From: an uncultured Bacteroidia bacterium
GTDB taxonomy: Bacteria > Bacteroidota > Bacteroidia > J057 > CALAJH01
Direction: 5' to 3'
Assembly: GCA_937922655.1 (NCBI GenBank)
Contig: CALAJH010000058.1
Coordinates: 1-64,000, forward strand
Length of the DNA stretch: 64,000 nt
Shown here: in pieces, positions 1 to 64,000 of the stretch
Numbering within the stretch: the first letter of the stretch is position 1
Layout: every line of letters begins with the position of its first letter
The notes under the pieces: generated by a model
What the model was told of the DNA's origin: nothing
Seen by the model: only the letters and a program-made list of their open reading frames with translations
The model's database searches: none
Made by a program: the position numbers and the translations under genes

Positions 1-681
1 GAGGGCAAGATGATGCATCAATTTCGGGCGGATTGGGCCCTGCCGAGATATTGGATAGACGAAAGCCGGGGCCGCGCCGAACTCATTGGAAAACAAAAAG
101 ACGACGGCCAAACCCTCCCTTATCAACGGTATAGAATCGCCTATCGCGCTATAGCGCGTGCAATCGAACCACGTACGTTTATTGCCACGATTTTGCCGAA
201 AATCGTGTTTTACGGCCACTCTTTAAATGCCGATATTGGAATTCTTAATTTAAGCGACCAAATCGTCGCTCTTGCGTTGCTAAACTCTTTTTGCGTGGAT
301 TATATTATTCGTTCGATGATAAACGCTAATTTAACGACCAATTTTGTTTACCAGCTTCCGGTACCTCGTTTGACGTTGGGGGAGGCGGGTTACGAGTATT
401 TGTTGGAGCGTTCGTTGCGGTTGGTTTGCGTGGGGGATAGGTTTGTGGCATTGTGGCGGGAGGTTGCGGGGGACGCACCGTATCCTTCGGCGCCGACGGA
501 CGAGGAGCGTTTGTCGATGCGTGCGGAAATGGACGCGGCGGTGGCGAGGATTTACGGTTTGACGGCCGAGGAGTTCGAGTACGTGCTATCGACGTTTCCG
601 ATTGTTGACGAGTCTCACAAGCGCATGGCGCTGGAACGTTTTGTTTTTAGCTATAAGGCGGACGTTAAGCTTTGGGAATAG
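1..681 (+). CDS. C-terminal part of a DNA adenine methyltransferase / type IIG-like restriction-modification protein (5' end outside window)
   Basis: The frame is open from base 1 and ends at TAG 679-681, so this is the last ~226 residues of a longer protein. The opening residues EGKMMHQF, then PRYWIDE, then YRIAYRAIARAIEPRTFIA and a segment ending TNFVYQLPVPRL match what I know of the C-terminal target-recognition part of Eco57I/PglX-like N6-adenine methyltransferases. The tail (IYGLTAEEFEYVLSTFP) is also typical of those enzymes. The catalytic NPPY region would lie upstream and cannot be seen. Such enzymes modify host DNA and may also cut unmodified DNA. The ATG at position 10 is internal and not the real start. 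Whether it is a stand-alone type IIG enzyme or part of a BREX-like system cannot be decided here. Confidence 0.8.
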   Translation, partial: EGKMMHQFRADWALPRYWIDESRGRAELIGKQKDDGQTLPYQRYRIAYRAIARAIEPRTFIATILPKIVFYGHSLNADIGILNLSDQIVALALLNSFCVDYIIRSMINANLTTNFVYQLPVPRLTLGEAGYEYLLERSLRLVCVGDRFVALWREVAGDAPYPSAPTDEERLSMRAEMDAAVARIYGLTAEEFEYVLSTFPIVDESHKRMALERFVFSYKADVKLWE

Positions 682-709
682 GGGCGCGGAATTTTGGGAA
701 CTTGGAGGA

Positions 710-1480
710 CTATTGGGGGCTATGGTATTCGTGGAGGTCGGCACGAATGGAGCCGACGACGATGGGGGATTCGATGCGTACGGGGAGTCTTTTTTGGTCG
801 TCGGTGACCCAAATGGTCATTTCGTTTTCGCCTTTGAAAACACGTCCGGCGATGAGAATGGGTGAAAGTTTGATGCATTTGACTTTTCCGAGGGCGGAGG
901 ATATGGTTTCCCGTCCGAGGACTTTGAGTCCGAGGGGGTATACGCCGTCGTCGAAAAAGGTGGGCACGGGAAAGACGTCTCCATCTTTGGCGTTGTTCAA
1001 ATCCAAAGAACGGGCGTAATAGAAAGCGGTGAGCATGTCTTGGGTGTATTCGGGGGCGTGAAAGATTCCGTTTCGTCCTTTGACGGTTCGGGCGTCGTGG
1101 TCGAAGGTGACGGTGTCGTCGTATTTGTAGTCTCCTTCTCGCCAATGCTTTTCGTATTTCCAGGGCATGAGGGCGTCTTTGTCCATGAGGGTGGTGAAAC
1201 GGTCGTCGACGGTGTAGAACCAATCGAAAGAGCTTGCGGAACGGCCTTGTCCGTGGAGGCGGTAACAGGGTCTTTTGTTGTAGGTTTCGATTTTGGGGTC
1301 AACGGAAAAGGAGGCGTATCCTGCGGTAATCCAGCCGTAATGGACTCTGTAAACGACTTTTTCTCCGGGGGCAAAGGGTTTGTTGGCAAAGCTTCGGTAT
1401 TTTGGGGAATCGTAGGCCGTGAGCGAGAAGGCGGCGAGGGCGGCAAGGAGGAGGGCCGTAGGTAGGACTGCTCGTTTCAT
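710..1480 (-). CDS. DUF3108 domain-containing exported protein
   Basis: This 256-residue protein begins with a signal-peptide-like segment (MKRAVLPTALLLAALAAFSL) and then FANKPFAPGEKVVYRVHYGWITAG, the usual opening of DUF3108 proteins. I chose the ATG at 1480 because it puts the signal peptide at the N terminus; an upstream in-frame start at 1537 would add a non-signal stretch overlapping the hmgA stop. The gene lies 44 bases downstream of hmgA on the same strand, so the two may be co-transcribed. It converges with the methyltransferase gene, with 28 bases between the stops. The molecular function of DUF3108 is not known; a periplasmic or envelope role is inferred from the signal peptide. Confidence 0.82.
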   Translation of the reverse strand: MKRAVLPTALLLAALAAFSLTAYDSPKYRSFANKPFAPGEKVVYRVHYGWITAGYASFSVDPKIETYNKRPCYRLHGQGRSASSFDWFYTVDDRFTTLMDKDALMPWKYEKHWREGDYKYDDTVTFDHDARTVKGRNGIFHAPEYTQDMLTAFYYARSLDLNNAKDGDVFPVPTFFDDGVYPLGLKVLGRETISSALGKVKCIKLSPILIAGRVFKGENEMTIWVTDDQKRLPVRIESPIVVGSIRADLHEYHSPQ

Positions 1481-1524
1481 GGATATACGTTTTTTATAAG
1501 GCTTTATGCAAAAGGCGGGCCAAA

Positions 1525-2682
1525 TTATTCGAGCCACGAACGGAAATAATCGGGGTCTTCGAGGGAAAGGGCGGCTTGGGTAAGGCGTAGGGGCCTGAAG
1601 GTGTCGACCATGACGGCGATTTCTTGGGTTTGTTTTTGTCCGAAGCTTCGTTCGACGGCGCCGGGGTGGGGTCCGTGGGGAATGCCGATGGGGTGGAGGG
1701 TGATTTGTCCGCGTTCGACGTGCTTTCGACTCATAAATTCGCCGTCGACGTAATAAAGGACTTCGTCGGAATCGACGTTGCTGTGGTTGTAAGGGACGAC
1801 GATGGCGTCGGGGTGGTAGTCGAAAAGGCGTGGGACGAACGAACAGACGACGAAGTTTCGGGCCTCAAAGTTTTGATGGACGGGGGGCGGCTGATGGATG
1901 CGTCCGGTGATGGGTTCGAAGTCGTGAATGGAAAAGACGTAAGGATAAAAGCATCCGTCCCAGCCGAGGAAATCAAAGGGGTGGGAGGCGTAAACGAAGG
2001 GCCAGAGGCGGTGATTTTTTTTGATTTTGATTAAAAAGTTGCCTTTTTGGTCGTAGGTGCGGAGGTTTTGGGGGGTGCGCAGGTCGCGTTCGCAGAAGGG
2101 GGCGTGTTCTTCGAGTTGGCCGTAGCGGTTGAGGTACTTTTTGGGGAAAGCGATGGGGCTGGGGCTTTCGATGATGAAGAGGCGGTTTTCGGGCGTATCG
2201 AAAGCGATTTGATAAATCACGCCGCGGGGAATATGGACGTAGTCTCCGGGGGAAAAGCGAAGTTCGCCGTATCCGGTGAAGAGCGTACCGTTTCCTTGGT
2301 GGATGAAAAGGAGTTCGTCGTGGGAGGCGTTCTTGTAAAAGCAGTCGTTCAAGCCGCGCGTGGGTGCGGCCAAACTCAGGCATACGTCGTCGTTGACGAG
2401 CACGGGCGTGCGTGCGGCGAGGTAGTCGTCGGCGGGCGGGAGCCGAAAGCCGCGAAAGCTTCGTGGGGCGATGTTGTTTTCGACGGCGATTTTGGGGCTA
2501 AGGTCGGTCGGGGGTTCGAAGGCGGCTATCATCGTCGGCGGGTAAAGGTGATAGACCAACGAATAAATGCTCGAAAAACCCTCGGTGCTGACCAACTCCT
2601 CGGCCATCAAACGTCCTTGGTCGTCTCGAAAAGCGACGTGTCGTTTGCGCGGAATACTTCCACGCGACTGATAATGCGGCAT
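1525..2682 (-). CDS. hmgA: homogentisate 1,2-dioxygenase
   Basis: This Fe(II) ring-cleaving enzyme turns homogentisate into maleylacetoacetate in tyrosine and phenylalanine breakdown. The 385-residue protein shows the family pattern through its whole length: MPHYQSRGSIPRKRHVAFR at the start, a central cupin stretch (FIHQGNGTLFTGYGELRFSPGDYVHIPRGV), and a C-terminal metal-site region with IPHGPHPGAVERSFG followed by TQEIAVMVDTF. It is slightly shorter than the human enzyme, as expected for this bacterial branch. The other genes of the pathway (fumarylacetoacetase, HPPD) are not adjacent. A -7 element lies 19 bases upstream of the ATG. Confidence 0.93.
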   Translation of the reverse strand: MPHYQSRGSIPRKRHVAFRDDQGRLMAEELVSTEGFSSIYSLVYHLYPPTMIAAFEPPTDLSPKIAVENNIAPRSFRGFRLPPADDYLAARTPVLVNDDVCLSLAAPTRGLNDCFYKNASHDELLFIHQGNGTLFTGYGELRFSPGDYVHIPRGVIYQIAFDTPENRLFIIESPSPIAFPKKYLNRYGQLEEHAPFCERDLRTPQNLRTYDQKGNFLIKIKKNHRLWPFVYASHPFDFLGWDGCFYPYVFSIHDFEPITGRIHQPPPVHQNFEARNFVVCSFVPRLFDYHPDAIVVPYNHSNVDSDEVLYYVDGEFMSRKHVERGQITLHPIGIPHGPHPGAVERSFGQKQTQEIAVMVDTFRPLRLTQAALSLEDPDYFRSWLE

Positions 2683-2701
2683 AACGTTTTAAGTCGGAGG
2701 T

Positions 2702-2709
2702 CAAAAATA
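2702..2709 (-). promoter_or_regulatory. -7 element of hmgA
   Basis: TATTTTTG on the minus strand, an exact match to the Bacteroidota -7 consensus TAnnTTTG, 19 bases before the hmgA ATG at 2682. Confidence 0.65.
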
Positions 2710-3120
2710 CAAAAAAAACGTTGGTGAAAAAAATTATTGTCGGTTCAAAAGCGGGTTTTGCCGTTGGGGGTCAAAAAGCTCGAAACCCACCGGCGTTTCG
2801 GCCATAAGCGTCAAACACGCAAAGTGGGGCGGTGGTAAGGTTTGTGGTTTTGTTGGGGTTCGGGGCGTTTTTCGAGTTTTTTTGGGGGAAAACGTCAAAT
2901 GATTCGTTGTTTTTTTAAGGCTTGTCCAAGGGTTGGATTGGGGCGTTTGGGGCCGGTTTGGTTTAAAGAACGGAGCGGCCCTTGGACGTAAAAATGGGAA
3001 AAGTAATGTAACAAAAAAGCGAATTTTTTTGTTGTTTTGCAACGGGAAACAGCGTTAGAAAAAACATTCATTCACAACCGTTTCATTTTTTCTCTTTGGC
3101 GCTCAAACGGCGCTTAAACC
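2710..3120. other. intergenic region between hmgA and the TPR gene, no gene seen
   Basis: About 410 AT-rich bases between divergently read genes. A 102-codon minus-strand frame (2734-3042) exists, but its product is low-complexity Pro/Thr/Lys/Arg without any fold signature, so I do not call it. I see no hairpin, tRNA or exact -7 element for the rightward gene. Confidence 0.6.
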
Positions 3121-4590
3121 ATGAGTATTCTAGAAACCATTCAACAACTTAGGAAGGAAGGCAAAACGGAAGAGGCCCGTAACCAAGCCTTGGCAGCCTA
3201 CCACCTTCACCCCGACGACCGGGAAACCAAACAAGCCTACGCATGGACGCTTTACGACCAAATGAAGGCGGCGGCGGCGGAACGCAATCTCGACAAACAC
3301 CTCGATATTTTCGAGACCATCGTCAAGCTCGACGTTTTCGACGCCGATCTTGCGCTCAAAGTAGGTTGGATAGGCTTCAAAGGCTTCAAAAAATTTGCCG
3401 ACAAACACAAGCCCACCCGTGCGCACATCATCCGCTATATTCCGTGCATGCAGGCCGTGCCGTACGAAAAGCCGTCCGACCTGCATTCGATTTTGCTCAA
3501 TCAGGTGATTACCTTCCGGGAAATCGTGCCGGATTTGGGCGGATTCATGCGCTGGTGGAACTTCGACAACTTCACCGAGGAGGATTACCGCCCGTTTTTG
3601 CGCAAAAGCAAGACCTATTCGAGCCTCGCCGAAAAAGCCTATTACATCTACGCCAACCACCTGCTGGAAGTAAACGACCTACCCAACATCCGGCTCTATT
3701 ATCCGTTTTTGGAGCAGTTGGGGATGGTACACCCCGAATACAAGCGGGTAACGCTCTACAAAGCGCGTTGCCTTGTGCGTTTGGGGGAAAAGGAAAAGGC
3801 GGCGGAAATGCTTTTGGGGCTTATTCGTCAAAAAAAGAACGAGCAAATGGCGTGGGCGGGGTTGGCCGAAATTTACGAACCGAATCCGCGCTTGTGCCTT
3901 GCCTGCTATTGCAAAGCCCTTTTGGCCAAAGGTTCGCCCGAAAACGCCTTCGACATCCGCGTCAATTGCCTACCCGTCATGCTGCGCCTCGGATTCCTCA
4001 AAGAAGCCAAAACCGAGTACCTGCAAATCGAACAGTACGTGCGCGAACTGGGCGAACCCGTGCCCGACGCCGTCGCCTTCGTGCCAAGCGAACCGTGGTA
4101 CGAAAGCGTCGTCGCTTGGCGCCACAACCGCCTGTTTTACCTCCACAACTGCGGTCCTGCCGACGACGTGCTTTATCGCGACGTACCCCAGTATTTTGTG
4201 GTCATTACGGGCGTCAACGAAGCCCGGGGCATCGCCTATTTCCGGCACAACAACGACATCGCCGGCCACTTCAAAATCAAAAAGTTTCGATTCAAATTCG
4301 AGAAAGGCGACGTTTTCGTGTTTCGGTTGGTGGGCGTACAAAATTCGCAAGGCCTCAAATACGAACCCGTAACGATAAGCGAAGCCTCCAAACGCGAATT
4401 TTTGGACACCGAGGTGCGCATCAATATGACGGGGGGCTTCGGCTTTGCCGACGACATTTTCATCGAACCGGGTTTGGTGGCCGCGGCGCACCTGCGCCAT
4501 CGCGACCGCGCCCGCGGCGTGGCCACCGTCAGCTACGACAAAAAACGCGACAAATGGGGTTGGAAAGCCATTTCCATCGAACGGGTATAA
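3121..4590 (+). CDS. TPR protein with C-terminal OB-like (S1/cold-shock-like) domains
   Basis: The first ~290 of 489 residues are helical and TPR-like (MSILETIQQLRKEGKTEEARNQ, later YYPFLEQLG, EKAAEMLLGLIRQKKNEQMAWAGLAEIYEP). The C-terminal ~150 residues look like two small beta-barrels: one around YFVVITGVNEARGIAYFRHNN and a second around TGGFGFADDIFIEP, which recalls cold-shock/S1 nucleic-acid-binding strands. No signal peptide is visible, so it is likely cytoplasmic. A related architecture (TPR-S1) has, to my memory, been described as a component of NTP-dependent bacterial conflict systems. No MoxR ATPase or vWA partner is next to it here, so that role is only a possibility. It is followed by a strong bidirectional terminator. 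Confidence 0.6.
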   Translation: MSILETIQQLRKEGKTEEARNQALAAYHLHPDDRETKQAYAWTLYDQMKAAAAERNLDKHLDIFETIVKLDVFDADLALKVGWIGFKGFKKFADKHKPTRAHIIRYIPCMQAVPYEKPSDLHSILLNQVITFREIVPDLGGFMRWWNFDNFTEEDYRPFLRKSKTYSSLAEKAYYIYANHLLEVNDLPNIRLYYPFLEQLGMVHPEYKRVTLYKARCLVRLGEKEKAAEMLLGLIRQKKNEQMAWAGLAEIYEPNPRLCLACYCKALLAKGSPENAFDIRVNCLPVMLRLGFLKEAKTEYLQIEQYVRELGEPVPDAVAFVPSEPWYESVVAWRHNRLFYLHNCGPADDVLYRDVPQYFVVITGVNEARGIAYFRHNNDIAGHFKIKKFRFKFEKGDVFVFRLVGVQNSQGLKYEPVTISEASKREFLDTEVRINMTGGFGFADDIFIEPGLVAAAHLRHRDRARGVATVSYDKKRDKWGWKAISIERV

Positions 4591-4595
4591 ACACG

Positions 4596-4634
4596 AAAAC
4601 GGGGCCGGAACCGAGAACGCCGGCCCCGTTTTTT
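4596..4634. terminator. bidirectional Rho-independent terminator
   Basis: A perfect 13-bp stem, AAAACGGGGCCGG (4596-4608) with CCGGCCCCGTTTT (4620-4632), closes an 11-base loop. A T-run follows on both strands. It separates the convergent TPR gene (stop 4590) and lipB (stop 4645). Confidence 0.88.
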
Positions 4635-4644
4635 CCGGCCTTGC

Positions 4645-5334
4645 TTAACCGCGCCGCGCCGCGTCAAACAAGGTCAAAAGATGCGCTTTGAGTCTGTCTT
4701 TGACCTCGCTGATTTGCGGGGCGTAACCCAGTTCGCGGCTCATGGACGTCACCGCCTTGCCGCGTATGCCGCACGGAACTATCCAATCGAAATACGACAA
4801 GTCCGTCGTTACGTTGAACGCAAAACCGTGCATCGTCACCCAACGCGAACACTTGATGCCCATGGCCGCGATTTTTCGCGCACGCGGCGTATCGACCTCC
4901 ATCCATACGCCCGTATAACCGGCATAACGCTCGCCCGGCAAACCATAGTCGGCCATCGTTAAAATAATCGCTTCTTCAAGCGTGCGAAGGTATCGCGAAA
5001 GGTCGGTAAAAAAGTTTTCGAGGTCGAAAATCGGATAGCCGACGATTTGTCCGGGGCCGTGAAAGGTAACGTCCCCGCCGCGTTCGATGGGGAAAAAAGA
5101 CACCCCGCGCTCGGCCAAAAACGCGGGGGACATGAGTACGTTGTTCGCATTGCCGTTTTTACCCAAAGTAAAAACCGGCGGATGTTCGCAAAAAACAAGG
5201 TAATTCGGGGTGGGCAAAGGAATTTCGCGACGGCGGTTTTCCAATTTTATCTCCACCGTCCGCGATTGATACTTTTTTTGACGTTCCCACGCAACGGCGT
5301 AGTCCGTCAATCCCCAATCCTCGAAGATAATCAA
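4645..5334 (-). CDS. lipB: octanoyltransferase LipB
   Basis: It moves octanoyl groups from acyl carrier protein to lipoyl domains, the first step of lipoate synthesis. Family motifs are clear: RGGDVTFHGPGQ, then KIAAMGIKCSRWVTMHGFAFN with the active-site lysine, and PCGIRGKAVTSM with the thioester cysteine. Length (229 residues) is normal. The start codon is TTG at 5334, overlapping the upstream lipoprotein stop as TTGA. This start is chosen because MIIFEDWGLTDYAVAWE matches the family N terminus and no ATG is available. The overlap implies translational coupling to the lipoprotein gene. Confidence 0.95.
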   Translation of the reverse strand: MIIFEDWGLTDYAVAWERQKKYQSRTVEIKLENRRREIPLPTPNYLVFCEHPPVFTLGKNGNANNVLMSPAFLAERGVSFFPIERGGDVTFHGPGQIVGYPIFDLENFFTDLSRYLRTLEEAIILTMADYGLPGERYAGYTGVWMEVDTPRARKIAAMGIKCSRWVTMHGFAFNVTTDLSYFDWIVPCGIRGKAVTSMSRELGYAPQISEVKDRLKAHLLTLFDAARRG

Positions 5335-6287
5335 TCGTTGTCCTGAGAGCGCTTGTAATCGAAAACGATGTAGTCGAAGTCGTCGAACTGTGTGGTTACC
5401 ACCTCTTTGACTTTGATGGCGGCGAAGTGGTTCCAGTTGTTGTATTTGAGGTTGAGTTCGGTGAGCTGAAGCAGGACGATGTCTCCGACTCGAAGCTTGG
5501 GCGTTCTTTGCACCTTGACGCGGGACAAATACGCCTGCCGCATCGTCGAATACGAGGCTTGGTCGTAATTGAATTCGTTTTCTCGAACGACGACCATCAC
5601 CGCGCCAAACTGGTTGTTGGGCGAAACGATGGATTGGTCGAATTCGCCGGAGGTTTCGGTGGTTTCGCGGATGTCTTGGGCCGCGAGGCTGGAGGCGTGT
5701 TGGCGGGCGATGAGATTGAAGGCGCCCAGATTGCCGCCGGCCATGCGGTTGTAAAGGGTGTCGTTGCGGTAGCTGAGCATGGAAAAATATTGCGCCAACG
5801 TATCGGTGCGTTTAAAGTCCACGGTAACGACGAAAAGCGAACAGTCTTTTTGGCCCTTGTTGTCCTCGACGCAAAAATTGAGTTCGATGCGGGTCATGGG
5901 CGGCAGGTTGGGAACGACGTATTTGACGCTTTCGCGCACCGAGTTGCCCGAAATTTCTTTGTCCACGATGAGGCTTTGGCTTAGCACGTCGCCGGTAAGC
6001 AGGACGGTGTCGCGCGTTACGCCGTTGACGACGATTTGGTCGTCGTAGTAACGGACGTTGGTCAATGTTTTTTCCTCGACCGTAAACCGGGCGAGACGTT
6101 CGTTGTCGGCCAGTTGGAACGTCAGTGAAATCGGCGTTCCGGGCAGGGCGAGTTGGGAGGGGGCGGGAGGGGAAATGCGTCGTATCGTTGGTGCGGAATC
6201 GACGGGCGGCAATTCGTTGCGCTCCCGGTCTTTGCAGCCGACGACCAACGCCAATACCGCCGCCCAAAAGCCTATTCGGGTTTTCAT
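5331..6287 (-). CDS. predicted lipoprotein of unknown function
   Basis: Starting at the ATG at 6287, the 318-residue product has a short hydrophobic leader ending in a lipobox (ALVVGC, Cys18), so it is probably lipid-anchored. The middle (about residues 45-160) is rich in beta-strand-like alternation with SLTFQLADNERLARF and could be an Ig-like fold; I recognise no named family. A -7 element sits 12 bases before the ATG and overlaps the hslU stop codon, so transcription probably starts there rather than by read-through only. Its stop overlaps the lipB start by four bases. Confidence 0.72.
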   Translation of the reverse strand: MKTRIGFWAAVLALVVGCKDRERNELPPVDSAPTIRRISPPAPSQLALPGTPISLTFQLADNERLARFTVEEKTLTNVRYYDDQIVVNGVTRDTVLLTGDVLSQSLIVDKEISGNSVRESVKYVVPNLPPMTRIELNFCVEDNKGQKDCSLFVVTVDFKRTDTLAQYFSMLSYRNDTLYNRMAGGNLGAFNLIARQHASSLAAQDIRETTETSGEFDQSIVSPNNQFGAVMVVVRENEFNYDQASYSTMRQAYLSRVKVQRTPKLRVGDIVLLQLTELNLKYNNWNHFAAIKVKEVVTTQFDDFDYIVFDYKRSQDND

Positions 6288-6299
6288 CACAATTTTTGA

Positions 6300-6307
6300 C
6301 AAAGTTA
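6300..6307 (-). promoter_or_regulatory. -7 element of the lipoprotein-lipB operon
   Basis: TAACTTTG on the minus strand, 12 bases before the ATG at 6287; its first three bases are the hslU stop codon. It is preceded by TTTG in the extended form TTTGTAACTTTG. Confidence 0.65.
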
Positions 6308-7726
6308 CAAAATAAATTCGCTCAAATCCTTTGAACGCGCCACTTCTTTGAGTTTTTCCCGGACGTATTCGGCGGTGATAACGAATTTTTTTTCGTTGGT
6401 TACGTCCGGCACCTCGAAAAGGATTTGGTCGAGAACGTTGGACATGATGGTGTGGAGCCTGCGGGCGCCGATGTTTTCGATTTGTTGATTGACTTCGTAA
6501 GCGATGGTGGCCATTTCGTCGAGCGCCGAATCGTCGAAAACCAGTTCCACGCCGTCGCCTTGCAACAAGGCCTGATATTGTTTGGTCAGGGCGTTGCGCG
6601 GCTGTTTGAGAATCTGGATGAAGTCTTCGCGGGTAAGGGGGTTGAGTTCGACGCGGATGGGAAAACGACCTTGAAGTTCGGGAATCATGTCGGCGGGCCG
6701 CGAGACGTGAAAGGCGCCGGCGGCGATAAAGAGCATGTGGTCGGTTTTGACCGGGCCGTGTTTGGTATTGACGACCGAACCCTCGACAATCGGAAGCAGG
6801 TCGCGTTGTACGCCTTCACGCGAAACGTCCGGCCCTCCCGCCGCCTTGCCGTTGGAAACGATTTTGTCGATTTCGTCGATAAAAATCACCCCGTGGTTTT
6901 CCGCCTTGAATATCGCCTCTTTGACCACGACGTCCATGTCGATGAGTTTTTGGGACTCTTCTTCGACAAGGTAATCGCGGGCCTCGGCGACGGTGAACGA
7001 ACGGCGCTTTTTCTTTTTCGGCGCCATGCTGTTAATCATTTCTTGAAGGCCGTCCATCGCGTCGATACCCATCGGGCCGACGACCTGTACGGCGTGGGCG
7101 TTGGAAACGACTTCGAGTTCGATGCGACGGTCGTCGAGTTCGCCGGCACGGAGCTTGACCAAAAACTTTTCGCGTGTGCGTTCGTTGAGGTCGGCGTCCG
7201 ATTCGCTGGCATAGGCCGCGTCGCTCACCCCCCCGACGGCCTCCCATACCGAGGGCGACTCGGTTTTTTTGCGCCTGCGTACCGGCGGAATGAGTGCGTC
7301 GAGAATGATTTTTTCGGCCAACTCCTGTGCTTTTTCGCGACATTCGTTTTTGTGGCGGAGCTTGACCATATTGACCGAATATTCGACCAAATCGCGCACC
7401 ATGCTTTCGACGTCCCGCCCCACGTAACCCACTTCGGTAAACTTGGAGGCCTCGACCTTGATAAACGGCGCGTCGGCCAACTGCGCCAAACGGCGCGCAA
7501 TTTCGGTTTTGCCCACGCCCGTGGCCCCAATCATAAGAATGTTGTTGGGCATGATTTCCGAACGGATTTCGGGCGGCGCGACAATCCGGCGCCAGCGATT
7601 GCGCAACGCTATCGCCACCGACTTTTTCGCCTCTTTTTGGCCGATGATATATTTGTCCAATTCGCTGACGATACGCGAAGGAGTAAGCTCCTTCATATCG
7701 AGCGTCTTTTCTTCTAGGTTCGACAT
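6305..7726 (-). CDS. hslU: HslU, ATPase subunit of the HslUV protease
   Basis: An AAA+ unfoldase that feeds proteins into the HslV peptidase. Visible motifs are the N-terminal SRIVSELDKYIIGQ, Walker A GATGVGKT (residues 67-74), the pore-loop region GYVGRDVESMVRDL, a charged I-domain insertion (about 110-240), Walker B VIFIDEIDKI, and the sensor region GRFPIRVEL. The last residues, DLSEFIL, match the C-terminal tail that docks into HslV and opens its gate, which argues that a partner HslV exists. hslV is not adjacent in this window. An alternative start is Met11. The -7 element seven bases upstream of 7726 supports the longer form. Confidence 0.95.
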   Translation of the reverse strand: MSNLEEKTLDMKELTPSRIVSELDKYIIGQKEAKKSVAIALRNRWRRIVAPPEIRSEIMPNNILMIGATGVGKTEIARRLAQLADAPFIKVEASKFTEVGYVGRDVESMVRDLVEYSVNMVKLRHKNECREKAQELAEKIILDALIPPVRRRKKTESPSVWEAVGGVSDAAYASESDADLNERTREKFLVKLRAGELDDRRIELEVVSNAHAVQVVGPMGIDAMDGLQEMINSMAPKKKKRRSFTVAEARDYLVEEESQKLIDMDVVVKEAIFKAENHGVIFIDEIDKIVSNGKAAGGPDVSREGVQRDLLPIVEGSVVNTKHGPVKTDHMLFIAAGAFHVSRPADMIPELQGRFPIRVELNPLTREDFIQILKQPRNALTKQYQALLQGDGVELVFDDSALDEMATIAYEVNQQIENIGARRLHTIMSNVLDQILFEVPDVTNEKKFVITAEYVREKLKEVARSKDLSEFIL

Positions 7727-7733
7727 CGCCCCG

Positions 7734-7741
7734 CAAAATTA
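7734..7741 (-). promoter_or_regulatory. -7 element of hslU
   Basis: TAATTTTG on the minus strand, only 7 bases before the ATG at 7726, in the extended context CTTTGTAATTTTGC. Confidence 0.65.
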
Positions 7742-7753
7742 CAAAGTAAAGCG

Positions 7754-8443
7754 TTACCGGCGCCGGCGTTTTTGGGATTTGTCTTCTTTGGCGGCGCGGC
7801 GTTTATTGCGGCGTTCGTCTTGAGGGTCGGGACGCAGAAGGTCGGTACGTTTGTCGGCACGTATTTTCCCTTCACGGCGTTCGATTTGCCGGTCTTCGTG
7901 CGTCGGAATCAAAAACTCCGGCGTAATACGGATTTTACCCTGCGTCATCTCCGCCACTTGGGCGCACAACGACTCGTCGTTGGGAACCATCAACCCTTGC
8001 GCCGCCGCAAACTGACGCATGAGTTCGACGGAGGCCAAAATTTGTCGGCGACGCAGACCCGGGTCGTCGGTTTCCGAAACCTTGTTCAAGAACGTGGCCA
8101 CGTTCTTGCCGTATTGTTTGTAGCGGTTGCCGACGCCGCCCGCATAACCGGGGTGCGGCGGGTGCGACGTCGCGCTCTCCGACGGCCTACTCAGCGCAAC
8201 CGGCGAATCGACCTCGAGCGTATAACCCGAAATTCGGTAGAGCTGCTGCCACATAAGGCTTCGCCAGTCCGGATTTTCCATGGCCGAAGGCGAAACGGTC
8301 GCCATGATTCTGACAATTTCCTTGGCCTTGCGACTGCGTCTTTCAGGGTCGGGCTCCGATTTCAATTTTTCGACCAACTCCTGTACGTTTCGCCCAAACT
8401 CCTTCAAAACGATGGGCGTATCCGATTTTTGGTATGCCAACAT
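7754..8443 (-). CDS. DUF4290 protein
   Basis: The 229-residue protein begins MLAYQKSDTPIVLKEFGRNVQELVEKL and continues RRSRKAKEIVRIMATVSPSAMENPDWRSLMWQQLY, the hallmark of DUF4290, a family I know only from Bacteroidota. The C terminus (from about residue 190) is very basic (RRNKRRAAKEDKSQKRRRR) and may bind nucleic acid or membranes; this is inference. The ATG at 8443 is preferred over an upstream GTG at 8461 because the family starts at MLAY. It lies 27 bases upstream of hslU, but hslU appears to have its own -7 element in that gap. The function is unknown. Confidence 0.85.
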   Translation of the reverse strand: MLAYQKSDTPIVLKEFGRNVQELVEKLKSEPDPERRSRKAKEIVRIMATVSPSAMENPDWRSLMWQQLYRISGYTLEVDSPVALSRPSESATSHPPHPGYAGGVGNRYKQYGKNVATFLNKVSETDDPGLRRRQILASVELMRQFAAAQGLMVPNDESLCAQVAEMTQGKIRITPEFLIPTHEDRQIERREGKIRADKRTDLLRPDPQDERRNKRRAAKEDKSQKRRRR

Positions 8444-8973
8444 ATGTTTTTTCTTCCGCACGCGCCGTTCATCGACGCACCCACGGAATAAATCTTACTA
8501 TAAAAAGCGAAGGATGAAACAAATAAAATACGAATTTCGCGGAGCCGTTCGACGGCGAGGGTTGCGGATTTGCGCTTTTTATTCTTTCCCGCGGAGCGGC
8601 CCCCCTGTTTTCTTCGAAGGGCGAATACAAATCCACCTCTACTTACGATTAAATTATGCGTTTGGTTCAACAATTCCGCTATGCCCGTCAACGTTTTCGT
8701 TTTTTCGATTTGAGTTTTCAAATTCCTCGCGAATGCGCACGGCCGAAAAGTTGTGCAAAGATATAAAACATTTGGCAACCGTTCGGCTCCGGAACGGCTT
8801 ATAAATCTTGGCAACGCCCGACAAAACAAAACGAGTTTTTTATCGTCGTCCCCGGATGATGTTTGTCGTTTCCCGTTCTTTGTCGTCGGGGACGAGGCGT
8901 GCATCACGACGTCGAATTCGTAGCATTACCCGGGGAGCCAAAACAACGCACCGAAGAGCGATAAATTGGGGTC
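8444..8973. other. 530-base intergenic region, no gene supported
   Basis: It separates the leftward DUF4290 gene and the rightward Cys-rich gene. Long frames cross it on both strands but none has a recognisable product. One exact -7 match, TATCTTTG, lies on the minus strand at 8756-8763, directed at DUF4290. If used, it would give a leader of roughly 300 bases, long enough for an untranslated RNA element, but I could not match any known RNA family. Confidence 0.5.
8756..8763 (-). promoter_or_regulatory. possible distal -7 element for the DUF4290 gene
   Basis: TATCTTTG on the minus strand. It is about 310 bases from the DUF4290 ATG with no other candidate closer, so the assignment is weak. 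Confidence 0.35.
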
Positions 8974-10050
8974 GTGCCGTGCATTCGCGCCCTCGACCCC
9001 GGTTTGTGCCGGTTTTGTTTTCAAGTTACCGCCCCCGACGAAGGGCTGAGTCTGTCGTCGGCCGGAGAAACGTTGTTTTTTCAAGCGGCTTGGCCGACGT
9101 TGGCGGAGTTTTTGGCCGAACTTCCGACGCATTTGCCGCCGTTCATGACCCTCGTGTCGTTGGACGACGACGGCAAAGTCTGCGTGGACATAGCGCAAGG
9201 CGCCTTGCCCGCGCGATGGCTTCGGGCCAAAGGCGGTAAAATTCTCTTTCAACCCGTCTGCGAACGATGCCCGCCCGTGCCAAACTCTTTTTTGCTTTTC
9301 GACAAAACGACTTGCGGACCGTGCGCCGCGTATCCCGCCTATCGCCCGACTTACGCCGCCGGCGACGAATGGCGCTTTTTCGTTCGCAACCCTATCGAAC
9401 GGCCCGGTTTGGCCGTCGGACTTTGCACCGCCGGCCAAGACTGCGTTTGCGACCACGAGGCCGAAGTCTTGGCCCCCGCAAGCGTCGAATGGCAAGCCGA
9501 TTACGGTCGGGTAAGCGTCGTTTTTCCCGATTTGCGCCGGTGCGTGCGCGTCTGCGTTTACGACCCCGTCCTACGGAACGTACTGCTTTGCAGCGAAAAC
9601 ATCGAACCCTTTGCCGACGAATGCCAAACAACGTTGATACGCTTTGGAGGGTGCGAGGACGCCCTCGGCTTTCCTTATTCGAATGCGCCCGAATTCGACC
9701 AACAGTTTCGCGTCCCGTGGACGTTTTCGCGTCCCGACTTTGGCGTTCGACGCATGACCTACCGCACGGGCGGCGGACGCTTGGTCAATCATTTTGCACA
9801 AATGGAAAAGCGTTATATCTTGCGCACGGATTATGTGGACGATGCACGGCATGAGGCGGCGGTCGCGGCGTTGGCGCACCGCAGGTTTTCGGCCCGCGTC
9901 GACGGACAATGGCTGGACATGGTTGTACGCGAAGAGTATCGGATTTCGCGTCCCGCGCGTCCGTTCGATTATCCTTTCGGCACGGGGGAGGCGGTTTTGG
10001 CGCTTACCCCCTACGACCGAAAATTGCCTTTTTGCGATTGCGACCAATGA
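8974..10050 (+). CDS. uncharacterised Cys-rich protein, possibly phage-tail-derived
   Basis: A 358-residue protein from a GTG start (8974), with many cysteines (CRFCFQ, CERCPPVPN, CGPCAAYP, CVCDHEAE, CDCDQ at the end). No signal peptide or membrane segment is evident. The C-terminal half (QQFRVPW, EKRYILRTDYVDDARHEAAVAALAH, then REEYRI) recalls, from memory only, hypothetical structural proteins found in Bacteroidota prophages, but no other phage genes flank it. Its stop overlaps the start of the GNAT gene by ATGA, so the two are translationally coupled. The start is uncertain because no ATG lies near the N terminus. Confidence 0.5.
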   Translation: MPCIRALDPGLCRFCFQVTAPDEGLSLSSAGETLFFQAAWPTLAEFLAELPTHLPPFMTLVSLDDDGKVCVDIAQGALPARWLRAKGGKILFQPVCERCPPVPNSFLLFDKTTCGPCAAYPAYRPTYAAGDEWRFFVRNPIERPGLAVGLCTAGQDCVCDHEAEVLAPASVEWQADYGRVSVVFPDLRRCVRVCVYDPVLRNVLLCSENIEPFADECQTTLIRFGGCEDALGFPYSNAPEFDQQFRVPWTFSRPDFGVRRMTYRTGGGRLVNHFAQMEKRYILRTDYVDDARHEAAVAALAHRRFSARVDGQWLDMVVREEYRISRPARPFDYPFGTGEAVLALTPYDRKLPFCDCDQ

Positions 10051-10481
10051 AATTGGAGGTCAGGGTTCCCGCTACGCAACGAGAATGGGAAATGTATTAT
10101 GAATTGCGGTATGCGGTTTTGCGGGCGCCGTTCGGCGCGGCGCCGGGCAGCGAACGCGACGAACACGAAGCGACGGCCGTCCATCGCGCGGCCTTCGACG
10201 AAAACGGCGTGGTCGTCGGCGTGGGGCGAATCCATCCCGCGCCCGACGGCCGGCAAGTCCGTTACATGGCCGTAGCCGAAGCGTGGCGGGGCAAGGGGGT
10301 AGGCGCCCAAATATTGCGGGCCTTGGAAGAGACGGCAACGGGAAAAATTTTTCTCAACGCCCGCGAACGCGCCGTGCCGTTTTACGAACGACACGGCTAT
10401 CGGGTCACGGGGCCGGCGCCCGCCGTCGTCGGCGTTCCCCATTTTCGTATGGAAAAAATCATCCACAACGACGGCGAATAA
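10047..10481 (+). CDS. GNAT-family N-acetyltransferase
   Basis: A 144-residue protein with the GNAT acetyl-CoA site: the beta4 strand RYMAVAEAWRGKGVGAQILRALE contains the R/QxxGxG/A loop (RGKGVG), and NARERAVPFYERHGYRVTG is the usual C-terminal motif. The substrate cannot be predicted. I chose the ATG at 10047 because it overlaps the preceding stop (ATGA) and places WEMYYELRYAVLR at the normal N-terminal position of the fold. The context with the Cys-rich protein gives no clear role. Confidence 0.85.
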   Translation: MKLEVRVPATQREWEMYYELRYAVLRAPFGAAPGSERDEHEATAVHRAAFDENGVVVGVGRIHPAPDGRQVRYMAVAEAWRGKGVGAQILRALEETATGKIFLNARERAVPFYERHGYRVTGPAPAVVGVPHFRMEKIIHNDGE

Positions 10482-10542
10482 CCTTGTGCACAAGTTTTGC
10501 CCGCGTTTTTGGCCCAACGGCCAAAATTTGCACGTTTTGGTT

Positions 10543-10550
10543 TAGATTTG
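10543..10550 (+). promoter_or_regulatory. -7 element of pyrB
   Basis: TAGATTTG followed by only four bases before the ATG at 10555, which implies an almost leaderless mRNA. Confidence 0.6.
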
Positions 10551-10554
10551 GGGT

Positions 10555-11490
10555 ATGAACGGGCATTTGTCGGTCAAACATCTTTTGGCGATAAAGGAAT
10601 TGACGCGCGAGGACGTCGAACTCATTTTTTCGATGGCCGATTATTTTTTGCGTCAGGTATTGTCGAGTCCGACGCGCAAGGCGCCGGGGATGCGGGACGT
10701 GGTGGTGGCCAACGTTTTTTTTGAAAATTCGACGCGCACCAAGCTCTCGTTTGAATTGGCGGCCAAACGCTTGGGAGCCGACGTAGTCAATTTTTCCGCG
10801 TCGGGCTCGTCGGTGGCCAAAGGCGAAACCCTCTTGGACACCCTGCGCAACCTCTTGGCCATGAAAATGGACGTGGTGGTGGTGCGTCATTCGGCGGCGG
10901 GGGCGGCGCATTTTCTGTCCCGGCGCGTCAAAGCCACGATTGTCAACGCCGGCGACGGCGCCCACGAACACCCCACCCAAGCCCTCTTGGACTGCTACAC
11001 GCTTCGTCAAAAGTTCGGCGAAATCAAGGGCTTGCGCGTGGCCATAATCGGTGACGTCTTGCACAGCCGCGTGGCTTTGTCCGATATTTTTGCGTTGAAC
11101 CTCTTGGGTGCGGAGGTGCGTTTGTGCGCCCCGCCGACGCTTTTGCCCAAACACATCGAATCCTTGGGGGTAACGGTCTGCCACGACCTCGACCCCACCC
11201 TGCAATGGTGCGACGCCGCCATTTTTTTACGCATTCAGCGCGAACGCCAACACGCGGGCCTTTTCCCCTCCACGCGCGAATATTCGATGCGTTACGGCCT
11301 CGACCGGCGCAAGCTCGAAAGTTTGAACAAAACCATTGCCGTTTTGCATCCCGGCCCCATCAACCGGGGCGTGGAACTCACCACCGAAGTCGCCGACGGT
11401 CCCCAATCGCTGATATTGGACCAAGTTTTACACGGCGTGGCCGTCCGAATGGCGGTATTGTACCTTTTGGCGGGCAAACGCTTCGATTAA
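10555..11490 (+). CDS. pyrB: aspartate carbamoyltransferase catalytic subunit
   Basis: It condenses carbamoyl phosphate with aspartate in the second step of pyrimidine synthesis. The carbamoyl-phosphate site STRTKLSFE (in ENSTRTKLSFE), HPTQALLDCYTL, and the aspartate-site HPGPINRGVEL are intact. The 311-residue length equals the E. coli catalytic chain. No regulatory subunit (pyrI) or pyrR follows, so it may act as an unregulated trimer; that is inference. It stands alone and converges with the flippase gene 151 bases downstream. Confidence 0.95.
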   Translation: MNGHLSVKHLLAIKELTREDVELIFSMADYFLRQVLSSPTRKAPGMRDVVVANVFFENSTRTKLSFELAAKRLGADVVNFSASGSSVAKGETLLDTLRNLLAMKMDVVVVRHSAAGAAHFLSRRVKATIVNAGDGAHEHPTQALLDCYTLRQKFGEIKGLRVAIIGDVLHSRVALSDIFALNLLGAEVRLCAPPTLLPKHIESLGVTVCHDLDPTLQWCDAAIFLRIQRERQHAGLFPSTREYSMRYGLDRRKLESLNKTIAVLHPGPINRGVELTTEVADGPQSLILDQVLHGVAVRMAVLYLLAGKRFD

Positions 11491-11641
11491 ATGCGCGTCG
11501 CCGAAGTTGGGTCCATGCCTCAACGAAAATAAATACGGGCCGTCGTTGTTTTCAGGCTTAAAATACGGGATGAAAAACGGCGGGGCCGGTTTCGGACGCA
11601 AAATGGAAAAATCGACCGACGACACGGCTTGCAATTCGCGT

Positions 11642-13123
11642 TTATCGCCGCCGAATTTTTTTGAGCGCGTCGCGCGCGAAGGCGTTAAGGTCGGTCGATG
11701 CCCGAAGGGCCAAACACAAACCGAAAAACACCGCCGTGAACGCCGCGCTGCGCCCGAGCAAATCCGCCGGCCGCCATCGAAGTTCGGGCAGGACCAAGCC
11801 GAGGGCCAACGCCGGCGCCAAGGCCAAATAGCCCTTCAACGCCGACCATGCAAAAGGTTGCAAACCGTAAAAACGTTTGAGCACGTACCATTTCATGACG
11901 TTGAGCGCCAACATCGAAAGCGCCGACGCGCCGGCGGCCCCCGCCGCTCCCCACGCCTTAATCATGCCGTAATTCAAGCCGACGTTCAATGCCAACGCCG
12001 CCGCGTTCAAATACAACTCGTAACGATAATGGTTCGAAGCGGCCAAAATGTAGTGATTAACCCCAAAGGCGGCATTGACCACAAAAGACGCACCCAAAAG
12101 CAAATATACGTCGAAAGCACGGGCGTACTCCTCGCTCTTGAGCAGCGCCGTCAAATGCCCGCCGTTAATCCATATCCCCGCAAAAACCCACAAGGCCAAC
12201 ACCGTCTGCACTTCGACCGTCTTGCGATAGACCGTTGCGATTTGTCCGAGGTCGTTTTGGGCAAAAGCCCGGGTAACGACCGGATAAGCGATGCGCACTA
12301 TCGCCCGCGCGGGTATCGAAACGACCGTGGCGACGTTCAAATAAATGCCGTAAACGCCGACGGCGCTCAAACCGACCATCGCCCCCAACATCAACGTGTC
12401 GGTGTTGGTCATCATCAACACCGCCCCCGTCGAAAGCATGGAGTAAACCCCGAAACGCACGATTTCGTAAAGCTCTTTTCGAGACAAGGCCTTCGGCCGA
12501 GCCGGTTTTTCCAAGCCCCAACGCCATGCCAAAATCCCTTGCACCATCGCCGCCGCCGCATGTAAATAAACGTATATCTCCACAAACAAAGGAAAATCCA
12601 CCCAATCGGCCGCGTACAACGCGATGGCGGCCGTCGTCGAAAGACGCAGCCCCACCTCCTTTATCGCTCCCGAGGCTACGGTTTTCATCTTCGAGGCCGC
12701 AAAACCCTCGAACAAATTAAACGCCGACAACGCCAAACACAACGGAACCAAATGAAAGTAATATTCGCCGTACAAGGCCGACTTTTCCGAATAAATTTCG
12801 ACGACCCACGGCTTGAATACGATATACAGCGCCGCCACCAACACAAAACCCAATCCAAACAACGCATACAACCAATACACAAGCGCCCGCAAACGCACCG
12901 AATCCTCGCGGTAAACGGGATAAAACTTGTAAAGCGCGTTGATTAGGCCGAATTGGGATATTTGCGTGTATACCAACGACAACGAAAGCAACAAACGCAC
13001 CAAGCCGATGTGTTCCGTCGAAAAAAATCGTGGAAAAAGGACGATGAAATTGACCGCGCCAACGACCACGCCAAAGTAGGTAACGGCGGCCGAGGACAAA
13101 GCCTGCGAACGTATCAGGCCCAT
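11642..13123 (-). CDS. polysaccharide flippase-like membrane protein (MATE/Wzx superfamily)
   Basis: A 493-residue integral membrane protein with about 12-14 hydrophobic segments. MGLIRSQALSSAAVTYFGVVVGAVNFIVLFP at the start and the repeated polar-kinked helices (MLSTGAVLMMTNTDTLMLGAMVGLSAVGVYGIYLNVATV) are typical of oligosaccharide-lipid flippases such as Wzx/RfbX. The ATG at 13123 is two bases after the subtilase stop, so the genes are very probably co-translated. No glycosyltransferases are adjacent, so the carried lipid-linked sugar is unknown. A longer upstream frame lies inside the protease gene and is not used. Confidence 0.82.
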   Translation of the reverse strand: MGLIRSQALSSAAVTYFGVVVGAVNFIVLFPRFFSTEHIGLVRLLLSLSLVYTQISQFGLINALYKFYPVYREDSVRLRALVYWLYALFGLGFVLVAALYIVFKPWVVEIYSEKSALYGEYYFHLVPLCLALSAFNLFEGFAASKMKTVASGAIKEVGLRLSTTAAIALYAADWVDFPLFVEIYVYLHAAAAMVQGILAWRWGLEKPARPKALSRKELYEIVRFGVYSMLSTGAVLMMTNTDTLMLGAMVGLSAVGVYGIYLNVATVVSIPARAIVRIAYPVVTRAFAQNDLGQIATVYRKTVEVQTVLALWVFAGIWINGGHLTALLKSEEYARAFDVYLLLGASFVVNAAFGVNHYILAASNHYRYELYLNAAALALNVGLNYGMIKAWGAAGAAGASALSMLALNVMKWYVLKRFYGLQPFAWSALKGYLALAPALALGLVLPELRWRPADLLGRSAAFTAVFFGLCLALRASTDLNAFARDALKKIRRR

Positions 13124-13125
13124 GA

Positions 13126-14676
13126 TTAAGGAGCGTAGGCGCCCGTGAAACCCTCGAAGTGAATGCGCAAGGTTTCGCCCGCCTCGAGCCTCATACCCGG
13201 AAAACGCACCGTCCGCTCGTCGAACACCCGCCGAACCCCGTAATTTCTCAGTCGTCCGTCCGAACGCTCGATGTGCCAATACAAATTGGCTTTTTTCGGC
13301 GCATGCGCATCCCGGTCTATTGAAACGGCGATAAGGCCGTCGTCAATCAAAAACGAGAACGTTGGCAAAACTTGCGTACGGTCGTCAAGGATTTTATCGG
13401 CTTGAGGCACGCCGTAACCGTGCGAATAATCGAAATACGGATACAAATGCCCGGCCCGACAAACGGATTCATAAATTTGTTTGGCCGTGCGGTCGGGATG
13501 CATTTGTCGGACGGCGGCAACAAAACCGGCGACAAGCGGACTGGAAAACGACGTTCCAAACGCAATTCCGACGTTGGAACGGCCGCGGGCCGCCACTTTT
13601 CCATAGGCGCAAACTTCGGGTTTGAGCCGGCCGTCGGCCGTCGGCCCCATCGAGGAAAACGATATTTGCGCGTCGGTGGCGGGGTCGGTACCGCCAACGG
13701 TCAGTACGCCCGCAACGTCGGCGGGCGTGGTGATGTATTTCCATTTACCCGCACCCTCGTTGCCCGCGGCATTGACCACGACTATGCCCCGAGAAACGGC
13801 GTTGGCCGCCGCCCGCGCCACAATCGAAAATCGACCGTCCATGTGTCGATAGTCGTAACGGTCGTCGCCGTAACCCAAAGAACTGTTGATGACGTGGGCG
13901 CCGTTTTTTTCGGCCCATTCCGCCGCCTCAAGCCACCACAACTCTTCGGCCAAAGGTTCGTACAACACTCTTTCGGTACGGGCCAACAAAAACTTGGCCG
14001 CGGGCGCCGCCCCCAACGCCGTTTCGCCCGTCACGCCCGCAATACACGACAAGACCTGCGTGCCATGGTCCGACCAAGCGTATACGTTTTTCGTTTTGCG
14101 CACAAAGTCCCAAGTGTCTAGGATGCGATTTTCGCGGAAGAGATGGGCAAATTCTTGGGCTTTGTTCACCCCCCAAAACCCGACGTCGAAAACGGCGACG
14201 ACAACGCCGTCGCCGTTGTAGCCCGCATGCCAAAATTTTTCGACGTTCATACGGGAAAGCTGGGCGCGGGCGAGTTCGACAACCGGGCCGTCGGCGCGAC
14301 GGGCGGCCTTGTTTTTTTTCTTTTCGGCGGGTACGGCGCCGGCGCCGAGATAATTTTTCAGATCGTAAACCCGGGCGACGCACGACAAGCCGGCCAAACA
14401 CTCTTTTTCTCCGCCGGGGACGTACACGCCGTTGAGCCAGCGGCTGGCGTAACCCGTTTCGCCGGCTTCGGCACGCACGGCGTTCAAATAATTTTCGCAA
14501 ACGGGCAAATCGGTAAAATCGTATTCGGCGCCGTACTCCAAACAATGTCGGGCAAGGGCCTCGGGCGCGAAAAACACGTAAGGCTCGAACCCTCGAACGT
14601 CGCCCTTGTCCTTGAATTCGACCCAAAAAGGTTGAGCCCAAGCCCAAGAAACGCACGCCCAAAACAGTATACTCAT
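13126..14676 (-). CDS. exported subtilisin-like serine protease (S8 family)
   Basis: This 516-residue protein has a signal peptide (MSILFWACVSWAWAQ) and a complete S8 catalytic set: Asp164 in VAVFDVGFWG, His204 in SDHGTQVLS, the oxyanion Asn306 in VNAAGNEG, and Ser376 in GTSFSSPLVAGF. A ~130-residue N-terminal region with several cysteines may be a propeptide. After the catalytic domain there is a ~75-residue beta-rich tail. I see no clear T9SS sorting domain, so it is probably periplasmic or outer-membrane associated. Its ATG overlaps the preceding gene stop (ATGA), and the flippase follows after two bases. Confidence 0.92.
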   Translation of the reverse strand: MSILFWACVSWAWAQPFWVEFKDKGDVRGFEPYVFFAPEALARHCLEYGAEYDFTDLPVCENYLNAVRAEAGETGYASRWLNGVYVPGGEKECLAGLSCVARVYDLKNYLGAGAVPAEKKKNKAARRADGPVVELARAQLSRMNVEKFWHAGYNGDGVVVAVFDVGFWGVNKAQEFAHLFRENRILDTWDFVRKTKNVYAWSDHGTQVLSCIAGVTGETALGAAPAAKFLLARTERVLYEPLAEELWWLEAAEWAEKNGAHVINSSLGYGDDRYDYRHMDGRFSIVARAAANAVSRGIVVVNAAGNEGAGKWKYITTPADVAGVLTVGGTDPATDAQISFSSMGPTADGRLKPEVCAYGKVAARGRSNVGIAFGTSFSSPLVAGFVAAVRQMHPDRTAKQIYESVCRAGHLYPYFDYSHGYGVPQADKILDDRTQVLPTFSFLIDDGLIAVSIDRDAHAPKKANLYWHIERSDGRLRNYGVRRVFDERTVRFPGMRLEAGETLRIHFEGFTGAYAP

Positions 14677-15167
14677 TTTAACGGGGCGATGGAAGCGACG
14701 ATGGATTTGAGCGTCGGCAGATATTTGGGGGCTTTGTTGAGCGGACAGGCGCCGTATCCCGCGTAAATGAATTTGCCGTTGCGCACGGCGAAAACAATCA
14801 ACGCGGCTTCGTGGTCGCCGGCCACGCCCGCACCCGTACCCCACAAGGCCTCCATGCCGTTGATGGGCTGTTTGGACGGCTCGTCGTCCCACGCCAAATC
14901 CATGTCCCCTTCCATTTCTTCGATAAAGTCTTGAAGGCCGGCGGGGGAATCGATGAAAATATCGATGTAAACGGCGGCCTCGTCGTCGGCGGTGACGGCG
15001 TAAAGCGACGGCGCGCCTTCGGCTTCCGAAAGTTGCGCCGCCCAACCCGAAGGCAATTTCAATCGAAAATTGTAAGCCTCGGACGAAAACGCGCTTTGTG
15101 CCGACAAGCCGCGTGCCGCCATGACCCAAAACAACGCCCAAATCGGCGTCAAAATCATTCGTTCCAT
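14673..15167 (-). CDS. small exported protein of unknown function
   Basis: The product is 164 residues from the ATG at 15167. It has a signal-like N terminus (MERMILTPIWALFWVMAARGLSAQ) and a compact body starting YNFRLKLPSGWAAQLSEAEGAP. The line PSLYAVTADDEAAVYIDIFIDSP and the later YLPTLKSIVASI resemble PsbP/DUF1795-like 'gentle' domains that begin with a short FxxxxPxGW motif. It is coupled by ATGA to the subtilase, so it could be a chaperone, inhibitor or cofactor of that protease. This role is inferred from gene order only. Confidence 0.65.
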   Translation of the reverse strand: MERMILTPIWALFWVMAARGLSAQSAFSSEAYNFRLKLPSGWAAQLSEAEGAPSLYAVTADDEAAVYIDIFIDSPAGLQDFIEEMEGDMDLAWDDEPSKQPINGMEALWGTGAGVAGDHEAALIVFAVRNGKFIYAGYGACPLNKAPKYLPTLKSIVASIAPLK

Positions 15168-15169
15168 GC

Positions 15170-15502
15170 TCAATCCCACTTTTTGAATACGAAAAACACC
15201 GCCGCCACCATCAATCCGAATCCGACCAAATAGTTCCATTTGACGTCCTCTTTCAAATAAACGACGGCGAAAACGATGAAAACCGACAAACTTACCACCT
15301 CCTGAATCGTTTTGAGTTCGAAGGCGGAAAAGCGTCCGTAGCCCCAACGGTTGGCCGGCACCTGAAAGCAATATTCAACGAAGGCGATGAGCCAAGAAAC
15401 GAGTATCGCTTTCCAGAGGGCGACGTCCCGGTGACGCAAATGCCCATACCACGCCACGGTCATAAAGACGTTGGAGACGACGAGCAAAAGTATCGGTACC
15501 AT
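15170..15502 (-). CDS. DUF486 (DMT-like) small membrane protein
   Basis: A 110-residue protein with four predicted membrane helices. The segments NVFMTVAWYGHLRH, WLIAFVEYCFQVPANRWGYGRFSAFELKTIQEV and the final GFGLMVAAVFFVFKKW are characteristic of DUF486, a small relative of drug/metabolite transporters. The ATG at 15502 gives the normal family length; an upstream in-frame start at 15556 would add 18 residues. It is followed after two bases by the small exported protein. The substrate is unknown. Confidence 0.88.
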   Translation of the reverse strand: MVPILLLVVSNVFMTVAWYGHLRHRDVALWKAILVSWLIAFVEYCFQVPANRWGYGRFSAFELKTIQEVVSLSVFIVFAVVYLKEDVKWNYLVGFGLMVAAVFFVFKKWD

Positions 15503-15571
15503 TCGCAATATTATCAATAAAACCCGCACCAAGCAAATACCGGGCGACAAGCCCAAGCGTCGTTTGCGGCG

Positions 15572-16246
15572 TTAAATTTTAGGCAAAGACCAATCAACGG
15601 GTTGGCGGCCGTGTGAGGATAAAAATTCATTGGCTTGGGAAAAATGCCGGCATCCCTCGAAACCTTCGCGTGCGAGAGGGGAGGGATGGGCGGCTTTGAG
15701 AACCAGATGGGGTTGGCCGACGAAGGCCGCTTTTTCTTGCGCGTAACGGCCCCAAAGCATAAACACCGTCGGTTCGGGCCGGCGGTTGAGGTATTCGATG
15801 ACGGCCGTGGTGAACCGTTCCCAACCTTTGCGTTGGTGCGAGGCGGCGACGCCCGCTTCGACCGTCAATATCGCATTCAACAAGAGCACGCCGCGTTTGG
15901 CCCATTCCTCCAAACAACCGTGGTTGGGGGGCGCGACGCCTAGATCGGCTTGAATTTCCCGAAAAATTCTTTGCAACGACGGCGGCGGAGGCACGCCGTA
16001 AGGTACGGAAAAGGACAATCCGTGGGCTTGTCCGGGATTGTGATAGGGGTCTTGACCGAGAATAACCACCTTGACGGCGTCGGGGGGCGTAAGCCAAAAG
16101 GCGGAAAAAATCCGGGCTCCGGGCGGATAAATGACTTTTCCTTTGGCTTTTTCCGAACGCAGGAAAGCCGCCAGCCGTTCGAAGTACGGTTTTTCAAACT
16201 CGGCTTTGAGGGCCTCGTACCAACCGGGTTCGATATTTACGGCCAT
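15572..16246 (-). CDS. ung: uracil-DNA glycosylase
   Basis: It removes uracil from DNA in base-excision repair. The 224-residue protein has the catalytic motif GQDPYH (residues 64-69, Asp66 activates water) and the minor-groove loop HPSPL (187-191). [14 protein letters not shown] and [12 protein letters not shown] are also standard family I sequences. The ATG at 16246 overlaps the end of thiG by ten bases, which suggests that repair and thiamin genes share one transcript by chance of packing rather than function. Confidence 0.95.
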
Positions 16247-17010
16247 GGGGCGACGCTTCCTTCGGTGGGGGTGGAGGGGCGTGCGAAGTCCACGGCGGGT
16301 ATGCGTCCGGCGCGATAGGCGGCGCGACCCGCGCGTACGGCCCAATTCATGGCTTCGGCCATCAAAACGGGGTTTTGCGCCCGGGCCACGGCGGTATTGA
16401 GCAGTACGCCGTCGCAACCCAGTTCCATGGCCAAGGCCGCGTCCGAAGCCGTACCGACCCCCGCGTCCACAATAACCGGCACGTCGGTCATGCGGCGGAT
16501 GAGAGACAAAGCATGGGGGTTGCGTATGCCCAAACCACTGCCTATCGGCGCGGCCAAGGGCATAACCGCCGCGCATCCCGCGTCGGCCAAACGCTTGCAC
16601 AACACCGGGTCGTCGGGGCAATAAGGCAGAACCGTAAAGCCCGATTGCACCAGTTGGGTACAGGCTTTGAGCAACTCGACGCCGTCGGGCATAAGGGTGT
16701 CGTCGTCGCCGATAACCTCGACTTTGACCCACGAGGTACCCAAGGCTTCGCGGGCGAGTTCGGCGGTAAAAACGGCGTCGCGGGCGGTACGGCAACCGGC
16801 GGTGTTCGGCAAAAGCGTGTAGTTCGACAAAGCGTCCAAAAACGTTTCGTTTTTTTGCGAAAGGTTCATTCGCCGAACGGAAACGGTAACGATTTGGGCG
16901 CCGGCGGCACGGATGGCGTCGAGCATCGTTTGGGGCGACGGATAACGCGACGTACCGATGAGCAAGCGCGACTCAAACGTTTGGCCGCCGAGAACGAAGG
17001 GGTCGCTCAT
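16237..17010 (-). CDS. thiG: thiazole synthase ThiG
   Basis: ThiG builds the thiazole ring of thiamin from deoxyxylulose phosphate, dehydroglycine and sulfur on ThiS. Family signatures include [34 protein letters not shown], the Schiff-base lysine region [16 protein letters not shown], and [31 protein letters not shown]. The length (257 residues) is normal. It starts at the ATG at 17010, overlapping the thioredoxin stop (ATGA). Neither thiS nor thiF/thiH is in the window, so sulfur delivery must be encoded elsewhere. The upstream leader lacks the TPP-riboswitch core. Confidence 0.95.
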
Positions 17011-17327
17011 GAGCCGACGGCGGCGTTCAACATTTGCTGTACGGCCTCGATTTTGGCGGTGGCGGCTCCGGAAACGAGCTCGCCGTTCTTGAAAACGGCA
17101 AAAAACGGCAGGTTGTCGACGCCGGCGGTTTTGCGTGCCACGGGGTTGTTTTCGGCGTTGATTTCGGCAAAAGCGACGCCCTCGGGCCCCGATTCCGCCC
17201 AACGTTTAAACTTGGGCGCAATCAAGCGGCACGAACCGCACCAGTCGGCATAGTACTTGACGACGGTAACCGGGTTTTGCGCCAGCGTCTGCTCGAAATT
17301 TTCGTCGTTGATGGCAATAACGGACAT
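17007..17327 (-). CDS. thioredoxin
   Basis: A 106-residue thioredoxin with the redox motif WCGSC (in [15 protein letters not shown]) in place of the usual WCGPC, and the cis-proline region [13 protein letters not shown]. No signal peptide is present from the chosen ATG (17327), so it is cytoplasmic. It is the first gene of the minus-strand series and is coupled to thiG by a four-base overlap. The link may help deliver reducing power or sulfur for thiazole formation, but that is inference. Confidence 0.9.
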
Positions 17328-17399
17328 ATCTGATAAAAAAGATTCCAAGTGATTGAACAAGCGATTGGACGACGGGGTTCCTCCGCAACGCTTGCACAA

Positions 17400-17407
17400 C
17401 AAAATTA
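17400..17407 (-). promoter_or_regulatory. -7 element of the thioredoxin-thiG-ung series
   Basis: TAATTTTG on the minus strand in the extended form TTTGTAATTTTG, 72 bases before the thioredoxin ATG. Confidence 0.6.
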
Positions 17408-17448
17408 CAAATAAAGCGGGCACGTTGCCGTCGATAAAAGGATAAAAT

Positions 17449-17483
17449 AAAAAAAGCGGAATCCGGTAGGTTCCGCTTTTTTT
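17449..17483. terminator. Rho-independent terminator after the TPR gene
   Basis: A hairpin AAAAAAAGCGGAA (17449-17461) / TTCCGCTTTTTTT (17471-17483) with a nine-base loop. Read on the minus strand it lies 18 bases past the TPR gene stop at 17501, with a T-run. The A/T arms make it symmetric. Confidence 0.85.
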
Positions 17484-17500
17484 GCTTGTGGTTATCGGAA

Positions 17501-18871
17501 TTATTTTTCGGCGGGGGGCGGCGCTCCGCCACCGACGCCTTTAAGTTCTTCTTTTGCGGCAAAGCGATAAGGGCCTTGCGCGGCTTTTTGGAGGGCGTCG
17601 CGGGCTTTGGCGGCGTCTTTGTTGTTTTTGGCCGCCATGCCGGCGATGAGGTAATAACGCGCCTGTTTGATGGATTGTTTGGGGTCGGAGGCGGGAATTT
17701 TGGCCGCCGCCGATTCGGCCGTGGCCAATGCCGCCGCATATTGGCCTTTGGCGTATTGGGCTTGTGCTTTTTTGAAGAGAAGTTCGAGGTCGTCGGGCTT
17801 TTTCGCCAACACTTTGTCAATGACCGTAATCGCCTCGTCGTAGGCCTTGTTCATCAACTGCAAACGAATGATGCGTTGATAGATGGTCATTTTCTTTTGT
17901 TCGTTTTGTTCTTCGTTGAGGGCTTTTTGGTAGTTTTGAATGGCTTGGGAGGTTTGGCCTTGTTTTTCGTTGATAATGGCGGCTACGAAATAACTGTTGG
18001 CGAGGTTTTCGCGGTTGGCGATGGCGGTGGCGATGTTTTTGGCCGCCTCGTCGTAGAGTCCGCCTTTGAGGTAGCTGGTGGCGAGCCGGGTATAAGTTCC
18101 GCTTTCGGTTCCCATGGCGGCGCGTTTGAGTTTTTGCGCCCAAGCGGGGTTGGTGGATTGAAGGTCGGCGAGGATTTTTTCGTATTCGGCTTTATTGTTG
18201 AGTTTGGCGTAAGCGAGACCGACGCCGAATTTGTATTGTCCGAGGTCTTTGTTGCTAAACTGCGCGCGTTTGGCGCCGTCGAGGGCTTTGGCGTAGCTTT
18301 CCAACGACTGTTGCCACTTTTCCAAGCGTCCGTAGGCTTCGCCTTCGGCGTAAAGCACTCCCAAATCGACGTTGCCGCCGGGCAGGGCTTTGGCCGCGTT
18401 GAGTTCGGTGAGGGCCTTGTCGGGCTTGTCGTCTTTGAGGTAAAGACGGGCGACCATCGTTTTGTAACGGATTTTTTTGGCTACGTCCGTTTCTTTGTCG
18501 TACGCCTTGTTCATGTACTCGATGGCGTCGGCAAACTTGCGGTCGCGAATATAGATTTGGGCAATGCTCACATAGCCGGCGGAAAAGCCCGAATTGAGTT
18601 CGATGGCTTTTTGGAAGGCTTTGATGGCGTCGTTGTTGTTGTTCAACTTGACGAGCACCACTCCTTTTTTATAGAAGTACTTGTAATTGTTGCCTTCTTT
18701 GTCAATGGCACGGTTGTAGGCTTCCAAGGCCTCGGCGTATTTTTTCTGCTTGCGCAGCATCTCGCCGTCTTTGTAGTCTTTCGCCCCCGGGGTTTGCGCC
18801 AAGACAACTCCAAAGCCAATGACGAACGTCAATATCGTTGCCAAAAACTTGGCGAGTATACATTGGTACAT
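17501..18871 (-). CDS. exported TPR-repeat protein
   Basis: A 456-residue protein with an N-terminal signal-like helix (MYQCILAKFLATILTFVIGFGVVLAQ) followed by about ten TPR helices-pairs, for example KDYKDGEMLRKQKKYAEALEAYNRAI, NNDAIKAFQKAIELNSGFSAGY, and TSQAIQNYQKALNEEQNEQ. The C terminus ends in a Gly/Pro-rich tail (GGGAPPPAEK). TPR arrays are protein-interaction scaffolds, and a periplasmic location is inferred. The ATG at 18871 puts the signal at the extreme N terminus; another ATG at 18910 would add 13 polar residues. No partner is evident from the neighbours. Confidence 0.8.
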   Translation of the reverse strand: MYQCILAKFLATILTFVIGFGVVLAQTPGAKDYKDGEMLRKQKKYAEALEAYNRAIDKEGNNYKYFYKKGVVLVKLNNNNDAIKAFQKAIELNSGFSAGYVSIAQIYIRDRKFADAIEYMNKAYDKETDVAKKIRYKTMVARLYLKDDKPDKALTELNAAKALPGGNVDLGVLYAEGEAYGRLEKWQQSLESYAKALDGAKRAQFSNKDLGQYKFGVGLAYAKLNNKAEYEKILADLQSTNPAWAQKLKRAAMGTESGTYTRLATSYLKGGLYDEAAKNIATAIANRENLANSYFVAAIINEKQGQTSQAIQNYQKALNEEQNEQKKMTIYQRIIRLQLMNKAYDEAITVIDKVLAKKPDDLELLFKKAQAQYAKGQYAAALATAESAAAKIPASDPKQSIKQARYYLIAGMAAKNNKDAAKARDALQKAAQGPYRFAAKEELKGVGGGAPPPAEK

Positions 18872-19228
18872 ATGCGTATAGTTGGATAAACCACAATCTT
18901 CACGGGTCATGATATGATTTTGGGTTTATTTTTCCGATAATTTTTACTTTCCAAACTAAGACCAAAACCGACTTTTATCGGTATTGCAAATCGGGCGTGA
19001 AATTAGGCAATATTTTGCACATACCAAAACAAGCGTGTTTTTTCAGCCGTTTTCGAGGCAAAATTTATTCACCGCCCCGTTGATAATGTTGCAAATATCG
19101 TGCCTCAATGCTTTCAACCGGTAAAACCGGACGCGAACGATTTCGACGGGCAAATCTAAGCGATATTTTTTGCTTGATAAACTTTTATCGCTATTTTTGG
19201 GCAAAATGTGGATAAATTTTGCCCAAAA
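18872..19228. other. intergenic region, no gene seen
   Basis: About 350 AT-rich bases between the TPR gene and the tRNA terminator. No exact -7 element for the TPR gene was found here, and no conserved RNA or reading frame was recognised. Confidence 0.55.
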
Positions 19229-19269
19229 AATAAAATTGCGGCGTTTCCGGTGAAGAGGAACGCCGCAAT
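19229..19269 (-). terminator. terminator of the tRNA-Pro transcript
   Basis: On the minus strand, ATTGCGGCGTTCC pairs with GGAAACGCCGCAAT (19235-19269) and runs into TTTTATTTTTT. It starts five bases after the tRNA 3' end. Confidence 0.8.
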
Positions 19270-19274
19270 CGAGG

Positions 19275-19349
19275 TCGGAGAGGCGGGATTCGAACCCGCG
19301 GCCACACGCCCCCCAGACGTGTACTCTAACCGGGCTGAGCTACTCTCCG
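19275..19349 (-). tRNA. tRNA-Pro (anticodon GGG)
   Basis: The minus strand folds as a 75-base tRNA: acceptor CGGAGAG pairs with CTCTCCG plus discriminator A; D-arm GCTC/GAGT; anticodon stem CACGT/GCGTG with loop CTGGGGG giving anticodon GGG; T-arm GCGGG TTCGAAT CCCGC. The CCA end is not encoded. The CGG acceptor start fits proline tRNAs. Confidence 0.93.
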
Positions 19350-19360
19350 CAACGTGGGTG

Positions 19361-19368
19361 CAAAGTTA
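19361..19368 (-). promoter_or_regulatory. -7 element of tRNA-Pro
   Basis: TAACTTTG on the minus strand, 11 bases before the tRNA 5' end. It overlaps the last codon and stop of the merR-like gene (stop 19366-19368). Confidence 0.65.
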
Positions 19369-19689
19369 CAACGCTTCCAGCAAACTTTCCAAAAAAACTT
19401 TCGCCTCCTGCAAAGTTTCACGAATTTGCGTCTTGTCGTCTTTGGGTTTGCGTTCGGCGTCGAGTTTTTCCCGCGCCCCTTTTATCGTGTATTTCATGTC
19501 TTTTAAAAGATAGTGGATTTTGCGAAGCAGGGCCATGTCCTTTCGAGAATACACACGCCGTCCGCCGGCGGTCTTTTGGGTTTTGAGTTGGTCGAACTCC
19601 TGTTCCCAAAAGCGAAGCACCGACGGCTTGACGCCCAACTCTTTGGCCGCCTCCCCGATGGTAAAATACCTTTTTTCTATGTCGTCCAT
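19366..19689 (-). CDS. MerR-family transcriptional regulator
   Basis: This 107-residue protein has the MerR winged helix-turn-helix: RYFTIGEAAKELGVKPSVLRFWEQEFDQLKTQKTAGGRRVYSRKDM, then LLRKIHYLLKDMKYTIKGAREKL. A short coiled-coil-like tail (about residues 80-107) would make the dimer. There are no cysteines for metal sensing and no ligand domain, so the signal is unknown. The -7 element is seven bases before the ATG. The tRNA-Pro promoter overlaps its 3' end. Confidence 0.92.
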   Translation of the reverse strand: MDDIEKRYFTIGEAAKELGVKPSVLRFWEQEFDQLKTQKTAGGRRVYSRKDMALLRKIHYLLKDMKYTIKGAREKLDAERKPKDDKTQIRETLQEAKVFLESLLEAL

Positions 19690-19696
19690 ATCCGCA

Positions 19697-19704
19697 CAAA
19701 ATTA
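19697..19704 (-). promoter_or_regulatory. -7 element of the merR-like gene
   Basis: TAATTTTG on the minus strand, seven bases before the ATG at 19689. Confidence 0.6.
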
Positions 19705-19825
19705 CGTCCGAACTTCAAACGCGAAAACCCCGGCCCTTTTCGCCCACCGCGTTTGAAATTTGCGTCTTCATCCTCCCTCACAAGTCTTCAAAGACCGCAT
19801 CCGCTTGGGGGAATTTGAACGCGGG

Positions 19826-20551
19826 CTACGAAGGCACGCCGACCTTGCGGGCGAAAAGAATGTAACGCGGCGAATCCGAATCGAAAGGCGACAAAGCGTA
19901 ATCCCCCCACTCGTTCTCCACTTTCAACGCCCACGCCATTCGACGAAAGTCGTCCGGCCGGTACAACCGAACCCGTTCTTCGGCCTCGAACTTTTTATCG
20001 CCGTCGAAAACCCGGATGCTTTTCACCACCCGGTCGCCGACAAGCTTGCGATTAATGTCGAAACGGATGTCTCCGCGAAAAATCGTTTCTTTTTCAATCA
20101 AGCGACGAACGACGAAGTCGGCGTTCAAAAAATCCACCGTCAATACGCCGCCCGAATTGAGGCCCGCGACCAGATTGTCGAAAACGCGTCTGTCGTCGGC
20201 GGGGTCGTCGAAATAACCAAAGCCCGTGAACAGGTTGAGTACGACGTCGAAACGTTCGGGGAAAGGTTGGCGAAGGTCGCGACGAAAAAACACAAGCTCG
20301 GGCGGCGATTCGTAGACACGGGCGCGGGCCAAAAGCGTGGGGGCAAGGTCGAAACCCGTCACGAAAAAACCCAGTTTGGCGAGCGCGCGGGCGTGGCGCC
20401 CGTTGCCGCAAGGCGCGTCCAAGACCCTCGCACGCGGCGGAAGCCGCTCCGCCAACCGCCGAACAAAACCTTCCGCCTCGTTTTCGTCCCTGTGGGCATA
20501 AAGCAACGAATAATAAGGTGAATCGAACCAAGACTCAAACCACTCGGCCAT
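19826..20551 (-). CDS. class I SAM-dependent methyltransferase
   Basis: A 241-residue protein. Motif I is VLDAPCGNGRHARALAKLG, with GFDLAPTLLARAR for the acidic ribose-binding loop and RFDVVLNLFTGFGYF for motif II. FDGDKKFEAEERVRLYRPDDFRRMA is a common C-terminal pattern in small-molecule or unspecific Methyltransf_25/11 proteins. The substrate cannot be assigned. The ATG at 20551 is five bases after the stop of the outer-membrane protein gene, so they share an operon. Confidence 0.87.
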   Translation of the reverse strand: MAEWFESWFDSPYYSLLYAHRDENEAEGFVRRLAERLPPRARVLDAPCGNGRHARALAKLGFFVTGFDLAPTLLARARVYESPPELVFFRRDLRQPFPERFDVVLNLFTGFGYFDDPADDRRVFDNLVAGLNSGGVLTVDFLNADFVVRRLIEKETIFRGDIRFDINRKLVGDRVVKSIRVFDGDKKFEAEERVRLYRPDDFRRMAWALKVENEWGDYALSPFDSDSPRYILFARKVGVPS

Positions 20552-20556
20552 AGGCG

Positions 20557-21612
20557 TTATTCGCCGGGAGGCCGAGTACCTCGCAATATTCGCCGCCGTA
20601 CAAAAACTTGGTCCCAAAAATAGCGGTTCTGCGGCACGTTGTAGGCCAAGCCGACGACCAGTTGCCCCGAATGCCCGGGCGCGTCCGTGACCGCCTGAAC
20701 TACGGGATAAACAAAACTTGCGTTCAACGATACGTTGCGCCAAAAAAAGTCCAAGCCCCCCCCCGCCATGAATACGTGGCTCCTACGGTTTTCGTAAAGC
20801 GGACGGCCGTTGAAGCAAGGCCCGCCCGCCCGCTCATAGAACGCCTGCGCCGACGGCACAAAACTCACGCGCCTCGGCAGGGTCCAAACGTAAAACAACG
20901 ACCCAAACCCCGTGCCGACGTCGCCCATCGATTCGAGATAATAATTTTGGCCGTTGTGTTTGTAGGTCGCCGAAGCCATCGCGCCCCAGTTGTAAAAGCC
21001 CGCAACGTATACGGCGTTGAAAAGCGCATCCCACGAACCCGAACCGGGTTGCATAAGCGGCGGCAGACGGGCCCCCGTTTCGTCTTTGCGGTAATAGTCG
21101 CCGGTGGGAATTTTGGCGCCCGCACCGACAATAAGCCGGTGGCGCCACGGGCTTGCCCCGCCGATTTTGCGCACCGCATGATACCCCGCCCAAAAAGAAA
21201 CGTCGCCCAAACCCGAGGCGTCCAAACTCATACCCGAAGTCCGTGCGGCGGCCATCGCTACGGGAACCGAAACGTTCAACTCCACGCGCCGATGAACGAA
21301 CCACCTTCCCCGAAACTCGATTGTCCGATGGGCTTCGTACTCCCGAACGGGCTTCAATGCCGGCGTGCGCTCGATTCGACTTTGGAACGAGAACGCGGGC
21401 GCCGAAAACGGATTGCCGCCGCTCCCCGGAAGTCCGCTCATCACCCGATAACGATACAAAAAGCCGAACGTGCTTTGGTTGTCAAAAGGAATAATGCCCA
21501 TATACGGCGAAACACCCACCACGCACCCGCATACGCCGCAAGCGTTTGCCGATAGCGTCCGCAACATCACCGTCAAAGCCAACGTCACGCCGACCGCTCT
21601 TTGCACTTTCAT
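20557..21612 (-). CDS. predicted outer-membrane beta-barrel with N-terminal CxxCxC motif
   Basis: A 351-residue protein with a signal peptide (MKVQRAVGVTLALTVMLRTLSANA). Immediately after the likely cleavage site it carries CGVCGC, a compact three-cysteine motif. The rest alternates as in beta-barrels (FRGRWFVHRRVELNVSVPVAMA, RHRLIVGAGAKIPTGDYY, GQLVVGLAYNVPQNRYFWDQVF) and resembles the transporter/MetA-pathway-of-phenol-degradation barrel group. The cysteines could bind a metal or form a disulfide near the periplasmic side. It is the first gene of a pair with the methyltransferase, with its own -7 element. Confidence 0.65.
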   Translation of the reverse strand: MKVQRAVGVTLALTVMLRTLSANACGVCGCVVGVSPYMGIIPFDNQSTFGFLYRYRVMSGLPGSGGNPFSAPAFSFQSRIERTPALKPVREYEAHRTIEFRGRWFVHRRVELNVSVPVAMAAARTSGMSLDASGLGDVSFWAGYHAVRKIGGASPWRHRLIVGAGAKIPTGDYYRKDETGARLPPLMQPGSGSWDALFNAVYVAGFYNWGAMASATYKHNGQNYYLESMGDVGTGFGSLFYVWTLPRRVSFVPSAQAFYERAGGPCFNGRPLYENRRSHVFMAGGGLDFFWRNVSLNASFVYPVVQAVTDAPGHSGQLVVGLAYNVPQNRYFWDQVFVRRRILRGTRPPGE

Positions 21613-21625
21613 GTTTTTTATTGTG

Positions 21626-21633
21626 CAAAGTTA
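21626..21633 (-). promoter_or_regulatory. -7 element of the barrel-methyltransferase operon
   Basis: TAACTTTG on the minus strand, preceded by TTTG, 13 bases before the ATG at 21612. Confidence 0.65.
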
Positions 21634-21830
21634 CAAAATTGCGCGCCAAATAAAAACCCGCCGTCGCAACCCATCGTTACCCGGTTTTACGCCCTCCAAA
21701 ATTCGCCGAACGCAAAGTTGCGTCGGTTTTGGTTTTTCGTACCAACCCCGCGTCCCATGGCGAAAGACGGTAAAATACGGCAAAGGGACCGTAAAAACGA
21801 AACGGGCGCGGGGTTTACGAAATAGTTTTG

Positions 21831-21838
21831 TAATTTTG
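21831..21838 (+). promoter_or_regulatory. -7 element of the PorT-like gene
   Basis: TAATTTTG preceded by TTTG (TTTGTAATTTTG), 21 bases before the ATG at 21860. Confidence 0.65.
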
Positions 21839-21859
21839 GCCCGCAATTAAATTCATCGA

Positions 21860-22702
21860 ATGAAGCGGACGCGACTTTTGGCGGCACTTTTCCTGACGTT
21901 TTGCGGCACGACGGCCACGGCCCAAGTGGGCTGGCAATTGGGAATGCGCGTCGTCCCCTCCAAAACATGGGTGCTTAACGGCGCCGACGCCGACATTCAA
22001 TCCCGTTGGCCCGATTCGCTTTCGCGCGTCGGCACCTACGGCGTACAATTCGGCTTGGCCTACGGCTACTGCTTTACCCAAAACTTGGGCGCAATGGGCA
22101 ACGTGCTCTATTCCACCCAAGGACAACACCACACCTACGTTTACGACAAACTCGAAACAAGCGGCGAAACGCGCAAGGTTACCGTCGTCAACGAACTGCG
22201 CCTGCGTTACGTCAAACTGCCGTTCATGTTCAAATACACGACCAATTCCGACCGCAAACTCGCGTTCGCGGCCGAAGCCGGACCGCAAATTTCTTTTTTG
22301 GTTTCCGAACTCGAACGCACCAGCGACAAACGCTATCGCTTCGAACAAATGCCCAACTATTACATCACCAATTTCCCCGAACGCATCCACACCCTTCGCC
22401 GCACCGATTTTGGCGTGGTTTTGGGCGTCGGCGCCGACGTCAAACTGCGTTTCAACATCAAAATGAACGTCCAACTCCGTTGGGACTTCGGATTCGTGGA
22501 CGTGGAGAAAAAAAGCGAAACCTTCAACCTCACGCGCGACGGTATCACCGAAGAAATCAAATATTACGACTTTCGTCCGCCAAACGACCCCAATTACACC
22601 CTTCATCGGAATTATACGTCCAATCGCGGCCCGGCCAACAACATGACCCTCGGTTTGGGCATCGGCTTCACCTACATTTTTATTCCCAACTTTCACTATT
22701 AG
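21860..22702 (+). CDS. PorT-like outer-membrane beta-barrel protein
   Basis: A 280-residue protein with a signal peptide (MKRTRLLAALFLTFCGTTATAQ) and an eight-to-ten-strand barrel pattern: GWQLGMRVVPSK, VQFGLAYGYCFTQNLGAMGNVLYSTQGQ, LRLRYVKLPFMFKYTT, KLAFAAEAGPQISFLVS, FGVVLGVGADVKLRF, and the terminal TLGLGIGFTYIF. This is the OMP_b-brl_2/PorT family layout, but the family is broad and this need not be the T9SS PorT itself. Its stop overlaps the stop of the opposing OstA-like gene by two bases within TTAG. Confidence 0.78.
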   Translation: MKRTRLLAALFLTFCGTTATAQVGWQLGMRVVPSKTWVLNGADADIQSRWPDSLSRVGTYGVQFGLAYGYCFTQNLGAMGNVLYSTQGQHHTYVYDKLETSGETRKVTVVNELRLRYVKLPFMFKYTTNSDRKLAFAAEAGPQISFLVSELERTSDKRYRFEQMPNYYITNFPERIHTLRRTDFGVVLGVGADVKLRFNIKMNVQLRWDFGFVDVEKKSETFNLTRDGITEEIKYYDFRPPNDPNYTLHRNYTSNRGPANNMTLGLGIGFTYIFIPNFHY

Positions 22703-24174
22703 GGCGTTCCAAAATAGCGTTGGGGACGTTCGTCAAACCGTAGTTTAAACGACTCCAAGACGTTTTCCCGGCCCCAAACGGCGTGAATCGGCGAAAACGT
22801 CGCCTCGGGTTTGCCGAAAAACTTAACGATTTCGGGTTTGTTGTCGCGAAAACGAATCACTACGCCCCGGCTGACCGATCGATTCAAACCGATGTACGCC
22901 GGGCCGTCGGTAACCAGATAAATGCTTTCGGCGTTGCCCGTGCCTTCGAGTCGGGAAACGGCGCCGTTTTCAAACTTGACCGACATGTGCCGGGCTTTAA
23001 GTTGATTGTAAAACGGGGGCGGGCCGATTTCTATCGAAAAGGCGTTGGGATAAACGACGAGCGAATCGGGCGCCGCAAACTTGACCCACATGCGAATGGT
23101 GTCGCCGCTAAGCTGGTACGTATCCGTCCACAGCACGGGGTCGCCGACGAGATGAAACGTCGAATCGTTGCGGGAGTAAGAAAGCGAATCGGCCCGTCCG
23201 ACCAAAGACTTGGTGGCAAAACGCGCGTTGCCGACGGCCGTCAAATAATTTTTTTCGTCAATGCGGTGGCTTTTGAGGGTGTCGCCGTAAAGTTCGAGGG
23301 TGTCCCTGTCGCCGATGCGCACGGCGTACGGGTCTTGGGTAACGACGACCAAGCGTTGTTTTCGGAGAACGTAGGCCGAATCGCCCGCCAAAAACAAGGT
23401 CGAATCGGCGTGGGCGGCGCGAACGTCGCATTTGGCCCAACCCCGTCCCGTCGAATCGTCGTAATAAAGCGTATCGGCACGAAGACGATAGAGGCTGTCC
23501 CACAAAACGGGACGGGGATATAAAAAAAATATTTTGTTGCGGGTGTCGAAACGGCCGTCGTCGGAAAAAACGCGCACGCCGTCGCGGGTAACGACGTCGG
23601 TGGGCGCAATTAAATACGCCGTTTCCGTTTGCGAAAGGTAATTCAACGAATCGGTTTTAAGCTCGAAGTCTTTGCCTTGGAGTGCAACCTCGTCCTTGAA
23701 ACGGGCGAGGGTCGTGGACTGAAAGTAATATCCGCGCCTGCTGGTTAAAACGTTGGCGGTGTCCGAAAGTCGTCCGCCTTCGGTGAAATAACCGAATTTT
23801 TCGGTGCGGCGGTAGGTGAGTCGGGGCGTTTCGAGTCGCGCACGCTTATCGGTGAGCACGACCTCGCCATGGAGTTCGAGTATTTTGGCGTTGCCGTCGT
23901 AGACGGCTTTTTTTGCCCGAATTTCGGCGCCCGAACCGATGGTTACACGCACGCGCGAAAACGCCTCGACGACGTTGCGTTCCGAATACATATAGGCGCT
24001 GTCGCAGTACATGTCCGTCGAATCCTGACGGAAATGCACGTTGCCGAGGAGTTTGCGCACCGTTTGTCCGTCGGTTTTTTCGAGCCAAAGCACGTCGGTA
24101 TTGACGACGTCGATGAGCCGGTCGTCTTGCGCGGCGAGCGTCGCCGCGAAAGCAAACCAAAAAATCAGGGGCAT
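22699..24174 (-). CDS. OstA/LptA-like exported protein
   Basis: This 491-residue protein has a signal peptide (MPLIFWFAFAATLAAQ). It then shows repeated beta-strand units of the LptA/OstA jellyroll: GNVHFRQDSTDMYCDSAYMYSERNVVEAF, RAKKAVYDGNAKILELHGEVVLTD, YYFQSTTLARFKDEVALQGKDFELKTDSLNYLSQ, and DSTGRGWAKCDVRA. In Bacteroidota these long proteins (OstA-like, Pfam OstA_2) are thought to bridge lipopolysaccharide or lipids across the periplasm. The start is the ATG at 24174, six bases from a -7 element; an upstream TTG at 24183 lies inside the promoter. Confidence 0.85.
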   Translation of the reverse strand: MPLIFWFAFAATLAAQDDRLIDVVNTDVLWLEKTDGQTVRKLLGNVHFRQDSTDMYCDSAYMYSERNVVEAFSRVRVTIGSGAEIRAKKAVYDGNAKILELHGEVVLTDKRARLETPRLTYRRTEKFGYFTEGGRLSDTANVLTSRRGYYFQSTTLARFKDEVALQGKDFELKTDSLNYLSQTETAYLIAPTDVVTRDGVRVFSDDGRFDTRNKIFFLYPRPVLWDSLYRLRADTLYYDDSTGRGWAKCDVRAAHADSTLFLAGDSAYVLRKQRLVVVTQDPYAVRIGDRDTLELYGDTLKSHRIDEKNYLTAVGNARFATKSLVGRADSLSYSRNDSTFHLVGDPVLWTDTYQLSGDTIRMWVKFAAPDSLVVYPNAFSIEIGPPPFYNQLKARHMSVKFENGAVSRLEGTGNAESIYLVTDGPAYIGLNRSVSRGVVIRFRDNKPEIVKFFGKPEATFSPIHAVWGRENVLESFKLRFDERPQRYFGTP

Positions 24175-24180
24175 GCGCCG

Positions 24181-24188
24181 CAAAATTA
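24181..24188 (-). promoter_or_regulatory. -7 element of the OstA-like gene
   Basis: TAATTTTG on the minus strand, six bases before the ATG at 24174. Confidence 0.6.
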
Positions 24189-24270
24189 GTCAAAAAAACC
24201 GGAGTTTGCCCCTTAATCCCCCCCCGTTCGTATCGACAAAAAGGCCATAGAAAAATTCGCCAACCAATTT

Positions 24271-24299
24271 TTTGCTTTAAACGCAAACCCTTATTTTTG
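24271..24299 (+). promoter_or_regulatory. promoter of the Sel1 gene
   Basis: TTTG (24271-24274), a 17-base spacer, then TATTTTTG (24292-24299), a full Bacteroidota-type -33/-7 pair. The ATG at 24306 is only six bases further. Confidence 0.65.
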
Positions 24300-24305
24300 G
24301 CGAAT

Positions 24306-25061
24306 ATGAAGCTATTGCGGACTTTGACGGCGGCGCTTGTTTTTACAAAAGCGGCGGCGCAAAGCGAAGCCTATTTTCAAGCGGAAAAATTTTTGTTTGA
24401 AAACCGATACGACTCGGCGTACAAACACCTCAAACGGGGCGCCGAAGCCGGCGACGCCGACTGTCAATTTCTTTACGGCGCGGGCCTGCTCAAAGGCGTG
24501 GGCTTGAAACGAGACGCACGGGCGGGATTGGCGTGGATGGAAAAAGCGGCGGCGCAAGGACACGTGCTAGCGCTGCGCAACCTCGCAATGGAATATTCAC
24601 GCGAAAACGAACCGTTTGAAACCGGGCGTACGCGCAACGACAAACGCGCCTTCGAATGCGCCCTCGCCGCCGCCCACGCCGGCGACGAAATCGCGACATT
24701 CATCCTTGCGACCGCCTACAAGCAAGGCCGGGCTTACAACGGCGCCCAAGCCTTCCAAAACGACAGTCTCGCCGTCGAATGGATGACCCGCGCGGCCAAC
24801 GTCCACCGTTACCCGCCCGCCCAACTCGCCCTCGGCGATTGGTACTATCGCGGCGAAACCCGCTACGGCGGCAACCCCGACAAAGCCGCCCATTTCTATC
24901 AAGCCGCCGCCAAAAATCCCCGTTCCGACCCCGACCAACAATCCGAAGGCCAAGTCGGCGCCCACTACGCCATACAGCTTAAACGCCTCGTGGTCAATCT
25001 TCACCATTACCTGCCGTTTCCCGACCCTTCGGCCGTCCCCCTGCTTCGACTCTCCCCTTAG
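24306..25061 (+). CDS. exported Sel1-repeat protein
   Basis: A 251-residue protein with a short signal peptide (MKLLRTLTAALVFTKAAAQ) and Sel1-like TPR repeats: DADCQFLYGAGLLKGVGLKRDARAGLAWMEKAAAQGHVLALRNLAM, DEIATFILATAYKQGRAYNGAQAFQNDSLAVEWMTRAA, and PPAQLALGDWYYRGETRYGGNPDKAAHFYQAAA. Sel1 arrays are protein-binding scaffolds. The ATG at 24306 is preferred over a TTG at 24297 because that TTG is part of the -7 element. It converges with the DUF5777 gene. The partner protein is unknown. Confidence 0.85.
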   Translation: MKLLRTLTAALVFTKAAAQSEAYFQAEKFLFENRYDSAYKHLKRGAEAGDADCQFLYGAGLLKGVGLKRDARAGLAWMEKAAAQGHVLALRNLAMEYSRENEPFETGRTRNDKRAFECALAAAHAGDEIATFILATAYKQGRAYNGAQAFQNDSLAVEWMTRAANVHRYPPAQLALGDWYYRGETRYGGNPDKAAHFYQAAAKNPRSDPDQQSEGQVGAHYAIQLKRLVVNLHHYLPFPDPSAVPLLRLSP

Positions 25062-25085
25062 AAACGCGCCGTCAAAATCCAACCG

Positions 25086-26066
25086 TTATTCGCCTTTGTT
25101 TTTTGCGTTTTTGGGCGCCGGGCCGTCTTTTTTGCCCCAACCGCCTTTGAGATTGAAAACCCTGACAATATTGAAACCGATGCGCACGTCGCCGTCGCCC
25201 CATTTGCCAAAGTTTTCCGCGATAAACATCGGCTCGAAAATCGCTTGCGAATTGGTAACGAAAAACTGAAAAACGTGGCCTCCCGTTTCGACGTCCATGC
25301 CGACGGAAGCCGAATTGGCCATGCGATCGTAAACCGCGCGTTTGTCGCCCGTGGAATAATATTTGGCGGGCAACAAAAAATATTCGCCCGTAAGCGCAAT
25401 ACGCTTGGAAAGTTTAAAGCGTCCGCCAAACCCCAGCGACCATACGGTGTTGTCTTCGGCTTTTAAGCGCACCAAATTCCGATGAACGACCGTCGGTGTA
25501 AACTGCAAAGAAAGCCGGTCGTTGAACTTGCGGGCCAACATCAGTTGGAAACCGTAAAACATTCGCGAGGAAAAATAGTTTTTTCGGTTTTCGTCGGGAT
25601 AGCGGCCGATTTGTACGCCGGCGGTGGCCATAGCCGTCAACGTTACGGGAACTTTGACCGCGCCCGTGGATTGGCGCAACAATTTGGCCTTGAAGGCGCC
25701 TTCTATTGTTTTTTTGTAAGAACTGCGGCTGAGGCCCGCCATGTAACGGTCGAGAAAACCGTATTCGATACCGAGGCGGATATCGGCGTTGTCCAAACCA
25801 AAAAACTCGTTGGCCACGTTTCTAAAGCCGTCCTTTTGCCCCCACGTACCGACGGCCAGCGAACCAAACCGGTGCGCTATGCGAAAATCGACGTGGTGAT
25901 GGGGCGTAACTTCGACGGTATGACCATTGACGAGCCGGGTGGATTTGAACGTCGCGTAGGTAAACTCGCGTTCGACGGGTTTGTGTTCGTCGAGGAGTTT
26001 GAGCAAGTCTTCTTGCGCCGTCGCGCGGCTCCAAAACGCGAAAAGCAATAGCAACACTTTCATCAT
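25086..26066 (-). CDS. DUF5777 outer-membrane beta-barrel
   Basis: A 326-residue protein with a signal peptide (MMKVLLLLFAFWSRATAQ), then FTYATFKSTRLVNGHTVE and HHHVDFRIAHRFG, the opening of DUF5777 proteins. Strand patterns follow through VRIGFNIVRVFNLKG at the end, with a short charged tail (KKDGPAPKNAKNKGE). The HHH cluster at about residues 56-58 is a possible metal site. It lies three bases downstream of the PAS gene on the same strand, so the two are probably co-transcribed. Function is unknown. In other Bacteroidota the family is often found with electron-transfer proteins; that is from memory and not seen here. Confidence 0.8.
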   Translation of the reverse strand: MMKVLLLLFAFWSRATAQEDLLKLLDEHKPVEREFTYATFKSTRLVNGHTVEVTPHHHVDFRIAHRFGSLAVGTWGQKDGFRNVANEFFGLDNADIRLGIEYGFLDRYMAGLSRSSYKKTIEGAFKAKLLRQSTGAVKVPVTLTAMATAGVQIGRYPDENRKNYFSSRMFYGFQLMLARKFNDRLSLQFTPTVVHRNLVRLKAEDNTVWSLGFGGRFKLSKRIALTGEYFLLPAKYYSTGDKRAVYDRMANSASVGMDVETGGHVFQFFVTNSQAIFEPMFIAENFGKWGDGDVRIGFNIVRVFNLKGGWGKKDGPAPKNAKNKGE

Positions 26067-26069
26067 TTT

Positions 26070-27509
26070 TTACGACGTCGGTCGGAGTCGGGTAAAGATT
26101 TCGTTGAGTTTGTCGTATGCGAGGGAATCGAGGGCAAGCACGACTTCTCGGGCAAGTTCGGGATTTTGGACGGTTTCGGCCCATTCTTCGAGCGCCTCGT
26201 AGTTGCCGACGGCCAAACAATATTCAAAATGGTCTATGAGCGTTTCGTTGAGCACGTAGATTTTGGGGGCGTCGTTGGTTTTGCGTACCGTTTCGTTCGA
26301 GGGGATGTTTTCTTCGACGAAAACGGACGGGGGGATGGTTGCAAAACTTTCGGACGGCCGCGCTTTTGCCGACGCCGGGGTTTGCCCGCCGTTCGGCGCC
26401 GGGAGTGCGTTCGTTTCGGAAAGCTGTTTGAGTTTGTGGTTCAGGGCGCGGACCTCGTGCGTCAATTTGGCGACCTTGTTGCGGTAATCGAAAATTTCCG
26501 CGCGTTGTTTTTCGACCTCGTCGCGGGCGGCCATAAGCAGTTCCAAGGTTTCGGTAACGTCGATTTGCACCGAAACGTACTTTTCTATCGTTCCCTGTTC
26601 GTTGACGACGGGGTGAATGGTCGTTTGGAGCCATATCGCTTCGCCGTCGGCGGAAAGGTTTTGGAGTACGCCGCGCCAGTCGCGCCCCGTGGTGATGGTT
26701 TGCCACATTTCGTCGAAAACGTCGTCGGGGGTTTGGGGCGAACGCAGGACGTTGTGGCGTTTGCCGACCAGCTCCGATTCGTCGAAACGCGTAAGTGCGG
26801 CAAAATAGTCGTTGATTTCAATGATAAATCCATCGGGGTCGGTAACGGAAACAAGGGCGGCGGCGTCGAGGGCACGGATTTTGTCGCGTGCTTCCCGGGC
26901 GGCTTCGTTCATGAGGGCGATGGTTTCTTGGGCGTTTTCGTAATTGCGACGATGTTCGTCGGCCAAGGCGCGAACGGCCTCTACGGCGGCGGTAAGTTTT
27001 TTGTGGTCTTCGCGCAGGCTTGCGTCCGAACTTACGCCGACGAGCCTGCCGTCGGGCGCGACGAAGGTTTTACTTTCTTCGAAGACGGGGTCGCCGACAA
27101 AAGGGGTCAAGTCCACGCCGACGGCGACGTACCCCCCGTTTTTAGGCAAAACGGAGGTGTAGGTTTTTTTCAATACGCCGTCTTTTCCGCGATTGATTAA
27201 CAATCCGCTCCACGCCTTTCCGGCCGTAAGGGTGCGCCACATTTCGTCGTAAAGGGCGCCGGGGTGCTTTTCGGATTTAAGGATGCGGGGCGTTTTGCCG
27301 GCCAACTCCTCCAAAGAATAGCCGTAGACGGAGGAGAAGACGGCATTGACGAACACAAAGAAGCCGTCGGAGTCGGTTTCGTAGACGATATGGGTACGTT
27401 GAATGGCGGCAAGCCGGGAAAGTACGCGGTCGAGGTCGCGTTCGACCGCGTCCCACGCCGCTTTGACTTCTCTGTTGCCCACGTCGAGTTTTAAGCGTTT
27501 GCCCTGCAT
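26070..27509 (-). CDS. protein with two PAS sensor domains and no recognised output domain
   Basis: A 479-residue cytoplasmic protein. PAS1 covers about residues 35-135 (DGFFVFVNAVFSSVYGYSLEELAGKTPRILKS) and PAS2 about 215-335 (DGFIIEINDYFAALTRFDESELVGKRHNVLRSP, then WRGVLQNLSADGEAIWLQ). A coiled coil follows (about 330-375). The C-terminal ~90 residues are helical (DHFEYCLAVGNYEALEEWAETV) and match no kinase, cyclase or phosphatase. PAS2 closely resembles the PAS domain of the SpoIIE-type phosphatase at 32059. It probably senses a cytoplasmic cue and acts through protein contacts. The ATG at 27509 is chosen over a GTG at 27527. Confidence 0.8.
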   Translation of the reverse strand: MQGKRLKLDVGNREVKAAWDAVERDLDRVLSRLAAIQRTHIVYETDSDGFFVFVNAVFSSVYGYSLEELAGKTPRILKSEKHPGALYDEMWRTLTAGKAWSGLLINRGKDGVLKKTYTSVLPKNGGYVAVGVDLTPFVGDPVFEESKTFVAPDGRLVGVSSDASLREDHKKLTAAVEAVRALADEHRRNYENAQETIALMNEAAREARDKIRALDAAALVSVTDPDGFIIEINDYFAALTRFDESELVGKRHNVLRSPQTPDDVFDEMWQTITTGRDWRGVLQNLSADGEAIWLQTTIHPVVNEQGTIEKYVSVQIDVTETLELLMAARDEVEKQRAEIFDYRNKVAKLTHEVRALNHKLKQLSETNALPAPNGGQTPASAKARPSESFATIPPSVFVEENIPSNETVRKTNDAPKIYVLNETLIDHFEYCLAVGNYEALEEWAETVQNPELAREVVLALDSLAYDKLNEIFTRLRPTS

Positions 27510-27536
27510 TGGGGTTTGCGGCGCCACGCCGCGCTA

Positions 27537-27544
27537 CAAAGTTA
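27537..27544 (-). promoter_or_regulatory. -7 element of the PAS-DUF5777 operon
   Basis: TAACTTTG on the minus strand, 27 bases before the ATG at 27509. Confidence 0.6.
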
Positions 27545-27558
27545 CGAAAATCCCCGCC

Positions 27559-28821
27559 CTAAAACATCCCGACGTCCCGCCGAAAATCTATGCTTTCAAA
27601 ACAAATTTTGGCGACGGCTTGATAAGCGGCTTGCCTTGCGTCGGCAAGGTCGTCTCCCAAGCCCGTAACGGCCAAGACGCGTCCGCCGGCGGTGCGGACA
27701 CGTCCGTTTTCGTCGCGGCGCGCGCCCGCCAAATACACGGGAAGCGCGACGTTTTCCAAGCCCGCAACGATTTCCCCCGTTGTGTGTTTGCCCGGATAGC
27801 CCGCGCTCACGCAAACGACCGTTACCGCCGTTTGAGGCGAAATTTCGAGTTTGACCCGTCCCAAACGCCCGTCTCGCAAGGCTTTGAACATCTCCAACAA
27901 CGAAGGCGAAACAATGCGCGGCAGAATGGCTTGGGTTTCGGGGTCGCCGAGACGGACGTTGTATTCCAAAACATAGGGTTCGCCGCCGCAAATCATGAGT
28001 CCGAAAAACAAAAAGCCCGGGTATTCGAGATTTTCGGCACGGATGGCGGCGAGCGTCGGCCCGATAATTTTTTCGACAATGGATTGAAGGAGGGCGTCGT
28101 CGAGGTGGGGGGAAGGGGAAACGGCCCCCATACCGCCGGTGTTCGGCCCCGTATGGCCGTCGAAACGACGTTTGTAGTCGGTGGCCGAAGGCAAAAGCAG
28201 GTAATCTTGTCCGTCGGTGAGGATGAACACCGACGCTTCGACGCCGTCCAAAAACGCTTCGACGACGACGTTTTTTCCGGCGGCGCCGAAAAGCGTACCA
28301 TCCAACATGGCGCAAGCGGCGGCGACGGCCTCGTCGGGGCTTTCGGCGACCACGACCCCTTTTCCGGCGGCAAGGCCGTCGGCTTTAACCACGATTTTTT
28401 TCGCTCCTTCGGAAAAACGACGGCGAATATGATTTTCGGCGGCGCGAGGGTCTGAAAATTCGTCGTAGCGGGCGGTAGGCACGCCGTACTTTTGCATCAA
28501 GCGCTTGGCAAAGGCTTTAGAGGATTCAAGACGGGCGGCGGATTGTGACGGTCCGACGACAAAAACCTCCGGAAACTCGTTGCGAATCAAGTCGGTTTGG
28601 CCGTCGGCGGCGGGCTGTTCGGAACCCAAAACGACGAAATCGAAGCGGGTTTGACGCAAAATGTTTCGAAGCCCGGAGGTTGCGTCGGCCTCGGGCGCAA
28701 AAACCCGCGTAAAACCCGCGTTGCCCGGAAACCCGTACACTTCGGCCCCCGCCGCTTCCAACGCCGCACACAAGGCATGCTCGCGTCCGCCACCACCCAA
28801 AATCAATATTTTTTCGTTCAT
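27559..28821 (-). CDS. purD: phosphoribosylamine-glycine ligase
   Basis: An ATP-grasp enzyme that makes glycinamide ribonucleotide in purine synthesis. The 420-residue protein shows the N-terminal ILILGGGGREHALC, the ATP-grasp KIVVKADGLAAGKGVVVAES, the ligand loop HTGPNTGGMGAVSPSP, the metal-site EYNVRLGDPETQ, and C-terminal AGYPGKHTTGE. Everything is intact. It is monofunctional (no purM or purN fusion) and stands alone. Confidence 0.95.
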   Translation of the reverse strand: MNEKILILGGGGREHALCAALEAAGAEVYGFPGNAGFTRVFAPEADATSGLRNILRQTRFDFVVLGSEQPAADGQTDLIRNEFPEVFVVGPSQSAARLESSKAFAKRLMQKYGVPTARYDEFSDPRAAENHIRRRFSEGAKKIVVKADGLAAGKGVVVAESPDEAVAAACAMLDGTLFGAAGKNVVVEAFLDGVEASVFILTDGQDYLLLPSATDYKRRFDGHTGPNTGGMGAVSPSPHLDDALLQSIVEKIIGPTLAAIRAENLEYPGFLFFGLMICGGEPYVLEYNVRLGDPETQAILPRIVSPSLLEMFKALRDGRLGRVKLEISPQTAVTVVCVSAGYPGKHTTGEIVAGLENVALPVYLAGARRDENGRVRTAGGRVLAVTGLGDDLADARQAAYQAVAKICFESIDFRRDVGMF

Positions 28822-28839
28822 AGCCGCCCAAGCTCGCGA

Positions 28840-28847
28840 CAAAATTA
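28840..28847 (-). promoter_or_regulatory. -7 element of purD
   Basis: TAATTTTG on the minus strand, 18 bases before the purD ATG at 28821. Confidence 0.6.
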
Positions 28848-29038
28848 CGGAAAAACGGCGGTTGAGCCTCGTTTGTCAAAATCCCGACGCGCGCTCAAAA
28901 ACAGCCAATCAACATTTTGTCGTTAAACAATTTGGGGGCGCGAAACAAACAACAATGAAAAATCGGTATGGACGAAAAAAAAATATCGGTTTTGACGCCG
29001 CGTTAAGTTTGACGGGGTCGGGTTTGGGTCAAAAACCG

Positions 29039-29046
29039 TATATTTG
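29039..29046 (+). promoter_or_regulatory. -7 element of the beta-barrel gene at 29064
   Basis: TATATTTG, 17 bases before the ATG at 29064. Confidence 0.6.
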
Positions 29047-29063
29047 CGCACAAACCATTTACC

Positions 29064-29774
29064 ATGGCCAAAATAGCGGTGGTGGCGGCGATGATAATGG
29101 CGGCGACGGCGGCGACGGCGGCGTGTCAAAAACGGTGGCCGACCTACGTACAAATCGGCGCCGGCTTTTTCGCCTTCGATTATTACGGCGACCTCAGCGC
29201 CCCGGGCGAAACGTTCCATCGTTTTCATCCCGGCGGCAACATCGCCGTACAATTTGAAAGCGCCAAGCGTTTATATCCTCAAATTAACTTCGGCTTTACA
29301 CGCTTCACCGCCCAAAACCGCAACCTCGTCGGAAACAAACCCAACAAATACGTCCAAACCCCCGTATGGTATCTGGACGTCGAACTGAAAGTACGCATGC
29401 TTCGCAAAACCCGAATACGACCGTATGCGGGCGTGGGCTTGGGCATCATGGGCTTCAATCCCAAGGACGCGGCCGGAAAACCGCTGATTGACAACGAGCT
29501 TTTACGCGACGACGACGAAAATTACGGCTCCGTTGCACCGATATTCCCTTTGACCGTCGGCGTGCAGTATCGGGTCAATCGTCAAATTTCGCTCAACCTC
29601 GACGTTTACCAAATTTTTTCAACCACCGACTACACCGACAACATCGGCCGTTTGGGAACGGTCGGCGGCCCCGACCACTTCCGGCGGATTCAAATGTCGA
29701 TATACTTGACCATAGGCCAAAAGTTCCGTCCGGGCCGCGAAGAAATGCGGGCTTTACCCAACGAAGAGGACTGA
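29064..29774 (+). CDS. outer-membrane beta-barrel protein
   Basis: A 236-residue protein with a signal peptide (MAKIAVVAAMIMAATAATAA) and OmpA-like barrel strands: VQIGAGFFAFDYYGDLS, GNIAVQFESAKRLYPQINFGFTRF, VWYLDVELKVRMLR, RPYAGVGLGIMGF, and YLTIGQKFRPGREEM at the end. A cysteine (ACQKRW) follows the signal, but the preceding residues do not make a strong lipobox. No peptidoglycan-binding domain is attached. It stands 40 bases upstream of dapD, which has its own -7 element. Function beyond outer-membrane structure is unknown. Confidence 0.75.
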   Translation: MAKIAVVAAMIMAATAATAACQKRWPTYVQIGAGFFAFDYYGDLSAPGETFHRFHPGGNIAVQFESAKRLYPQINFGFTRFTAQNRNLVGNKPNKYVQTPVWYLDVELKVRMLRKTRIRPYAGVGLGIMGFNPKDAAGKPLIDNELLRDDDENYGSVAPIFPLTVGVQYRVNRQISLNLDVYQIFSTTDYTDNIGRLGTVGGPDHFRRIQMSIYLTIGQKFRPGREEMRALPNEED

Positions 29775-29801
29775 CGACGCGCATACCACGCGAAATATGC
29801 G

Positions 29802-29809
29802 TATTTTTG
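29802..29809 (+). promoter_or_regulatory. -7 element of dapD
   Basis: TATTTTTG, five bases before the dapD ATG at 29815. Confidence 0.6.
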
Positions 29810-29814
29810 CGTTC

Positions 29815-30615
29815 ATGACGTGGATAGACGCGGCATGGGAGGACCGTGCGTTGTTAAAAGACGAAAAATACGCGGAGGCGATACGGGCGACGATTGCCGA
29901 ACTTGACGCGGGCCGCATACGCATCGCCCGCCCCGACGACAACGGCTCGTGGATCGTCAACGAAAGCGCCAAAAAAGCCGTGCTTTTGTATTTCGCCCTG
30001 CAAGCAAACACGACGACGACCGTCGGGCCGTTCGAATACCGGGACAAAATTCCGTTGAAAACGGGTCTGGAAAATTTGGGGGTGCGGGTGGTTCCGCCGG
30101 CGGTTTGTCGTTACGGGGCGTATTTGGCGCCGGGCGTGATACTCATGCCGAGCTATGTAAACATTGGCGCGTGGGTGGGCGAAGAGACGATGGTGGATAC
30201 GTGGGCGACGGTCGGTTCGTGCGCCCAAATCGGACGGGGGGTGCATTTGTCGGGGGGAGTGGGCATAGGCGGGGTGTTGGAGCCGCCGCAAGCCGCACCC
30301 GTCGTCATCGAGGACGGAGTGTTCGTCGGCAGTCGTTGCGTGGTCGTCGAGGGGGTGCGCGTGGGTCGCGAAGCGGTTTTGGGGGCGGGGGTGGTCTTGA
30401 CGGCCTCGACGAAAATCATCGACGCAAACACGGGCCAAGAGCATCGGGGCTACGTTCCGGCGCGTTCGGTCGTCATTCCGGCGTCGATTCCGAAAACGTT
30501 TGGCGCGGGCACGTTCCATGTTCCTTGCGCCTTGATTATCGGCGAACGCACGCCCGCAACCGACCTTAAAACCTCGCTCAATCTCACGCTTCGGGAATAT
30601 CGATTGGCCGTTTGA
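29815..30615 (+). CDS. dapD: tetrahydrodipicolinate N-succinyltransferase
   Basis: This enzyme of lysine and meso-diaminopimelate synthesis transfers succinyl from succinyl-CoA. The 266-residue chain has the DapD N-terminal helical domain and then the left-handed beta-helix: MPSYVNIGAWVGEETMVDTWATVGSCAQIGRGVHLSGGVGIGGVLEPPQAAPVVIEDGVFVGSRCVVVEGVRVG, with its hexapeptide periodicity. The substrate loop NTGQEHRG is present. The ATG at 29815 is chosen because MTWIDAAWEDR fits the family. Its TGA shares one base with the ATG of the permease-repressor fusion (TGATG), so the two are coupled. Confidence 0.94.
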   Translation: MTWIDAAWEDRALLKDEKYAEAIRATIAELDAGRIRIARPDDNGSWIVNESAKKAVLLYFALQANTTTTVGPFEYRDKIPLKTGLENLGVRVVPPAVCRYGAYLAPGVILMPSYVNIGAWVGEETMVDTWATVGSCAQIGRGVHLSGGVGIGGVLEPPQAAPVVIEDGVFVGSRCVVVEGVRVGREAVLGAGVVLTASTKIIDANTGQEHRGYVPARSVVIPASIPKTFGAGTFHVPCALIIGERTPATDLKTSLNLTLREYRLAV

Positions 30616-31895
30616 TGTGGGAGTGGATAGAGTTGTGGTGGACTTCGCCCAACGTAAGAACGGTTACGTTGGGGGTGGCGGCGCTGGCGGGGACGGCGGC
30701 ATACATCGGTAGTTTTTCGTTTTTTCGGAGCCGTTCGCTTTCGGCGGACGCGGTGGCGCACGCGGTCTTGCCCGGGGTGTGCCTTGCGTTTTTGGCAACG
30801 GGGCAGAAACATCCGGCGTTGTTGTTGTTGGGAGCGTTTGCGAGCGCGTTTCCGGCGTTGTTGTTGATTGACGCGATAGGCGCACGCACCAAAATCAAAC
30901 CCGACGCCGCCACGGCTTTGGTCTTGTCGTTTTTTTTTGGCATAGGGGTGGTGTTGCTGACGTTCGCGCAACGAGCGGGCAACGCCGCCGGTTTGGACAA
31001 ATTCCTTTTCGGACAGGCGGCGGCCCTGACCCCCACCGACGTGTACGTATTCGCGGCCATGGGCGTGGTATGCGTGGGGCTTTCACTGCTGTTTCGTAAA
31101 GCGTTGTTGGCGGTGGCGTTCGACAAAGAATACGCACGGGCGATAGGCTTGCCGGTCGGCCGTCTGGAAACGCTGATGACGGCCTTGACGGTAACGGCGG
31201 TGGTGGTGGGGGTAAGCACGGTGGGGGTGGTGTTGATGGCGGCGCTGACCCTGACGCCAACGGCGGCGGCAAGGTATTGGAGCGACAAATCGGAAAAAGT
31301 ACAGGCGTTGGCGGCGGCTTTCGGCGCGGGTTGCGGGGTTTTGGGGGCCGTCGCGTCGTTCGCCGCTCCTAAAACCCCCACCGGCCCGGCAATGGTGGTC
31401 GCCATGACCCTGCTTGCCTTCGCCTCCCTCGCCCTTTCCCCAAAAACCGGACTCGTTTCCAAAACCCTGCAAAAAATACGCAACAAAAACCGCGTTTTCG
31501 ACGAAAACATCCTCAAAACCCTATATCATCTCGGCGAAAACGACGGCAACTTTTTCGGTGAACGTTCGCTTATCGAAATCGCCCGCAAACGTCCGTTTCC
31601 GCTGTCGAAATTGGTGCGTCGGCTCGACGCCCTGACGCGACGCGGCTACGTTAAAAAACGTAACAAACTGCACTGGGAATTGACGGAAAAAGGCCACGAA
31701 TACGGCAAACGCATCACCAAACGCCATCGGCTTTGGGAAATTTATTTGTCGGAAAAGTTCGGTTTGGCGCCGGACCACGTTCACGAAGCGGCGGAGGTCA
31801 TGGAACATTTCATTACGCCCGAACTCGAAGCCGAATTGATACTCACCCTCAATCGGCCCGAACAAGACCCCCACGGCAAAAACATACCCTATTAA
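30615..31895 (+). CDS. metal ABC transporter permease fused to a DtxR/MntR-type repressor domain
   Basis: A 426-residue fusion. Residues 1-~285 form an ABC-3 family permease (ZnuB/TroC/MntB type) with eight or nine membrane helices and the landmarks LSADAVAHAVLPGVCLAF and KEYARAIGLPVGRLETLM. Residues ~290-426 form a DtxR-like module: winged helix (PLSKLVRRLDALTRRGYVKKR, WELTEKGHEYGKRI), then the metal/dimer domain HRLWEIYLSEKFGLAPDHVHEAAEVMEH with candidate ligands His371, Glu375, Glu394, Glu397, His398, ending DPHGKNIPY. This is the layout of chlamydial YtgCR, where cleavage releases an iron-dependent repressor. The ABC ATPase and binding protein are not adjacent. The ATG at 30615 overlaps the dapD stop. 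Confidence 0.88.
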   Translation: MWEWIELWWTSPNVRTVTLGVAALAGTAAYIGSFSFFRSRSLSADAVAHAVLPGVCLAFLATGQKHPALLLLGAFASAFPALLLIDAIGARTKIKPDAATALVLSFFFGIGVVLLTFAQRAGNAAGLDKFLFGQAAALTPTDVYVFAAMGVVCVGLSLLFRKALLAVAFDKEYARAIGLPVGRLETLMTALTVTAVVVGVSTVGVVLMAALTLTPTAAARYWSDKSEKVQALAAAFGAGCGVLGAVASFAAPKTPTGPAMVVAMTLLAFASLALSPKTGLVSKTLQKIRNKNRVFDENILKTLYHLGENDGNFFGERSLIEIARKRPFPLSKLVRRLDALTRRGYVKKRNKLHWELTEKGHEYGKRITKRHRLWEIYLSEKFGLAPDHVHEAAEVMEHFITPELEAELILTLNRPEQDPHGKNIPY

Positions 31896-32045
31896 TTGCC
31901 GTTGTTCACAAAAGTATGAAAAGGTGGACAATAAAATTTGACGGGATGGGCATTTTTGTATTTTTTTGGGTTTTAATTTCAAAGGCCCTAAAAATTTTAG
32001 GCAATCCGTTGTATTAAACACTTAATTTGTTTCATTTTCGCCGAA

Positions 32046-32053
32046 TAAATTTG
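32046..32053 (+). promoter_or_regulatory. -7 element of the PAS-SpoIIE gene
   Basis: TAAATTTG, five bases before the ATG at 32059. Confidence 0.6.
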
Positions 32054-32058
32054 ACGGA

Positions 32059-33339
32059 ATGTACGATTACGCATATATACTAAATTTAATTGACCGTTCC
32101 AACCGGCTTCAAGAAGAGTTGGGGAGAAGTATCGACCGGCTGCATTCCGGGGGGGCGAATACGAACGTCAATTTGATTTTGGACCGGTTGATAGAACATT
32201 ATCAATCCCACCACCCGGCGCCAATGATAGTGGAAACCGACCTGTCGGGCGTAATCACCTACGTTAACAACGAATTTGCGCGGGTGTCGAAATACACGCC
32301 GGACGAGCTAATCGGCGAAAACATCAATATTCTTCGGAGTTCGACGATGGAGCGCGGGGTGTTCACCGACATCTGGAACAACATTACCGAGGGCCGTCCG
32401 TGGCGCGGCCGCCTCCAAAACCGCAACAAAAACTACGAAACCTATTGGATAGACACGCTCATCATGCCCGTACTCGACGACGAGGGCGAGGTGGTCAAGT
32501 TTTGGAGCCTTTCCTTTGAAATCACGGAAATCGTCCGCAACCAAGAAGAGGCCGAAAACAAAAGCAAGATGGTCGCCGAAAGTTTGAAATACGCCAAACG
32601 CATTCAAATGACCATCCTTCCGTCCAACAAAATTTTGGACGAATACTTTGACGACTACTTTATTCTTTACAAACCGAAAGACGTCGTTTCGGGGGACTTT
32701 TACTGGTTCGCCAAGACCATCGACCGGGTGTTTATCGCGGCGGTGGACTGCACGGGCCACGGCGTGCCGGGCGCCTTCATGTCCCTCATCGGCTACAATC
32801 TGCTCAACACCATCGTCTTGCGCCAAAACATCCTCGACCCCGGCAAAGTGCTGAGCGAACTCCACCGCCAAGTCCGCCACGCCCTCAAACAAGACCAAGA
32901 CGGCTCAAAGTCCAAAGACGGCATGGACGTCGCGCTGCTGAGCATCGAGCTTTATCAAAACAAATTTCATTATGCGGGCGCCTTTCGGCCGCTGTTTTAC
33001 GTCAAAGAGGGCGAGTTTCAAACCATAGACGGCGACAAAATGTCCATCGGCGGCGAACAACTTGAAGAAGAGCGCAACTTCACGACCCATTCCTTCGAAT
33101 ACCAGCCCGGCGACTTGGTCTATATTTTCAGCGACGGCATCGTCGACCAATTCGGCGGACCCGACAACAAAAAATTTTCGACCAAACGCCTGCGTACCAT
33201 CATCACCGAAAATTTATCGGAAAAAATGTCGGTGCAAAGAGCGTTGTTCAATTTGGCGTGGAAGGATTGGCTCAACGACGGCGAACAAACCGACGACGTT
33301 ACCATGATTGGCATTCGACTGACGGGCGCCAGCGAATAA
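32059..33339 (+). CDS. PAS domain - SpoIIE-type (PP2C) serine phosphatase
   Basis: A 426-residue cytoplasmic signalling protein. Residues ~50-175 are a PAS domain (SGVITYVNNEFARVSKYTPDELIGENINILRSS, then WRGRLQNRNKNYETYWIDT). Residues ~185-426 are a SpoIIE/RsbU-type PP2C phosphatase: YKPKDVVSGDFYWF, VFIAAVDCTGHGVPGAFMSLIG with the metal-binding Asp, the YIFSDGIVDQFGG motif, and EQTDDVTMIGIRL at the end. Such phosphatases usually act on STAS-domain anti-anti-sigma proteins or similar; no STAS or anti-sigma gene is nearby. The PAS domain is close to PAS2 of the protein at 26070. Confidence 0.92.
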   Translation: MYDYAYILNLIDRSNRLQEELGRSIDRLHSGGANTNVNLILDRLIEHYQSHHPAPMIVETDLSGVITYVNNEFARVSKYTPDELIGENINILRSSTMERGVFTDIWNNITEGRPWRGRLQNRNKNYETYWIDTLIMPVLDDEGEVVKFWSLSFEITEIVRNQEEAENKSKMVAESLKYAKRIQMTILPSNKILDEYFDDYFILYKPKDVVSGDFYWFAKTIDRVFIAAVDCTGHGVPGAFMSLIGYNLLNTIVLRQNILDPGKVLSELHRQVRHALKQDQDGSKSKDGMDVALLSIELYQNKFHYAGAFRPLFYVKEGEFQTIDGDKMSIGGEQLEEERNFTTHSFEYQPGDLVYIFSDGIVDQFGGPDNKKFSTKRLRTIITENLSEKMSVQRALFNLAWKDWLNDGEQTDDVTMIGIRLTGASE

Positions 33340-33638
33340 CCTCCCGATGAATCCCAAATTCCGCGGTTGTTTTGAAAATATCCGACGCATAACCGCGCTT
33401 GCGAACCGGTTGAGACAAACCGCGTTCATTTTTTATTCGGGACGACGGCGCAAATAAAGTTTGTTTTCACGCAAGGTCATTGCCGGCTTCACGCCGCCAA
33501 ATCACCGTCTCCGCCCAAAAACAATCTCGGGGTTCAAAACCAATTTATTAACATAAAAATCATAAGACGTATGCGGTCGCCGTTCAATGAATTTGTTTGG
33601 GTGGGAAATATTGTGGATATTCGCACTCATTTTTTTAT
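33340..33638. other. intergenic region before the PfkB gene
   Basis: About 300 bases without a recognisable gene. It holds a 7-bp inverted repeat CGCGGTT (33362-33368) / AACCGCG (33391-33397), and a second CCGCG copy further on before a T-rich run (33427-33438). It might be a weak terminator for the phosphatase gene. No exact -7 element was found for the kinase. Confidence 0.4.
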
Positions 33639-34568
33639 ATGAGCTTATTGACGGTGGGGACGATGGCCTTCGACGCGATTGAGACCCCCTTTGGCAAAGT
33701 GGATAAAATTATCGGCGGGGCGGCAACCTTTATTGCCCTGACGGCGTCGTATTTCACCCGCCCGGTTTTTTTGGTTTCGGTCGTCGGCGAAGACTTTCCC
33801 CAAGAAACGTTGGACGAATTTTCACGCAGAGGTATCGACCTTGCGGGCGTGGAAATGCGCAAAGGCGAAGAGTCGTTCTTTTGGAAAGGCAAATACCACA
33901 ACGACCTCAACACGCGCGACACGCTCGAAACCCGCCTCAACGTCTTGGCAACGTTCAACCCCGTCCTGCCCGAAGCCTTCCGCGAACCCGACGTCGTCAT
34001 GCTTGGCAATCTTACCCCAAGCGTACAGGCCTCGGTGGTCAAACAGTTTCGGCGACGGCCCAAACTTATCGTCATGGACACGATGAACTTTTGGATGGAC
34101 GTCGCGCTCAACGAACTCGTCGAAACCATCAAACTCGTGGACGTTTTGACCATCAACGATGAAGAGGCCCGGCAACTTTCGGGCGAATATTCGTTGCGCC
34201 GCGCGGCCAACAAAATATTAACAATGGGACCAAAATTTTTGGTCATTAAAAAAGGCGAACACGGCGCGTTGCTTTTTCACGAAAATCAAGCGTTTTTTGC
34301 CCCGGCGCTTCCGCTCGAAGACGTCTTCGACCCCACGGGCGCCGGCGACACCTTCGCCGGCGGATTTTGCGGATATCTGGACGCCGTCGGCGATTTTTCT
34401 TACGAAAGCATGAAAAACGCCGTCGTCTACGGAAGCACGATGGCCGGTTTTTGCGTCGAAAAGTTCGGCCCTCAAAGACTCTTTGAACTCAACGAAAAAG
34501 ACGTTTCCCGCAGGCTCCAAAAATACTTGGACTTATCCTTTTACCGACCCAACATCTCCGTTTTTTAA
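33639..34568 (+). CDS. PfkB-family sugar kinase
   Basis: A 309-residue ribokinase-fold protein. N-terminal LLTVGTMAFDAIETPFGKVDKIIGGAATFIALTASYF is the PfkB sugar-binding start, VFLVSVVGEDFPQETLDEF follows, and the anion-hole motif is DPTGAGDTFAGGFCGYL with the catalytic Asp. Related Bacteroidota proteins are annotated as sugar or nucleoside kinases; the exact substrate cannot be read. The ATG at 33639 fits the family start. Six bases separate its stop from the LOG-family gene, so they form an operon. Confidence 0.9.
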   Translation: MSLLTVGTMAFDAIETPFGKVDKIIGGAATFIALTASYFTRPVFLVSVVGEDFPQETLDEFSRRGIDLAGVEMRKGEESFFWKGKYHNDLNTRDTLETRLNVLATFNPVLPEAFREPDVVMLGNLTPSVQASVVKQFRRRPKLIVMDTMNFWMDVALNELVETIKLVDVLTINDEEARQLSGEYSLRRAANKILTMGPKFLVIKKGEHGALLFHENQAFFAPALPLEDVFDPTGAGDTFAGGFCGYLDAVGDFSYESMKNAVVYGSTMAGFCVEKFGPQRLFELNEKDVSRRLQKYLDLSFYRPNISVF

Positions 34569-34574
34569 TCCATT

Positions 34575-35252
34575 ATGACCACCCCAAAGAACTGGCAGGA
34601 CCGCCGGGTTATGGATACCTGGCAAATCTTTAAAATCATGGCCGAGTTTGTCGAAGGTTTTGAAAAACTTTCCAAAATCGGCCCTTGCGTTTCCATATTC
34701 GGCTCGGCGCGAGTCAAACCCGAGCATCCTTATTATCAACTGACCGTCCGTATCGCCGAGGCGCTCGCCGAACACGGCTACGGGGTCATTACGGGCGGAG
34801 GACCGGGCATCATGGAAGCCGGCAACAAAGGCGCCAAGCAAAAAGGCGGAAATTCCGTCGGACTCAACATCGAACTCCCCTTCGAACAAGAATTCAACCC
34901 CTACATCGACCGACAACACCTCATCGAGTTCGACTACTTCTTTGTACGCAAGGTCATGTTCGTCAAGTACGCGCAGGCTTTTGTCGTCATGCCCGGCGGA
35001 TTGGGTACGCTGGACGAACTTTTTGAGGCCCTGACCCTCATTCAAACCTTAAAAATCAAGCGTTTTCCGATTATTATGGTCGGAAAAGAGTTTTGGAACC
35101 CGCTCATGAATTGGTTGAAAACTACCGTGCTTGAAAACAAATTCATTTCTCCCGAAGACCTCGACCTCATCACCATGGCCGAAGAACCGGCGGAAGTGGT
35201 GGACATTTTGGAACAATTTTATTCCAAATTCTACCACCGTCCCAATTTTTGA
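34575..35252 (+). CDS. LOG-family nucleotide phosphoribohydrolase (TIGR00730 Rossmann protein)
   Basis: A 225-residue protein with the two LOG signatures: ITGGGPGIMEAGNKGA and the catalytic PGGLGTLDELFE. CVSIFGSARVKPEHPYY is the usual N-terminal strand. Members cleave nucleoside monophosphates to base and ribose 5-phosphate, originally described for cytokinin release. In bacteria the natural substrate is often unknown. Pairing with a sugar/nucleoside kinase suggests nucleoside salvage: kinase makes the monophosphate, this enzyme splits it. That is inference. It converges with the cysteine desulfurase gene with five bases between. Confidence 0.92.
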   Translation: MTTPKNWQDRRVMDTWQIFKIMAEFVEGFEKLSKIGPCVSIFGSARVKPEHPYYQLTVRIAEALAEHGYGVITGGGPGIMEAGNKGAKQKGGNSVGLNIELPFEQEFNPYIDRQHLIEFDYFFVRKVMFVKYAQAFVVMPGGLGTLDELFEALTLIQTLKIKRFPIIMVGKEFWNPLMNWLKTTVLENKFISPEDLDLITMAEEPAEVVDILEQFYSKFYHRPNF

Positions 35253-35257
35253 GTGTT

Positions 35258-36394
35258 TTAAGCCCACGCCGGCTCGCCGACTATCGAACGCAAACATTCG
35301 ACGACGTAATCCAACTCCTCCGTCGTATTTTCGCGCCCAAACGAAAACCGCACCGAACCGGCGATACGTTTGGGCGTCATGCCCATCGCCGACAACACGT
35401 GCGACGGCTTGACGCTTCCCGAACTGCACGCCGAACCGCCCGACGCGCATACGCCCCGAATATCCAGATGCATCAACAACATCGGCTCGTCGTCGTCGAT
35501 GGGAAAGGCGACGTTCAGCGTCGAAGGCATACATCGGGCAGGGTCGCCGTTCATCCGCACCCCCGGCAACGCCTCTTTCAAGCGTCCCCAAAAATAGTCT
35601 TTCAAACGACGGGTATGGGCTTCGGTTTCGTCCATGCGTTCATAGGTCAATTGCAAGGCCTTGGCCATGCCGACAATGCCCGCCACGTTTTCCGTTCCCG
35701 CACGGACGTTGCGTTCCTGCGAACCGCCGCAAATCAACGGGGCCGCCGCCTTCTTGGCGTATAAAAATCCCACGCCTTTCGGCCCGTTGAATTTATGGGC
35801 CGCCGCCGCCGCGTAGTCCACCTTCGAGCGCGTCATGTTCGCACGAATATGCCCGAACGACTGCACCATGTCCGAATGAAAATCGACGCCGCGCGACTTT
35901 GCCGCCTCCGCAAACTCTTCAATATTATAAAGGTAACCGATTTCGTTGTTTACATGCATGAGCGATACCAGCACCCTTTTTCCCCGCAATTCGTCCAATA
36001 TTTTTTCCAACTCGGTTACCGACAAGGCGCCGTCTTCGGAGGGGGTAAGATAACGGGTTTGCGAGCGTCCCCAACGTTCGAGATGCTCGGCGGCGTGAAG
36101 CACGGCGTGATGTTCCATCGGCGAGGTTACAATATATTCGTATCCGCCGCACAGGGCTTGGTTGTCGGCCTCCGTACCGCCGGAGGTGAATATAATTTCC
36201 GATGGCGCCGCGCCGATAAGTTCGGCGATTTGACGACGGGCCTGTTCGACCGCCGCACGCAATTCACGGCCGCGTGCGTGCGCCGACGACGCATTGCCGT
36301 ACTTTTCCAGCAAATACGGCGTCATCGCTTCAAACACTTCCGGCGCCGTTGGCGTCGAAGCCGCGTGGTCCAAATACACCTGCCTGTACATCAT
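35258..36394 (-). CDS. cysteine desulfurase (IscS/NifS-like)
   Basis: A PLP enzyme that removes sulfur from cysteine for Fe-S clusters and thio-cofactors. The 378-residue protein shows VYLDHAASTPTAPEV, the phosphate site TSGGTEADNQAL, the PLP lysine in AAAHKFNGPKGVGFLY, RAGTENVAG, and the persulfide cysteine loop ASGGSACSSGSVKPSHVL. The short spacing and SACSSG loop fit the IscS/NifS group I. No iscU or SUF gene is adjacent. Two successive ATG codons (36394, 36391) could serve as the start. It lies ~78 bases downstream of the TonB receptor gene. Confidence 0.93.
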   Translation of the reverse strand: MMYRQVYLDHAASTPTAPEVFEAMTPYLLEKYGNASSAHARGRELRAAVEQARRQIAELIGAAPSEIIFTSGGTEADNQALCGGYEYIVTSPMEHHAVLHAAEHLERWGRSQTRYLTPSEDGALSVTELEKILDELRGKRVLVSLMHVNNEIGYLYNIEEFAEAAKSRGVDFHSDMVQSFGHIRANMTRSKVDYAAAAAHKFNGPKGVGFLYAKKAAAPLICGGSQERNVRAGTENVAGIVGMAKALQLTYERMDETEAHTRRLKDYFWGRLKEALPGVRMNGDPARCMPSTLNVAFPIDDDEPMLLMHLDIRGVCASGGSACSSGSVKPSHVLSAMGMTPKRIAGSVRFSFGRENTTEELDYVVECLRSIVGEPAWA

Positions 36395-36471
36395 ATCCTT
36401 AATTTTGAATCAATATGTTAGGCGTTACGAATTTACGAATAAAACTCGGATAAGAAAAAATTTTTTATGCA

Positions 36472-38658
36472 TTACAAGTTAAATCCCAACGAAGCATAAA
36501 AACTCCTTCCGTCCGACGGCCAAATCCCCGGCCCCGGATACATCGCGGGACGCAGCGTAAAATATTGTCGATTGAAAACGTTGCTTACCCCCGCCCGCAG
36601 TGCAAAACGTTGGGCAAAGCGCCAACTTGCGTTTACGTCCCACAAATCGTAAGCCGGAACCGGCCCCGCCGTTCCGTCCTTTTTCGGCTCGCGCGTGTTC
36701 AATGCGTCCGAAAACGATTCGCCGACGTAATTGTGTTGAATCGTAACGCTTAGGTTTTTGTAATAAAACCCGATGCCGTTGCGGGTCGTCCACGTCGGCG
36801 CGGCTTCCAACCTATTGCCCGTCAAAGAACGATTTTCCCCGTTAATCACCGCGCTGCCGCGAATATAACGGGCGTTCAAATAAGCGGTGGAAGTAAAAGC
36901 CGCAACGGAAAAGCCGCGCGCCTCAATTAATTTGACTTCCAAAAACAGCTCGGCGCCAAAACTCAGGGTTGTGCCGCCGTTCGTACGTAAAATATACGTC
37001 CGGCCGTCGTCGGAGACGACGGAAACGGCGGCGATGCGATGGTCGTAGCGAAGCGTAAACACGCTTGCATCGTAAAGCATCCGATTTTTAAACAAAGCGC
37101 CGGCTACGCCCGCCTCGGCGTTTTCGCCGCGTGCGTCTTTCAAGTTTTTGTCCACGTATTCGAGCGCATTGGCGGGAACCATGTCCGCCAAGACCACGGG
37201 TCGGTACGCTTGGCAAACGCCGGCGTAAACTTTGTTCGCACCGTCGAATTTGTACTGCAACGTCAAGCCAAAGAGTGGAAAAACATGCCGTACCCGCGTC
37301 GGCAACGAGTCGTCGGGGTAATACGCCACCTTTCCCGTAACGTCCGTTATCCCCGCTTCCATCCGAAATCCGGCGTTCAACGAAAAACGTTGGGTTGGGT
37401 TGAACGTGTTTTCGACGAAAACGGCGACGTTTCGGGTTTTGTTTTGTAGGTCCCTCCCCCACCCCGGCGCCGTCAATCGTAAATCGTAATCCGTTCCCGT
37501 CGTTCCTTTGCCCAACTGAAAACGCCGTAGCCGATTGTCGATATACCGAACGCCGGCGGCCAAAGCATGGCGGCTTGCGCCCATACGATATTGATGCAAC
37601 AAACGCGCCTCGACGGTGTAACTGTTGTATCGGTCGATGTCCACCTGACGCGGCAAATACGTCCCCGTCGTCCGGTCTAGGGTGTCGGGGCGCAGGGCCG
37701 TACCGAAAAACATAACGCTTTTACGCGTACCCAACACCGCCGACGCGATGACGTTCAGACGCGTGTTTGCGGACATTCGCCAATCGAAGTGCAACGACGG
37801 AACATGGATTTCGGGGCTATAAAAATTACGCGAACGCGTGGACGCACGAGCGTTGGCGTAAAACATCGAATCGGTCAGCGGACCGGGAATTTGATACAAA
37901 TACGTCGAACGCCCCCACTCCGCCTTCAACGACATTCCGGGACGAACCACGTATTCCAAACTCGCGAATTGCGCCTCGGTATCCGACCTCGAATTTTCAC
38001 GATACCCCTCCGAAACCCGTTTGTAATAATAGGTATAGTATTTCCAACGTCCGATTTTTCCGCCGACGGCGTTGTAGGATGCGAAAAGCCCGAACGAGGC
38101 AACGGAGTTCAAACTCTCGAAACCGATTTTTTTCGTCGTATCGGGCGACTTGACAACGTAATTCAACATGCCACCGAAACCCGCACCGTATTGCAACGCC
38201 CCCGTCCCCCGCACCAACTCGATGCGCGAAACCGACTCAAGCGGCGGACTGTAATGGGCGGCGGGATAAGCGTAAACGTCGGAATTGAGCACGACATGGT
38301 TTTGACGAACGTTGTACTCCCAACTGCGGTGCGGATTCAATCCGCGCGTCGAAACGTTGATTTGGTTGCCCGTACCGTCCATGTCGTATACAAAAACGCC
38401 GGGAATTTTGGCAAAAATTTGACGCCCCGTCTTTTCGGCGTATCCGACGTTGATTTTTCCCACGTCCAAAACCTCGTTTTTTTTACCCGAAAAAATATAG
38501 GTTTCCGCAACGTCTCCCAACCGCGAAATTTCTCCGATTTGAGCTTTCGATTCCACTTTTACCGGCGAAAGCGTATGAACATGAATGCTGTCGGGCAAAT
38601 CTTGGGCAAAAGCCGAGCGCCATGCCGCCGCCGCAACCACGCATATCCATCGATGCAT
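36472..38658 (-). CDS. TonB-dependent outer-membrane receptor (FecA-like)
   Basis: A 728-residue receptor with a signal peptide (MHRWICVVAAAAWRSAFAQ), a plug domain (about 55-180: KIPGVFVYDMDGTGNQINVSTRGLNPHRSWEYNVRQN, ESVSRIELVRGTGALQYGAGFGGMLNYVVK) and a 22-strand barrel ending RQYFTLRPAMYPGPGIWPSDGRSFYASLGFNL, whose terminal aromatic pattern is typical. No carboxypeptidase-like N-terminal domain is present, so it is not SusC-like. It probably imports a ferric chelate or similar ligand with TonB-ExbBD energy. It lies 93 bases downstream of the giant repeat-protein gene on the same strand. Confidence 0.93.
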   Translation of the reverse strand: MHRWICVVAAAAWRSAFAQDLPDSIHVHTLSPVKVESKAQIGEISRLGDVAETYIFSGKKNEVLDVGKINVGYAEKTGRQIFAKIPGVFVYDMDGTGNQINVSTRGLNPHRSWEYNVRQNHVVLNSDVYAYPAAHYSPPLESVSRIELVRGTGALQYGAGFGGMLNYVVKSPDTTKKIGFESLNSVASFGLFASYNAVGGKIGRWKYYTYYYKRVSEGYRENSRSDTEAQFASLEYVVRPGMSLKAEWGRSTYLYQIPGPLTDSMFYANARASTRSRNFYSPEIHVPSLHFDWRMSANTRLNVIASAVLGTRKSVMFFGTALRPDTLDRTTGTYLPRQVDIDRYNSYTVEARLLHQYRMGASRHALAAGVRYIDNRLRRFQLGKGTTGTDYDLRLTAPGWGRDLQNKTRNVAVFVENTFNPTQRFSLNAGFRMEAGITDVTGKVAYYPDDSLPTRVRHVFPLFGLTLQYKFDGANKVYAGVCQAYRPVVLADMVPANALEYVDKNLKDARGENAEAGVAGALFKNRMLYDASVFTLRYDHRIAAVSVVSDDGRTYILRTNGGTTLSFGAELFLEVKLIEARGFSVAAFTSTAYLNARYIRGSAVINGENRSLTGNRLEAAPTWTTRNGIGFYYKNLSVTIQHNYVGESFSDALNTREPKKDGTAGPVPAYDLWDVNASWRFAQRFALRAGVSNVFNRQYFTLRPAMYPGPGIWPSDGRSFYASLGFNL

Positions 38659-38751
38659 CGTCGTGTCGATAACTTTTTTACGAAGCTCCCCTAAACGCGC
38701 CACCCCCCGTTGGCACGGAGGGCGGCGACGTAAACGAAATTTTACAACCGT

Positions 38752-41700
38752 TTACTCAACGACCAACTTGGAGGTTTGAGCGCCTTCGGCGCTTTCAAAG
38801 CGCAGAACGTACAAACCTTTGGCCAAACCGTTGAGGTCGAGCATGACGCGGTTTTCGCCGCGTTCGACGTTCAATTGCGTCGCGTAAACGGCTTTGCCCG
38901 ACAAATCCATGACCGTAACCGTCGCACGACCGTCGGCTTTCGCGCCAAAGGCCAACCAAACGTCGCCTTTCGACGGGTTCGGGTAAACGTAAAGCGACGA
39001 AAGTTCGTCGGCCATATCGGCGTTGTCGGCCAAACGGCAATTGACGCCCGTGCCGCGCACCACGACACGATAGTCGCTGTAATAGCCCAGATAACGCATA
39101 CGGGCCTTGAATTCGTATTCGCCCGCTTGCAGCGGCAAAGTGATTTGCGCTTGGTCGACGCCCGTCAGGTTCACGGTCTGCCACTGGGCGCCCGGCTGGT
39201 TGCGACGATACATCAACTCAAACTGATTGACGACAAAAAGCGCGTTCACATCCGTAAGCCGTACCAAAGTCGTGGCACAGTTGTCGGTGATGGAAATCGC
39301 CGGCGGAGCGTAGGTCGATATTTGGGCGATGTCCGAAGCTTGACGGGCTCCGCAACCGCAATCCACCTCCGCGTACACGTCGTAGACGGCGCCGGGGGTC
39401 AAATTATTGACCGAAAACTCGTTCGTCGTCGAAAAGCCCAGAGGCGAAAATCCACTCGCACCCGTCAATCGTATAAACCAATAGTACGTTACCGCACCCG
39501 GAACGTTCGTGGCGACAATCCGCCCGCTCGTATGGCTGATGACGTTAAAGCCAATGACCGCGGGTTTGACGCAGCCTGCGGGAAGCGGGGTCGTTACCTC
39601 TTGGGTCGTTTGACATTCGGCGACGTCCATTACGCGTATGGTATACGTTACCCCGCAACCCAAGCCTTCGATGCGCAACGGGAAGGTGTCCGTCGCCACC
39701 TCAAACGCCGTATTCGGCCCCGTAACGCGAACCATGTAAGGCGTTCTTTGCGCGTCGTAGTTGTTCACCGCCACGGTAACGACCCCGGCCTGCGGGTTGA
39801 AGGCCAATTGCGGCGGGCCCGCCACCGTAATCGTCGTCAATTGCGTACGCGTACACGAACCCACGCCCGGCGTCGTTACCGTCGCTTCCACGCGATAGGT
39901 CGTCGTCGCCAACGGGCTTATCGTTATCGAAGGACCTTGACCCACTTGTTGGTTCGTCGCGTTGTCGAACCATACGTAGCTTTGACCGCCCGAGGCCGTC
40001 AACGTTACCGACGTACCCAAGCAAACGTTCGTTGCGGACGCGGTAACCGACAGGTTCGGCGCGGGAATAACCGTCACTTTCACCGTTTTCATCACGCCGC
40101 ACCCGTTGGCAAGATATCCGTACACGGAGAATACCGTTGTTTGGGCGGGCGAAACGGTGTAAAAGGCGTTGGTATTCTGCGCTTGGTTGACGAGCGGCAA
40201 CCACTCATAGCTCGTCGCACCCGACGCTTGCAACGTAACCGATTCTCCGGCGCAAAGCACAAGGTCGTTGGTTACCGTCAAGTTCGGCGTTTCGTTTACC
40301 GTAAGGGTAAACGTCCGGCTCCTTTCGCAACCCAACTCCGTACGGCCCGTTACGGTGTAGGTCGTCGTTGTTTCGGGCGTAAGCTCGAAGAACGTCGGCA
40401 CGGACATCGTTTGCGTGCCGTAACTCAGCGTATACGTGTTAATGGCCGGCGTTTGGGTCAGCAATACCTGAACAGGCTCGCCGCGACATATAATATTGTC
40501 GCTGACGACGACGTTAAAGTTCGCCGACGGACGGACGACCACCGTTATCGTTTCCTCGTCCGTACAACCGAACGCCGTTCCGACGAGCGTGTAGGTCGTC
40601 GTGCCGACGGGCGGAACAAGCGTCAATTCCCTCAGGTTCGGTCCCGATTGTTGGATAATGCCGTTCGGCCCGGGACGGCGCCAAGTGTAAAGGGTTGCGT
40701 TGCCCGTCGCCGTCAAGCGGAGGGTATCGCCGCCGCAAAGGTAGGTTTCATTGGCCGAAAGTTGAACGTCCACGCTATTGACCGTAACCACGGCGGTATC
40801 CGTCGAAAGACATCCGTTCGGCCCCACGCCCGTAACGTAATAGTTCGTCGTTTGGGTCGGTGAAACGACTATCGTCGCTCCAACGCCAATCGCCGTTCCG
40901 TTCGGGCCGTACCATGTATATGCCGTTGCGCCCGTCGCTTCCAACGTTGCGCTTTCGCCCACGCATATCGTCGGATTGGAAACGGCTTCCGTCAATTGCG
41001 GCGCGTTGATAACCTGCACCGTTATCGTCGCCGTATCCGTGCATCCGCCCAAATACGTGCCAATGACGGTGTAAGTCGTAGTGGCGGGGGGCGTGGCCAC
41101 CACCGTTGCGGCGGTCGTCGTATTCAAATACGTTGCCGGCGACCAAAGATACGTTTCCGCGCCAAAAGCGCTCAAAACCGCGTAACTGTTCGAACACATG
41201 ACGTAAACGTCCGTATTCGTTTCCAATACCGGGTGCGGATCGACGGTAACGTGAATCGTCGCCGTCGATACGCAGCCGTTCAACGACGTGCCGGTAACGG
41301 TATAGGTCGTGCTGACCAAGGGCGTGGCCATCACCGAAGAACCCGTCGTGGCGCTCAAACCCGTCGCCGGAGACCATTCGTACGTATACGCCCCGTTGGC
41401 CGTCAGTTCTATCGTCGCGCCCTGACAAATCGAACGGGCTTCGCCAACGACAAGTTGCGGCAACGGTTCGACAAACACAACCGCGTTCGCTACCGACGTA
41501 CATCCGTTCAAATCGGTGGCCGTCACGGTGTAAATCGTTGTGTTTTCGGGAGAAACGACGACGGTGCCGCCGTTGTTTTGCAGAATTCCTTGCGTCGGCG
41601 CCCAAACGTAAAACGCCGAACCGCCCGCTATCAACGTCGTCAGTTGTCCGCGACAAATTTGCACTTCGGGCTGGGTTACAAAAACTTGCGCCGGTTCTAT

Positions 41701-44700
41701 GACCTCGAACGTAAGCGTTCTTTGAGCGGTACAACCGTTGTTGTCCGTGGCGGTAACGGTATAGGTCGTCGTCGTTTGCGGGGAAACAAAAGCTATCGAA
41801 CCGTCGGCGATGGGAACGTTCAAACCGGTCGTCGGTTGCCAAACGTAGGTCAATTGCGACGACGTACCGAGTTGAACGGCCGCGCCTTCTCCGCGACAAA
41901 ACGTGTAACGCGTAACCGTATCGACGACGATGACGGGTATTTGCGGAACGACGGTGTACGCCGTTTCGGACAAACAGTCGTCGATACCGCCGCGAAGCAC
42001 ATAACTCGCGGGCGTCGTCCCCACGGGAACGGCAATGCTCGGCCCGAAAACCAAGAAATTGTCGTCGGCATCGTACCATTCATAGAACTGCGACGCGCCC
42101 GACGCGGTCAAAGTCACCACGTCTCCGTCGCACACGGGCAAGCGGTCGGGCGTAATCGTCAAGACGGGTTCGGGATGAATGACCACGTTCACCGTCCGCG
42201 TCAAAGTACATCCCTCGCCGTAAGGAACGCTAACGGAATAGGGATAAACGCCGGGTTGGTCGTGGACGATTTGTATGGTGGCGCCGTTGGAAGCGTTGCT
42301 CCACGTATAAAATACGCCGCCCGTCGCGGTCAGGGTCAAGGGTTGGCCGGTACAACCCGACGGATTGGCGGGCGTAATCGCCAACGCGGGTTCGTTGTAT
42401 ATTTTTACGCGAATAGTTGCCGTACTCGAACAGTTCAATCCCGAGCGGGTAACGGAATAAACCGTTTCGGTCGTCGGCGATACGGTAACGGTTTGGCCCA
42501 CGCCGTTGGCGGGGTCGATGGCCGAAAGCGGCAACCACTGATAATTGGCGCCCGAAGGTCCCGACGCCGTAAGCTGAATCGAATTGCCGCGACATATCGT
42601 TACCTCGCCGTTCAGCGCTCCGGGCGCCGATATCGTTACCGCGCTAACGGGGTCGACGGTGACGGGAATTTCTATCGTCGATTCACAACCGTTCGAGGTG
42701 CGTCCAACCACCGTGTACGTCGTGGCCACAAGCGGTTGAACCACGGCCGTACCCCCGTTGGTGGATACGATGCCCGCGCCCGACCACGTAAACGACGTTA
42801 CGTTCGGACCAAAAACCAAAAGATTCGCCGTGCCGCCGACACACACCGACGTTTGCGACGGGTTGGCGGTCAATACCGGCGCGTCGTCCACGACTATCAC
42901 CACCGTATCCTCGCCGAAACATCCCGTTCCCGAAACGTCGTGCGCCACCAAAGTATAAACCGTCGTCGTTTCGGGGAAAACGACGTAAACGGGAGTGTTG
43001 CCGCCGGGCAAAAGACCGTTCGGTCCGAACCATTGATACGTCCAAGAACCCGAACCCGTCGAATTCAACTGCGTGCTTTGTCCCTGACAAATGCGATACT
43101 TCGTCGCCGTGGCCAGCGCCGGCGGCGCGGCCACGGTTTGCAGCGTAAACGTCGCCATGCCCGTACAACCGTTTGCGTCTTCGCCGTAAACGCTGTAAGT
43201 CGTCGTCGCGGAAGGCGAAACGGTGAGAACGTCGCCCGTGAAAACTTGCTGGCCGCTCGACGTGTTCCAATACCAATGATACGAACCGGATACGCCGCCG
43301 TTGGCCGTCAGATTGGCCGTTTCGCCGGGGCAAAGCACGGGGTCGTCGGCGGTGACGGTAAGGGTCGGGAGGTTGCGCACCACCACCGTTACCACGTCCG
43401 AACCAACACAACCCGTTTCGGGATTGCGCCCGCGGACGGTGTAGGTCGTCGTTACCAACGGTGCGGCCGTAACCACGTTGCCGAACGTGGCGCTCAAACC
43501 CGTCGAAGGTTGCCAATTGTATATGCCCGCACCCGAACCCTCGGCGCCCACAACGGTCAGGGTCGTGCTTTCGCCGCGACATATATATACCTCGTTGCCT
43601 ATCGGCGTTTGGTTGTCCAAACTTTCGACCAATTCCACCAACGGCGGCTCCTCGACGTTAATCGTTATGACGTCGGTGGCGACGCAACCGAAAGTATTGG
43701 TACCCGTAACGGTGTAAGTCGTCGAAACTTGCGGGGTAATTTTTATCGTTACGCAGTTGGACGGGCCGATGCAGGTAAAGTTTTGGTCGTTATCGGCGGC
43801 CCAAGAAAACTGCGTGGCGCCTCGGGCACGGAGTATCAACGATTGTCCGCGACAAATCGTCGTGGCGATAGGCGGCAGAATTTGAACGGGCGGATAGGGA
43901 CGCACTATAACCGTAACGGTGGTACGCACCGTACAAACGTCCGTATTGTACGCCGTAACGGTGTAAGTCGTCGTCGTTTCGGGGGACAAGGTCATCGGGT
44001 TGCCCGTAAACGTGATTCCGTCGGGGCGGGTCCATTCCACCCACTCGAAGGGCGTGTTTCCGGAGATTTGAGCGGCCGTCAAAGTCGTGGACGTCTCCGG
44101 ACATATAACGCGACTGCCCGTAACCACAATGTTGTTGCCGACGGTATTGTTCACTCGAACCTCGACCGTGGAGGTGGAACTACATCCCGAGGCGTCTATG
44201 GCGCGAACGGTAAAGTTCACGGTTTCCGTCGGGCGGGCGGTAACGGTGGCGCCGACCGCGTCGCCCACCATATACAACGTTGGTTGCCATTGGTAGGTAA
44301 ACGGCCCGCCGTTGGAACTCGTGGCGGCGGCGGTGAGCGTTACCGTTTCCCCGCCGCAGATAAGGTTGTCGTTGACGGTGGCGGCGACCGACGGGCGTTC
44401 CAATACCGTAACCGTAACCGTTTGCGTGGTTTTGCAACCCGTTCCCGCGCCCGTTCCCACGACCGTATACACCGAGGTAAAGAGGGGGGTAACGGCAATC
44501 GAGGGCGTGGCGACGCTCATACCGTTGGGATAGGTCCAGATAAACGAACCGTTGCCCACGGCGGCGAGGGTCGTGGTTTCACCGCGACAAACGGCGAAGT
44601 TGTTGTCGGTTCCCGTCGTGGTCGAGGTAACGTTGAAAACAAAGTCTTCGAACACCTCCAACGTCGCTTGGGCGGTGGAGACGCAACCGTTCAAATCGGT

Positions 44701-47700
44701 CAAAGTAACGGTATAAGTCGTAATGCCGGGTTCGTGCGCCGCGAGTTCAACCACCGTTTGGTTGGTCAATCCCGCAAACGACGCCGGGCCGCGATTGGAC
44801 GTCCATTCGGCCGTGGCGACGTCGGCGTCCGTAAAGGCTTCGAGCAAGAGCGTTTGGCCGACGCAACGCTTCATTTTCGTCCAAGTCAAATCAATGACGG
44901 GCGGGGTGTAAACGCGAACGTTCAATTCGGCGTAGGCCTCGCAACCGTCGGCGCTTAAACCGCGCAAATTGTAATAACCGTCGAAAACCAATCCCGAAAC
45001 GTTCAAGGTGTTGGTGGTAGAGACGATGTTTCCGAAACCGTCGGTCCAAAGGTATTCGGCGGCGCCCGAAGCGGTATAGGTCGCCGAATTTTGCGTCAAT
45101 GAGTTGGCGGCGCAAATGCCCGCCGGGCCGTCGATGGTCAAATTCGGCGGCAACAACACTTCGACGTTCACGACCGCAACATTCGTACAACCATTGACAT
45201 CCGTGCCCGTAACGCGGTAAGCGCTGTTTTGAAGCGGGGCAACGGTATAATTGTTTCCATTTTGGACGCCGGCGTAAAGCGGGTCGAGCGATTCCCAAAG
45301 ATAAGACACGGCGCCCGCCGCCGTCAGCGTCGTCGAAAGACCGCGACAAACCCGCACCGTTTCTCCTTGCAATATTCTTACGTTCGGCGGTTGGCTGACC
45401 GAAACCGTATAATTAACGTTGGTTTCGCAACCGGTAACCACGTCGCGAACGTTGAGACGATAGCCGTTGAACTCGGCCGTCGGAGAAACGTTCAAATACG
45501 GATATCCGCCCAAAAGCGTTCCTTCCTCGTCAAACCAACGATATTCGTAGGTCGTCACCAAAGGATCGACCTGCGCCGACTCCAACTGCGCCGTTTGCCC
45601 CTGACAAATATTGTGAACGGGGACGTTGGTGTAAACGGCGGGCGGGTCGAAAACGTTTATCGTTGTCGAGGCCATGGCCGCGCATTGGTTTTCGACGAAC
45701 GCCGTCAAATAATACGTCGTCGTTTGAAGGGGAAACACCGTTACATCGGCGCTTCCCAATCCGACGACGTTGCCGTTGTCGTCGAGCCATGTAAATTCAC
45801 CGGGGGTAAACGTACAACCGTTCAAGCATTGGGCGCTTAATTCAACGGCCGTTTGCGGACAAACCTGCGTCGAACTCGCGGAAACGGCAATCGTACCGTC
45901 GAACTGCGGGCCGTTGACCGTAAACGTTTCTTCAATTGCGTTGATGCATCCGAAAATATCCGTTCCTTGCAGACGTATGACGATGGTTTCGTTGGAAAGC
46001 GGACGCAAAACGAGTTGATTGCCCCCGACGGCCGCATCGGCGTTGCCTTGCAACAACGACCATTGATAAGTCGAGGCGCCCGTTGCCGCCAACGTATAAG
46101 TATTGCCGACGCAAAGATTGTTGGGGCCGACGATGTCGAGCGTCGGCAGGGGATTGACGGAAACAAATGCGGGCGAAGAGGTTTCACATCCCGTGGCCAA
46201 GTCGGTAACGATGCACGTGTACTCGGTTACGCCGACGGGCGGCGCGGCGTTAAAAACAAAACCCGCGCCGACGGGGTTGCCCGCCTTAAGCCAAATTATC
46301 GAAGCTTGGGCGGCGTTGGTAACGGCCGTCAAATTGACTGATTGGCCGTCGCATATCACCGCCGGATTCGGCGTAACGTTGAGCGTCGGCAAGGCCAAGA
46401 CCTGTACGTTGATGGCGGCGGTGGCCTGACAACCGTTGGCGTCGGTTACCGTAACGGAAAACGTCGATGCGCCGATACCCGAAGGCAGAACTTCGACTTG
46501 GTCGGGCGCAAGGGTGGAAACAATCAAACCGGCGGGTTGAAAATCGTACGATACGCCCGTCGGAGACGTGGCCGTCAAAACGACCGTCGTTCCAAAACAC
46601 GGCGTATCGTCGTCGGCCGAAAGCGATACCGTCGGAAGCGGATTGACGTTTACCGTCACGACGTCGGAATTTTGACAGTCGTTCGCATCCACAACCGTAA
46701 CGGTGTAAACGGTGGTGAATTGGGCGGAGGCGGTGGGGTTGGGGACAAACGGATTGGAAAGGCCCGCCGACGGCGCCCATGCGTACGTCAAACCCGACAC
46801 GGAGGAGTTGGCGCCGAGTTGGAAGGTTTCGCCCGCGCAAACGTCGTTGTCCGAAACGGTCGCGGCGACGTCGGGCAATGCGTTGCGCACCACGGTAACG
46901 GTCGTGCGGTTGTTGCACTGGGCCGTTGCGTCGTAACCGACAAGGGTATAAACCCGCGTGCCCACGGGCGGATTGACCACCAACGTGGACAACGTCCCGA
47001 TGGGCAAGGGCGAGGTTTCGTCGTACCATTCGTAAAACGCGGCGTTCGACCCCGTCAATAGGGCCGTCGAACCGTCGTTGCACAAAACGGGGCGGTCGGC
47101 AGAGGCGGCCACGAGCGGATAGGGGTCGACGTTCACCGTCACGGTGGCCGTATTCGAACATGCGGCCGTCAACGAGGTGTTGGAAAAAGTATAAGTCGTC
47201 GTTCCCGTTACGGTATAGACCGTCGTCGTCGAGGGATTGACGGAAAACGTCGCACCCGTGAAGGTTTGCCCCGTCGGGGTGGTCCATACGTAATCGGTGT
47301 TCAAGACGGTTTCGGGATTGTAGGCGACCAAATCTATCGTTCTTCCGGTACAAATGTTTTTCGTGGCTCCGCCGACGACAGCGATTTGGGGTGCGGGATT
47401 GACGACGACTTGGGCGTTGAAGGCGGCGGTGCAGCTCGTGGCCACGTCCGTTACCGTCAGGGTGTAGACGGTGGTGGCGGTTGGGGTCACGGCGACGTTG
47501 GGGCCGACCAACGCCCCCGGATTCCAGACGTATTGATATCCCGGCGACGGAGCGTCCACGGACAGCAAAGCCTGTTCACCCAAACATATCGGCACGACGG
47601 GTTCGGTTATCGTTGCGGTGGGGGCGGCAATTTCGGTAAGGGTAACCGTGGCCTGACCCGCGCATTGACCGTTGATAAAACCGGTGGCGACGTAGCTCGT

Positions 47701-49857
47701 CGTGCCGTCGACGGTCGCGGTAACCGTGGCCCCGGTGGTTGCGGACAGCCCGCCGGCGCCCGACTTGGTCCACGTTACGTTGGCGAAGGTGCATGCGTTG
47801 GGACAAACGGCCGTCAAAACGATGTTGGCGCCCCGGCAACCCTCGATGGCGGAAGCATTGATAAGAATGGTGGCGGCGGGGTCTTGCGCGGCGGTGAGGG
47901 TGAGGTTGGCGGTGGCGGTGCAACTGAAGTTGTCCGTGCCGGTTAAAACAACGTTGTACGTTCCTTCAAAAGCGGGGGTCAAAGTAAAGGTACCGCCCGT
48001 TGCCGTTTGTCCCGTTTCGACGACGCTCCATGTATACGTATTGGCGCCGGAAGCGACCAATATCGCCGGGGCGCCCAAACAAATATTCGTTCCGCCGGGC
48101 GCGTCGATGGTCACCGTCGGCGGGGTTTGGACATTGACCGTCGCCACGGCCGTGGTAACGCAACCGGTGGTCGTGTGGGTGGCGGTAACGGTATAGGTCG
48201 TGGTCGCGGCCGGATTGACGGTAACGCTCGCGTCGTTGGCAAACGTTCCCGAACCGGCGTCCCATGCATAAACGACGTTGGGCAGGTTGGTGGCGTTCAA
48301 AGTTACGCCCGTGCTTTGGCCCAAACACAAATTGGGGTTGTTGGGCGTAACGATAACGGCGGGGTTGGCATTGACCAGAACGCTTACCGTCGCGGTGGCG
48401 GTGCAACCGTTGCCGTCGGTGGCGGTAACGGTGTAGGTGGTCGTGGCCGACGGCGCGGCGTTCGGATTTTGCGCCGTGGGGTTGTCCAATCCCGTTACGG
48501 GCAACCAAGAATAAGTTACAAAACCCGCGCTTGCGTTGAGGGTCGTCGAACCGCCCGCGCAAAGCTCGTTGTCGGCGGCGACGGCCTCAAGCGGCGCATT
48601 CGGTTCGACGACAATCGTCACCGAAACGGTTTTGGTTTGGCAGGTCGAATTGGCGGCGGTAACGGTAAAGGTGCGCACGCCCGCTTGGTTGCAGCGAATA
48701 GAAACGGATTGAGCGTTGGTGGCGGAAACAAAATCGGCGCTACTGACGTCCGTCGTCCATGAGTAGGAACTAAAACCCGGCGAGGCGGAAAGCGTGAAAG
48801 TCGAACCCCGGCAAACGAACGCGGGCTGGGGGGTGACGTCCAAGGGCAGGTCGGCGCGTTTGTGGACGGTGATGTTTTGGTAGGTCGGGCAACCGTTTTC
48901 CGGGTCGACGCCCGTAACGGTGTACGTAACGCTTTGGGCAAACGCCGTTGCGGGAATGTTCGTTTCGATAATCGAATTGTAGGTGCCGGACTGCGAACCG
49001 ACGTAAGCCGCCGGTTCCCACGTAAATTGGGTGTTAAACGGCGTGGGCGTACCCGAAACGCTGATTATCGCCTCTTGGTCGGGACAAAGGGGGGCGGCGG
49101 GCGAGGTGGCGGGCGACGACGTCGGCGCCGCGAACGTCGGGCCGTTGACCGGTATCATTTGCGCCGAAAGCGCACGCGAACATCCGTTCGGCAAAGTCAC
49201 CGTTACGTTGATGGTAAAGGTCGTGGTTGTCGTCGGGCGAATCAAGACCGTCGGTTGGTTGTTGAAACCTTGAATAATGACGGGCGTGGCGGGCGCGGTC
49301 GACCATGCGTAGGTCGTACCGGCGGGAAACGGATTGCCGTCCGAATCCAAAACTTGGTATTCGGTCGTTTCGTTGACGCACGCGGTATTGGGGCTGGTTC
49401 CCGGAACGACTTTCGAAATCGCGCCCGAGGGCGTGGGATTGACGGTAACGACCAAATCGTTGGAGGCAACGACGACCGACGAAGTCGAAGGATTGAAGAC
49501 CTCGGCGGTATACGTTCCGGCCTGCGACAATTGCACCCCGCCCGTAAAGACGAAGTCGTAGTTGGCGGTCGTGGTGGCGGTGACGGGCAGGGTCATGACC
49601 ACCGTACCGTTTTGCAACAAATTCACTTGATAACCCACGGCGATGGTGGGTGCGACGTTGGGGTTGGAAATCGTCGCGCGCAAGGTAAGCGCGGCGCCGG
49701 CGCAGGCGTTTGCGCTGCCGGTCTGCACGGTCAAAGCAATGTTGGCATTAACGGCGCCAACGGACGGGGGCGACGCTTCGGGCGCGAGAACGGCCCACGC
49801 CGCACTTCCCCACCCCGTCAACAGCCACACAAGGGCCGCAATCAATGGTTTCATCAT
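38752..49857 (-). CDS. giant T9SS-exported surface protein with about 40 tandem Ig-like units
   Basis: A single uninterrupted 3701-residue frame. It has a signal peptide (MMKPLIAALVWLLTGWGSAAWA), then about 40 units of ~83 residues (to about residue 3350), two or three divergent Fn3/Ig-like units, and a C-terminal T9SS sorting domain (last ~80 residues: LYVYPNPSKGDVWLAF, then VMDLSGKAVY, LNGLAKGLYVLRF, SKLVVE). Each unit starts near an xCxGxxxxL motif and ends with TTTYTVTaTdxNGC plus VxVxPxP, so two cysteines ~60 apart could form an intra-unit disulfide. This suggests a long, rigid stalk or adhesin. The sorting domain is type A-like rather than the gliding-adhesin type. The start is one of two adjacent ATGs (49857, 49854); an in-frame TTG at 49869 is less likely. 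Confidence 0.93.
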   Translation of the reverse strand: MMKPLIAALVWLLTGWGSAAWAVLAPEASPPSVGAVNANIALTVQTGSANACAGAALTLRATISNPNVAPTIAVGYQVNLLQNGTVVMTLPVTATTTANYDFVFTGGVQLSQAGTYTAEVFNPSTSSVVVASNDLVVTVNPTPSGAISKVVPGTSPNTACVNETTEYQVLDSDGNPFPAGTTYAWSTAPATPVIIQGFNNQPTVLIRPTTTTTFTINVTVTLPNGCSRALSAQMIPVNGPTFAAPTSSPATSPAAPLCPDQEAIISVSGTPTPFNTQFTWEPAAYVGSQSGTYNSIIETNIPATAFAQSVTYTVTGVDPENGCPTYQNITVHKRADLPLDVTPQPAFVCRGSTFTLSASPGFSSYSWTTDVSSADFVSATNAQSVSIRCNQAGVRTFTVTAANSTCQTKTVSVTIVVEPNAPLEAVAADNELCAGGSTTLNASAGFVTYSWLPVTGLDNPTAQNPNAAPSATTTYTVTATDGNGCTATATVSVLVNANPAVIVTPNNPNLCLGQSTGVTLNATNLPNVVYAWDAGSGTFANDASVTVNPAATTTYTVTATHTTTGCVTTAVATVNVQTPPTVTIDAPGGTNICLGAPAILVASGANTYTWSVVETGQTATGGTFTLTPAFEGTYNVVLTGTDNFSCTATANLTLTAAQDPAATILINASAIEGCRGANIVLTAVCPNACTFANVTWTKSGAGGLSATTGATVTATVDGTTSYVATGFINGQCAGQATVTLTEIAAPTATITEPVVPICLGEQALLSVDAPSPGYQYVWNPGALVGPNVAVTPTATTVYTLTVTDVATSCTAAFNAQVVVNPAPQIAVVGGATKNICTGRTIDLVAYNPETVLNTDYVWTTPTGQTFTGATFSVNPSTTTVYTVTGTTTYTFSNTSLTAACSNTATVTVNVDPYPLVAASADRPVLCNDGSTALLTGSNAAFYEWYDETSPLPIGTLSTLVVNPPVGTRVYTLVGYDATAQCNNRTTVTVVRNALPDVAATVSDNDVCAGETFQLGANSSVSGLTYAWAPSAGLSNPFVPNPTASAQFTTVYTVTVVDANDCQNSDVVTVNVNPLPTVSLSADDDTPCFGTTVVLTATSPTGVSYDFQPAGLIVSTLAPDQVEVLPSGIGASTFSVTVTDANGCQATAAINVQVLALPTLNVTPNPAVICDGQSVNLTAVTNAAQASIIWLKAGNPVGAGFVFNAAPPVGVTEYTCIVTDLATGCETSSPAFVSVNPLPTLDIVGPNNLCVGNTYTLAATGASTYQWSLLQGNADAAVGGNQLVLRPLSNETIVIRLQGTDIFGCINAIEETFTVNGPQFDGTIAVSASSTQVCPQTAVELSAQCLNGCTFTPGEFTWLDDNGNVVGLGSADVTVFPLQTTTYYLTAFVENQCAAMASTTINVFDPPAVYTNVPVHNICQGQTAQLESAQVDPLVTTYEYRWFDEEGTLLGGYPYLNVSPTAEFNGYRLNVRDVVTGCETNVNYTVSVSQPPNVRILQGETVRVCRGLSTTLTAAGAVSYLWESLDPLYAGVQNGNNYTVAPLQNSAYRVTGTDVNGCTNVAVVNVEVLLPPNLTIDGPAGICAANSLTQNSATYTASGAAEYLWTDGFGNIVSTTNTLNVSGLVFDGYYNLRGLSADGCEAYAELNVRVYTPPVIDLTWTKMKRCVGQTLLLEAFTDADVATAEWTSNRGPASFAGLTNQTVVELAAHEPGITTYTVTLTDLNGCVSTAQATLEVFEDFVFNVTSTTTGTDNNFAVCRGETTTLAAVGNGSFIWTYPNGMSVATPSIAVTPLFTSVYTVVGTGAGTGCKTTQTVTVTVLERPSVAATVNDNLICGGETVTLTAAATSSNGGPFTYQWQPTLYMVGDAVGATVTARPTETVNFTVRAIDASGCSSTSTVEVRVNNTVGNNIVVTGSRVICPETSTTLTAAQISGNTPFEWVEWTRPDGITFTGNPMTLSPETTTTYTVTAYNTDVCTVRTTVTVIVRPYPPVQILPPIATTICRGQSLILRARGATQFSWAADNDQNFTCIGPSNCVTIKITPQVSTTYTVTGTNTFGCVATDVITINVEEPPLVELVESLDNQTPIGNEVYICRGESTTLTVVGAEGSGAGIYNWQPSTGLSATFGNVVTAAPLVTTTYTVRGRNPETGCVGSDVVTVVVRNLPTLTVTADDPVLCPGETANLTANGGVSGSYHWYWNTSSGQQVFTGDVLTVSPSATTTYSVYGEDANGCTGMATFTLQTVAAPPALATATKYRICQGQSTQLNSTGSGSWTYQWFGPNGLLPGGNTPVYVVFPETTTVYTLVAHDVSGTGCFGEDTVVIVVDDAPVLTANPSQTSVCVGGTANLLVFGPNVTSFTWSGAGIVSTNGGTAVVQPLVATTYTVVGRTSNGCESTIEIPVTVDPVSAVTISAPGALNGEVTICRGNSIQLTASGPSGANYQWLPLSAIDPANGVGQTVTVSPTTETVYSVTRSGLNCSSTATIRVKIYNEPALAITPANPSGCTGQPLTLTATGGVFYTWSNASNGATIQIVHDQPGVYPYSVSVPYGEGCTLTRTVNVVIHPEPVLTITPDRLPVCDGDVVTLTASGASQFYEWYDADDNFLVFGPSIAVPVGTTPASYVLRGGIDDCLSETAYTVVPQIPVIVVDTVTRYTFCRGEGAAVQLGTSSQLTYVWQPTTGLNVPIADGSIAFVSPQTTTTYTVTATDNNGCTAQRTLTFEVIEPAQVFVTQPEVQICRGQLTTLIAGGSAFYVWAPTQGILQNNGGTVVVSPENTTIYTVTATDLNGCTSVANAVVFVEPLPQLVVGEARSICQGATIELTANGAYTYEWSPATGLSATTGSSVMATPLVSTTYTVTGTSLNGCVSTATIHVTVDPHPVLETNTDVYVMCSNSYAVLSAFGAETYLWSPATYLNTTTAATVVATPPATTTYTVIGTYLGGCTDTATITVQVINAPQLTEAVSNPTICVGESATLEATGATAYTWYGPNGTAIGVGATIVVSPTQTTNYYVTGVGPNGCLSTDTAVVTVNSVDVQLSANETYLCGGDTLRLTATGNATLYTWRRPGPNGIIQQSGPNLRELTLVPPVGTTTYTLVGTAFGCTDEETITVVVRPSANFNVVVSDNIICRGEPVQVLLTQTPAINTYTLSYGTQTMSVPTFFELTPETTTTYTVTGRTELGCERSRTFTLTVNETPNLTVTNDLVLCAGESVTLQASGATSYEWLPLVNQAQNTNAFYTVSPAQTTVFSVYGYLANGCGVMKTVKVTVIPAPNLSVTASATNVCLGTSVTLTASGGQSYVWFDNATNQQVGQGPSITISPLATTTYRVEATVTTPGVGSCTRTQLTTITVAGPPQLAFNPQAGVVTVAVNNYDAQRTPYMVRVTGPNTAFEVATDTFPLRIEGLGCGVTYTIRVMDVAECQTTQEVTTPLPAGCVKPAVIGFNVISHTSGRIVATNVPGAVTYYWFIRLTGASGFSPLGFSTTNEFSVNNLTPGAVYDVYAEVDCGCGARQASDIAQISTYAPPAISITDNCATTLVRLTDVNALFVVNQFELMYRRNQPGAQWQTVNLTGVDQAQITLPLQAGEYEFKARMRYLGYYSDYRVVVRGTGVNCRLADNADMADELSSLYVYPNPSKGDVWLAFGAKADGRATVTVMDLSGKAVYATQLNVERGENRVMLDLNGLAKGLYVLRFESAEGAQTSKLVVE
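38755..38994 (-). other. T9SS C-terminal sorting domain coding segment
   Basis: It codes the last ~80 residues of the giant protein, with the three signature blocks YPNPSKG, LSGKAVY and GLYVLRF. In T9SS cargo this beta-sandwich is recognised at the outer membrane and removed when the protein is anchored or released. Confidence 0.9.
39801..49745 (-). repeat. protein-level tandem repeat array, about 40 units of ~250 bases
   Basis: By manual segmentation I count about 40 units. Conserved positions are the first Cys (CxG), a central Y-x-W, the TTTYTV strand and the second Cys (GC). At DNA level the units are strongly diverged and I see no long identical copies, so recent unit amplification is not evident. 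Confidence 0.85.
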
Positions 49858-50203
49858 GTTCCGATACAACTTGTTTTATACTATCGGTATTTTTTCAAAA
49901 TTGAAAAATCGTACGAACGGACGTTTGGATTTTTGTTTCCAAAGCCCAATTCGGACAATCAAGCCGCAATTTCGTAAACATTTGTCAAATAACAAGCAAG
50001 CGGCGAAAAATTTCGTAGCTTTGCATGCAACGGTCACGCGGGCGACAACCGCATTAACGATTAAGCGTGTGATTTCGGCGTTGAATCACGGGGCCGTTGG
50101 CGCGTAGGGTATTTTGCCGCGGTGCGTCGTCGGAAAAAGCGGCGGGCGGCCCTCGAAAGTTTGCGGGGGTTGGCGGTTTGAAAAATTCGGCGGATATTGC
50201 GTT
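49858..50203. other. divergent intergenic region between the giant gene and the SGNH gene
   Basis: About 345 bases. One exact -7 match on the plus strand, TAGCTTTG (50016-50023), lies 180 bases before the SGNH ATG. No exact -7 match was found facing the giant gene. No RNA family or additional protein gene was recognised. Confidence 0.5.
50016..50023 (+). promoter_or_regulatory. possible -7 element for the SGNH-LysM gene
   Basis: TAGCTTTG, 180 bases before the ATG at 50204, which would leave a long leader. Confidence 0.4.
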
Positions 50204-51829
50204 ATGATATGGCTTTGGGCCGGGTTGTGGTGGTCGTCGACGTATGGACAATCAACGTTCGTCGCGCCTTCGTCCGAACGTTTAAGTCCCGATTATTGGG
50301 CGCAAAACGTGCGTTATTCGTGCAAATATCCTTTTGTGCGCTACGAAAACAACCGTTGGGAATGGAAAAACGACGCCGCCGTGGCGCCGTTTTTCGAGGC
50401 GTTGTTGCAAACGGGAACGCGAAAGTTGCGCGTGGTTCACATCGGCGATTCGCACGTTCAGGCCGACGTCTACACGGGTTACGTGCGCAACCGTTTGCAG
50501 GAACTTTTCGGCGCCGGGGGCCGCGGCATGGTTTTTCCCTACGCCGCGGCCAAGACCCACGCCGCCTACGACTACCAAACCTTTGCCGCCGGTTCGTGGG
50601 ATTACGCCCGCAACGTTCATGCCGTCCACAAATATCCCGTAGGGGTTTCGGGGGCAACGGTGCGCACCTACCAATCGGGGTCGTCGGTAAAAATCGTTTT
50701 CACGAGCGCCTACCGGGACGCGGGTTCGCGCAAACTCGGAATATTGTCGTCTTGGGGGGAAAAATCCTTTGATTTTCGGGTGTTGTGGCCCGGCGGGGAC
50801 AGTCTCGTGGCGCCCACGGCCCCCGCCACCGTACTAACCCTTCCCGTTTCCCCGACGACGATAGAAATCTACGCCAAAGCCCGCAAACCCGAACAGAACC
50901 ATCTCGACCTTTACGGCCTTTGGTTGGAAACCGTCGAGGATTCGGGGATATTGTACCATTCGGTGGGTATCAACGGTGCGGGTCTGGGACATTTGTTGCA
51001 ATCGGAATTGTTGGAAAACCATTTGGCGGCGCTAAAACCGGATTTGGTCGTCATCGACTTGGGCGCCAACGACTATTATTCGTTCGGGATAAAAGAGGAT
51101 TACGAAGCGAACCTGCGTGCCGTGGCGCAGAAGGTCAAGCGCGCGGCGCCGGCGGCGCTCATCGGCTGCTCCCAGGACATTTATCGGCGTTATTACACGA
51201 ACGTTTCGGATGGTCGGCGGGCGGCGGAAATCGCGCGTGCCGTGGCCTTCGAGACCGATTGCGCGTTTTACGATTGGTACGCAATCTCGGGCGGGGGCAA
51301 GTCGATGCTCAAATGGCAGGCGTACGGCTTGGCCCAAAACGACCGCGTTCACCTGACGCACAAAGGTTATTTTTACAAAGGGGAAATGTTCGTTTGCGGG
51401 TTGTTGAATTCGTTGTGGGCGTACAAAACGGGGGAGGCATTGCCGGAAGCAAAGTTTGAAACGACGGCGCCCGTCGTCGCGGTGGCGAGCGTTGCGGCGC
51501 CGTCGGGCGCGACGACAAGGTACGTTGTGCGTCCGGGCGACAACCTCGGGGCCATCGCCCAAAAGTTCGGCGTTAGCGTCGCGCAACTCAAACAATGGAA
51601 CGGCTTGGGCTCGGATTTTATCCGCGCGGGTTCTACGCTCGTAATACACGGTCAAAAATCCGAAGCCGTCCCCGCCCGAACGGGCGAGGCCGTTCACGTC
51701 GTCGAAGCGGGCGAATCGCTTTGGAGCATCGCACGAAAATACGGCACGAGCGTCGAAAAAATCGCCAAAGACAACGGCGTGTTAAACAACAAAATCCATC
51801 CGGGCCAAAAATTGAAAATTTTGCGTTAA
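50204..51829 (+). CDS. exported SGNH/GDSL-like hydrolase with two LysM domains
   Basis: A 541-residue protein. Signal peptide MIWLWAGLWWSSTYGQ; SGNH hydrolase domain about 70-410 with block I VVHIGDSHVQAD (nucleophile Ser83; GDSH instead of GDSL), the block II glycine region NGAGLGHL, block III DLGANDYYSFG, and block V DRVHLTHKGY with the Asp-His pair. Two LysM domains follow (about 438-482, RYVVRPGDNLGAIAQKFGVS; about 497-541, VHVVEAGESLWSIARKYGTS). LysM binds peptidoglycan, so the enzyme is probably a periplasmic wall-associated esterase, for example an O-acetyl peptidoglycan esterase. The ATG at 50204 places the signal peptide correctly. Confidence 0.88.
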   Translation: MIWLWAGLWWSSTYGQSTFVAPSSERLSPDYWAQNVRYSCKYPFVRYENNRWEWKNDAAVAPFFEALLQTGTRKLRVVHIGDSHVQADVYTGYVRNRLQELFGAGGRGMVFPYAAAKTHAAYDYQTFAAGSWDYARNVHAVHKYPVGVSGATVRTYQSGSSVKIVFTSAYRDAGSRKLGILSSWGEKSFDFRVLWPGGDSLVAPTAPATVLTLPVSPTTIEIYAKARKPEQNHLDLYGLWLETVEDSGILYHSVGINGAGLGHLLQSELLENHLAALKPDLVVIDLGANDYYSFGIKEDYEANLRAVAQKVKRAAPAALIGCSQDIYRRYYTNVSDGRRAAEIARAVAFETDCAFYDWYAISGGGKSMLKWQAYGLAQNDRVHLTHKGYFYKGEMFVCGLLNSLWAYKTGEALPEAKFETTAPVVAVASVAAPSGATTRYVVRPGDNLGAIAQKFGVSVAQLKQWNGLGSDFIRAGSTLVIHGQKSEAVPARTGEAVHVVEAGESLWSIARKYGTSVEKIAKDNGVLNNKIHPGQKLKILR

Positions 51830-51897
51830 GCGTTTGCCTAAATCGGAGAGAACCATCGGGAAAAACGCTCTTTGCCGGACTTTTTCCCCATGGAAAA

Positions 51898-51927
51898 TTG
51901 GGGGGGCGGCTTTTTTTTCTATTTTTG
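51898..51927 (+). promoter_or_regulatory. promoter of the speA operon
   Basis: TTG (51898-51900), a 19-base spacer, and TATTTTTG (51920-51927), 19 bases before the speA ATG at 51947. Confidence 0.6.
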
Positions 51928-51946
51928 CACCGCAACAACGCCCGGG

Positions 51947-53332
51947 ATGCAAAGCTATCTGGAATTTTTGGATTTGAGCGTCGGCTTTCCGCAGGAAGGC
52001 TTCAAGGTCGTGAACGACACCCTCTATTTTCACGACATCGACTTGATGGAAATCATCGAAACTTACGGCACGCCCTTACGCTTCACGTATTTGCCCATCA
52101 TCTCCAAAAAAATCCAACAGGCCAAACTCTATTTTCAAAAAGCCTTTATCCGCAACGACTACCGCGGCACTTACACGTATTGTTATTGCACCAAAAGTTC
52201 GCATTTTCGCCACGTGCTTGAAGAGGCCCTCAAAAACGACATCCACATCGAGACCTCGTCGGCCTTCGACATTCCCATCATCGAGGCCCTCGAACGCCGA
52301 GGCCTCATCAAAAAAGACACGATGGTCGTTTGCAACGGCTTCAAACGCGAACAGTACAAACAAAACATCGTCGACCTCATTCACGACGGCTTCACCAATA
52401 TCATCCCCGTTCTCGACAACAAAGAAGAGTTCAACTTCTACCAAAACGAACTAGAACAACCGTGCAAACTCGGTATTCGCATCGCCGTCGAAGAACAGCC
52501 CGACTACGAATTTTACACCAGTCGCTTGGGCGTTCGCGCCGAGGATATCATCGACTTTTATCTGCATAAAATCAAACGGGCGCCGAACTTCAAACTGACC
52601 ATGCTCCACTTTTTCGTCAATTCCGGTATTCGGGACACCCCTTATTATTGGAACGAACTCGAAAAGTGCGTGCAACTTTATTGCAAGTTCAGCAAGGTCA
52701 ATCCCGATTTGCACATCTTGAACATCGGCGGCGGGCTTCCGTTCCGCAACTCCTTGGATTTTCAATTCGACTACGAATACATCATCAACGAAATCGTTTC
52801 GCGCATCAAGCAAATCTGTGAAGAGAACGAGGTGCGCGAACCCGATTTGGTCACCGAATTCGGCAGTTACACCGTCGCCGAGGCTTCGGGAATGTTGTTT
52901 CGGGTCATTGGGCGCAAACAACAAAACGACCGGGAAAAATGGCTCATGCTCGATTGCAGCATCATGACCACCCTTCCCGACGTTTGGGCCTTGAACCAGC
53001 GTTACATTCTTTTGCCCATCAACAACTGGGACGCCGAATACGAACGGGTGAATTTGGGCGGTATCACCTGCGACAGCCAAGACTTTTACAACCACGACGC
53101 CCACATCAAGGTCTTGTTTTTGCCCAAGACGCGCAAACAACAATATCTGGGTTTTTTTCACACGGGCGCCTATCAAGAAACGCTGAGCGGCTTGGGGGGG
53201 ATTCATCACTGCCTCATTCCCACCCCGCGCCACCTTTTGATTCGTAAAACCCAAGACAACCGGCTCGACTTCGAGATTTTCACCGAAGAACAAAACAGCC
53301 GCGAGGTCTTGAAAATATTGGGATACACATGA
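51947..53332 (+). CDS. speA: arginine decarboxylase (short Bacteroidota form)
   Basis: A PLP enzyme of the alanine-racemase-like fold that converts arginine to agmatine for polyamine synthesis. The 461-residue chain shows YGTPLRFTYLPIISKKIQQAKLYF, the PLP-lysine region TYCYCTKSSHFRHVLEEALK, ETSSAFDIPIIEAL, LHILNIGGGLPFRNSLDF and EFGSYTVAEASGMLF. The active-site Cys region ITCDSQDFY is present. It lacks the long insertions of the E. coli SpeA, as seen in Bacteroidota. The chosen ATG (51947) removes a non-homologous extension. Its TGA overlaps the DUF350 start (ATGA). Confidence 0.9.
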   Translation: MQSYLEFLDLSVGFPQEGFKVVNDTLYFHDIDLMEIIETYGTPLRFTYLPIISKKIQQAKLYFQKAFIRNDYRGTYTYCYCTKSSHFRHVLEEALKNDIHIETSSAFDIPIIEALERRGLIKKDTMVVCNGFKREQYKQNIVDLIHDGFTNIIPVLDNKEEFNFYQNELEQPCKLGIRIAVEEQPDYEFYTSRLGVRAEDIIDFYLHKIKRAPNFKLTMLHFFVNSGIRDTPYYWNELEKCVQLYCKFSKVNPDLHILNIGGGLPFRNSLDFQFDYEYIINEIVSRIKQICEENEVREPDLVTEFGSYTVAEASGMLFRVIGRKQQNDREKWLMLDCSIMTTLPDVWALNQRYILLPINNWDAEYERVNLGGITCDSQDFYNHDAHIKVLFLPKTRKQQYLGFFHTGAYQETLSGLGGIHHCLIPTPRHLLIRKTQDNRLDFEIFTEEQNSREVLKILGYT

Positions 53333-53937
53333 ACGTATTTTATATTGCGTTTTATGAAACGACGGCCACGTTTGTTATCGGCATCATCACCTTGTATTTG
53401 GCCTTGCAGGTGGCGCGGCGCCTGATATTGAGGCGGCCGTACGCCGAAATATTGCGTCAGCCCAATTATGCCGCCGTCCTTTTCACCGCCTCGTACGTAC
53501 TTTGCGTCATGCTCTTGGTGCAAAACAGCATCACCCCGGCGGTGGACGCACTTCGAACCTTGGTTTCGAGCCAAGACGTTTTTTCGATAAAGTTTTTGGG
53601 CGTTTCCCTAATTTATCTTTTGGTCATCTTTCTGATTTCGGTGTGTGCGGCCTTGTTTCTGACCTTGGTTTCGGCACGCATACTCATCGCCGCGACCGAC
53701 AAAGTGGACGAGGTCTTGGAAATCAAACGGGGAAATTTGGCGGCGGCGGTGCTGCTCAGCGCGTGCATGCCCGCCTTTACCCTGTTCATCCGACCGTCCT
53801 ACGAGCGTTTTGCGGGTTCGCTCGTCAGCCACGAAATGCTCCACCGTTTGGCGCCCCAACTCGTTTCTCCCGATTTGCCCGACCCCGAACGAAAAACGAC
53901 CCCCGTGGCGCCGCCCCGTCCCTCCGACGAGCGCTGA
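53329..53937 (+). CDS. DUF350 membrane protein
   Basis: A 202-residue protein with four or five hydrophobic helices: FYIAFYETTATFVIGIITLYLALQVARRLI, NYAAVLFTASYVLCVMLLVQNSI, FLGVSLIYLLVIFLISVCAALFL, and NLAAAVLLSACMPAFTLFIRPSY. The paired-helix layout with NxAAAxxxxxxxx is that of DUF350 (YjfL-like). DUF350 genes are known to sit in clusters with glutathionylspermidine synthase-like or other polyamine enzymes. The four-base overlap with speA here therefore fits a polyamine-linked membrane function. A Pro-rich cytoplasmic tail (PDLPDPERKTTPVAPPRP) follows. Confidence 0.85.
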   Translation: MNVFYIAFYETTATFVIGIITLYLALQVARRLILRRPYAEILRQPNYAAVLFTASYVLCVMLLVQNSITPAVDALRTLVSSQDVFSIKFLGVSLIYLLVIFLISVCAALFLTLVSARILIAATDKVDEVLEIKRGNLAAAVLLSACMPAFTLFIRPSYERFAGSLVSHEMLHRLAPQLVSPDLPDPERKTTPVAPPRPSDER

Positions 53938-53953
53938 GTTTTTCGCCCGCGCC

Positions 53954-54949
53954 TTGAAACGCGAAAAACTCTTGCCGCCTTTTGCCGGCGACGCACCCCG
54001 CGAACTCAAAGAACAGGCAACGGACCTGCGTTTGGCCGCGCTCAAAGCCCGCATGTACGTTCGGGCCGGAGACGCGGTCGCGGATTTGACGGCGGGCTTG
54101 GGTTCGGACGCACTGGCGTTTTACGAGGCGGGAGCCCGCGTAACGGCCGTCGAAGCGGCGCCCGAACGCGCCGATTTTTTGCGTTCGCGCCTGCCCGCCG
54201 ACATTGAGGTCGTGTGCGCGCGTGCCGAAGATTTCGACCGTCCGTGCGACCTTGTCTATCTCGACCCCGCCCGACGCGACGGCGCCGCCAGAATTTTAGG
54301 GTATTATTCCCCCGACCCTTTCGTTTTGGCGCCGCGGCTTTTGCGTTTGGCGCCGCGCGTGGTCGTCAAACTTTCGCCCTTGTTTTCTCCCCAAGAGGTC
54401 GCAAAACGTTTTCCCTCGTTGCGGGAATGCCGGGTGTTGTCTTTGCACGGCGAGGTAAAAGAAACGTTGGCGGTGTTGGAACGCGGCTTTAGCGGAACGC
54501 CCGAATTCCGGGCGACGGGTTTGCGTTCGACGGGGGTTTTCGACCTATCGGGCGGCGGCGAGGCGCCCGAAGGCGACCAAGGACAATATTTGTGCCGTCC
54601 CGACCCCGCGGTTTACGCCGCCGGCGCACTCCCCCGCACAATCGACGTTTTTTTCCCGTCCGGTGCGTGCGTCACGGGGCCGCACGGCTTCGTACTTTCT
54701 CCTTCCAAACCCGAAACCGAATTTCCCGGCGAAACTTACCGCGTTTTGCGACGAATGCCTTTCAATCCCAAAAAAATCCGTGCCGAAATCAAAGCCCTCG
54801 AACGCGTCGAAATCGTACCCCAAGCCTTTGGCCTCAAAACCCCGGAAATTTATCAAAAGCTCAAAATCAAACCCGGCGGAACGACTTTTCTGTTTCTCAC
54901 CCGTTTTCGGGGACGTTCGCTCGTTTTTTGGGCCGAACGAGAATCGTGA
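53954..54949 (+). CDS. SAM-dependent methyltransferase with THUMP-like C-terminal domain
   Basis: About 331 residues from a TTG at 53954. Motif I is VADLTAGLGSDALAFYEAGARVTAVEA; the distinctive LDPARRDGAARI replaces the usual NPP-type motif. The C-terminal region (PFNPKKIRAEIKALERVEIVPQAFGLKTPEIYQKLKIKPGG) matches the ferredoxin-like/THUMP-like domain of the Bacteroidota PG_1098 group. The substrate is probably RNA, but this is not established. The start is uncertain: no ATG is available near the N terminus, and a further TTG at 53810 inside the DUF350 gene would add 48 residues. It follows DUF350 by 16 bases. Confidence 0.75.
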   Translation: MKREKLLPPFAGDAPRELKEQATDLRLAALKARMYVRAGDAVADLTAGLGSDALAFYEAGARVTAVEAAPERADFLRSRLPADIEVVCARAEDFDRPCDLVYLDPARRDGAARILGYYSPDPFVLAPRLLRLAPRVVVKLSPLFSPQEVAKRFPSLRECRVLSLHGEVKETLAVLERGFSGTPEFRATGLRSTGVFDLSGGGEAPEGDQGQYLCRPDPAVYAAGALPRTIDVFFPSGACVTGPHGFVLSPSKPETEFPGETYRVLRRMPFNPKKIRAEIKALERVEIVPQAFGLKTPEIYQKLKIKPGGTTFLFLTRFRGRSLVFWAERES

Positions 54950-55112
54950 CCCCGCCCGTCCAACGCCCACCGCGACGACGACGTGCGCCCAAAACCCCGA
55001 GCCGATTCATTTAACCACCTCTTTATTATCATTTAAATTTTGAGCACTTGTTTTCGACGCCGTCCTAAAAACAAATTAACACGCTTATAATCGCATATCT
55101 ACGATAAACGAT

Positions 55113-55120
55113 TAATTTTG
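55113..55120 (+). promoter_or_regulatory. -7 element of the arsR-arsM fusion
   Basis: TAATTTTG, five bases before the TTG start at 55126. The same spacing is seen at dapD and the PAS-SpoIIE gene, which supports the TTG start. Confidence 0.6.
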
Positions 55121-55125
55121 CGTCG

Positions 55126-56307
55126 TTGAACAAGACGAAAACCGAAGCATTTGGGGCCGAGGAACAAAAGTTGGCCGAGTATTGCAAGGCGTTGTCGCAT
55201 CCGGCACGATGGGTGATTGTCCGTACGTTGGCGGAAAAACAAACGTGTGTCTGTGGCGAAATCGTCGAGATCTTGCCGCTGGCGCAGGCGACGGTCTCCC
55301 AACACCTTAAAACGCTTAAAGAGGCAGGCTTGGTCGTAGGTGAAATCGACGGCCCGCGTTCCTGTTATTGCCTCAACACCGACGCCGTCGAAACGATGAA
55401 AAACCGATGGCAAGGGTTTTGGCAAAGCATCCGAATACCGAACCGAACATTTGAATCCAAAAATTTAATTTACAATACCATGACGGAAGTCAAAGACAAA
55501 GAGGCCGTAAAGGCCATGGTGCGCGAAAAATACGCGCAAATCGCAAGTCAATCCCGAGAACAAAACCTGAGTTCGTGCTGCGGCGCAGGTCCCTGCTCGG
55601 ACTCGACGTATACGATATTTTCCGACGATTATTCGTCGCTTGAAGGGTACGTGGCCGAAGCGGATTTGGGCTTGGGTTGCGGGATACCGACCGAATACGC
55701 CGACCTTCGCCCCGGCATGACCGTTCTCGACTTGGGCTCGGGTGCGGGCAACGACGTTTTCGTCGCCCGACGCATCGTCGGCCCCGAAGGAAAAGTCATC
55801 GGCGTGGACATGACCGACAAAATGCTCGAACTCGCCCGCGACAACGCCGAACGCCTCGGCTACAACAACGTCGAGTTTCGCAAAGGCGAAATCGAGGCCC
55901 TGCCCATAGCCCGCGCACGCATCGACGTGGTCATCAGCAACTGCGTTCTCAACCTCGTTCCCGACAAACAAAAAGCCTTTGATGAAATTTTTCGCGTCTT
56001 AAAACCCGGCGGAAGATTTTGCATCTCCGACGTCGTGCTCAACGGGGAACTACCGGCCGGCCTCAACGAAGCGGCCGAAATGTACGCCGGATGCGTCTCC
56101 GGAGCGATGCAAAAAAGCGACTACCTCGCCGTCATTCACAACGCGGGCTTCGAAAACGTGGAAATCAAAAAAACCAAGCCCATCGTCATCCCCGAGGACA
56201 TCCTTGCCGCCTACGACGCCAAAGCCTCCGACCTGCCCGTCATCGAAAGCATCACCGTAACGGGCCAAAAACCCGAGGTCGAATGCGGGGGGCCGGGCTG
56301 TTGCTAA
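55126..56307 (+). CDS. arsM: ArsR-ArsM fusion: arsenic-type repressor joined to As(III) S-adenosylmethionine methyltransferase
   Basis: One open frame of 393 residues from a TTG start. Residues 1-~100 are an ArsR winged helix ([23 protein letters not shown] at 41-45 like the metalloid CVC site of Ars[18 protein letters not shown]). Residues 119-393 are Ars[11 protein letters not shown] (Cys151, 152, 157), LGLGCG (Cys185), SAM motif I LDLGSGAG (201-208), [10 protein letters not shown], and the terminal GGPGCC. ArsM methylates arsenite to less toxic or volatile forms. The linker (~100-118, [16 protein letters not shown]) is AT-rich in DNA and ends in an internal ATG at 55480, so stand-alone ArsM could also be made. 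No arsenite efflux gene is adjacent. Confidence 0.88.
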
Positions 56308-56353
56308 ACGTTCAAATCAACGAAACGACCGCGCGCCGGCACCGAAAAGAAGA

Positions 56354-56393
56354 AACGGCGCCGCCCCACCCTACGGGCGGCACCGCCGTTTTT
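56354..56393 (+). terminator. Rho-independent terminator after arsR-arsM
   Basis: AACGGCG-CCGCCC pairs with GGGCGG-CAC-CGCCGTT (three-base bulge) and runs into TTTTT, 46 bases past the stop. Confidence 0.7.
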
Positions 56394-56439
56394 AACGCGT
56401 TCGGACGCCCCCGTTGTTTGCAAATTTTTCTCTTTGACG

Positions 56440-56470
56440 CAAAAAAGCCGCAAACGTTGCGTTCGCGGCT
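56440..56470 (-). terminator. Rho-independent terminator after the GbsR gene
   Basis: On the minus strand AGCCGC (56470-56465) pairs with GCGGCT (56451-56446) across a 13-base loop that can partly pair, then TTTTTT. It is 57 bases past the GbsR-like stop. Confidence 0.75.
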
Positions 56471-56527
56471 CGGAATGTTTGTTTGTTTGTTTGTATGAAA
56501 GGTGCTGTTTGCCGTTGTTTGGAAGGG

Positions 56528-57049
56528 TTATTTATCGGATTGCAAGGTAAAGTCGTCGTTGAGTTCGTAGCCGTAACGGCGAATCCAATCTTCCCATTGA
56601 CGGAGCATGATGGGCATTTCGATGGAAAGCCAACCGTAAAAGTCGCGCAAAAACGTCAGGTTTTTACGGGCTTCTTCGGACTCGGGGGGATTTTCCGCGT
56701 CCATGATTTGCAAGGCGGCGTTCATCAGACGGTTGAGGTCGCGGAAGTGGTTGAAACGACGTTGAAAGTGGGCGATAGTTTGGTCGAAGGCCGGTTCGTA
56801 AAATTCGCGACGTTCGCCCGGAATCACGACCCGGCGAATGATTTGCATTTCACACAGGAGCCGCGCGGCAACGCTGACGGAGCTTTTGCCGGCGCCCAGC
56901 TTTTCGCACAATTCGGGCAAGGATAGGCGTTGGGGGACGTGGGTCATCAAGGCCCCCATGATGCGTCCGGCCATGCGCGGAAGGCCGATTTGCTCGTACT
57001 CCATGCCTATGGCCTCAATGAGGTTGCGTTTTGCCGTTTCGACGTCCAT
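56528..57049 (-). CDS. GbsR/MarR-family transcriptional regulator
   Basis: A 173-residue protein: AKRNLIEAIGMEYEQIGLPRMAGRIMGALM is the GbsR-type start, and PELCEKLGAGKSSVSVAARLLCEMQIIRRVVIPGERREFYEP is the winged helix. The helical C-terminal half would form the dimer and bind a ligand. In other bacteria GbsR controls glycine-betaine uptake or synthesis, but no such genes are adjacent, so the ligand is unknown. The ATG at 57049 fits the family. A GTG at 57109, four bases past the -7 element, would add 20 non-conserved residues. A perfect palindrome adjoins its promoter, consistent with autoregulation. Confidence 0.88.
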   Translation of the reverse strand: MDVETAKRNLIEAIGMEYEQIGLPRMAGRIMGALMTHVPQRLSLPELCEKLGAGKSSVSVAARLLCEMQIIRRVVIPGERREFYEPAFDQTIAHFQRRFNHFRDLNRLMNAALQIMDAENPPESEEARKNLTFLRDFYGWLSIEMPIMLRQWEDWIRRYGYELNDDFTLQSDK

Positions 57050-57113
57050 TGCCCCGCGCGACTCGCAAGCGTTCGTAGGGGCGTGAGGTGTGGGGGTTCC
57101 CGCTATCACGATG

Positions 57114-57121
57114 CAAAGTTA
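57114..57121 (-). promoter_or_regulatory. -7 element of the GbsR-like gene
   Basis: TAACTTTG on the minus strand, directly next to the palindrome at 57122-57157 and 64 bases before the ATG at 57049. Confidence 0.65.
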
Positions 57122-57157
57122 GTTCTTTTTGTTCGATATATTCCGAACAAAAAGAAC
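57122..57157. promoter_or_regulatory. perfect palindrome, candidate GbsR operator
   Basis: GTTCTTTTTGTTCG (57122-57135) and CGAACAAAAAGAAC (57144-57157) are perfect 14-base inverted copies around ATATATTC. The position just upstream of the -7 element covers the -33 region, where a bound dimer would block or alter polymerase entry. A terminator is unlikely because the arms are A/T-rich and no gene ends here. Confidence 0.7.
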
Positions 57158-57594
57158 CAATTTTCTAAAAAACATCCCAATTGCTAACACAATTCTAACA
57201 CCAAACCAAATTTACAATCACTGAAATACAAAATTGATATAAATCATTGTTTTTTTTTCATTGCCTTGAAACAATAAAAAACGTAACAAACAAAATTTGA
57301 CGGCGTCGCAAGAAAAAAAACGACTCGTCTCGGGTAAAATTTGAATCTGAAAAATCCGCCGGCGTATCGACGGTCGTTTAAGAACGCCGACGAAAAAAGA
57401 AATCGTCGGCGTTACGAAAGAAAGGCGCCCAACGCATCGGCCGCCCGCCCGAAAAATACAATCCGCCACGGCAAGCGGAAACGCGGAGCGTGAAATCCAC
57501 CCAAGCAATACAAAAAACGAATCAACCCATCAAGCGAGGCGGGGGACAAAAAAAGAATTTTTCTTCCATTGTACGTTTATTGCCGGCGAATATT
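57158..57594. other. intergenic region between the GbsR-like gene and secDF, no gene seen
   Basis: About 440 bases, AT-rich to 57300 and more mixed afterwards. A 96-codon minus-strand frame (57218-57508) has no recognisable features and is not called. No RNA family was recognised. Confidence 0.55.
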
Positions 57595-57602
57595 TAATTT
57601 TG
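57595..57602 (+). promoter_or_regulatory. -7 element of secDF
   Basis: TAATTTTG, with a TTG 23 bases upstream (57569-57571) as possible -33 element; 88 bases before the ATG at 57691. Confidence 0.55.
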
Positions 57603-57690
57603 CCGTCAATTTTTTAGCCGAAAAATCCCCACAACCAACATTAGCCTATAAGGGATAAGTCCGGCAGTGGGCCGGCAAAGCACGAGAGAT

Positions 57691-60648
57691 ATGAAAAATA
57701 AAAACGTGTATATTACCCTTCTGGTAATATTCTTGAGTTTGTGCGTTTACAATATTGTCTGCACGGGCATTCGTTTGGCCAAAGACGCGGAACTCAACGA
57801 GCTTTCGTCTGAAGAACGCGCCGCCAAACTCGCCGACAAAGACTACAACGAAAGTTACAAGTTCGTCGTAAACCGGTCGTTGTCGTTGGGTCTGGACCTG
57901 CAAGGCGGTATGTATGTAACGATGCAAATCGCCGTCGAAGACATTTTACAAAATTTGGCGAAAAAGAACGCCGACAGCACGTTTGTCGCCGCGATACGCG
58001 CCGCAAGCAAGGCGCGCGAGTCGGCCAACCGTCCTTACGTCGACCTTTTCTACGAACAGCTCCAAAAAATCAAGCCGGGCAAACGCTTGGCCGATTATTT
58101 CGGGGGCGAACGCACGGGCCTGTCCTACAACGCCACCGACGACGAAGTCAAAGCCAAACTCCGCGAAATCGTCGAAACGTCGATTAAGAACAGCTACACC
58201 GTTATTCGCACGCGCATCGACCAATTCGGGGTGGCGTCGCCGGACGTGCAGCGCGAAGAAGGCACGGGCCGCATTTTGATACAACTTCCGGGGGTCAAGG
58301 ACGCCGACCGCGTACGCAAACTTTTGCGCGGAACGGCCAACCTCGAATTTTGGCCGACCTACACCCTCGAACAATTCTTCCCCTACCTCCAAAAAATCAA
58401 CGAGCGCGTCAAACTCCAACAAACGGCCGACCAAGCCGTCGAAGGCGAGAAAAAACAAACCGCCGACGACAAAAACAATGCTCAAAAAGATACGCTCGCC
58501 GATTCTACCGCCGTCGCCAAAGCTCAAACCGACACCCTCGACTCGGCCGCCGTCGCCAAAATGTCCGACGAAGAAAAACGCGAACTCTTCAAAAAAGAAA
58601 ATCCGTTTTTTGCGCTTTGCGACTTTCGCATCGCGGGCAATCCCCAAAACAACCAGCCGATGATGGGCTATACGCTCGTCAGCGACACGGCCAAGGTCAA
58701 TCGCATTCTCAACGACCCCGAAATTCGCCGCATACTGCCTTCGGACGTATTGTTTTTCTGGTCCGCCAAACCCGTTTCCGACGAAGCCCAATACTTTACG
58801 CTTTACGCCATCAAGGGCAACCGCGACGGTCAGGCGGCGCTCAACGGTTCGGCCATCGTCGACGCCCGCGAAGACAAAGACCAATTCAAACAAAACGTCG
58901 TTTCGATGACCATGAACACCGAAGGGGCGCGGATTTGGAAAAAAATGACCCAAGACAACCTCGGAAAATCGGTGGCCATCGTTTTGGACAACCTCGTTTA
59001 TACCGCCCCGACGGTGCAAAGCGTAATCACCAACGGCTCTTCGCAAATCACGGGAAGCTTTACGATAGAAGAAGCCAAAGACTTGGCCAACATCCTCAAA
59101 GCGGGCAAATTGGATGCGCCGGCCCGCATCGAAGGCGAAGAGGTCGTCGGGCCGACGCTCGGCGCCGAAACCGTACGCCGCGGCTTTATTTCGTTTTTGG
59201 CCGGCTTTGTCGGCGTAATTTTGTTTATGTTGGTCTATTACAAAAAAGCCGGCGTGGTGGCGGGCATCGCCTTGGTGTTCAACCTCGTTTTTATCGTCGG
59301 CATCGCGTCGGCGCTCAACGTGGTGCTCAACCTTCCGGGCATCGCGGGCATCGTCTTAACGATGGGTATGGCCGTGGACGCCAACGTACTTATCTACGAA
59401 AGAATACGCGAAGAATTGGAGGCGGGCAAGAGCCAAAAAGGTTCGATTGCCGGCGGCTTTGGCGGCGCGTTTTCCGCCATATTGGACGGCAACCTGACGA
59501 CCTTCCTTACCGGCGCCATTCTTTATATTTTTGGTTCGGGCTTGATTCGCGGGTTTGCGGTCATGTTGATGATAGGCATCGCGACCACGCTCGTTACGGG
59601 GCTGCTCGTTACCCGCCTGATTTTGGATTACATGACCTCGAAAAGAGAAGCGCAAATCGACTTTGGCTCCAGAGCGGCCGTCGCCTTCTTTAAACGCGTC
59701 AATTTTCAATTTATCGAAAAACGCAAAATCAGCTTCGCGGTGGCCGGGGTGATTGCCGCAATATTCCTGCTCCTGATAACCAGCGGCGGATTTAAATACG
59801 GCGTGGACTTTTTGGGCGGACGACAATACGTAGTCGAATTCGCCTCGCCGCCCGACGTCGACCGCCTTCGCGCCGAACTTTCCAAAAACTTCAAAAGCGA
59901 ACCGCAAATCAAAACCATCGGCGGCAGCAACCAAGTCATGATAACGACGACGTTCAAACTCGGTGAACAAGACGCGGACGACGCGGTCAAAACCGCTCTG
60001 CTCGCCGGATGCGAAGCGGCGGCGCCCGGCTCCAAACCCACCGTCCTCAGAACGACCAACGTCGGCCCCACCGTCGCCGAAGACATCAAGGAAGGCGCAC
60101 GCTACGCCATATTCTTTTCCCTCTTGGGAATGTTCCTTTATATTTTGTTGCGATTCAGGGGTTGGCAGTTCGGTTTGGGCGCAACGATTTCCTTGGCCTT
60201 CAACGTCGTTTTCGTTTTGGGACTTTTTTCCTTGTTCAGCCTTTTGCCGTCCTTTCCGTTTTCGATTGAAGTGGACGCGGCGCTCATCGCCTCGATATTG
60301 ACCATCGTCGGCTATACCATCAACGACACCGTCGTCGTCTTCGACCGCATACGCGAATACACCGAAGGAGCGAGCGGAAAAACGCCCCTCACCGAACTCT
60401 TCAACAAAGCCATCAATTCGACTTTGAGCCGGACGCTCATCACTTCCACCACCACCCTCATCACCGCATTGATTCTATTTCTTTTCGGCGGGGAGGTGTT
60501 GCGTGGTTTTATGTTCGCCTTGATGGTCGGGGTGCTGGTCGGTACGTTCTCTTCGATTTTCATCGCCAGTCCACTGACCTTGCAATTCATTTTAATGAAA
60601 CCGACGCGGGCGCAGTTGCCGGCCGCCGCCGCCGTACAAAAGTCTTAA
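57691..60648 (+). CDS. secDF: protein translocase subunits SecD and SecF fused (SecDF)
   Basis: A 985-residue inner-membrane protein that uses the proton gradient to help Sec substrates leave the translocon. The SecD half has an N-terminal helix, the SLGLDLQGGMYVTMQ motif, a large periplasmic region (with a charged Lys/Asp-rich insertion about residues 260-300), and six helices with GMAVDANVLIYERIREEL. The SecF half begins about residue 665 with KYGVDFLGGRQYVVEF and carries INDTVVVFDRIREYT. The fused form is usual in Bacteroidota. The ATG at 57691 is preferred over an upstream GTG at 57667. Confidence 0.96.
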   Translation: MKNKNVYITLLVIFLSLCVYNIVCTGIRLAKDAELNELSSEERAAKLADKDYNESYKFVVNRSLSLGLDLQGGMYVTMQIAVEDILQNLAKKNADSTFVAAIRAASKARESANRPYVDLFYEQLQKIKPGKRLADYFGGERTGLSYNATDDEVKAKLREIVETSIKNSYTVIRTRIDQFGVASPDVQREEGTGRILIQLPGVKDADRVRKLLRGTANLEFWPTYTLEQFFPYLQKINERVKLQQTADQAVEGEKKQTADDKNNAQKDTLADSTAVAKAQTDTLDSAAVAKMSDEEKRELFKKENPFFALCDFRIAGNPQNNQPMMGYTLVSDTAKVNRILNDPEIRRILPSDVLFFWSAKPVSDEAQYFTLYAIKGNRDGQAALNGSAIVDAREDKDQFKQNVVSMTMNTEGARIWKKMTQDNLGKSVAIVLDNLVYTAPTVQSVITNGSSQITGSFTIEEAKDLANILKAGKLDAPARIEGEEVVGPTLGAETVRRGFISFLAGFVGVILFMLVYYKKAGVVAGIALVFNLVFIVGIASALNVVLNLPGIAGIVLTMGMAVDANVLIYERIREELEAGKSQKGSIAGGFGGAFSAILDGNLTTFLTGAILYIFGSGLIRGFAVMLMIGIATTLVTGLLVTRLILDYMTSKREAQIDFGSRAAVAFFKRVNFQFIEKRKISFAVAGVIAAIFLLLITSGGFKYGVDFLGGRQYVVEFASPPDVDRLRAELSKNFKSEPQIKTIGGSNQVMITTTFKLGEQDADDAVKTALLAGCEAAAPGSKPTVLRTTNVGPTVAEDIKEGARYAIFFSLLGMFLYILLRFRGWQFGLGATISLAFNVVFVLGLFSLFSLLPSFPFSIEVDAALIASILTIVGYTINDTVVVFDRIREYTEGASGKTPLTELFNKAINSTLSRTLITSTTTLITALILFLFGGEVLRGFMFALMVGVLVGTFSSIFIASPLTLQFILMKPTRAQLPAAAAVQKS

Positions 60649-60658
60649 TCGTCTCATT

Positions 60659-60700
60659 AACCGACGGGGCCGGCGCCATGGGCCGGTCCCGTCGGTTTTA
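60659..60700 (+). terminator. Rho-independent terminator after secDF
   Basis: A 16-bp stem, AACCGACGGGGCCGGC (60659-60674) with GCCGGTCCCGTCGGTT (60682-60697, one G-T pair), closes a seven-base loop and leads into TTTTA. It starts 11 bases after the secDF stop. Confidence 0.88.
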
Positions 60701-60747
60701 ACAAATTTTGTTGCCCGCCCTTGCGATGCATTTTCATGCCCGCAAAG

Positions 60748-60755
60748 TAAATTTG
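60748..60755 (+). promoter_or_regulatory. -7 element of the PorV/PorQ-like gene
   Basis: TAAATTTG, 30 bases before the ATG at 60786. Confidence 0.6.
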
Positions 60756-60785
60756 ACTGCAAATCCGCTTTATAAGCATGGGCAC

Positions 60786-61739
60786 ATGCGGCGTTTGACG
60801 GACGGCAAGCGGTTGAAACGAACGTTGGCGGCGGGGATGATTTTTGGGGTGACGGGGCTCTACGGCCAAAACGTTCTTTTCGACGACGCACGCACCGAAC
60901 GGGCTCTGACTTTGTCGGGTTCGGGATTGGCGGGCGCGCCGGCATGGGACGGAATTACGCGCAACCCCGCCGGCGCCGCCGCGGATACTTTGTCCCAAAA
61001 CGGCGTGGCGCTCAACGTTCGTCGCCATCCCGACCGCCCGACGATTTGGGGATTTTCGGCGCCGTTCTTTTTTCGGAACAGAGCGGGATTGTGGGGCGGC
61101 GGCGCGGATTACACCCGCGTTTCGGCCGCTAGGTACGCCGATTCCACGGGCCTGACCCCGGGAGGTTTCAATGCGGCGGAAATCGCCGTTTTCGCGGCCT
61201 ACGCACGCAAAATCGGAACGCGCTGGAGCGCGGGCGCCACACTGGGTTATGTTTATTCGACGTTCGTCGGCCTTGTTGCGGGGCAAAGACAGCGCGGCCC
61301 CGGACATACGGCCCGAGGGGGACTCTACGGCCAATGCAACCTACTCGACGTCGGCGAAAAACGGAGGTTCCGATTGACGGCGGCGGCGGCCCTGACGGAA
61401 ATCGGCCCACCCCTCCGTTACTTCCATCCCGAACGCAAAACGCCGCTTCCCACGGCCTTGACCCTGGCTTGGGCCGCCGCTTTCCTAACCCCGACGACGG
61501 CATTGACGCTCTACGCCGACCCACGCCTGCGTTTCAGGGGCAAAGACGTTTTCGAGGCGGCGGCGGGTTTGGAATTGAGCCTCAAACAACGACTGTTTTT
61601 TCGGGCGGGCGTACGGACGACGGCGGGAAAATGGACGTTTTCCGTCGGCACGGCGGCAAGAATCATGGACGTCGCCGAAATCGGTTTCGGCTTCGACGGC
61701 GGTTATTTCGCCGCTTTGGGAGTCTTTTGGCGCAAATGA
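60786..61739 (+). CDS. PorV/PorQ-like (FadL-type) outer-membrane beta-barrel
   Basis: A 317-residue protein with a signal peptide (MRRLTDGKRLKRTLAAGMIFGVTGLYGQ). RALTLSGSGLAGAPAWDGITRNPAGAAADTLSQNGVALN is the FadL/PorV-type opening in which an ARaaxLG segment precedes xNPA. Barrel strands follow to GFGFDGGYFAALGVFW. PorV and PorQ are T9SS accessory barrels that handle sorting-domain cargo; whether this protein has that role is inferred from similarity of layout only. The gene overlaps tail-to-tail by 37 bases with the next, oppositely read gene. Confidence 0.68.
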   Translation: MRRLTDGKRLKRTLAAGMIFGVTGLYGQNVLFDDARTERALTLSGSGLAGAPAWDGITRNPAGAAADTLSQNGVALNVRRHPDRPTIWGFSAPFFFRNRAGLWGGGADYTRVSAARYADSTGLTPGGFNAAEIAVFAAYARKIGTRWSAGATLGYVYSTFVGLVAGQRQRGPGHTARGGLYGQCNLLDVGEKRRFRLTAAAALTEIGPPLRYFHPERKTPLPTALTLAWAAAFLTPTTALTLYADPRLRFRGKDVFEAAAGLELSLKQRLFFRAGVRTTAGKWTFSVGTAARIMDVAEIGFGFDGGYFAALGVFWRK

Positions 61740-63130
61740 TTTTCCAACCACGTCTCGTAGGGGATGATTTCGTCGCCGGCGGCGGCGGAAAAGTTGTCCA
61801 AAAATTCTTGGGCCAAACGCCGGGTTTTCGGTTTAAGGCCCGCGCACAAACGATGTAAAACGTCCAAAAAGCGGTTTTCGCGCTCGTTGTTTTGTAATAT
61901 CGTGCCGTACTCGCGTTTGATTTGTTCGATGCGGCGTTCGACCGTTTCGGGTTCGCCCATTTCAAAACGGATAATACACTCGGTAACGGCGACCTTGAAA
62001 CGAAACGCCTCGCCCGCCGACTTGTAAACGTCCGTCAAATACAGATGGGTCAGTTCTTTGGCGGCTTCGGCGTATTTTTTCTGTTCAAAGAGCAAATACG
62101 CCAAATTGGTATAGACAAAGTTGGTATAAAATTCGTTTTGTTTTAACACATCGGAATTTTTTAGAAACCGCAACACTTCAATGGCTTTAAGGGGTTGGGT
62201 TCGGGAATAAGCAAAAACCAAAGAATTGTAATAAAAAAAAGAATATTGATTGTAATATTTTCTTTCGTACGCTTCGATTTCCTTTCCCAACCTTTCGACG
62301 TAAGGGGTGGCCTCTTCGATTTTTTCGTTTTTGTACATGGCGTTGACGAGGTAAGTGAGCATGCGGAGTTTGTCGGCTTGGGTCGATTCGTCGAAAAGTT
62401 TTTGGTTTTCAAAGCTTTGGAACGTGTGTAGAACGTAGTCTTCGAGGCCGGGGAAGTCGCGCAGGTGCAAAAGCCATTTGACGCGTGCGTCGAAAAATTT
62501 GAGTTTGAGCCTGAGACCGTCGGCCTCTTCGAACACCGCCGGCGGCGGGGCCGGAATTTGAGCCATGCCGGGCGCGATGTTTTGGGTGATTTTGAGCGTA
62601 AAATTGACGGTGGCCAGCCAATCTTCGGTTTCGCGCAGGACGTTGAGTTTGCGGGCGTTGTCGCGGCGTTTTTCGAGATAGGTTTGAGGGTGAACGTCGG
62701 CCAAAAATTGGGCCGTCTGAATCAAATGGCCGTATATAAGGTCGAGCAGTTCAAAGTCTTCTTGGGCAAGGGCGTCCTTTTCGGCGCGAAAAAGAAAGCG
62801 ACGGGCGATTTCATAAAGACCTTTGTCCAAATAAACGCGGGCCAAAAGCACCGAACGCACCGCACGCGTACGCTTGGAGTCTCCGGAATGAAGGTCGGCC
62901 TGACTTTTTTCGACGGTTTCGGCCAAACGATTTTTAAGCCGGTAATAGGCGTTTTTGTCTTTGGCTTGGGGATAAAGTTTTTTTGCGGCGGCATCCTCGT
63001 CGTCCGACCGGCGCAAACGGTCGAAAAGCCACATAAACTTGGCGTCGTCGCGGCGGGCGTAAATTTTGAAGTGCCTCAGCTCTTCGCGCCGCAAAGAGCG
63101 TATCAATTCCACAAGGGGGTCCATCGCCAT
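61703..63130 (-). CDS. large helical protein of a Bacteroidota-specific family, function unknown
   Basis: From ATG 63130 (MAMDPLVELIRSLRREELRHFKIYARR) the product is 475 residues and mostly helical. I know this start (DPLxELIxSLxxxExRxFKxxA) from a widespread family of ~500-residue Bacteroidota proteins without assigned function. The middle and end show TPR-like pairs (AIEVLRFLKNSDVLKQNEFYTNFVYTNLAYLLFEQKKYAEAAKELTHLYL). No signal peptide or catalytic motif is seen. A further start at 63124 is also possible; an extension to 63211 looks non-conserved. It may be a cytoplasmic scaffold. Confidence 0.75.
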   Translation of the reverse strand: MAMDPLVELIRSLRREELRHFKIYARRDDAKFMWLFDRLRRSDDEDAAAKKLYPQAKDKNAYYRLKNRLAETVEKSQADLHSGDSKRTRAVRSVLLARVYLDKGLYEIARRFLFRAEKDALAQEDFELLDLIYGHLIQTAQFLADVHPQTYLEKRRDNARKLNVLRETEDWLATVNFTLKITQNIAPGMAQIPAPPPAVFEEADGLRLKLKFFDARVKWLLHLRDFPGLEDYVLHTFQSFENQKLFDESTQADKLRMLTYLVNAMYKNEKIEEATPYVERLGKEIEAYERKYYNQYSFFYYNSLVFAYSRTQPLKAIEVLRFLKNSDVLKQNEFYTNFVYTNLAYLLFEQKKYAEAAKELTHLYLTDVYKSAGEAFRFKVAVTECIIRFEMGEPETVERRIEQIKREYGTILQNNERENRFLDVLHRLCAGLKPKTRRLAQEFLDNFSAAAGDEIIPYETWLENHLRQKTPKAAK

Positions 63131-63269
63131 GGGGGAAAAAAATTTTGAGAATCGGAGTAATTGCGGTAAATATATCCTATTTTGGATTAAAAAGCCGTTG
63201 GATGCTTGCAAATTCTTTGTACGCCGGAACCCAATAGAGACGACGCAAGCGCGCTCGGGGCGTTAAATT

Positions 63270-63614
63270 ATGTCTATGCAGGAAAGCGACGCCGTCAAAC
63301 ATTCGCGGATAGTCAAGGCGTTTTTCGAACTTGGAGAAAAAATCGGGCGCTCACCCACGCCCGTGGAGCTGTGCGAAGAAACAGGCCTGAGCTTCGGCGA
63401 ATACAACCGGCTAAGCGCACAACTGACCGCCGAAAACGAAGCTTTGTTGGGACGATTGCTGACGGGTTCGGTCATCGGAGGCTTGTCGCAGAAGGCAGCG
63501 CAAGGCGAGGTTAAGGCCGTTGAAATGTTTTTCAGATACGTCTGGGGAAAAACGAAAGCAACCCGGGACGAGCCGCTCCCCACGCTCAAATTCCCCGATG
63601 AAAGTTTCGTATAA
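63270..63614 (+). CDS. small helix-turn-helix protein resembling a phage terminase small subunit
   Basis: A 114-residue protein. Residues ~12-50 ([40 protein letters not shown]) look like a helix-turn-helix. [28 protein letters not shown] is like the tail of terminase small subunits, where 'xGDxxAxkxxxxxxG' is common. No large terminase, portal or capsid gene is near. It could be a domesticated phage remnant or an unrelated regulator. The ATG at 63270 is the only good start. It is 76 bases upstream of recA on the same strand. Confidence 0.55.
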
Positions 63615-63667
63615 TCAATTCGAAAAAAAATCGCGGGGGGGTGGGGGACGGGTCGAAATTCTTGGCG

Positions 63668-63675
63668 TAAATTTG
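63668..63675 (+). promoter_or_regulatory. -7 element of recA
   Basis: TAAATTTG, 15 bases before the recA ATG at 63691. No LexA-type box was recognised around it. Confidence 0.6.
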
Positions 63676-63690
63676 CGCAAATTACAAACG

Positions 63691-64000
63691 ATGGCAAAAG
63701 AGGTCAAAGATCAACAGGCGGAAAAACTCAAGGCGTTGAGCATCACCCTCGAACGTCTGGATAAGGAAATGGGCAAAGGTACGGTCATGCGTTTGAGCGA
63801 CCGGGCCGCCGTCAAGGTGCCGGCGATTTCGACGGGGTCGCTGGGCTTGGATATGGCCATCGGCATCGGCGGCATCCCCCGGGGCCGCATCACCGAAATT
63901 TACGGCCCCGAATCTTCGGGAAAAACGACGATAGCCTTGCACGCCATCGCCGAAGCCCAAAAGCAAGGCGGCATCGCGGCGTTCATCGACGCCGAACACG
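63691..64000 (+). CDS. recA: recombinase RecA, N-terminal part (3' end outside window)
   Basis: The frame from ATG 63691 runs off the right edge with 103 codons visible. [20 protein letters not shown] and [34 protein letters not shown] contain the Walker A loop GPESSGKT; the last visible residues AFIDAEH are the conserved strand that follows. RecA forms filaments on single-stranded DNA for recombination and repair. About two thirds of the gene is missing from the window, so nothing can be said about its C terminus. Confidence 0.96.

Follow-up and report, generated by a model that had tools for sequence, protein, structure and literature searches.

The window analysed here is a 64,000-nucleotide stretch of DNA from an uncultured Bacteroidia bacterium, in which the gene at positions 38752–49857 encodes a 3701-residue protein, P0001, built from tandem units with two conserved cysteines each (C1, the first of the unit, and C2, the second). 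The question that this locus raises is which of these cysteines pair with one another, and what kind of surface structure the pairing would produce. We found that the gene is a single open reading frame on the minus strand, starting with an ATG at 49857 and running through 3701 uninterrupted codons, with its stop at 38752–38754; read on the plus strand in the matching frame, the same interval is broken up by stops. The gene described by the first-pass annotation is real and its reading frame intact, with the correction that it is coded on the minus strand. The signal peptide is plain on inspection by eye (MKPLIAALVWLLTGWGSAAWA), and the C-terminus scores above the cut-offs of both PF18962 (Por_Secre_tail, 50.2 bits versus 27) and TIGR04183 (39.7 versus 23), which bears out the Sec signal peptide and type A sorting domain that had been assigned (Table 1). 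Between the two, Pfam recognised Ig_7 (PF19081) alone. The translocon gene SprA of the type IX secretion system (T9SS) is present in the host genome (SprA_N, 431.7 bits), and together with the signal peptide and the sorting domain it supports, at the level of sequence, the proposed route of Sec export followed by T9SS. No Bacteroidota promoter motif (TAnnTTTG) was found upstream of the P0001 gene on the gene's strand.

Table 1. Coordinates of the parts of P0001 and of the adjacent receptor gene in the window.
Feature	Residues	Window positions	Strand	Basis or remark
Sec signal peptide	1–22	49792..49857	(-)	sequence MMKPLIAALVWLLTGWGSAAWA|V, judged by eye
N-terminal Ig/CARDB-like capping domain, C1 = Cys52, without C2	30–143	49429..49770	(-)	low-confidence model, pLDDT about 40–70
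39 Ig_7 units, each with C1 (ICxG) and C2 (NGC)	144–3358	39784..49428	(-)	Pfam and own-unit HMM
FN3-like domains, the first with a C2-like Cys3415 and without C1	3359–3623	38989..39783	(-)	fn3 below cut-off
T9SS type A sorting domain	3624–3701	38755..38988	(-)	PF18962 and TIGR04183 above cut-offs
TonB-dependent receptor ORF		36472..38703	(-)	same strand as P0001, 48 bases downstream

The repeated unit is Ig_7 ('Ig-like domain CHU_C associated') by Pfam (286.6 bits, cut-off 27.3), and P0001 belongs to a well-known kind of protein, the giant T9SS stalks made of Ig_7. An HMM built from the protein's own units confidently picked out 39 of them within residues 158–3351, with a C1-to-C1 spacing of about 82 residues, and gave 3 matches in total across 50 shuffled P0001 sequences used as a control. 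The repeat is thus regular, and the first-pass estimate of about 40 units resolves into 39 Ig_7 units plus one degenerate N-terminal Ig/CARDB-like domain with the first cysteine only. The first-pass observation of one cysteine near the start of the unit and one near the end holds for 39/39 Ig_7 units, with C1 in or close to the motif ICxG and C2 in or close to NGC, where about 0.2 units would be expected from composition. Pairwise identity between units averages 29%, and a higher-order period is absent, so that the array is old; recent duplication of units was rejected on the top identity of 53% and the lack of a preferred lag. Further cysteines are scattered through the protein. Close pairs occur in three units (685/689, 1344/1348 and 2029/2035), and in two of these the additional cysteines form a CxxxC pair at the same place, CPNAC at residues 685–689 (window 47791–47805) and CLNGC at 1344–1348 (45814–45828), which from their sequence look as if they were inherited from a common ancestor unit. 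Cys389 and Cys1215 have no obvious partner, and the FN3-like region has six further cysteines (3401, 3429, 3500, 3502, 3527 and 3607). A search of named genomes with the C-terminal 353 residues found no relatives of this segment, and in related genomes nothing beyond the sorting domain and a weak FN3-like similarity was matched.

P0001 is ordinary for its group, since Ig_7 is present in 39/40 related genomes and at least seven other long arrays are encoded in the same genome. The host genome, a draft of 3.58 Mb, contains at least 145 Ig_7 matches, at least 125 type A and at least 30 type B sorting domains, and among the other host genes with at least 20 Ig_7 units six end in type B and one in type A. 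The statement that such proteins usually end in a type B domain holds as a trend (6/8 host arrays of at least 20 units), but Ig_7 arrays that end in type A occur often here: this is a minority choice for the longest arrays, and not a rare one. The host genome (G000) has many giant surface-protein genes, which lie on contigs C30, C33, C76, C1, C64 and C24 (loci L056–L062) and reach 5212 codons. A 4.1 Mb relative of the same order (G004) has open frames of up to 7941 codons and, on a preliminary count, 2073 Ig_7 candidates, a number well above that of every other relative searched. CHU_C is present in 144/149 genomes sampled. A search of the host genome for the oxidases VKOR (PF07884) and DsbB (PF02600) returned no recognisable match, despite the very many conserved cysteine pairs in its exported proteins. 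Within the window, a conserved link between P0001 and the adjacent TonB receptor was rejected, as an Ig_7 gene lies nearby at 2/20 loci of receptor relatives; the receptor is probably unrelated to P0001 in function. Its named relatives (about 50% identity) belong to Cytophagales, Saprospiraceae and Chitinophagales, which puts the host broadly within Bacteroidota. Elsewhere in the window, an open reading frame at 30612–31895 (+) combines in one protein a metal permease domain of ABC-3 type and the metal-binding domain of an iron-dependent repressor, and a fused SecDF gene, part of the Sec route that P0001 would use, lies at 57667–60645 (+).

The ends of arrays discriminate between ways of pairing the cysteines. 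If C1 of unit n pairs with C2 of unit n+1, the last unit of an array needs no C1 and the first unit needs no C2, whereas pairing within a unit should leave array ends resembling the array middle. We sampled 41 units that directly precede a T9SS sorting domain, from the host genome and other genomes of the class. C1 was absent and C2 kept in 36/41 of these last units, while C1 was absent in 8/207 inner units of the same reading frames (Fisher p about 4e-30, or about 5e-22 for units scoring at least 20 bits, values that overstate the number of independent events because several of the sampled proteins are homologues of one another). In all five last units with C1 retained, an extra cysteine follows the unit ahead of the sorting domain, as against 0/36 of the others (p 1e-6). 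At the opposite end, the first unit after the signal peptide has C1, no C2 and no extra cysteine in P0001 and at loci L248, L250, L159, L260, L281, L282, L289 and L291. At L278 and L286 it is likewise of the type with C1 and without C2, plus an additional cysteine elsewhere in the domain. First units with C1, C2 and an extra cysteine at or near the mature N-terminus were found at L106, L107, L268, L272, L274 and L072, and none of the first units examined had both C1 and C2 but no extra cysteine. The SprB-type repeats (CxGxxDGSI...VTDANGC) at L248, L250, L268, L272 and L274 follow the same rule at their array ends as Ig_7.

Losses of cysteines inside arrays were then compared in anchored windows across arrays of the host genome and its relatives. 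C1 of unit n and C2 of unit n+1 are lost together (odds ratio 89, p 7e-5), and no co-loss was detectable between the C1 and C2 that share a unit (odds ratio 4.6, p 0.23) or between C2 of unit n and C1 of unit n+1 (p 0.12). At L071, the unit that comes after a domain lacking C1 lacks C2. At L061, L057 and L074, a linker cysteine lies right after a unit that lacks C1, in the same place as the extra cysteine before sorting domains. In 7/10 internal cases in which C1(n) is absent and C2(n+1) present there is no linker cysteine, some of these cases being alignment slips or a run of N. Judged from sequence, the losses agree with a match of the far end of domain n to the near end of the domain after it, and disagree with the other two ways of pairing nearest neighbours.

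Where the two cysteines would sit in the fold was taken from a structure model of four units (residues 2636–2955, pLDDT 88, with non-overlapping rows as the alignment input). By its predicted strands, C1 lies at the end of a short strand A' just before strand B, and C2 immediately precedes the last strand, G. An Ig-like Greek key has its A/B turn at one end and its F/G turn at the other, which should keep C1 and C2 of a single unit well apart, and the model suggests that C1(n) should instead face C2(n+1) across the domain junction. Partners within a unit would be kept or lost together and lie close in the fold; the loss statistics and the predicted strands show neither. The first-pass proposal of one C1–C2 disulfide per unit therefore finds no support, as the predicted strands put C1 at one end of the fold and C2 at the other, and the statistics of array ends and co-loss favour pairing between neighbours.

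These observations led us to the reading that P0001 is a type A surface stalk of the Sec/T9SS route whose neighbouring domains are stapled by C1(n)–C2(n+1) disulfides into a stiff rod, to which we assign a probability of about 0.75. The protein would be exported by Sec and then by the type IX secretion system, with the type A signal sorting it to the cell surface, and C1 of unit n, in the A/B turn at the far end, would bond with C2 of unit n+1, in the F/G turn at the near end. Most likely this would give about 40 inter-domain staples. The C1(n)/C2(n+1) pairs of P0001 can be named (Cys52–Cys226, Cys160–Cys323 ... Cys3202–Cys3335, Cys3279–Cys3415); they are 40 in number and would link 41 domains in a row. 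A filament of 49 domains measures about 180 nm, hence about 3.7 nm per domain (PMC13319060), and on that figure the P0001 stalk would reach roughly 150 nm, as a rod that the staples would make resistant to bending and pulling. Disulfides would thereby play in P0001 the role that calcium plays between the domains of RTX adhesins and cadherins.

The nearest solved relative of P0001 belongs to a known appendage. The best PDB sequence match is grappling hook protein A (GhpA) of Aureispira sp. CCB-QB1, a protein of 5898 residues (PDB 9FLP and others); the P0001 unit profile matches it at 762 bits in at least 46 stretches, every ~83 residues from about residue 1155, and the best eight matches of a fold search with the four-unit model are all fragments of the GhpA shaft. 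GhpA, too, is T9SS-exported and has a long shaft of Ig-like units with the same C1/C2 motif. It differs in ending in a CHU_C type B domain (5814–5890) with a cysteine directly before it, and in the roughly 1150 residues that precede its Ig_7 array, where the P0001 array begins within 158 residues of the N-terminus. GhpA forms a heptamer (PMC13319060). P0001 resembles the GhpA shaft, yet is without two defining features of GhpA, the type B domain and the N-terminal head. The stalk role suggested earlier is in line with this architecture, but the adhesin role stays a guess: a fibrillar adhesin, by definition, combines stalk domains with one or more recognised adhesive domains (PMC8286594), and P0001 falls outside that definition, as the Pfam search found no adhesive domain in it. 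As a binding domain was not found at the N-terminus, the distal end, we call P0001 a stalk and leave its partner unnamed.

Other giant surface proteins share part of this design. Ig_7-rich CHU_C proteins and SprB-type gliding adhesins likewise have tandem Ig-like units, each with an early and a late cysteine, but they differ in their type B sorting and SprF anchoring (PMC12635249), and with its type A domain P0001 does not qualify as an SprB-type gliding adhesin. PorV handles type A substrates, which P. gingivalis attaches to A-LPS (PMC11205867), so the P0001 stalk is unlikely to ride on an SprF-borne gliding track. RTX adhesins, which are exported by type I secretion, provide a further comparison. 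Their extender domains also form a tandem beta-sandwich stalk stiffened at its junctions, by calcium in the linkers and not by covalent bonds (PMC7493085). The giant adhesin of Mobiluncus mulieris is a tandem Ig-like protein with covalent cross-links, but its ester, isopeptide and disulfide links lie inside each domain (PMC10619420), whereas those of P0001 are predicted between domains. A phage origin of P0001 was rejected, as PHROGs tail and head matches reflect shared Ig-like domains and the phage homologues in the PDB are without the cysteines. Two relatives of the units, the phage tail and Ig-like domain proteins of PDB chains 9ncf_S and 9c2d_S, have neither cysteine, which indicates that the fold does not need them.

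Three other readings of the cysteines and the stalk were weighed. Each unit could be closed by its own C1–C2 disulfide, leaving the lone end cysteines spare or cross-linking different molecules. Nearly every inner unit does have both cysteines, and canonical Ig domains carry an internal disulfide. That bond, however, runs from strand B to strand F across the core, in contrast with the A/B and F/G turn positions of C1 and C2. Loss of C1 is also not coupled to loss of C2 in the same unit, either inside arrays or at their ends, and a bond within the unit does not predict the extra cysteine that accompanies C1 in last units. We regard this reading as highly improbable. Only slightly less improbable is that C1(n) and C2(n+1) are adjacent without being bonded, the cysteines being reduced or binding a metal or cofactor at each junction. 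The genome's lack of a recognisable DsbB or VKOR would suit such an arrangement, and the rule at array ends shows merely that the two positions belong together. A single cysteine pair without conserved His or Asp neighbours would nevertheless make a poor metal site, and P0001, from its sorting signals, would be exposed outside the cell. The gliding relative F. johnsoniae does make disulfides in its envelope (PMC12635249), which argues against reduced cysteines and means that the absence of VKOR and DsbB does not exclude bonds.

The remaining alternative concerns the assembly and is compatible with the staples: P0001 may assemble with further chains, side by side, into an appendage that resembles the heptameric GhpA hook. 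That the GhpA shaft is made from the same domain family, and supplies the top fold matches, speaks for this arrangement, while the missing N-terminal head, the type A in place of a type B sorting domain, and a chain about 2200 residues shorter than GhpA speak against it, and we consider it unlikely.

What sets P0001 apart is the wiring of cysteines between domains, which from the sequences of dozens of relatives points to a covalent variant of a stiffened stalk. The literature searched, which did not include the GhpA paper, gave no description of inter-domain disulfides in these repeats. If bonds between domains are real, they would represent a third way of building such structures, beside the calcium junctions of RTX adhesins and the intra-domain bonds of Mobiluncus, and stalks with covalently bonded neighbours would be rods and not chains of beads. 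Because a staple can close only after the following domain has folded next to it, T9SS passage and bond formation would be coupled, and this would raise a question of export and oxidation in a genome without the usual oxidases. We lean towards C1(n)–C2(n+1) stapling as a general principle of T9SS-exported Ig_7 and SprB-type repeats across the class, including GhpA, the gliding adhesins and at least one organism without a recognisable DsbB or VKOR. The distribution of Ig_7 stalk and CHU_C domains throughout the class would give stapling, if true, a broad reach. It would then be a covalent counterpart of calcium-stiffened stalks, and would matter for load-bearing in grappling hooks, gliding adhesins and long surface proteins of other kinds.
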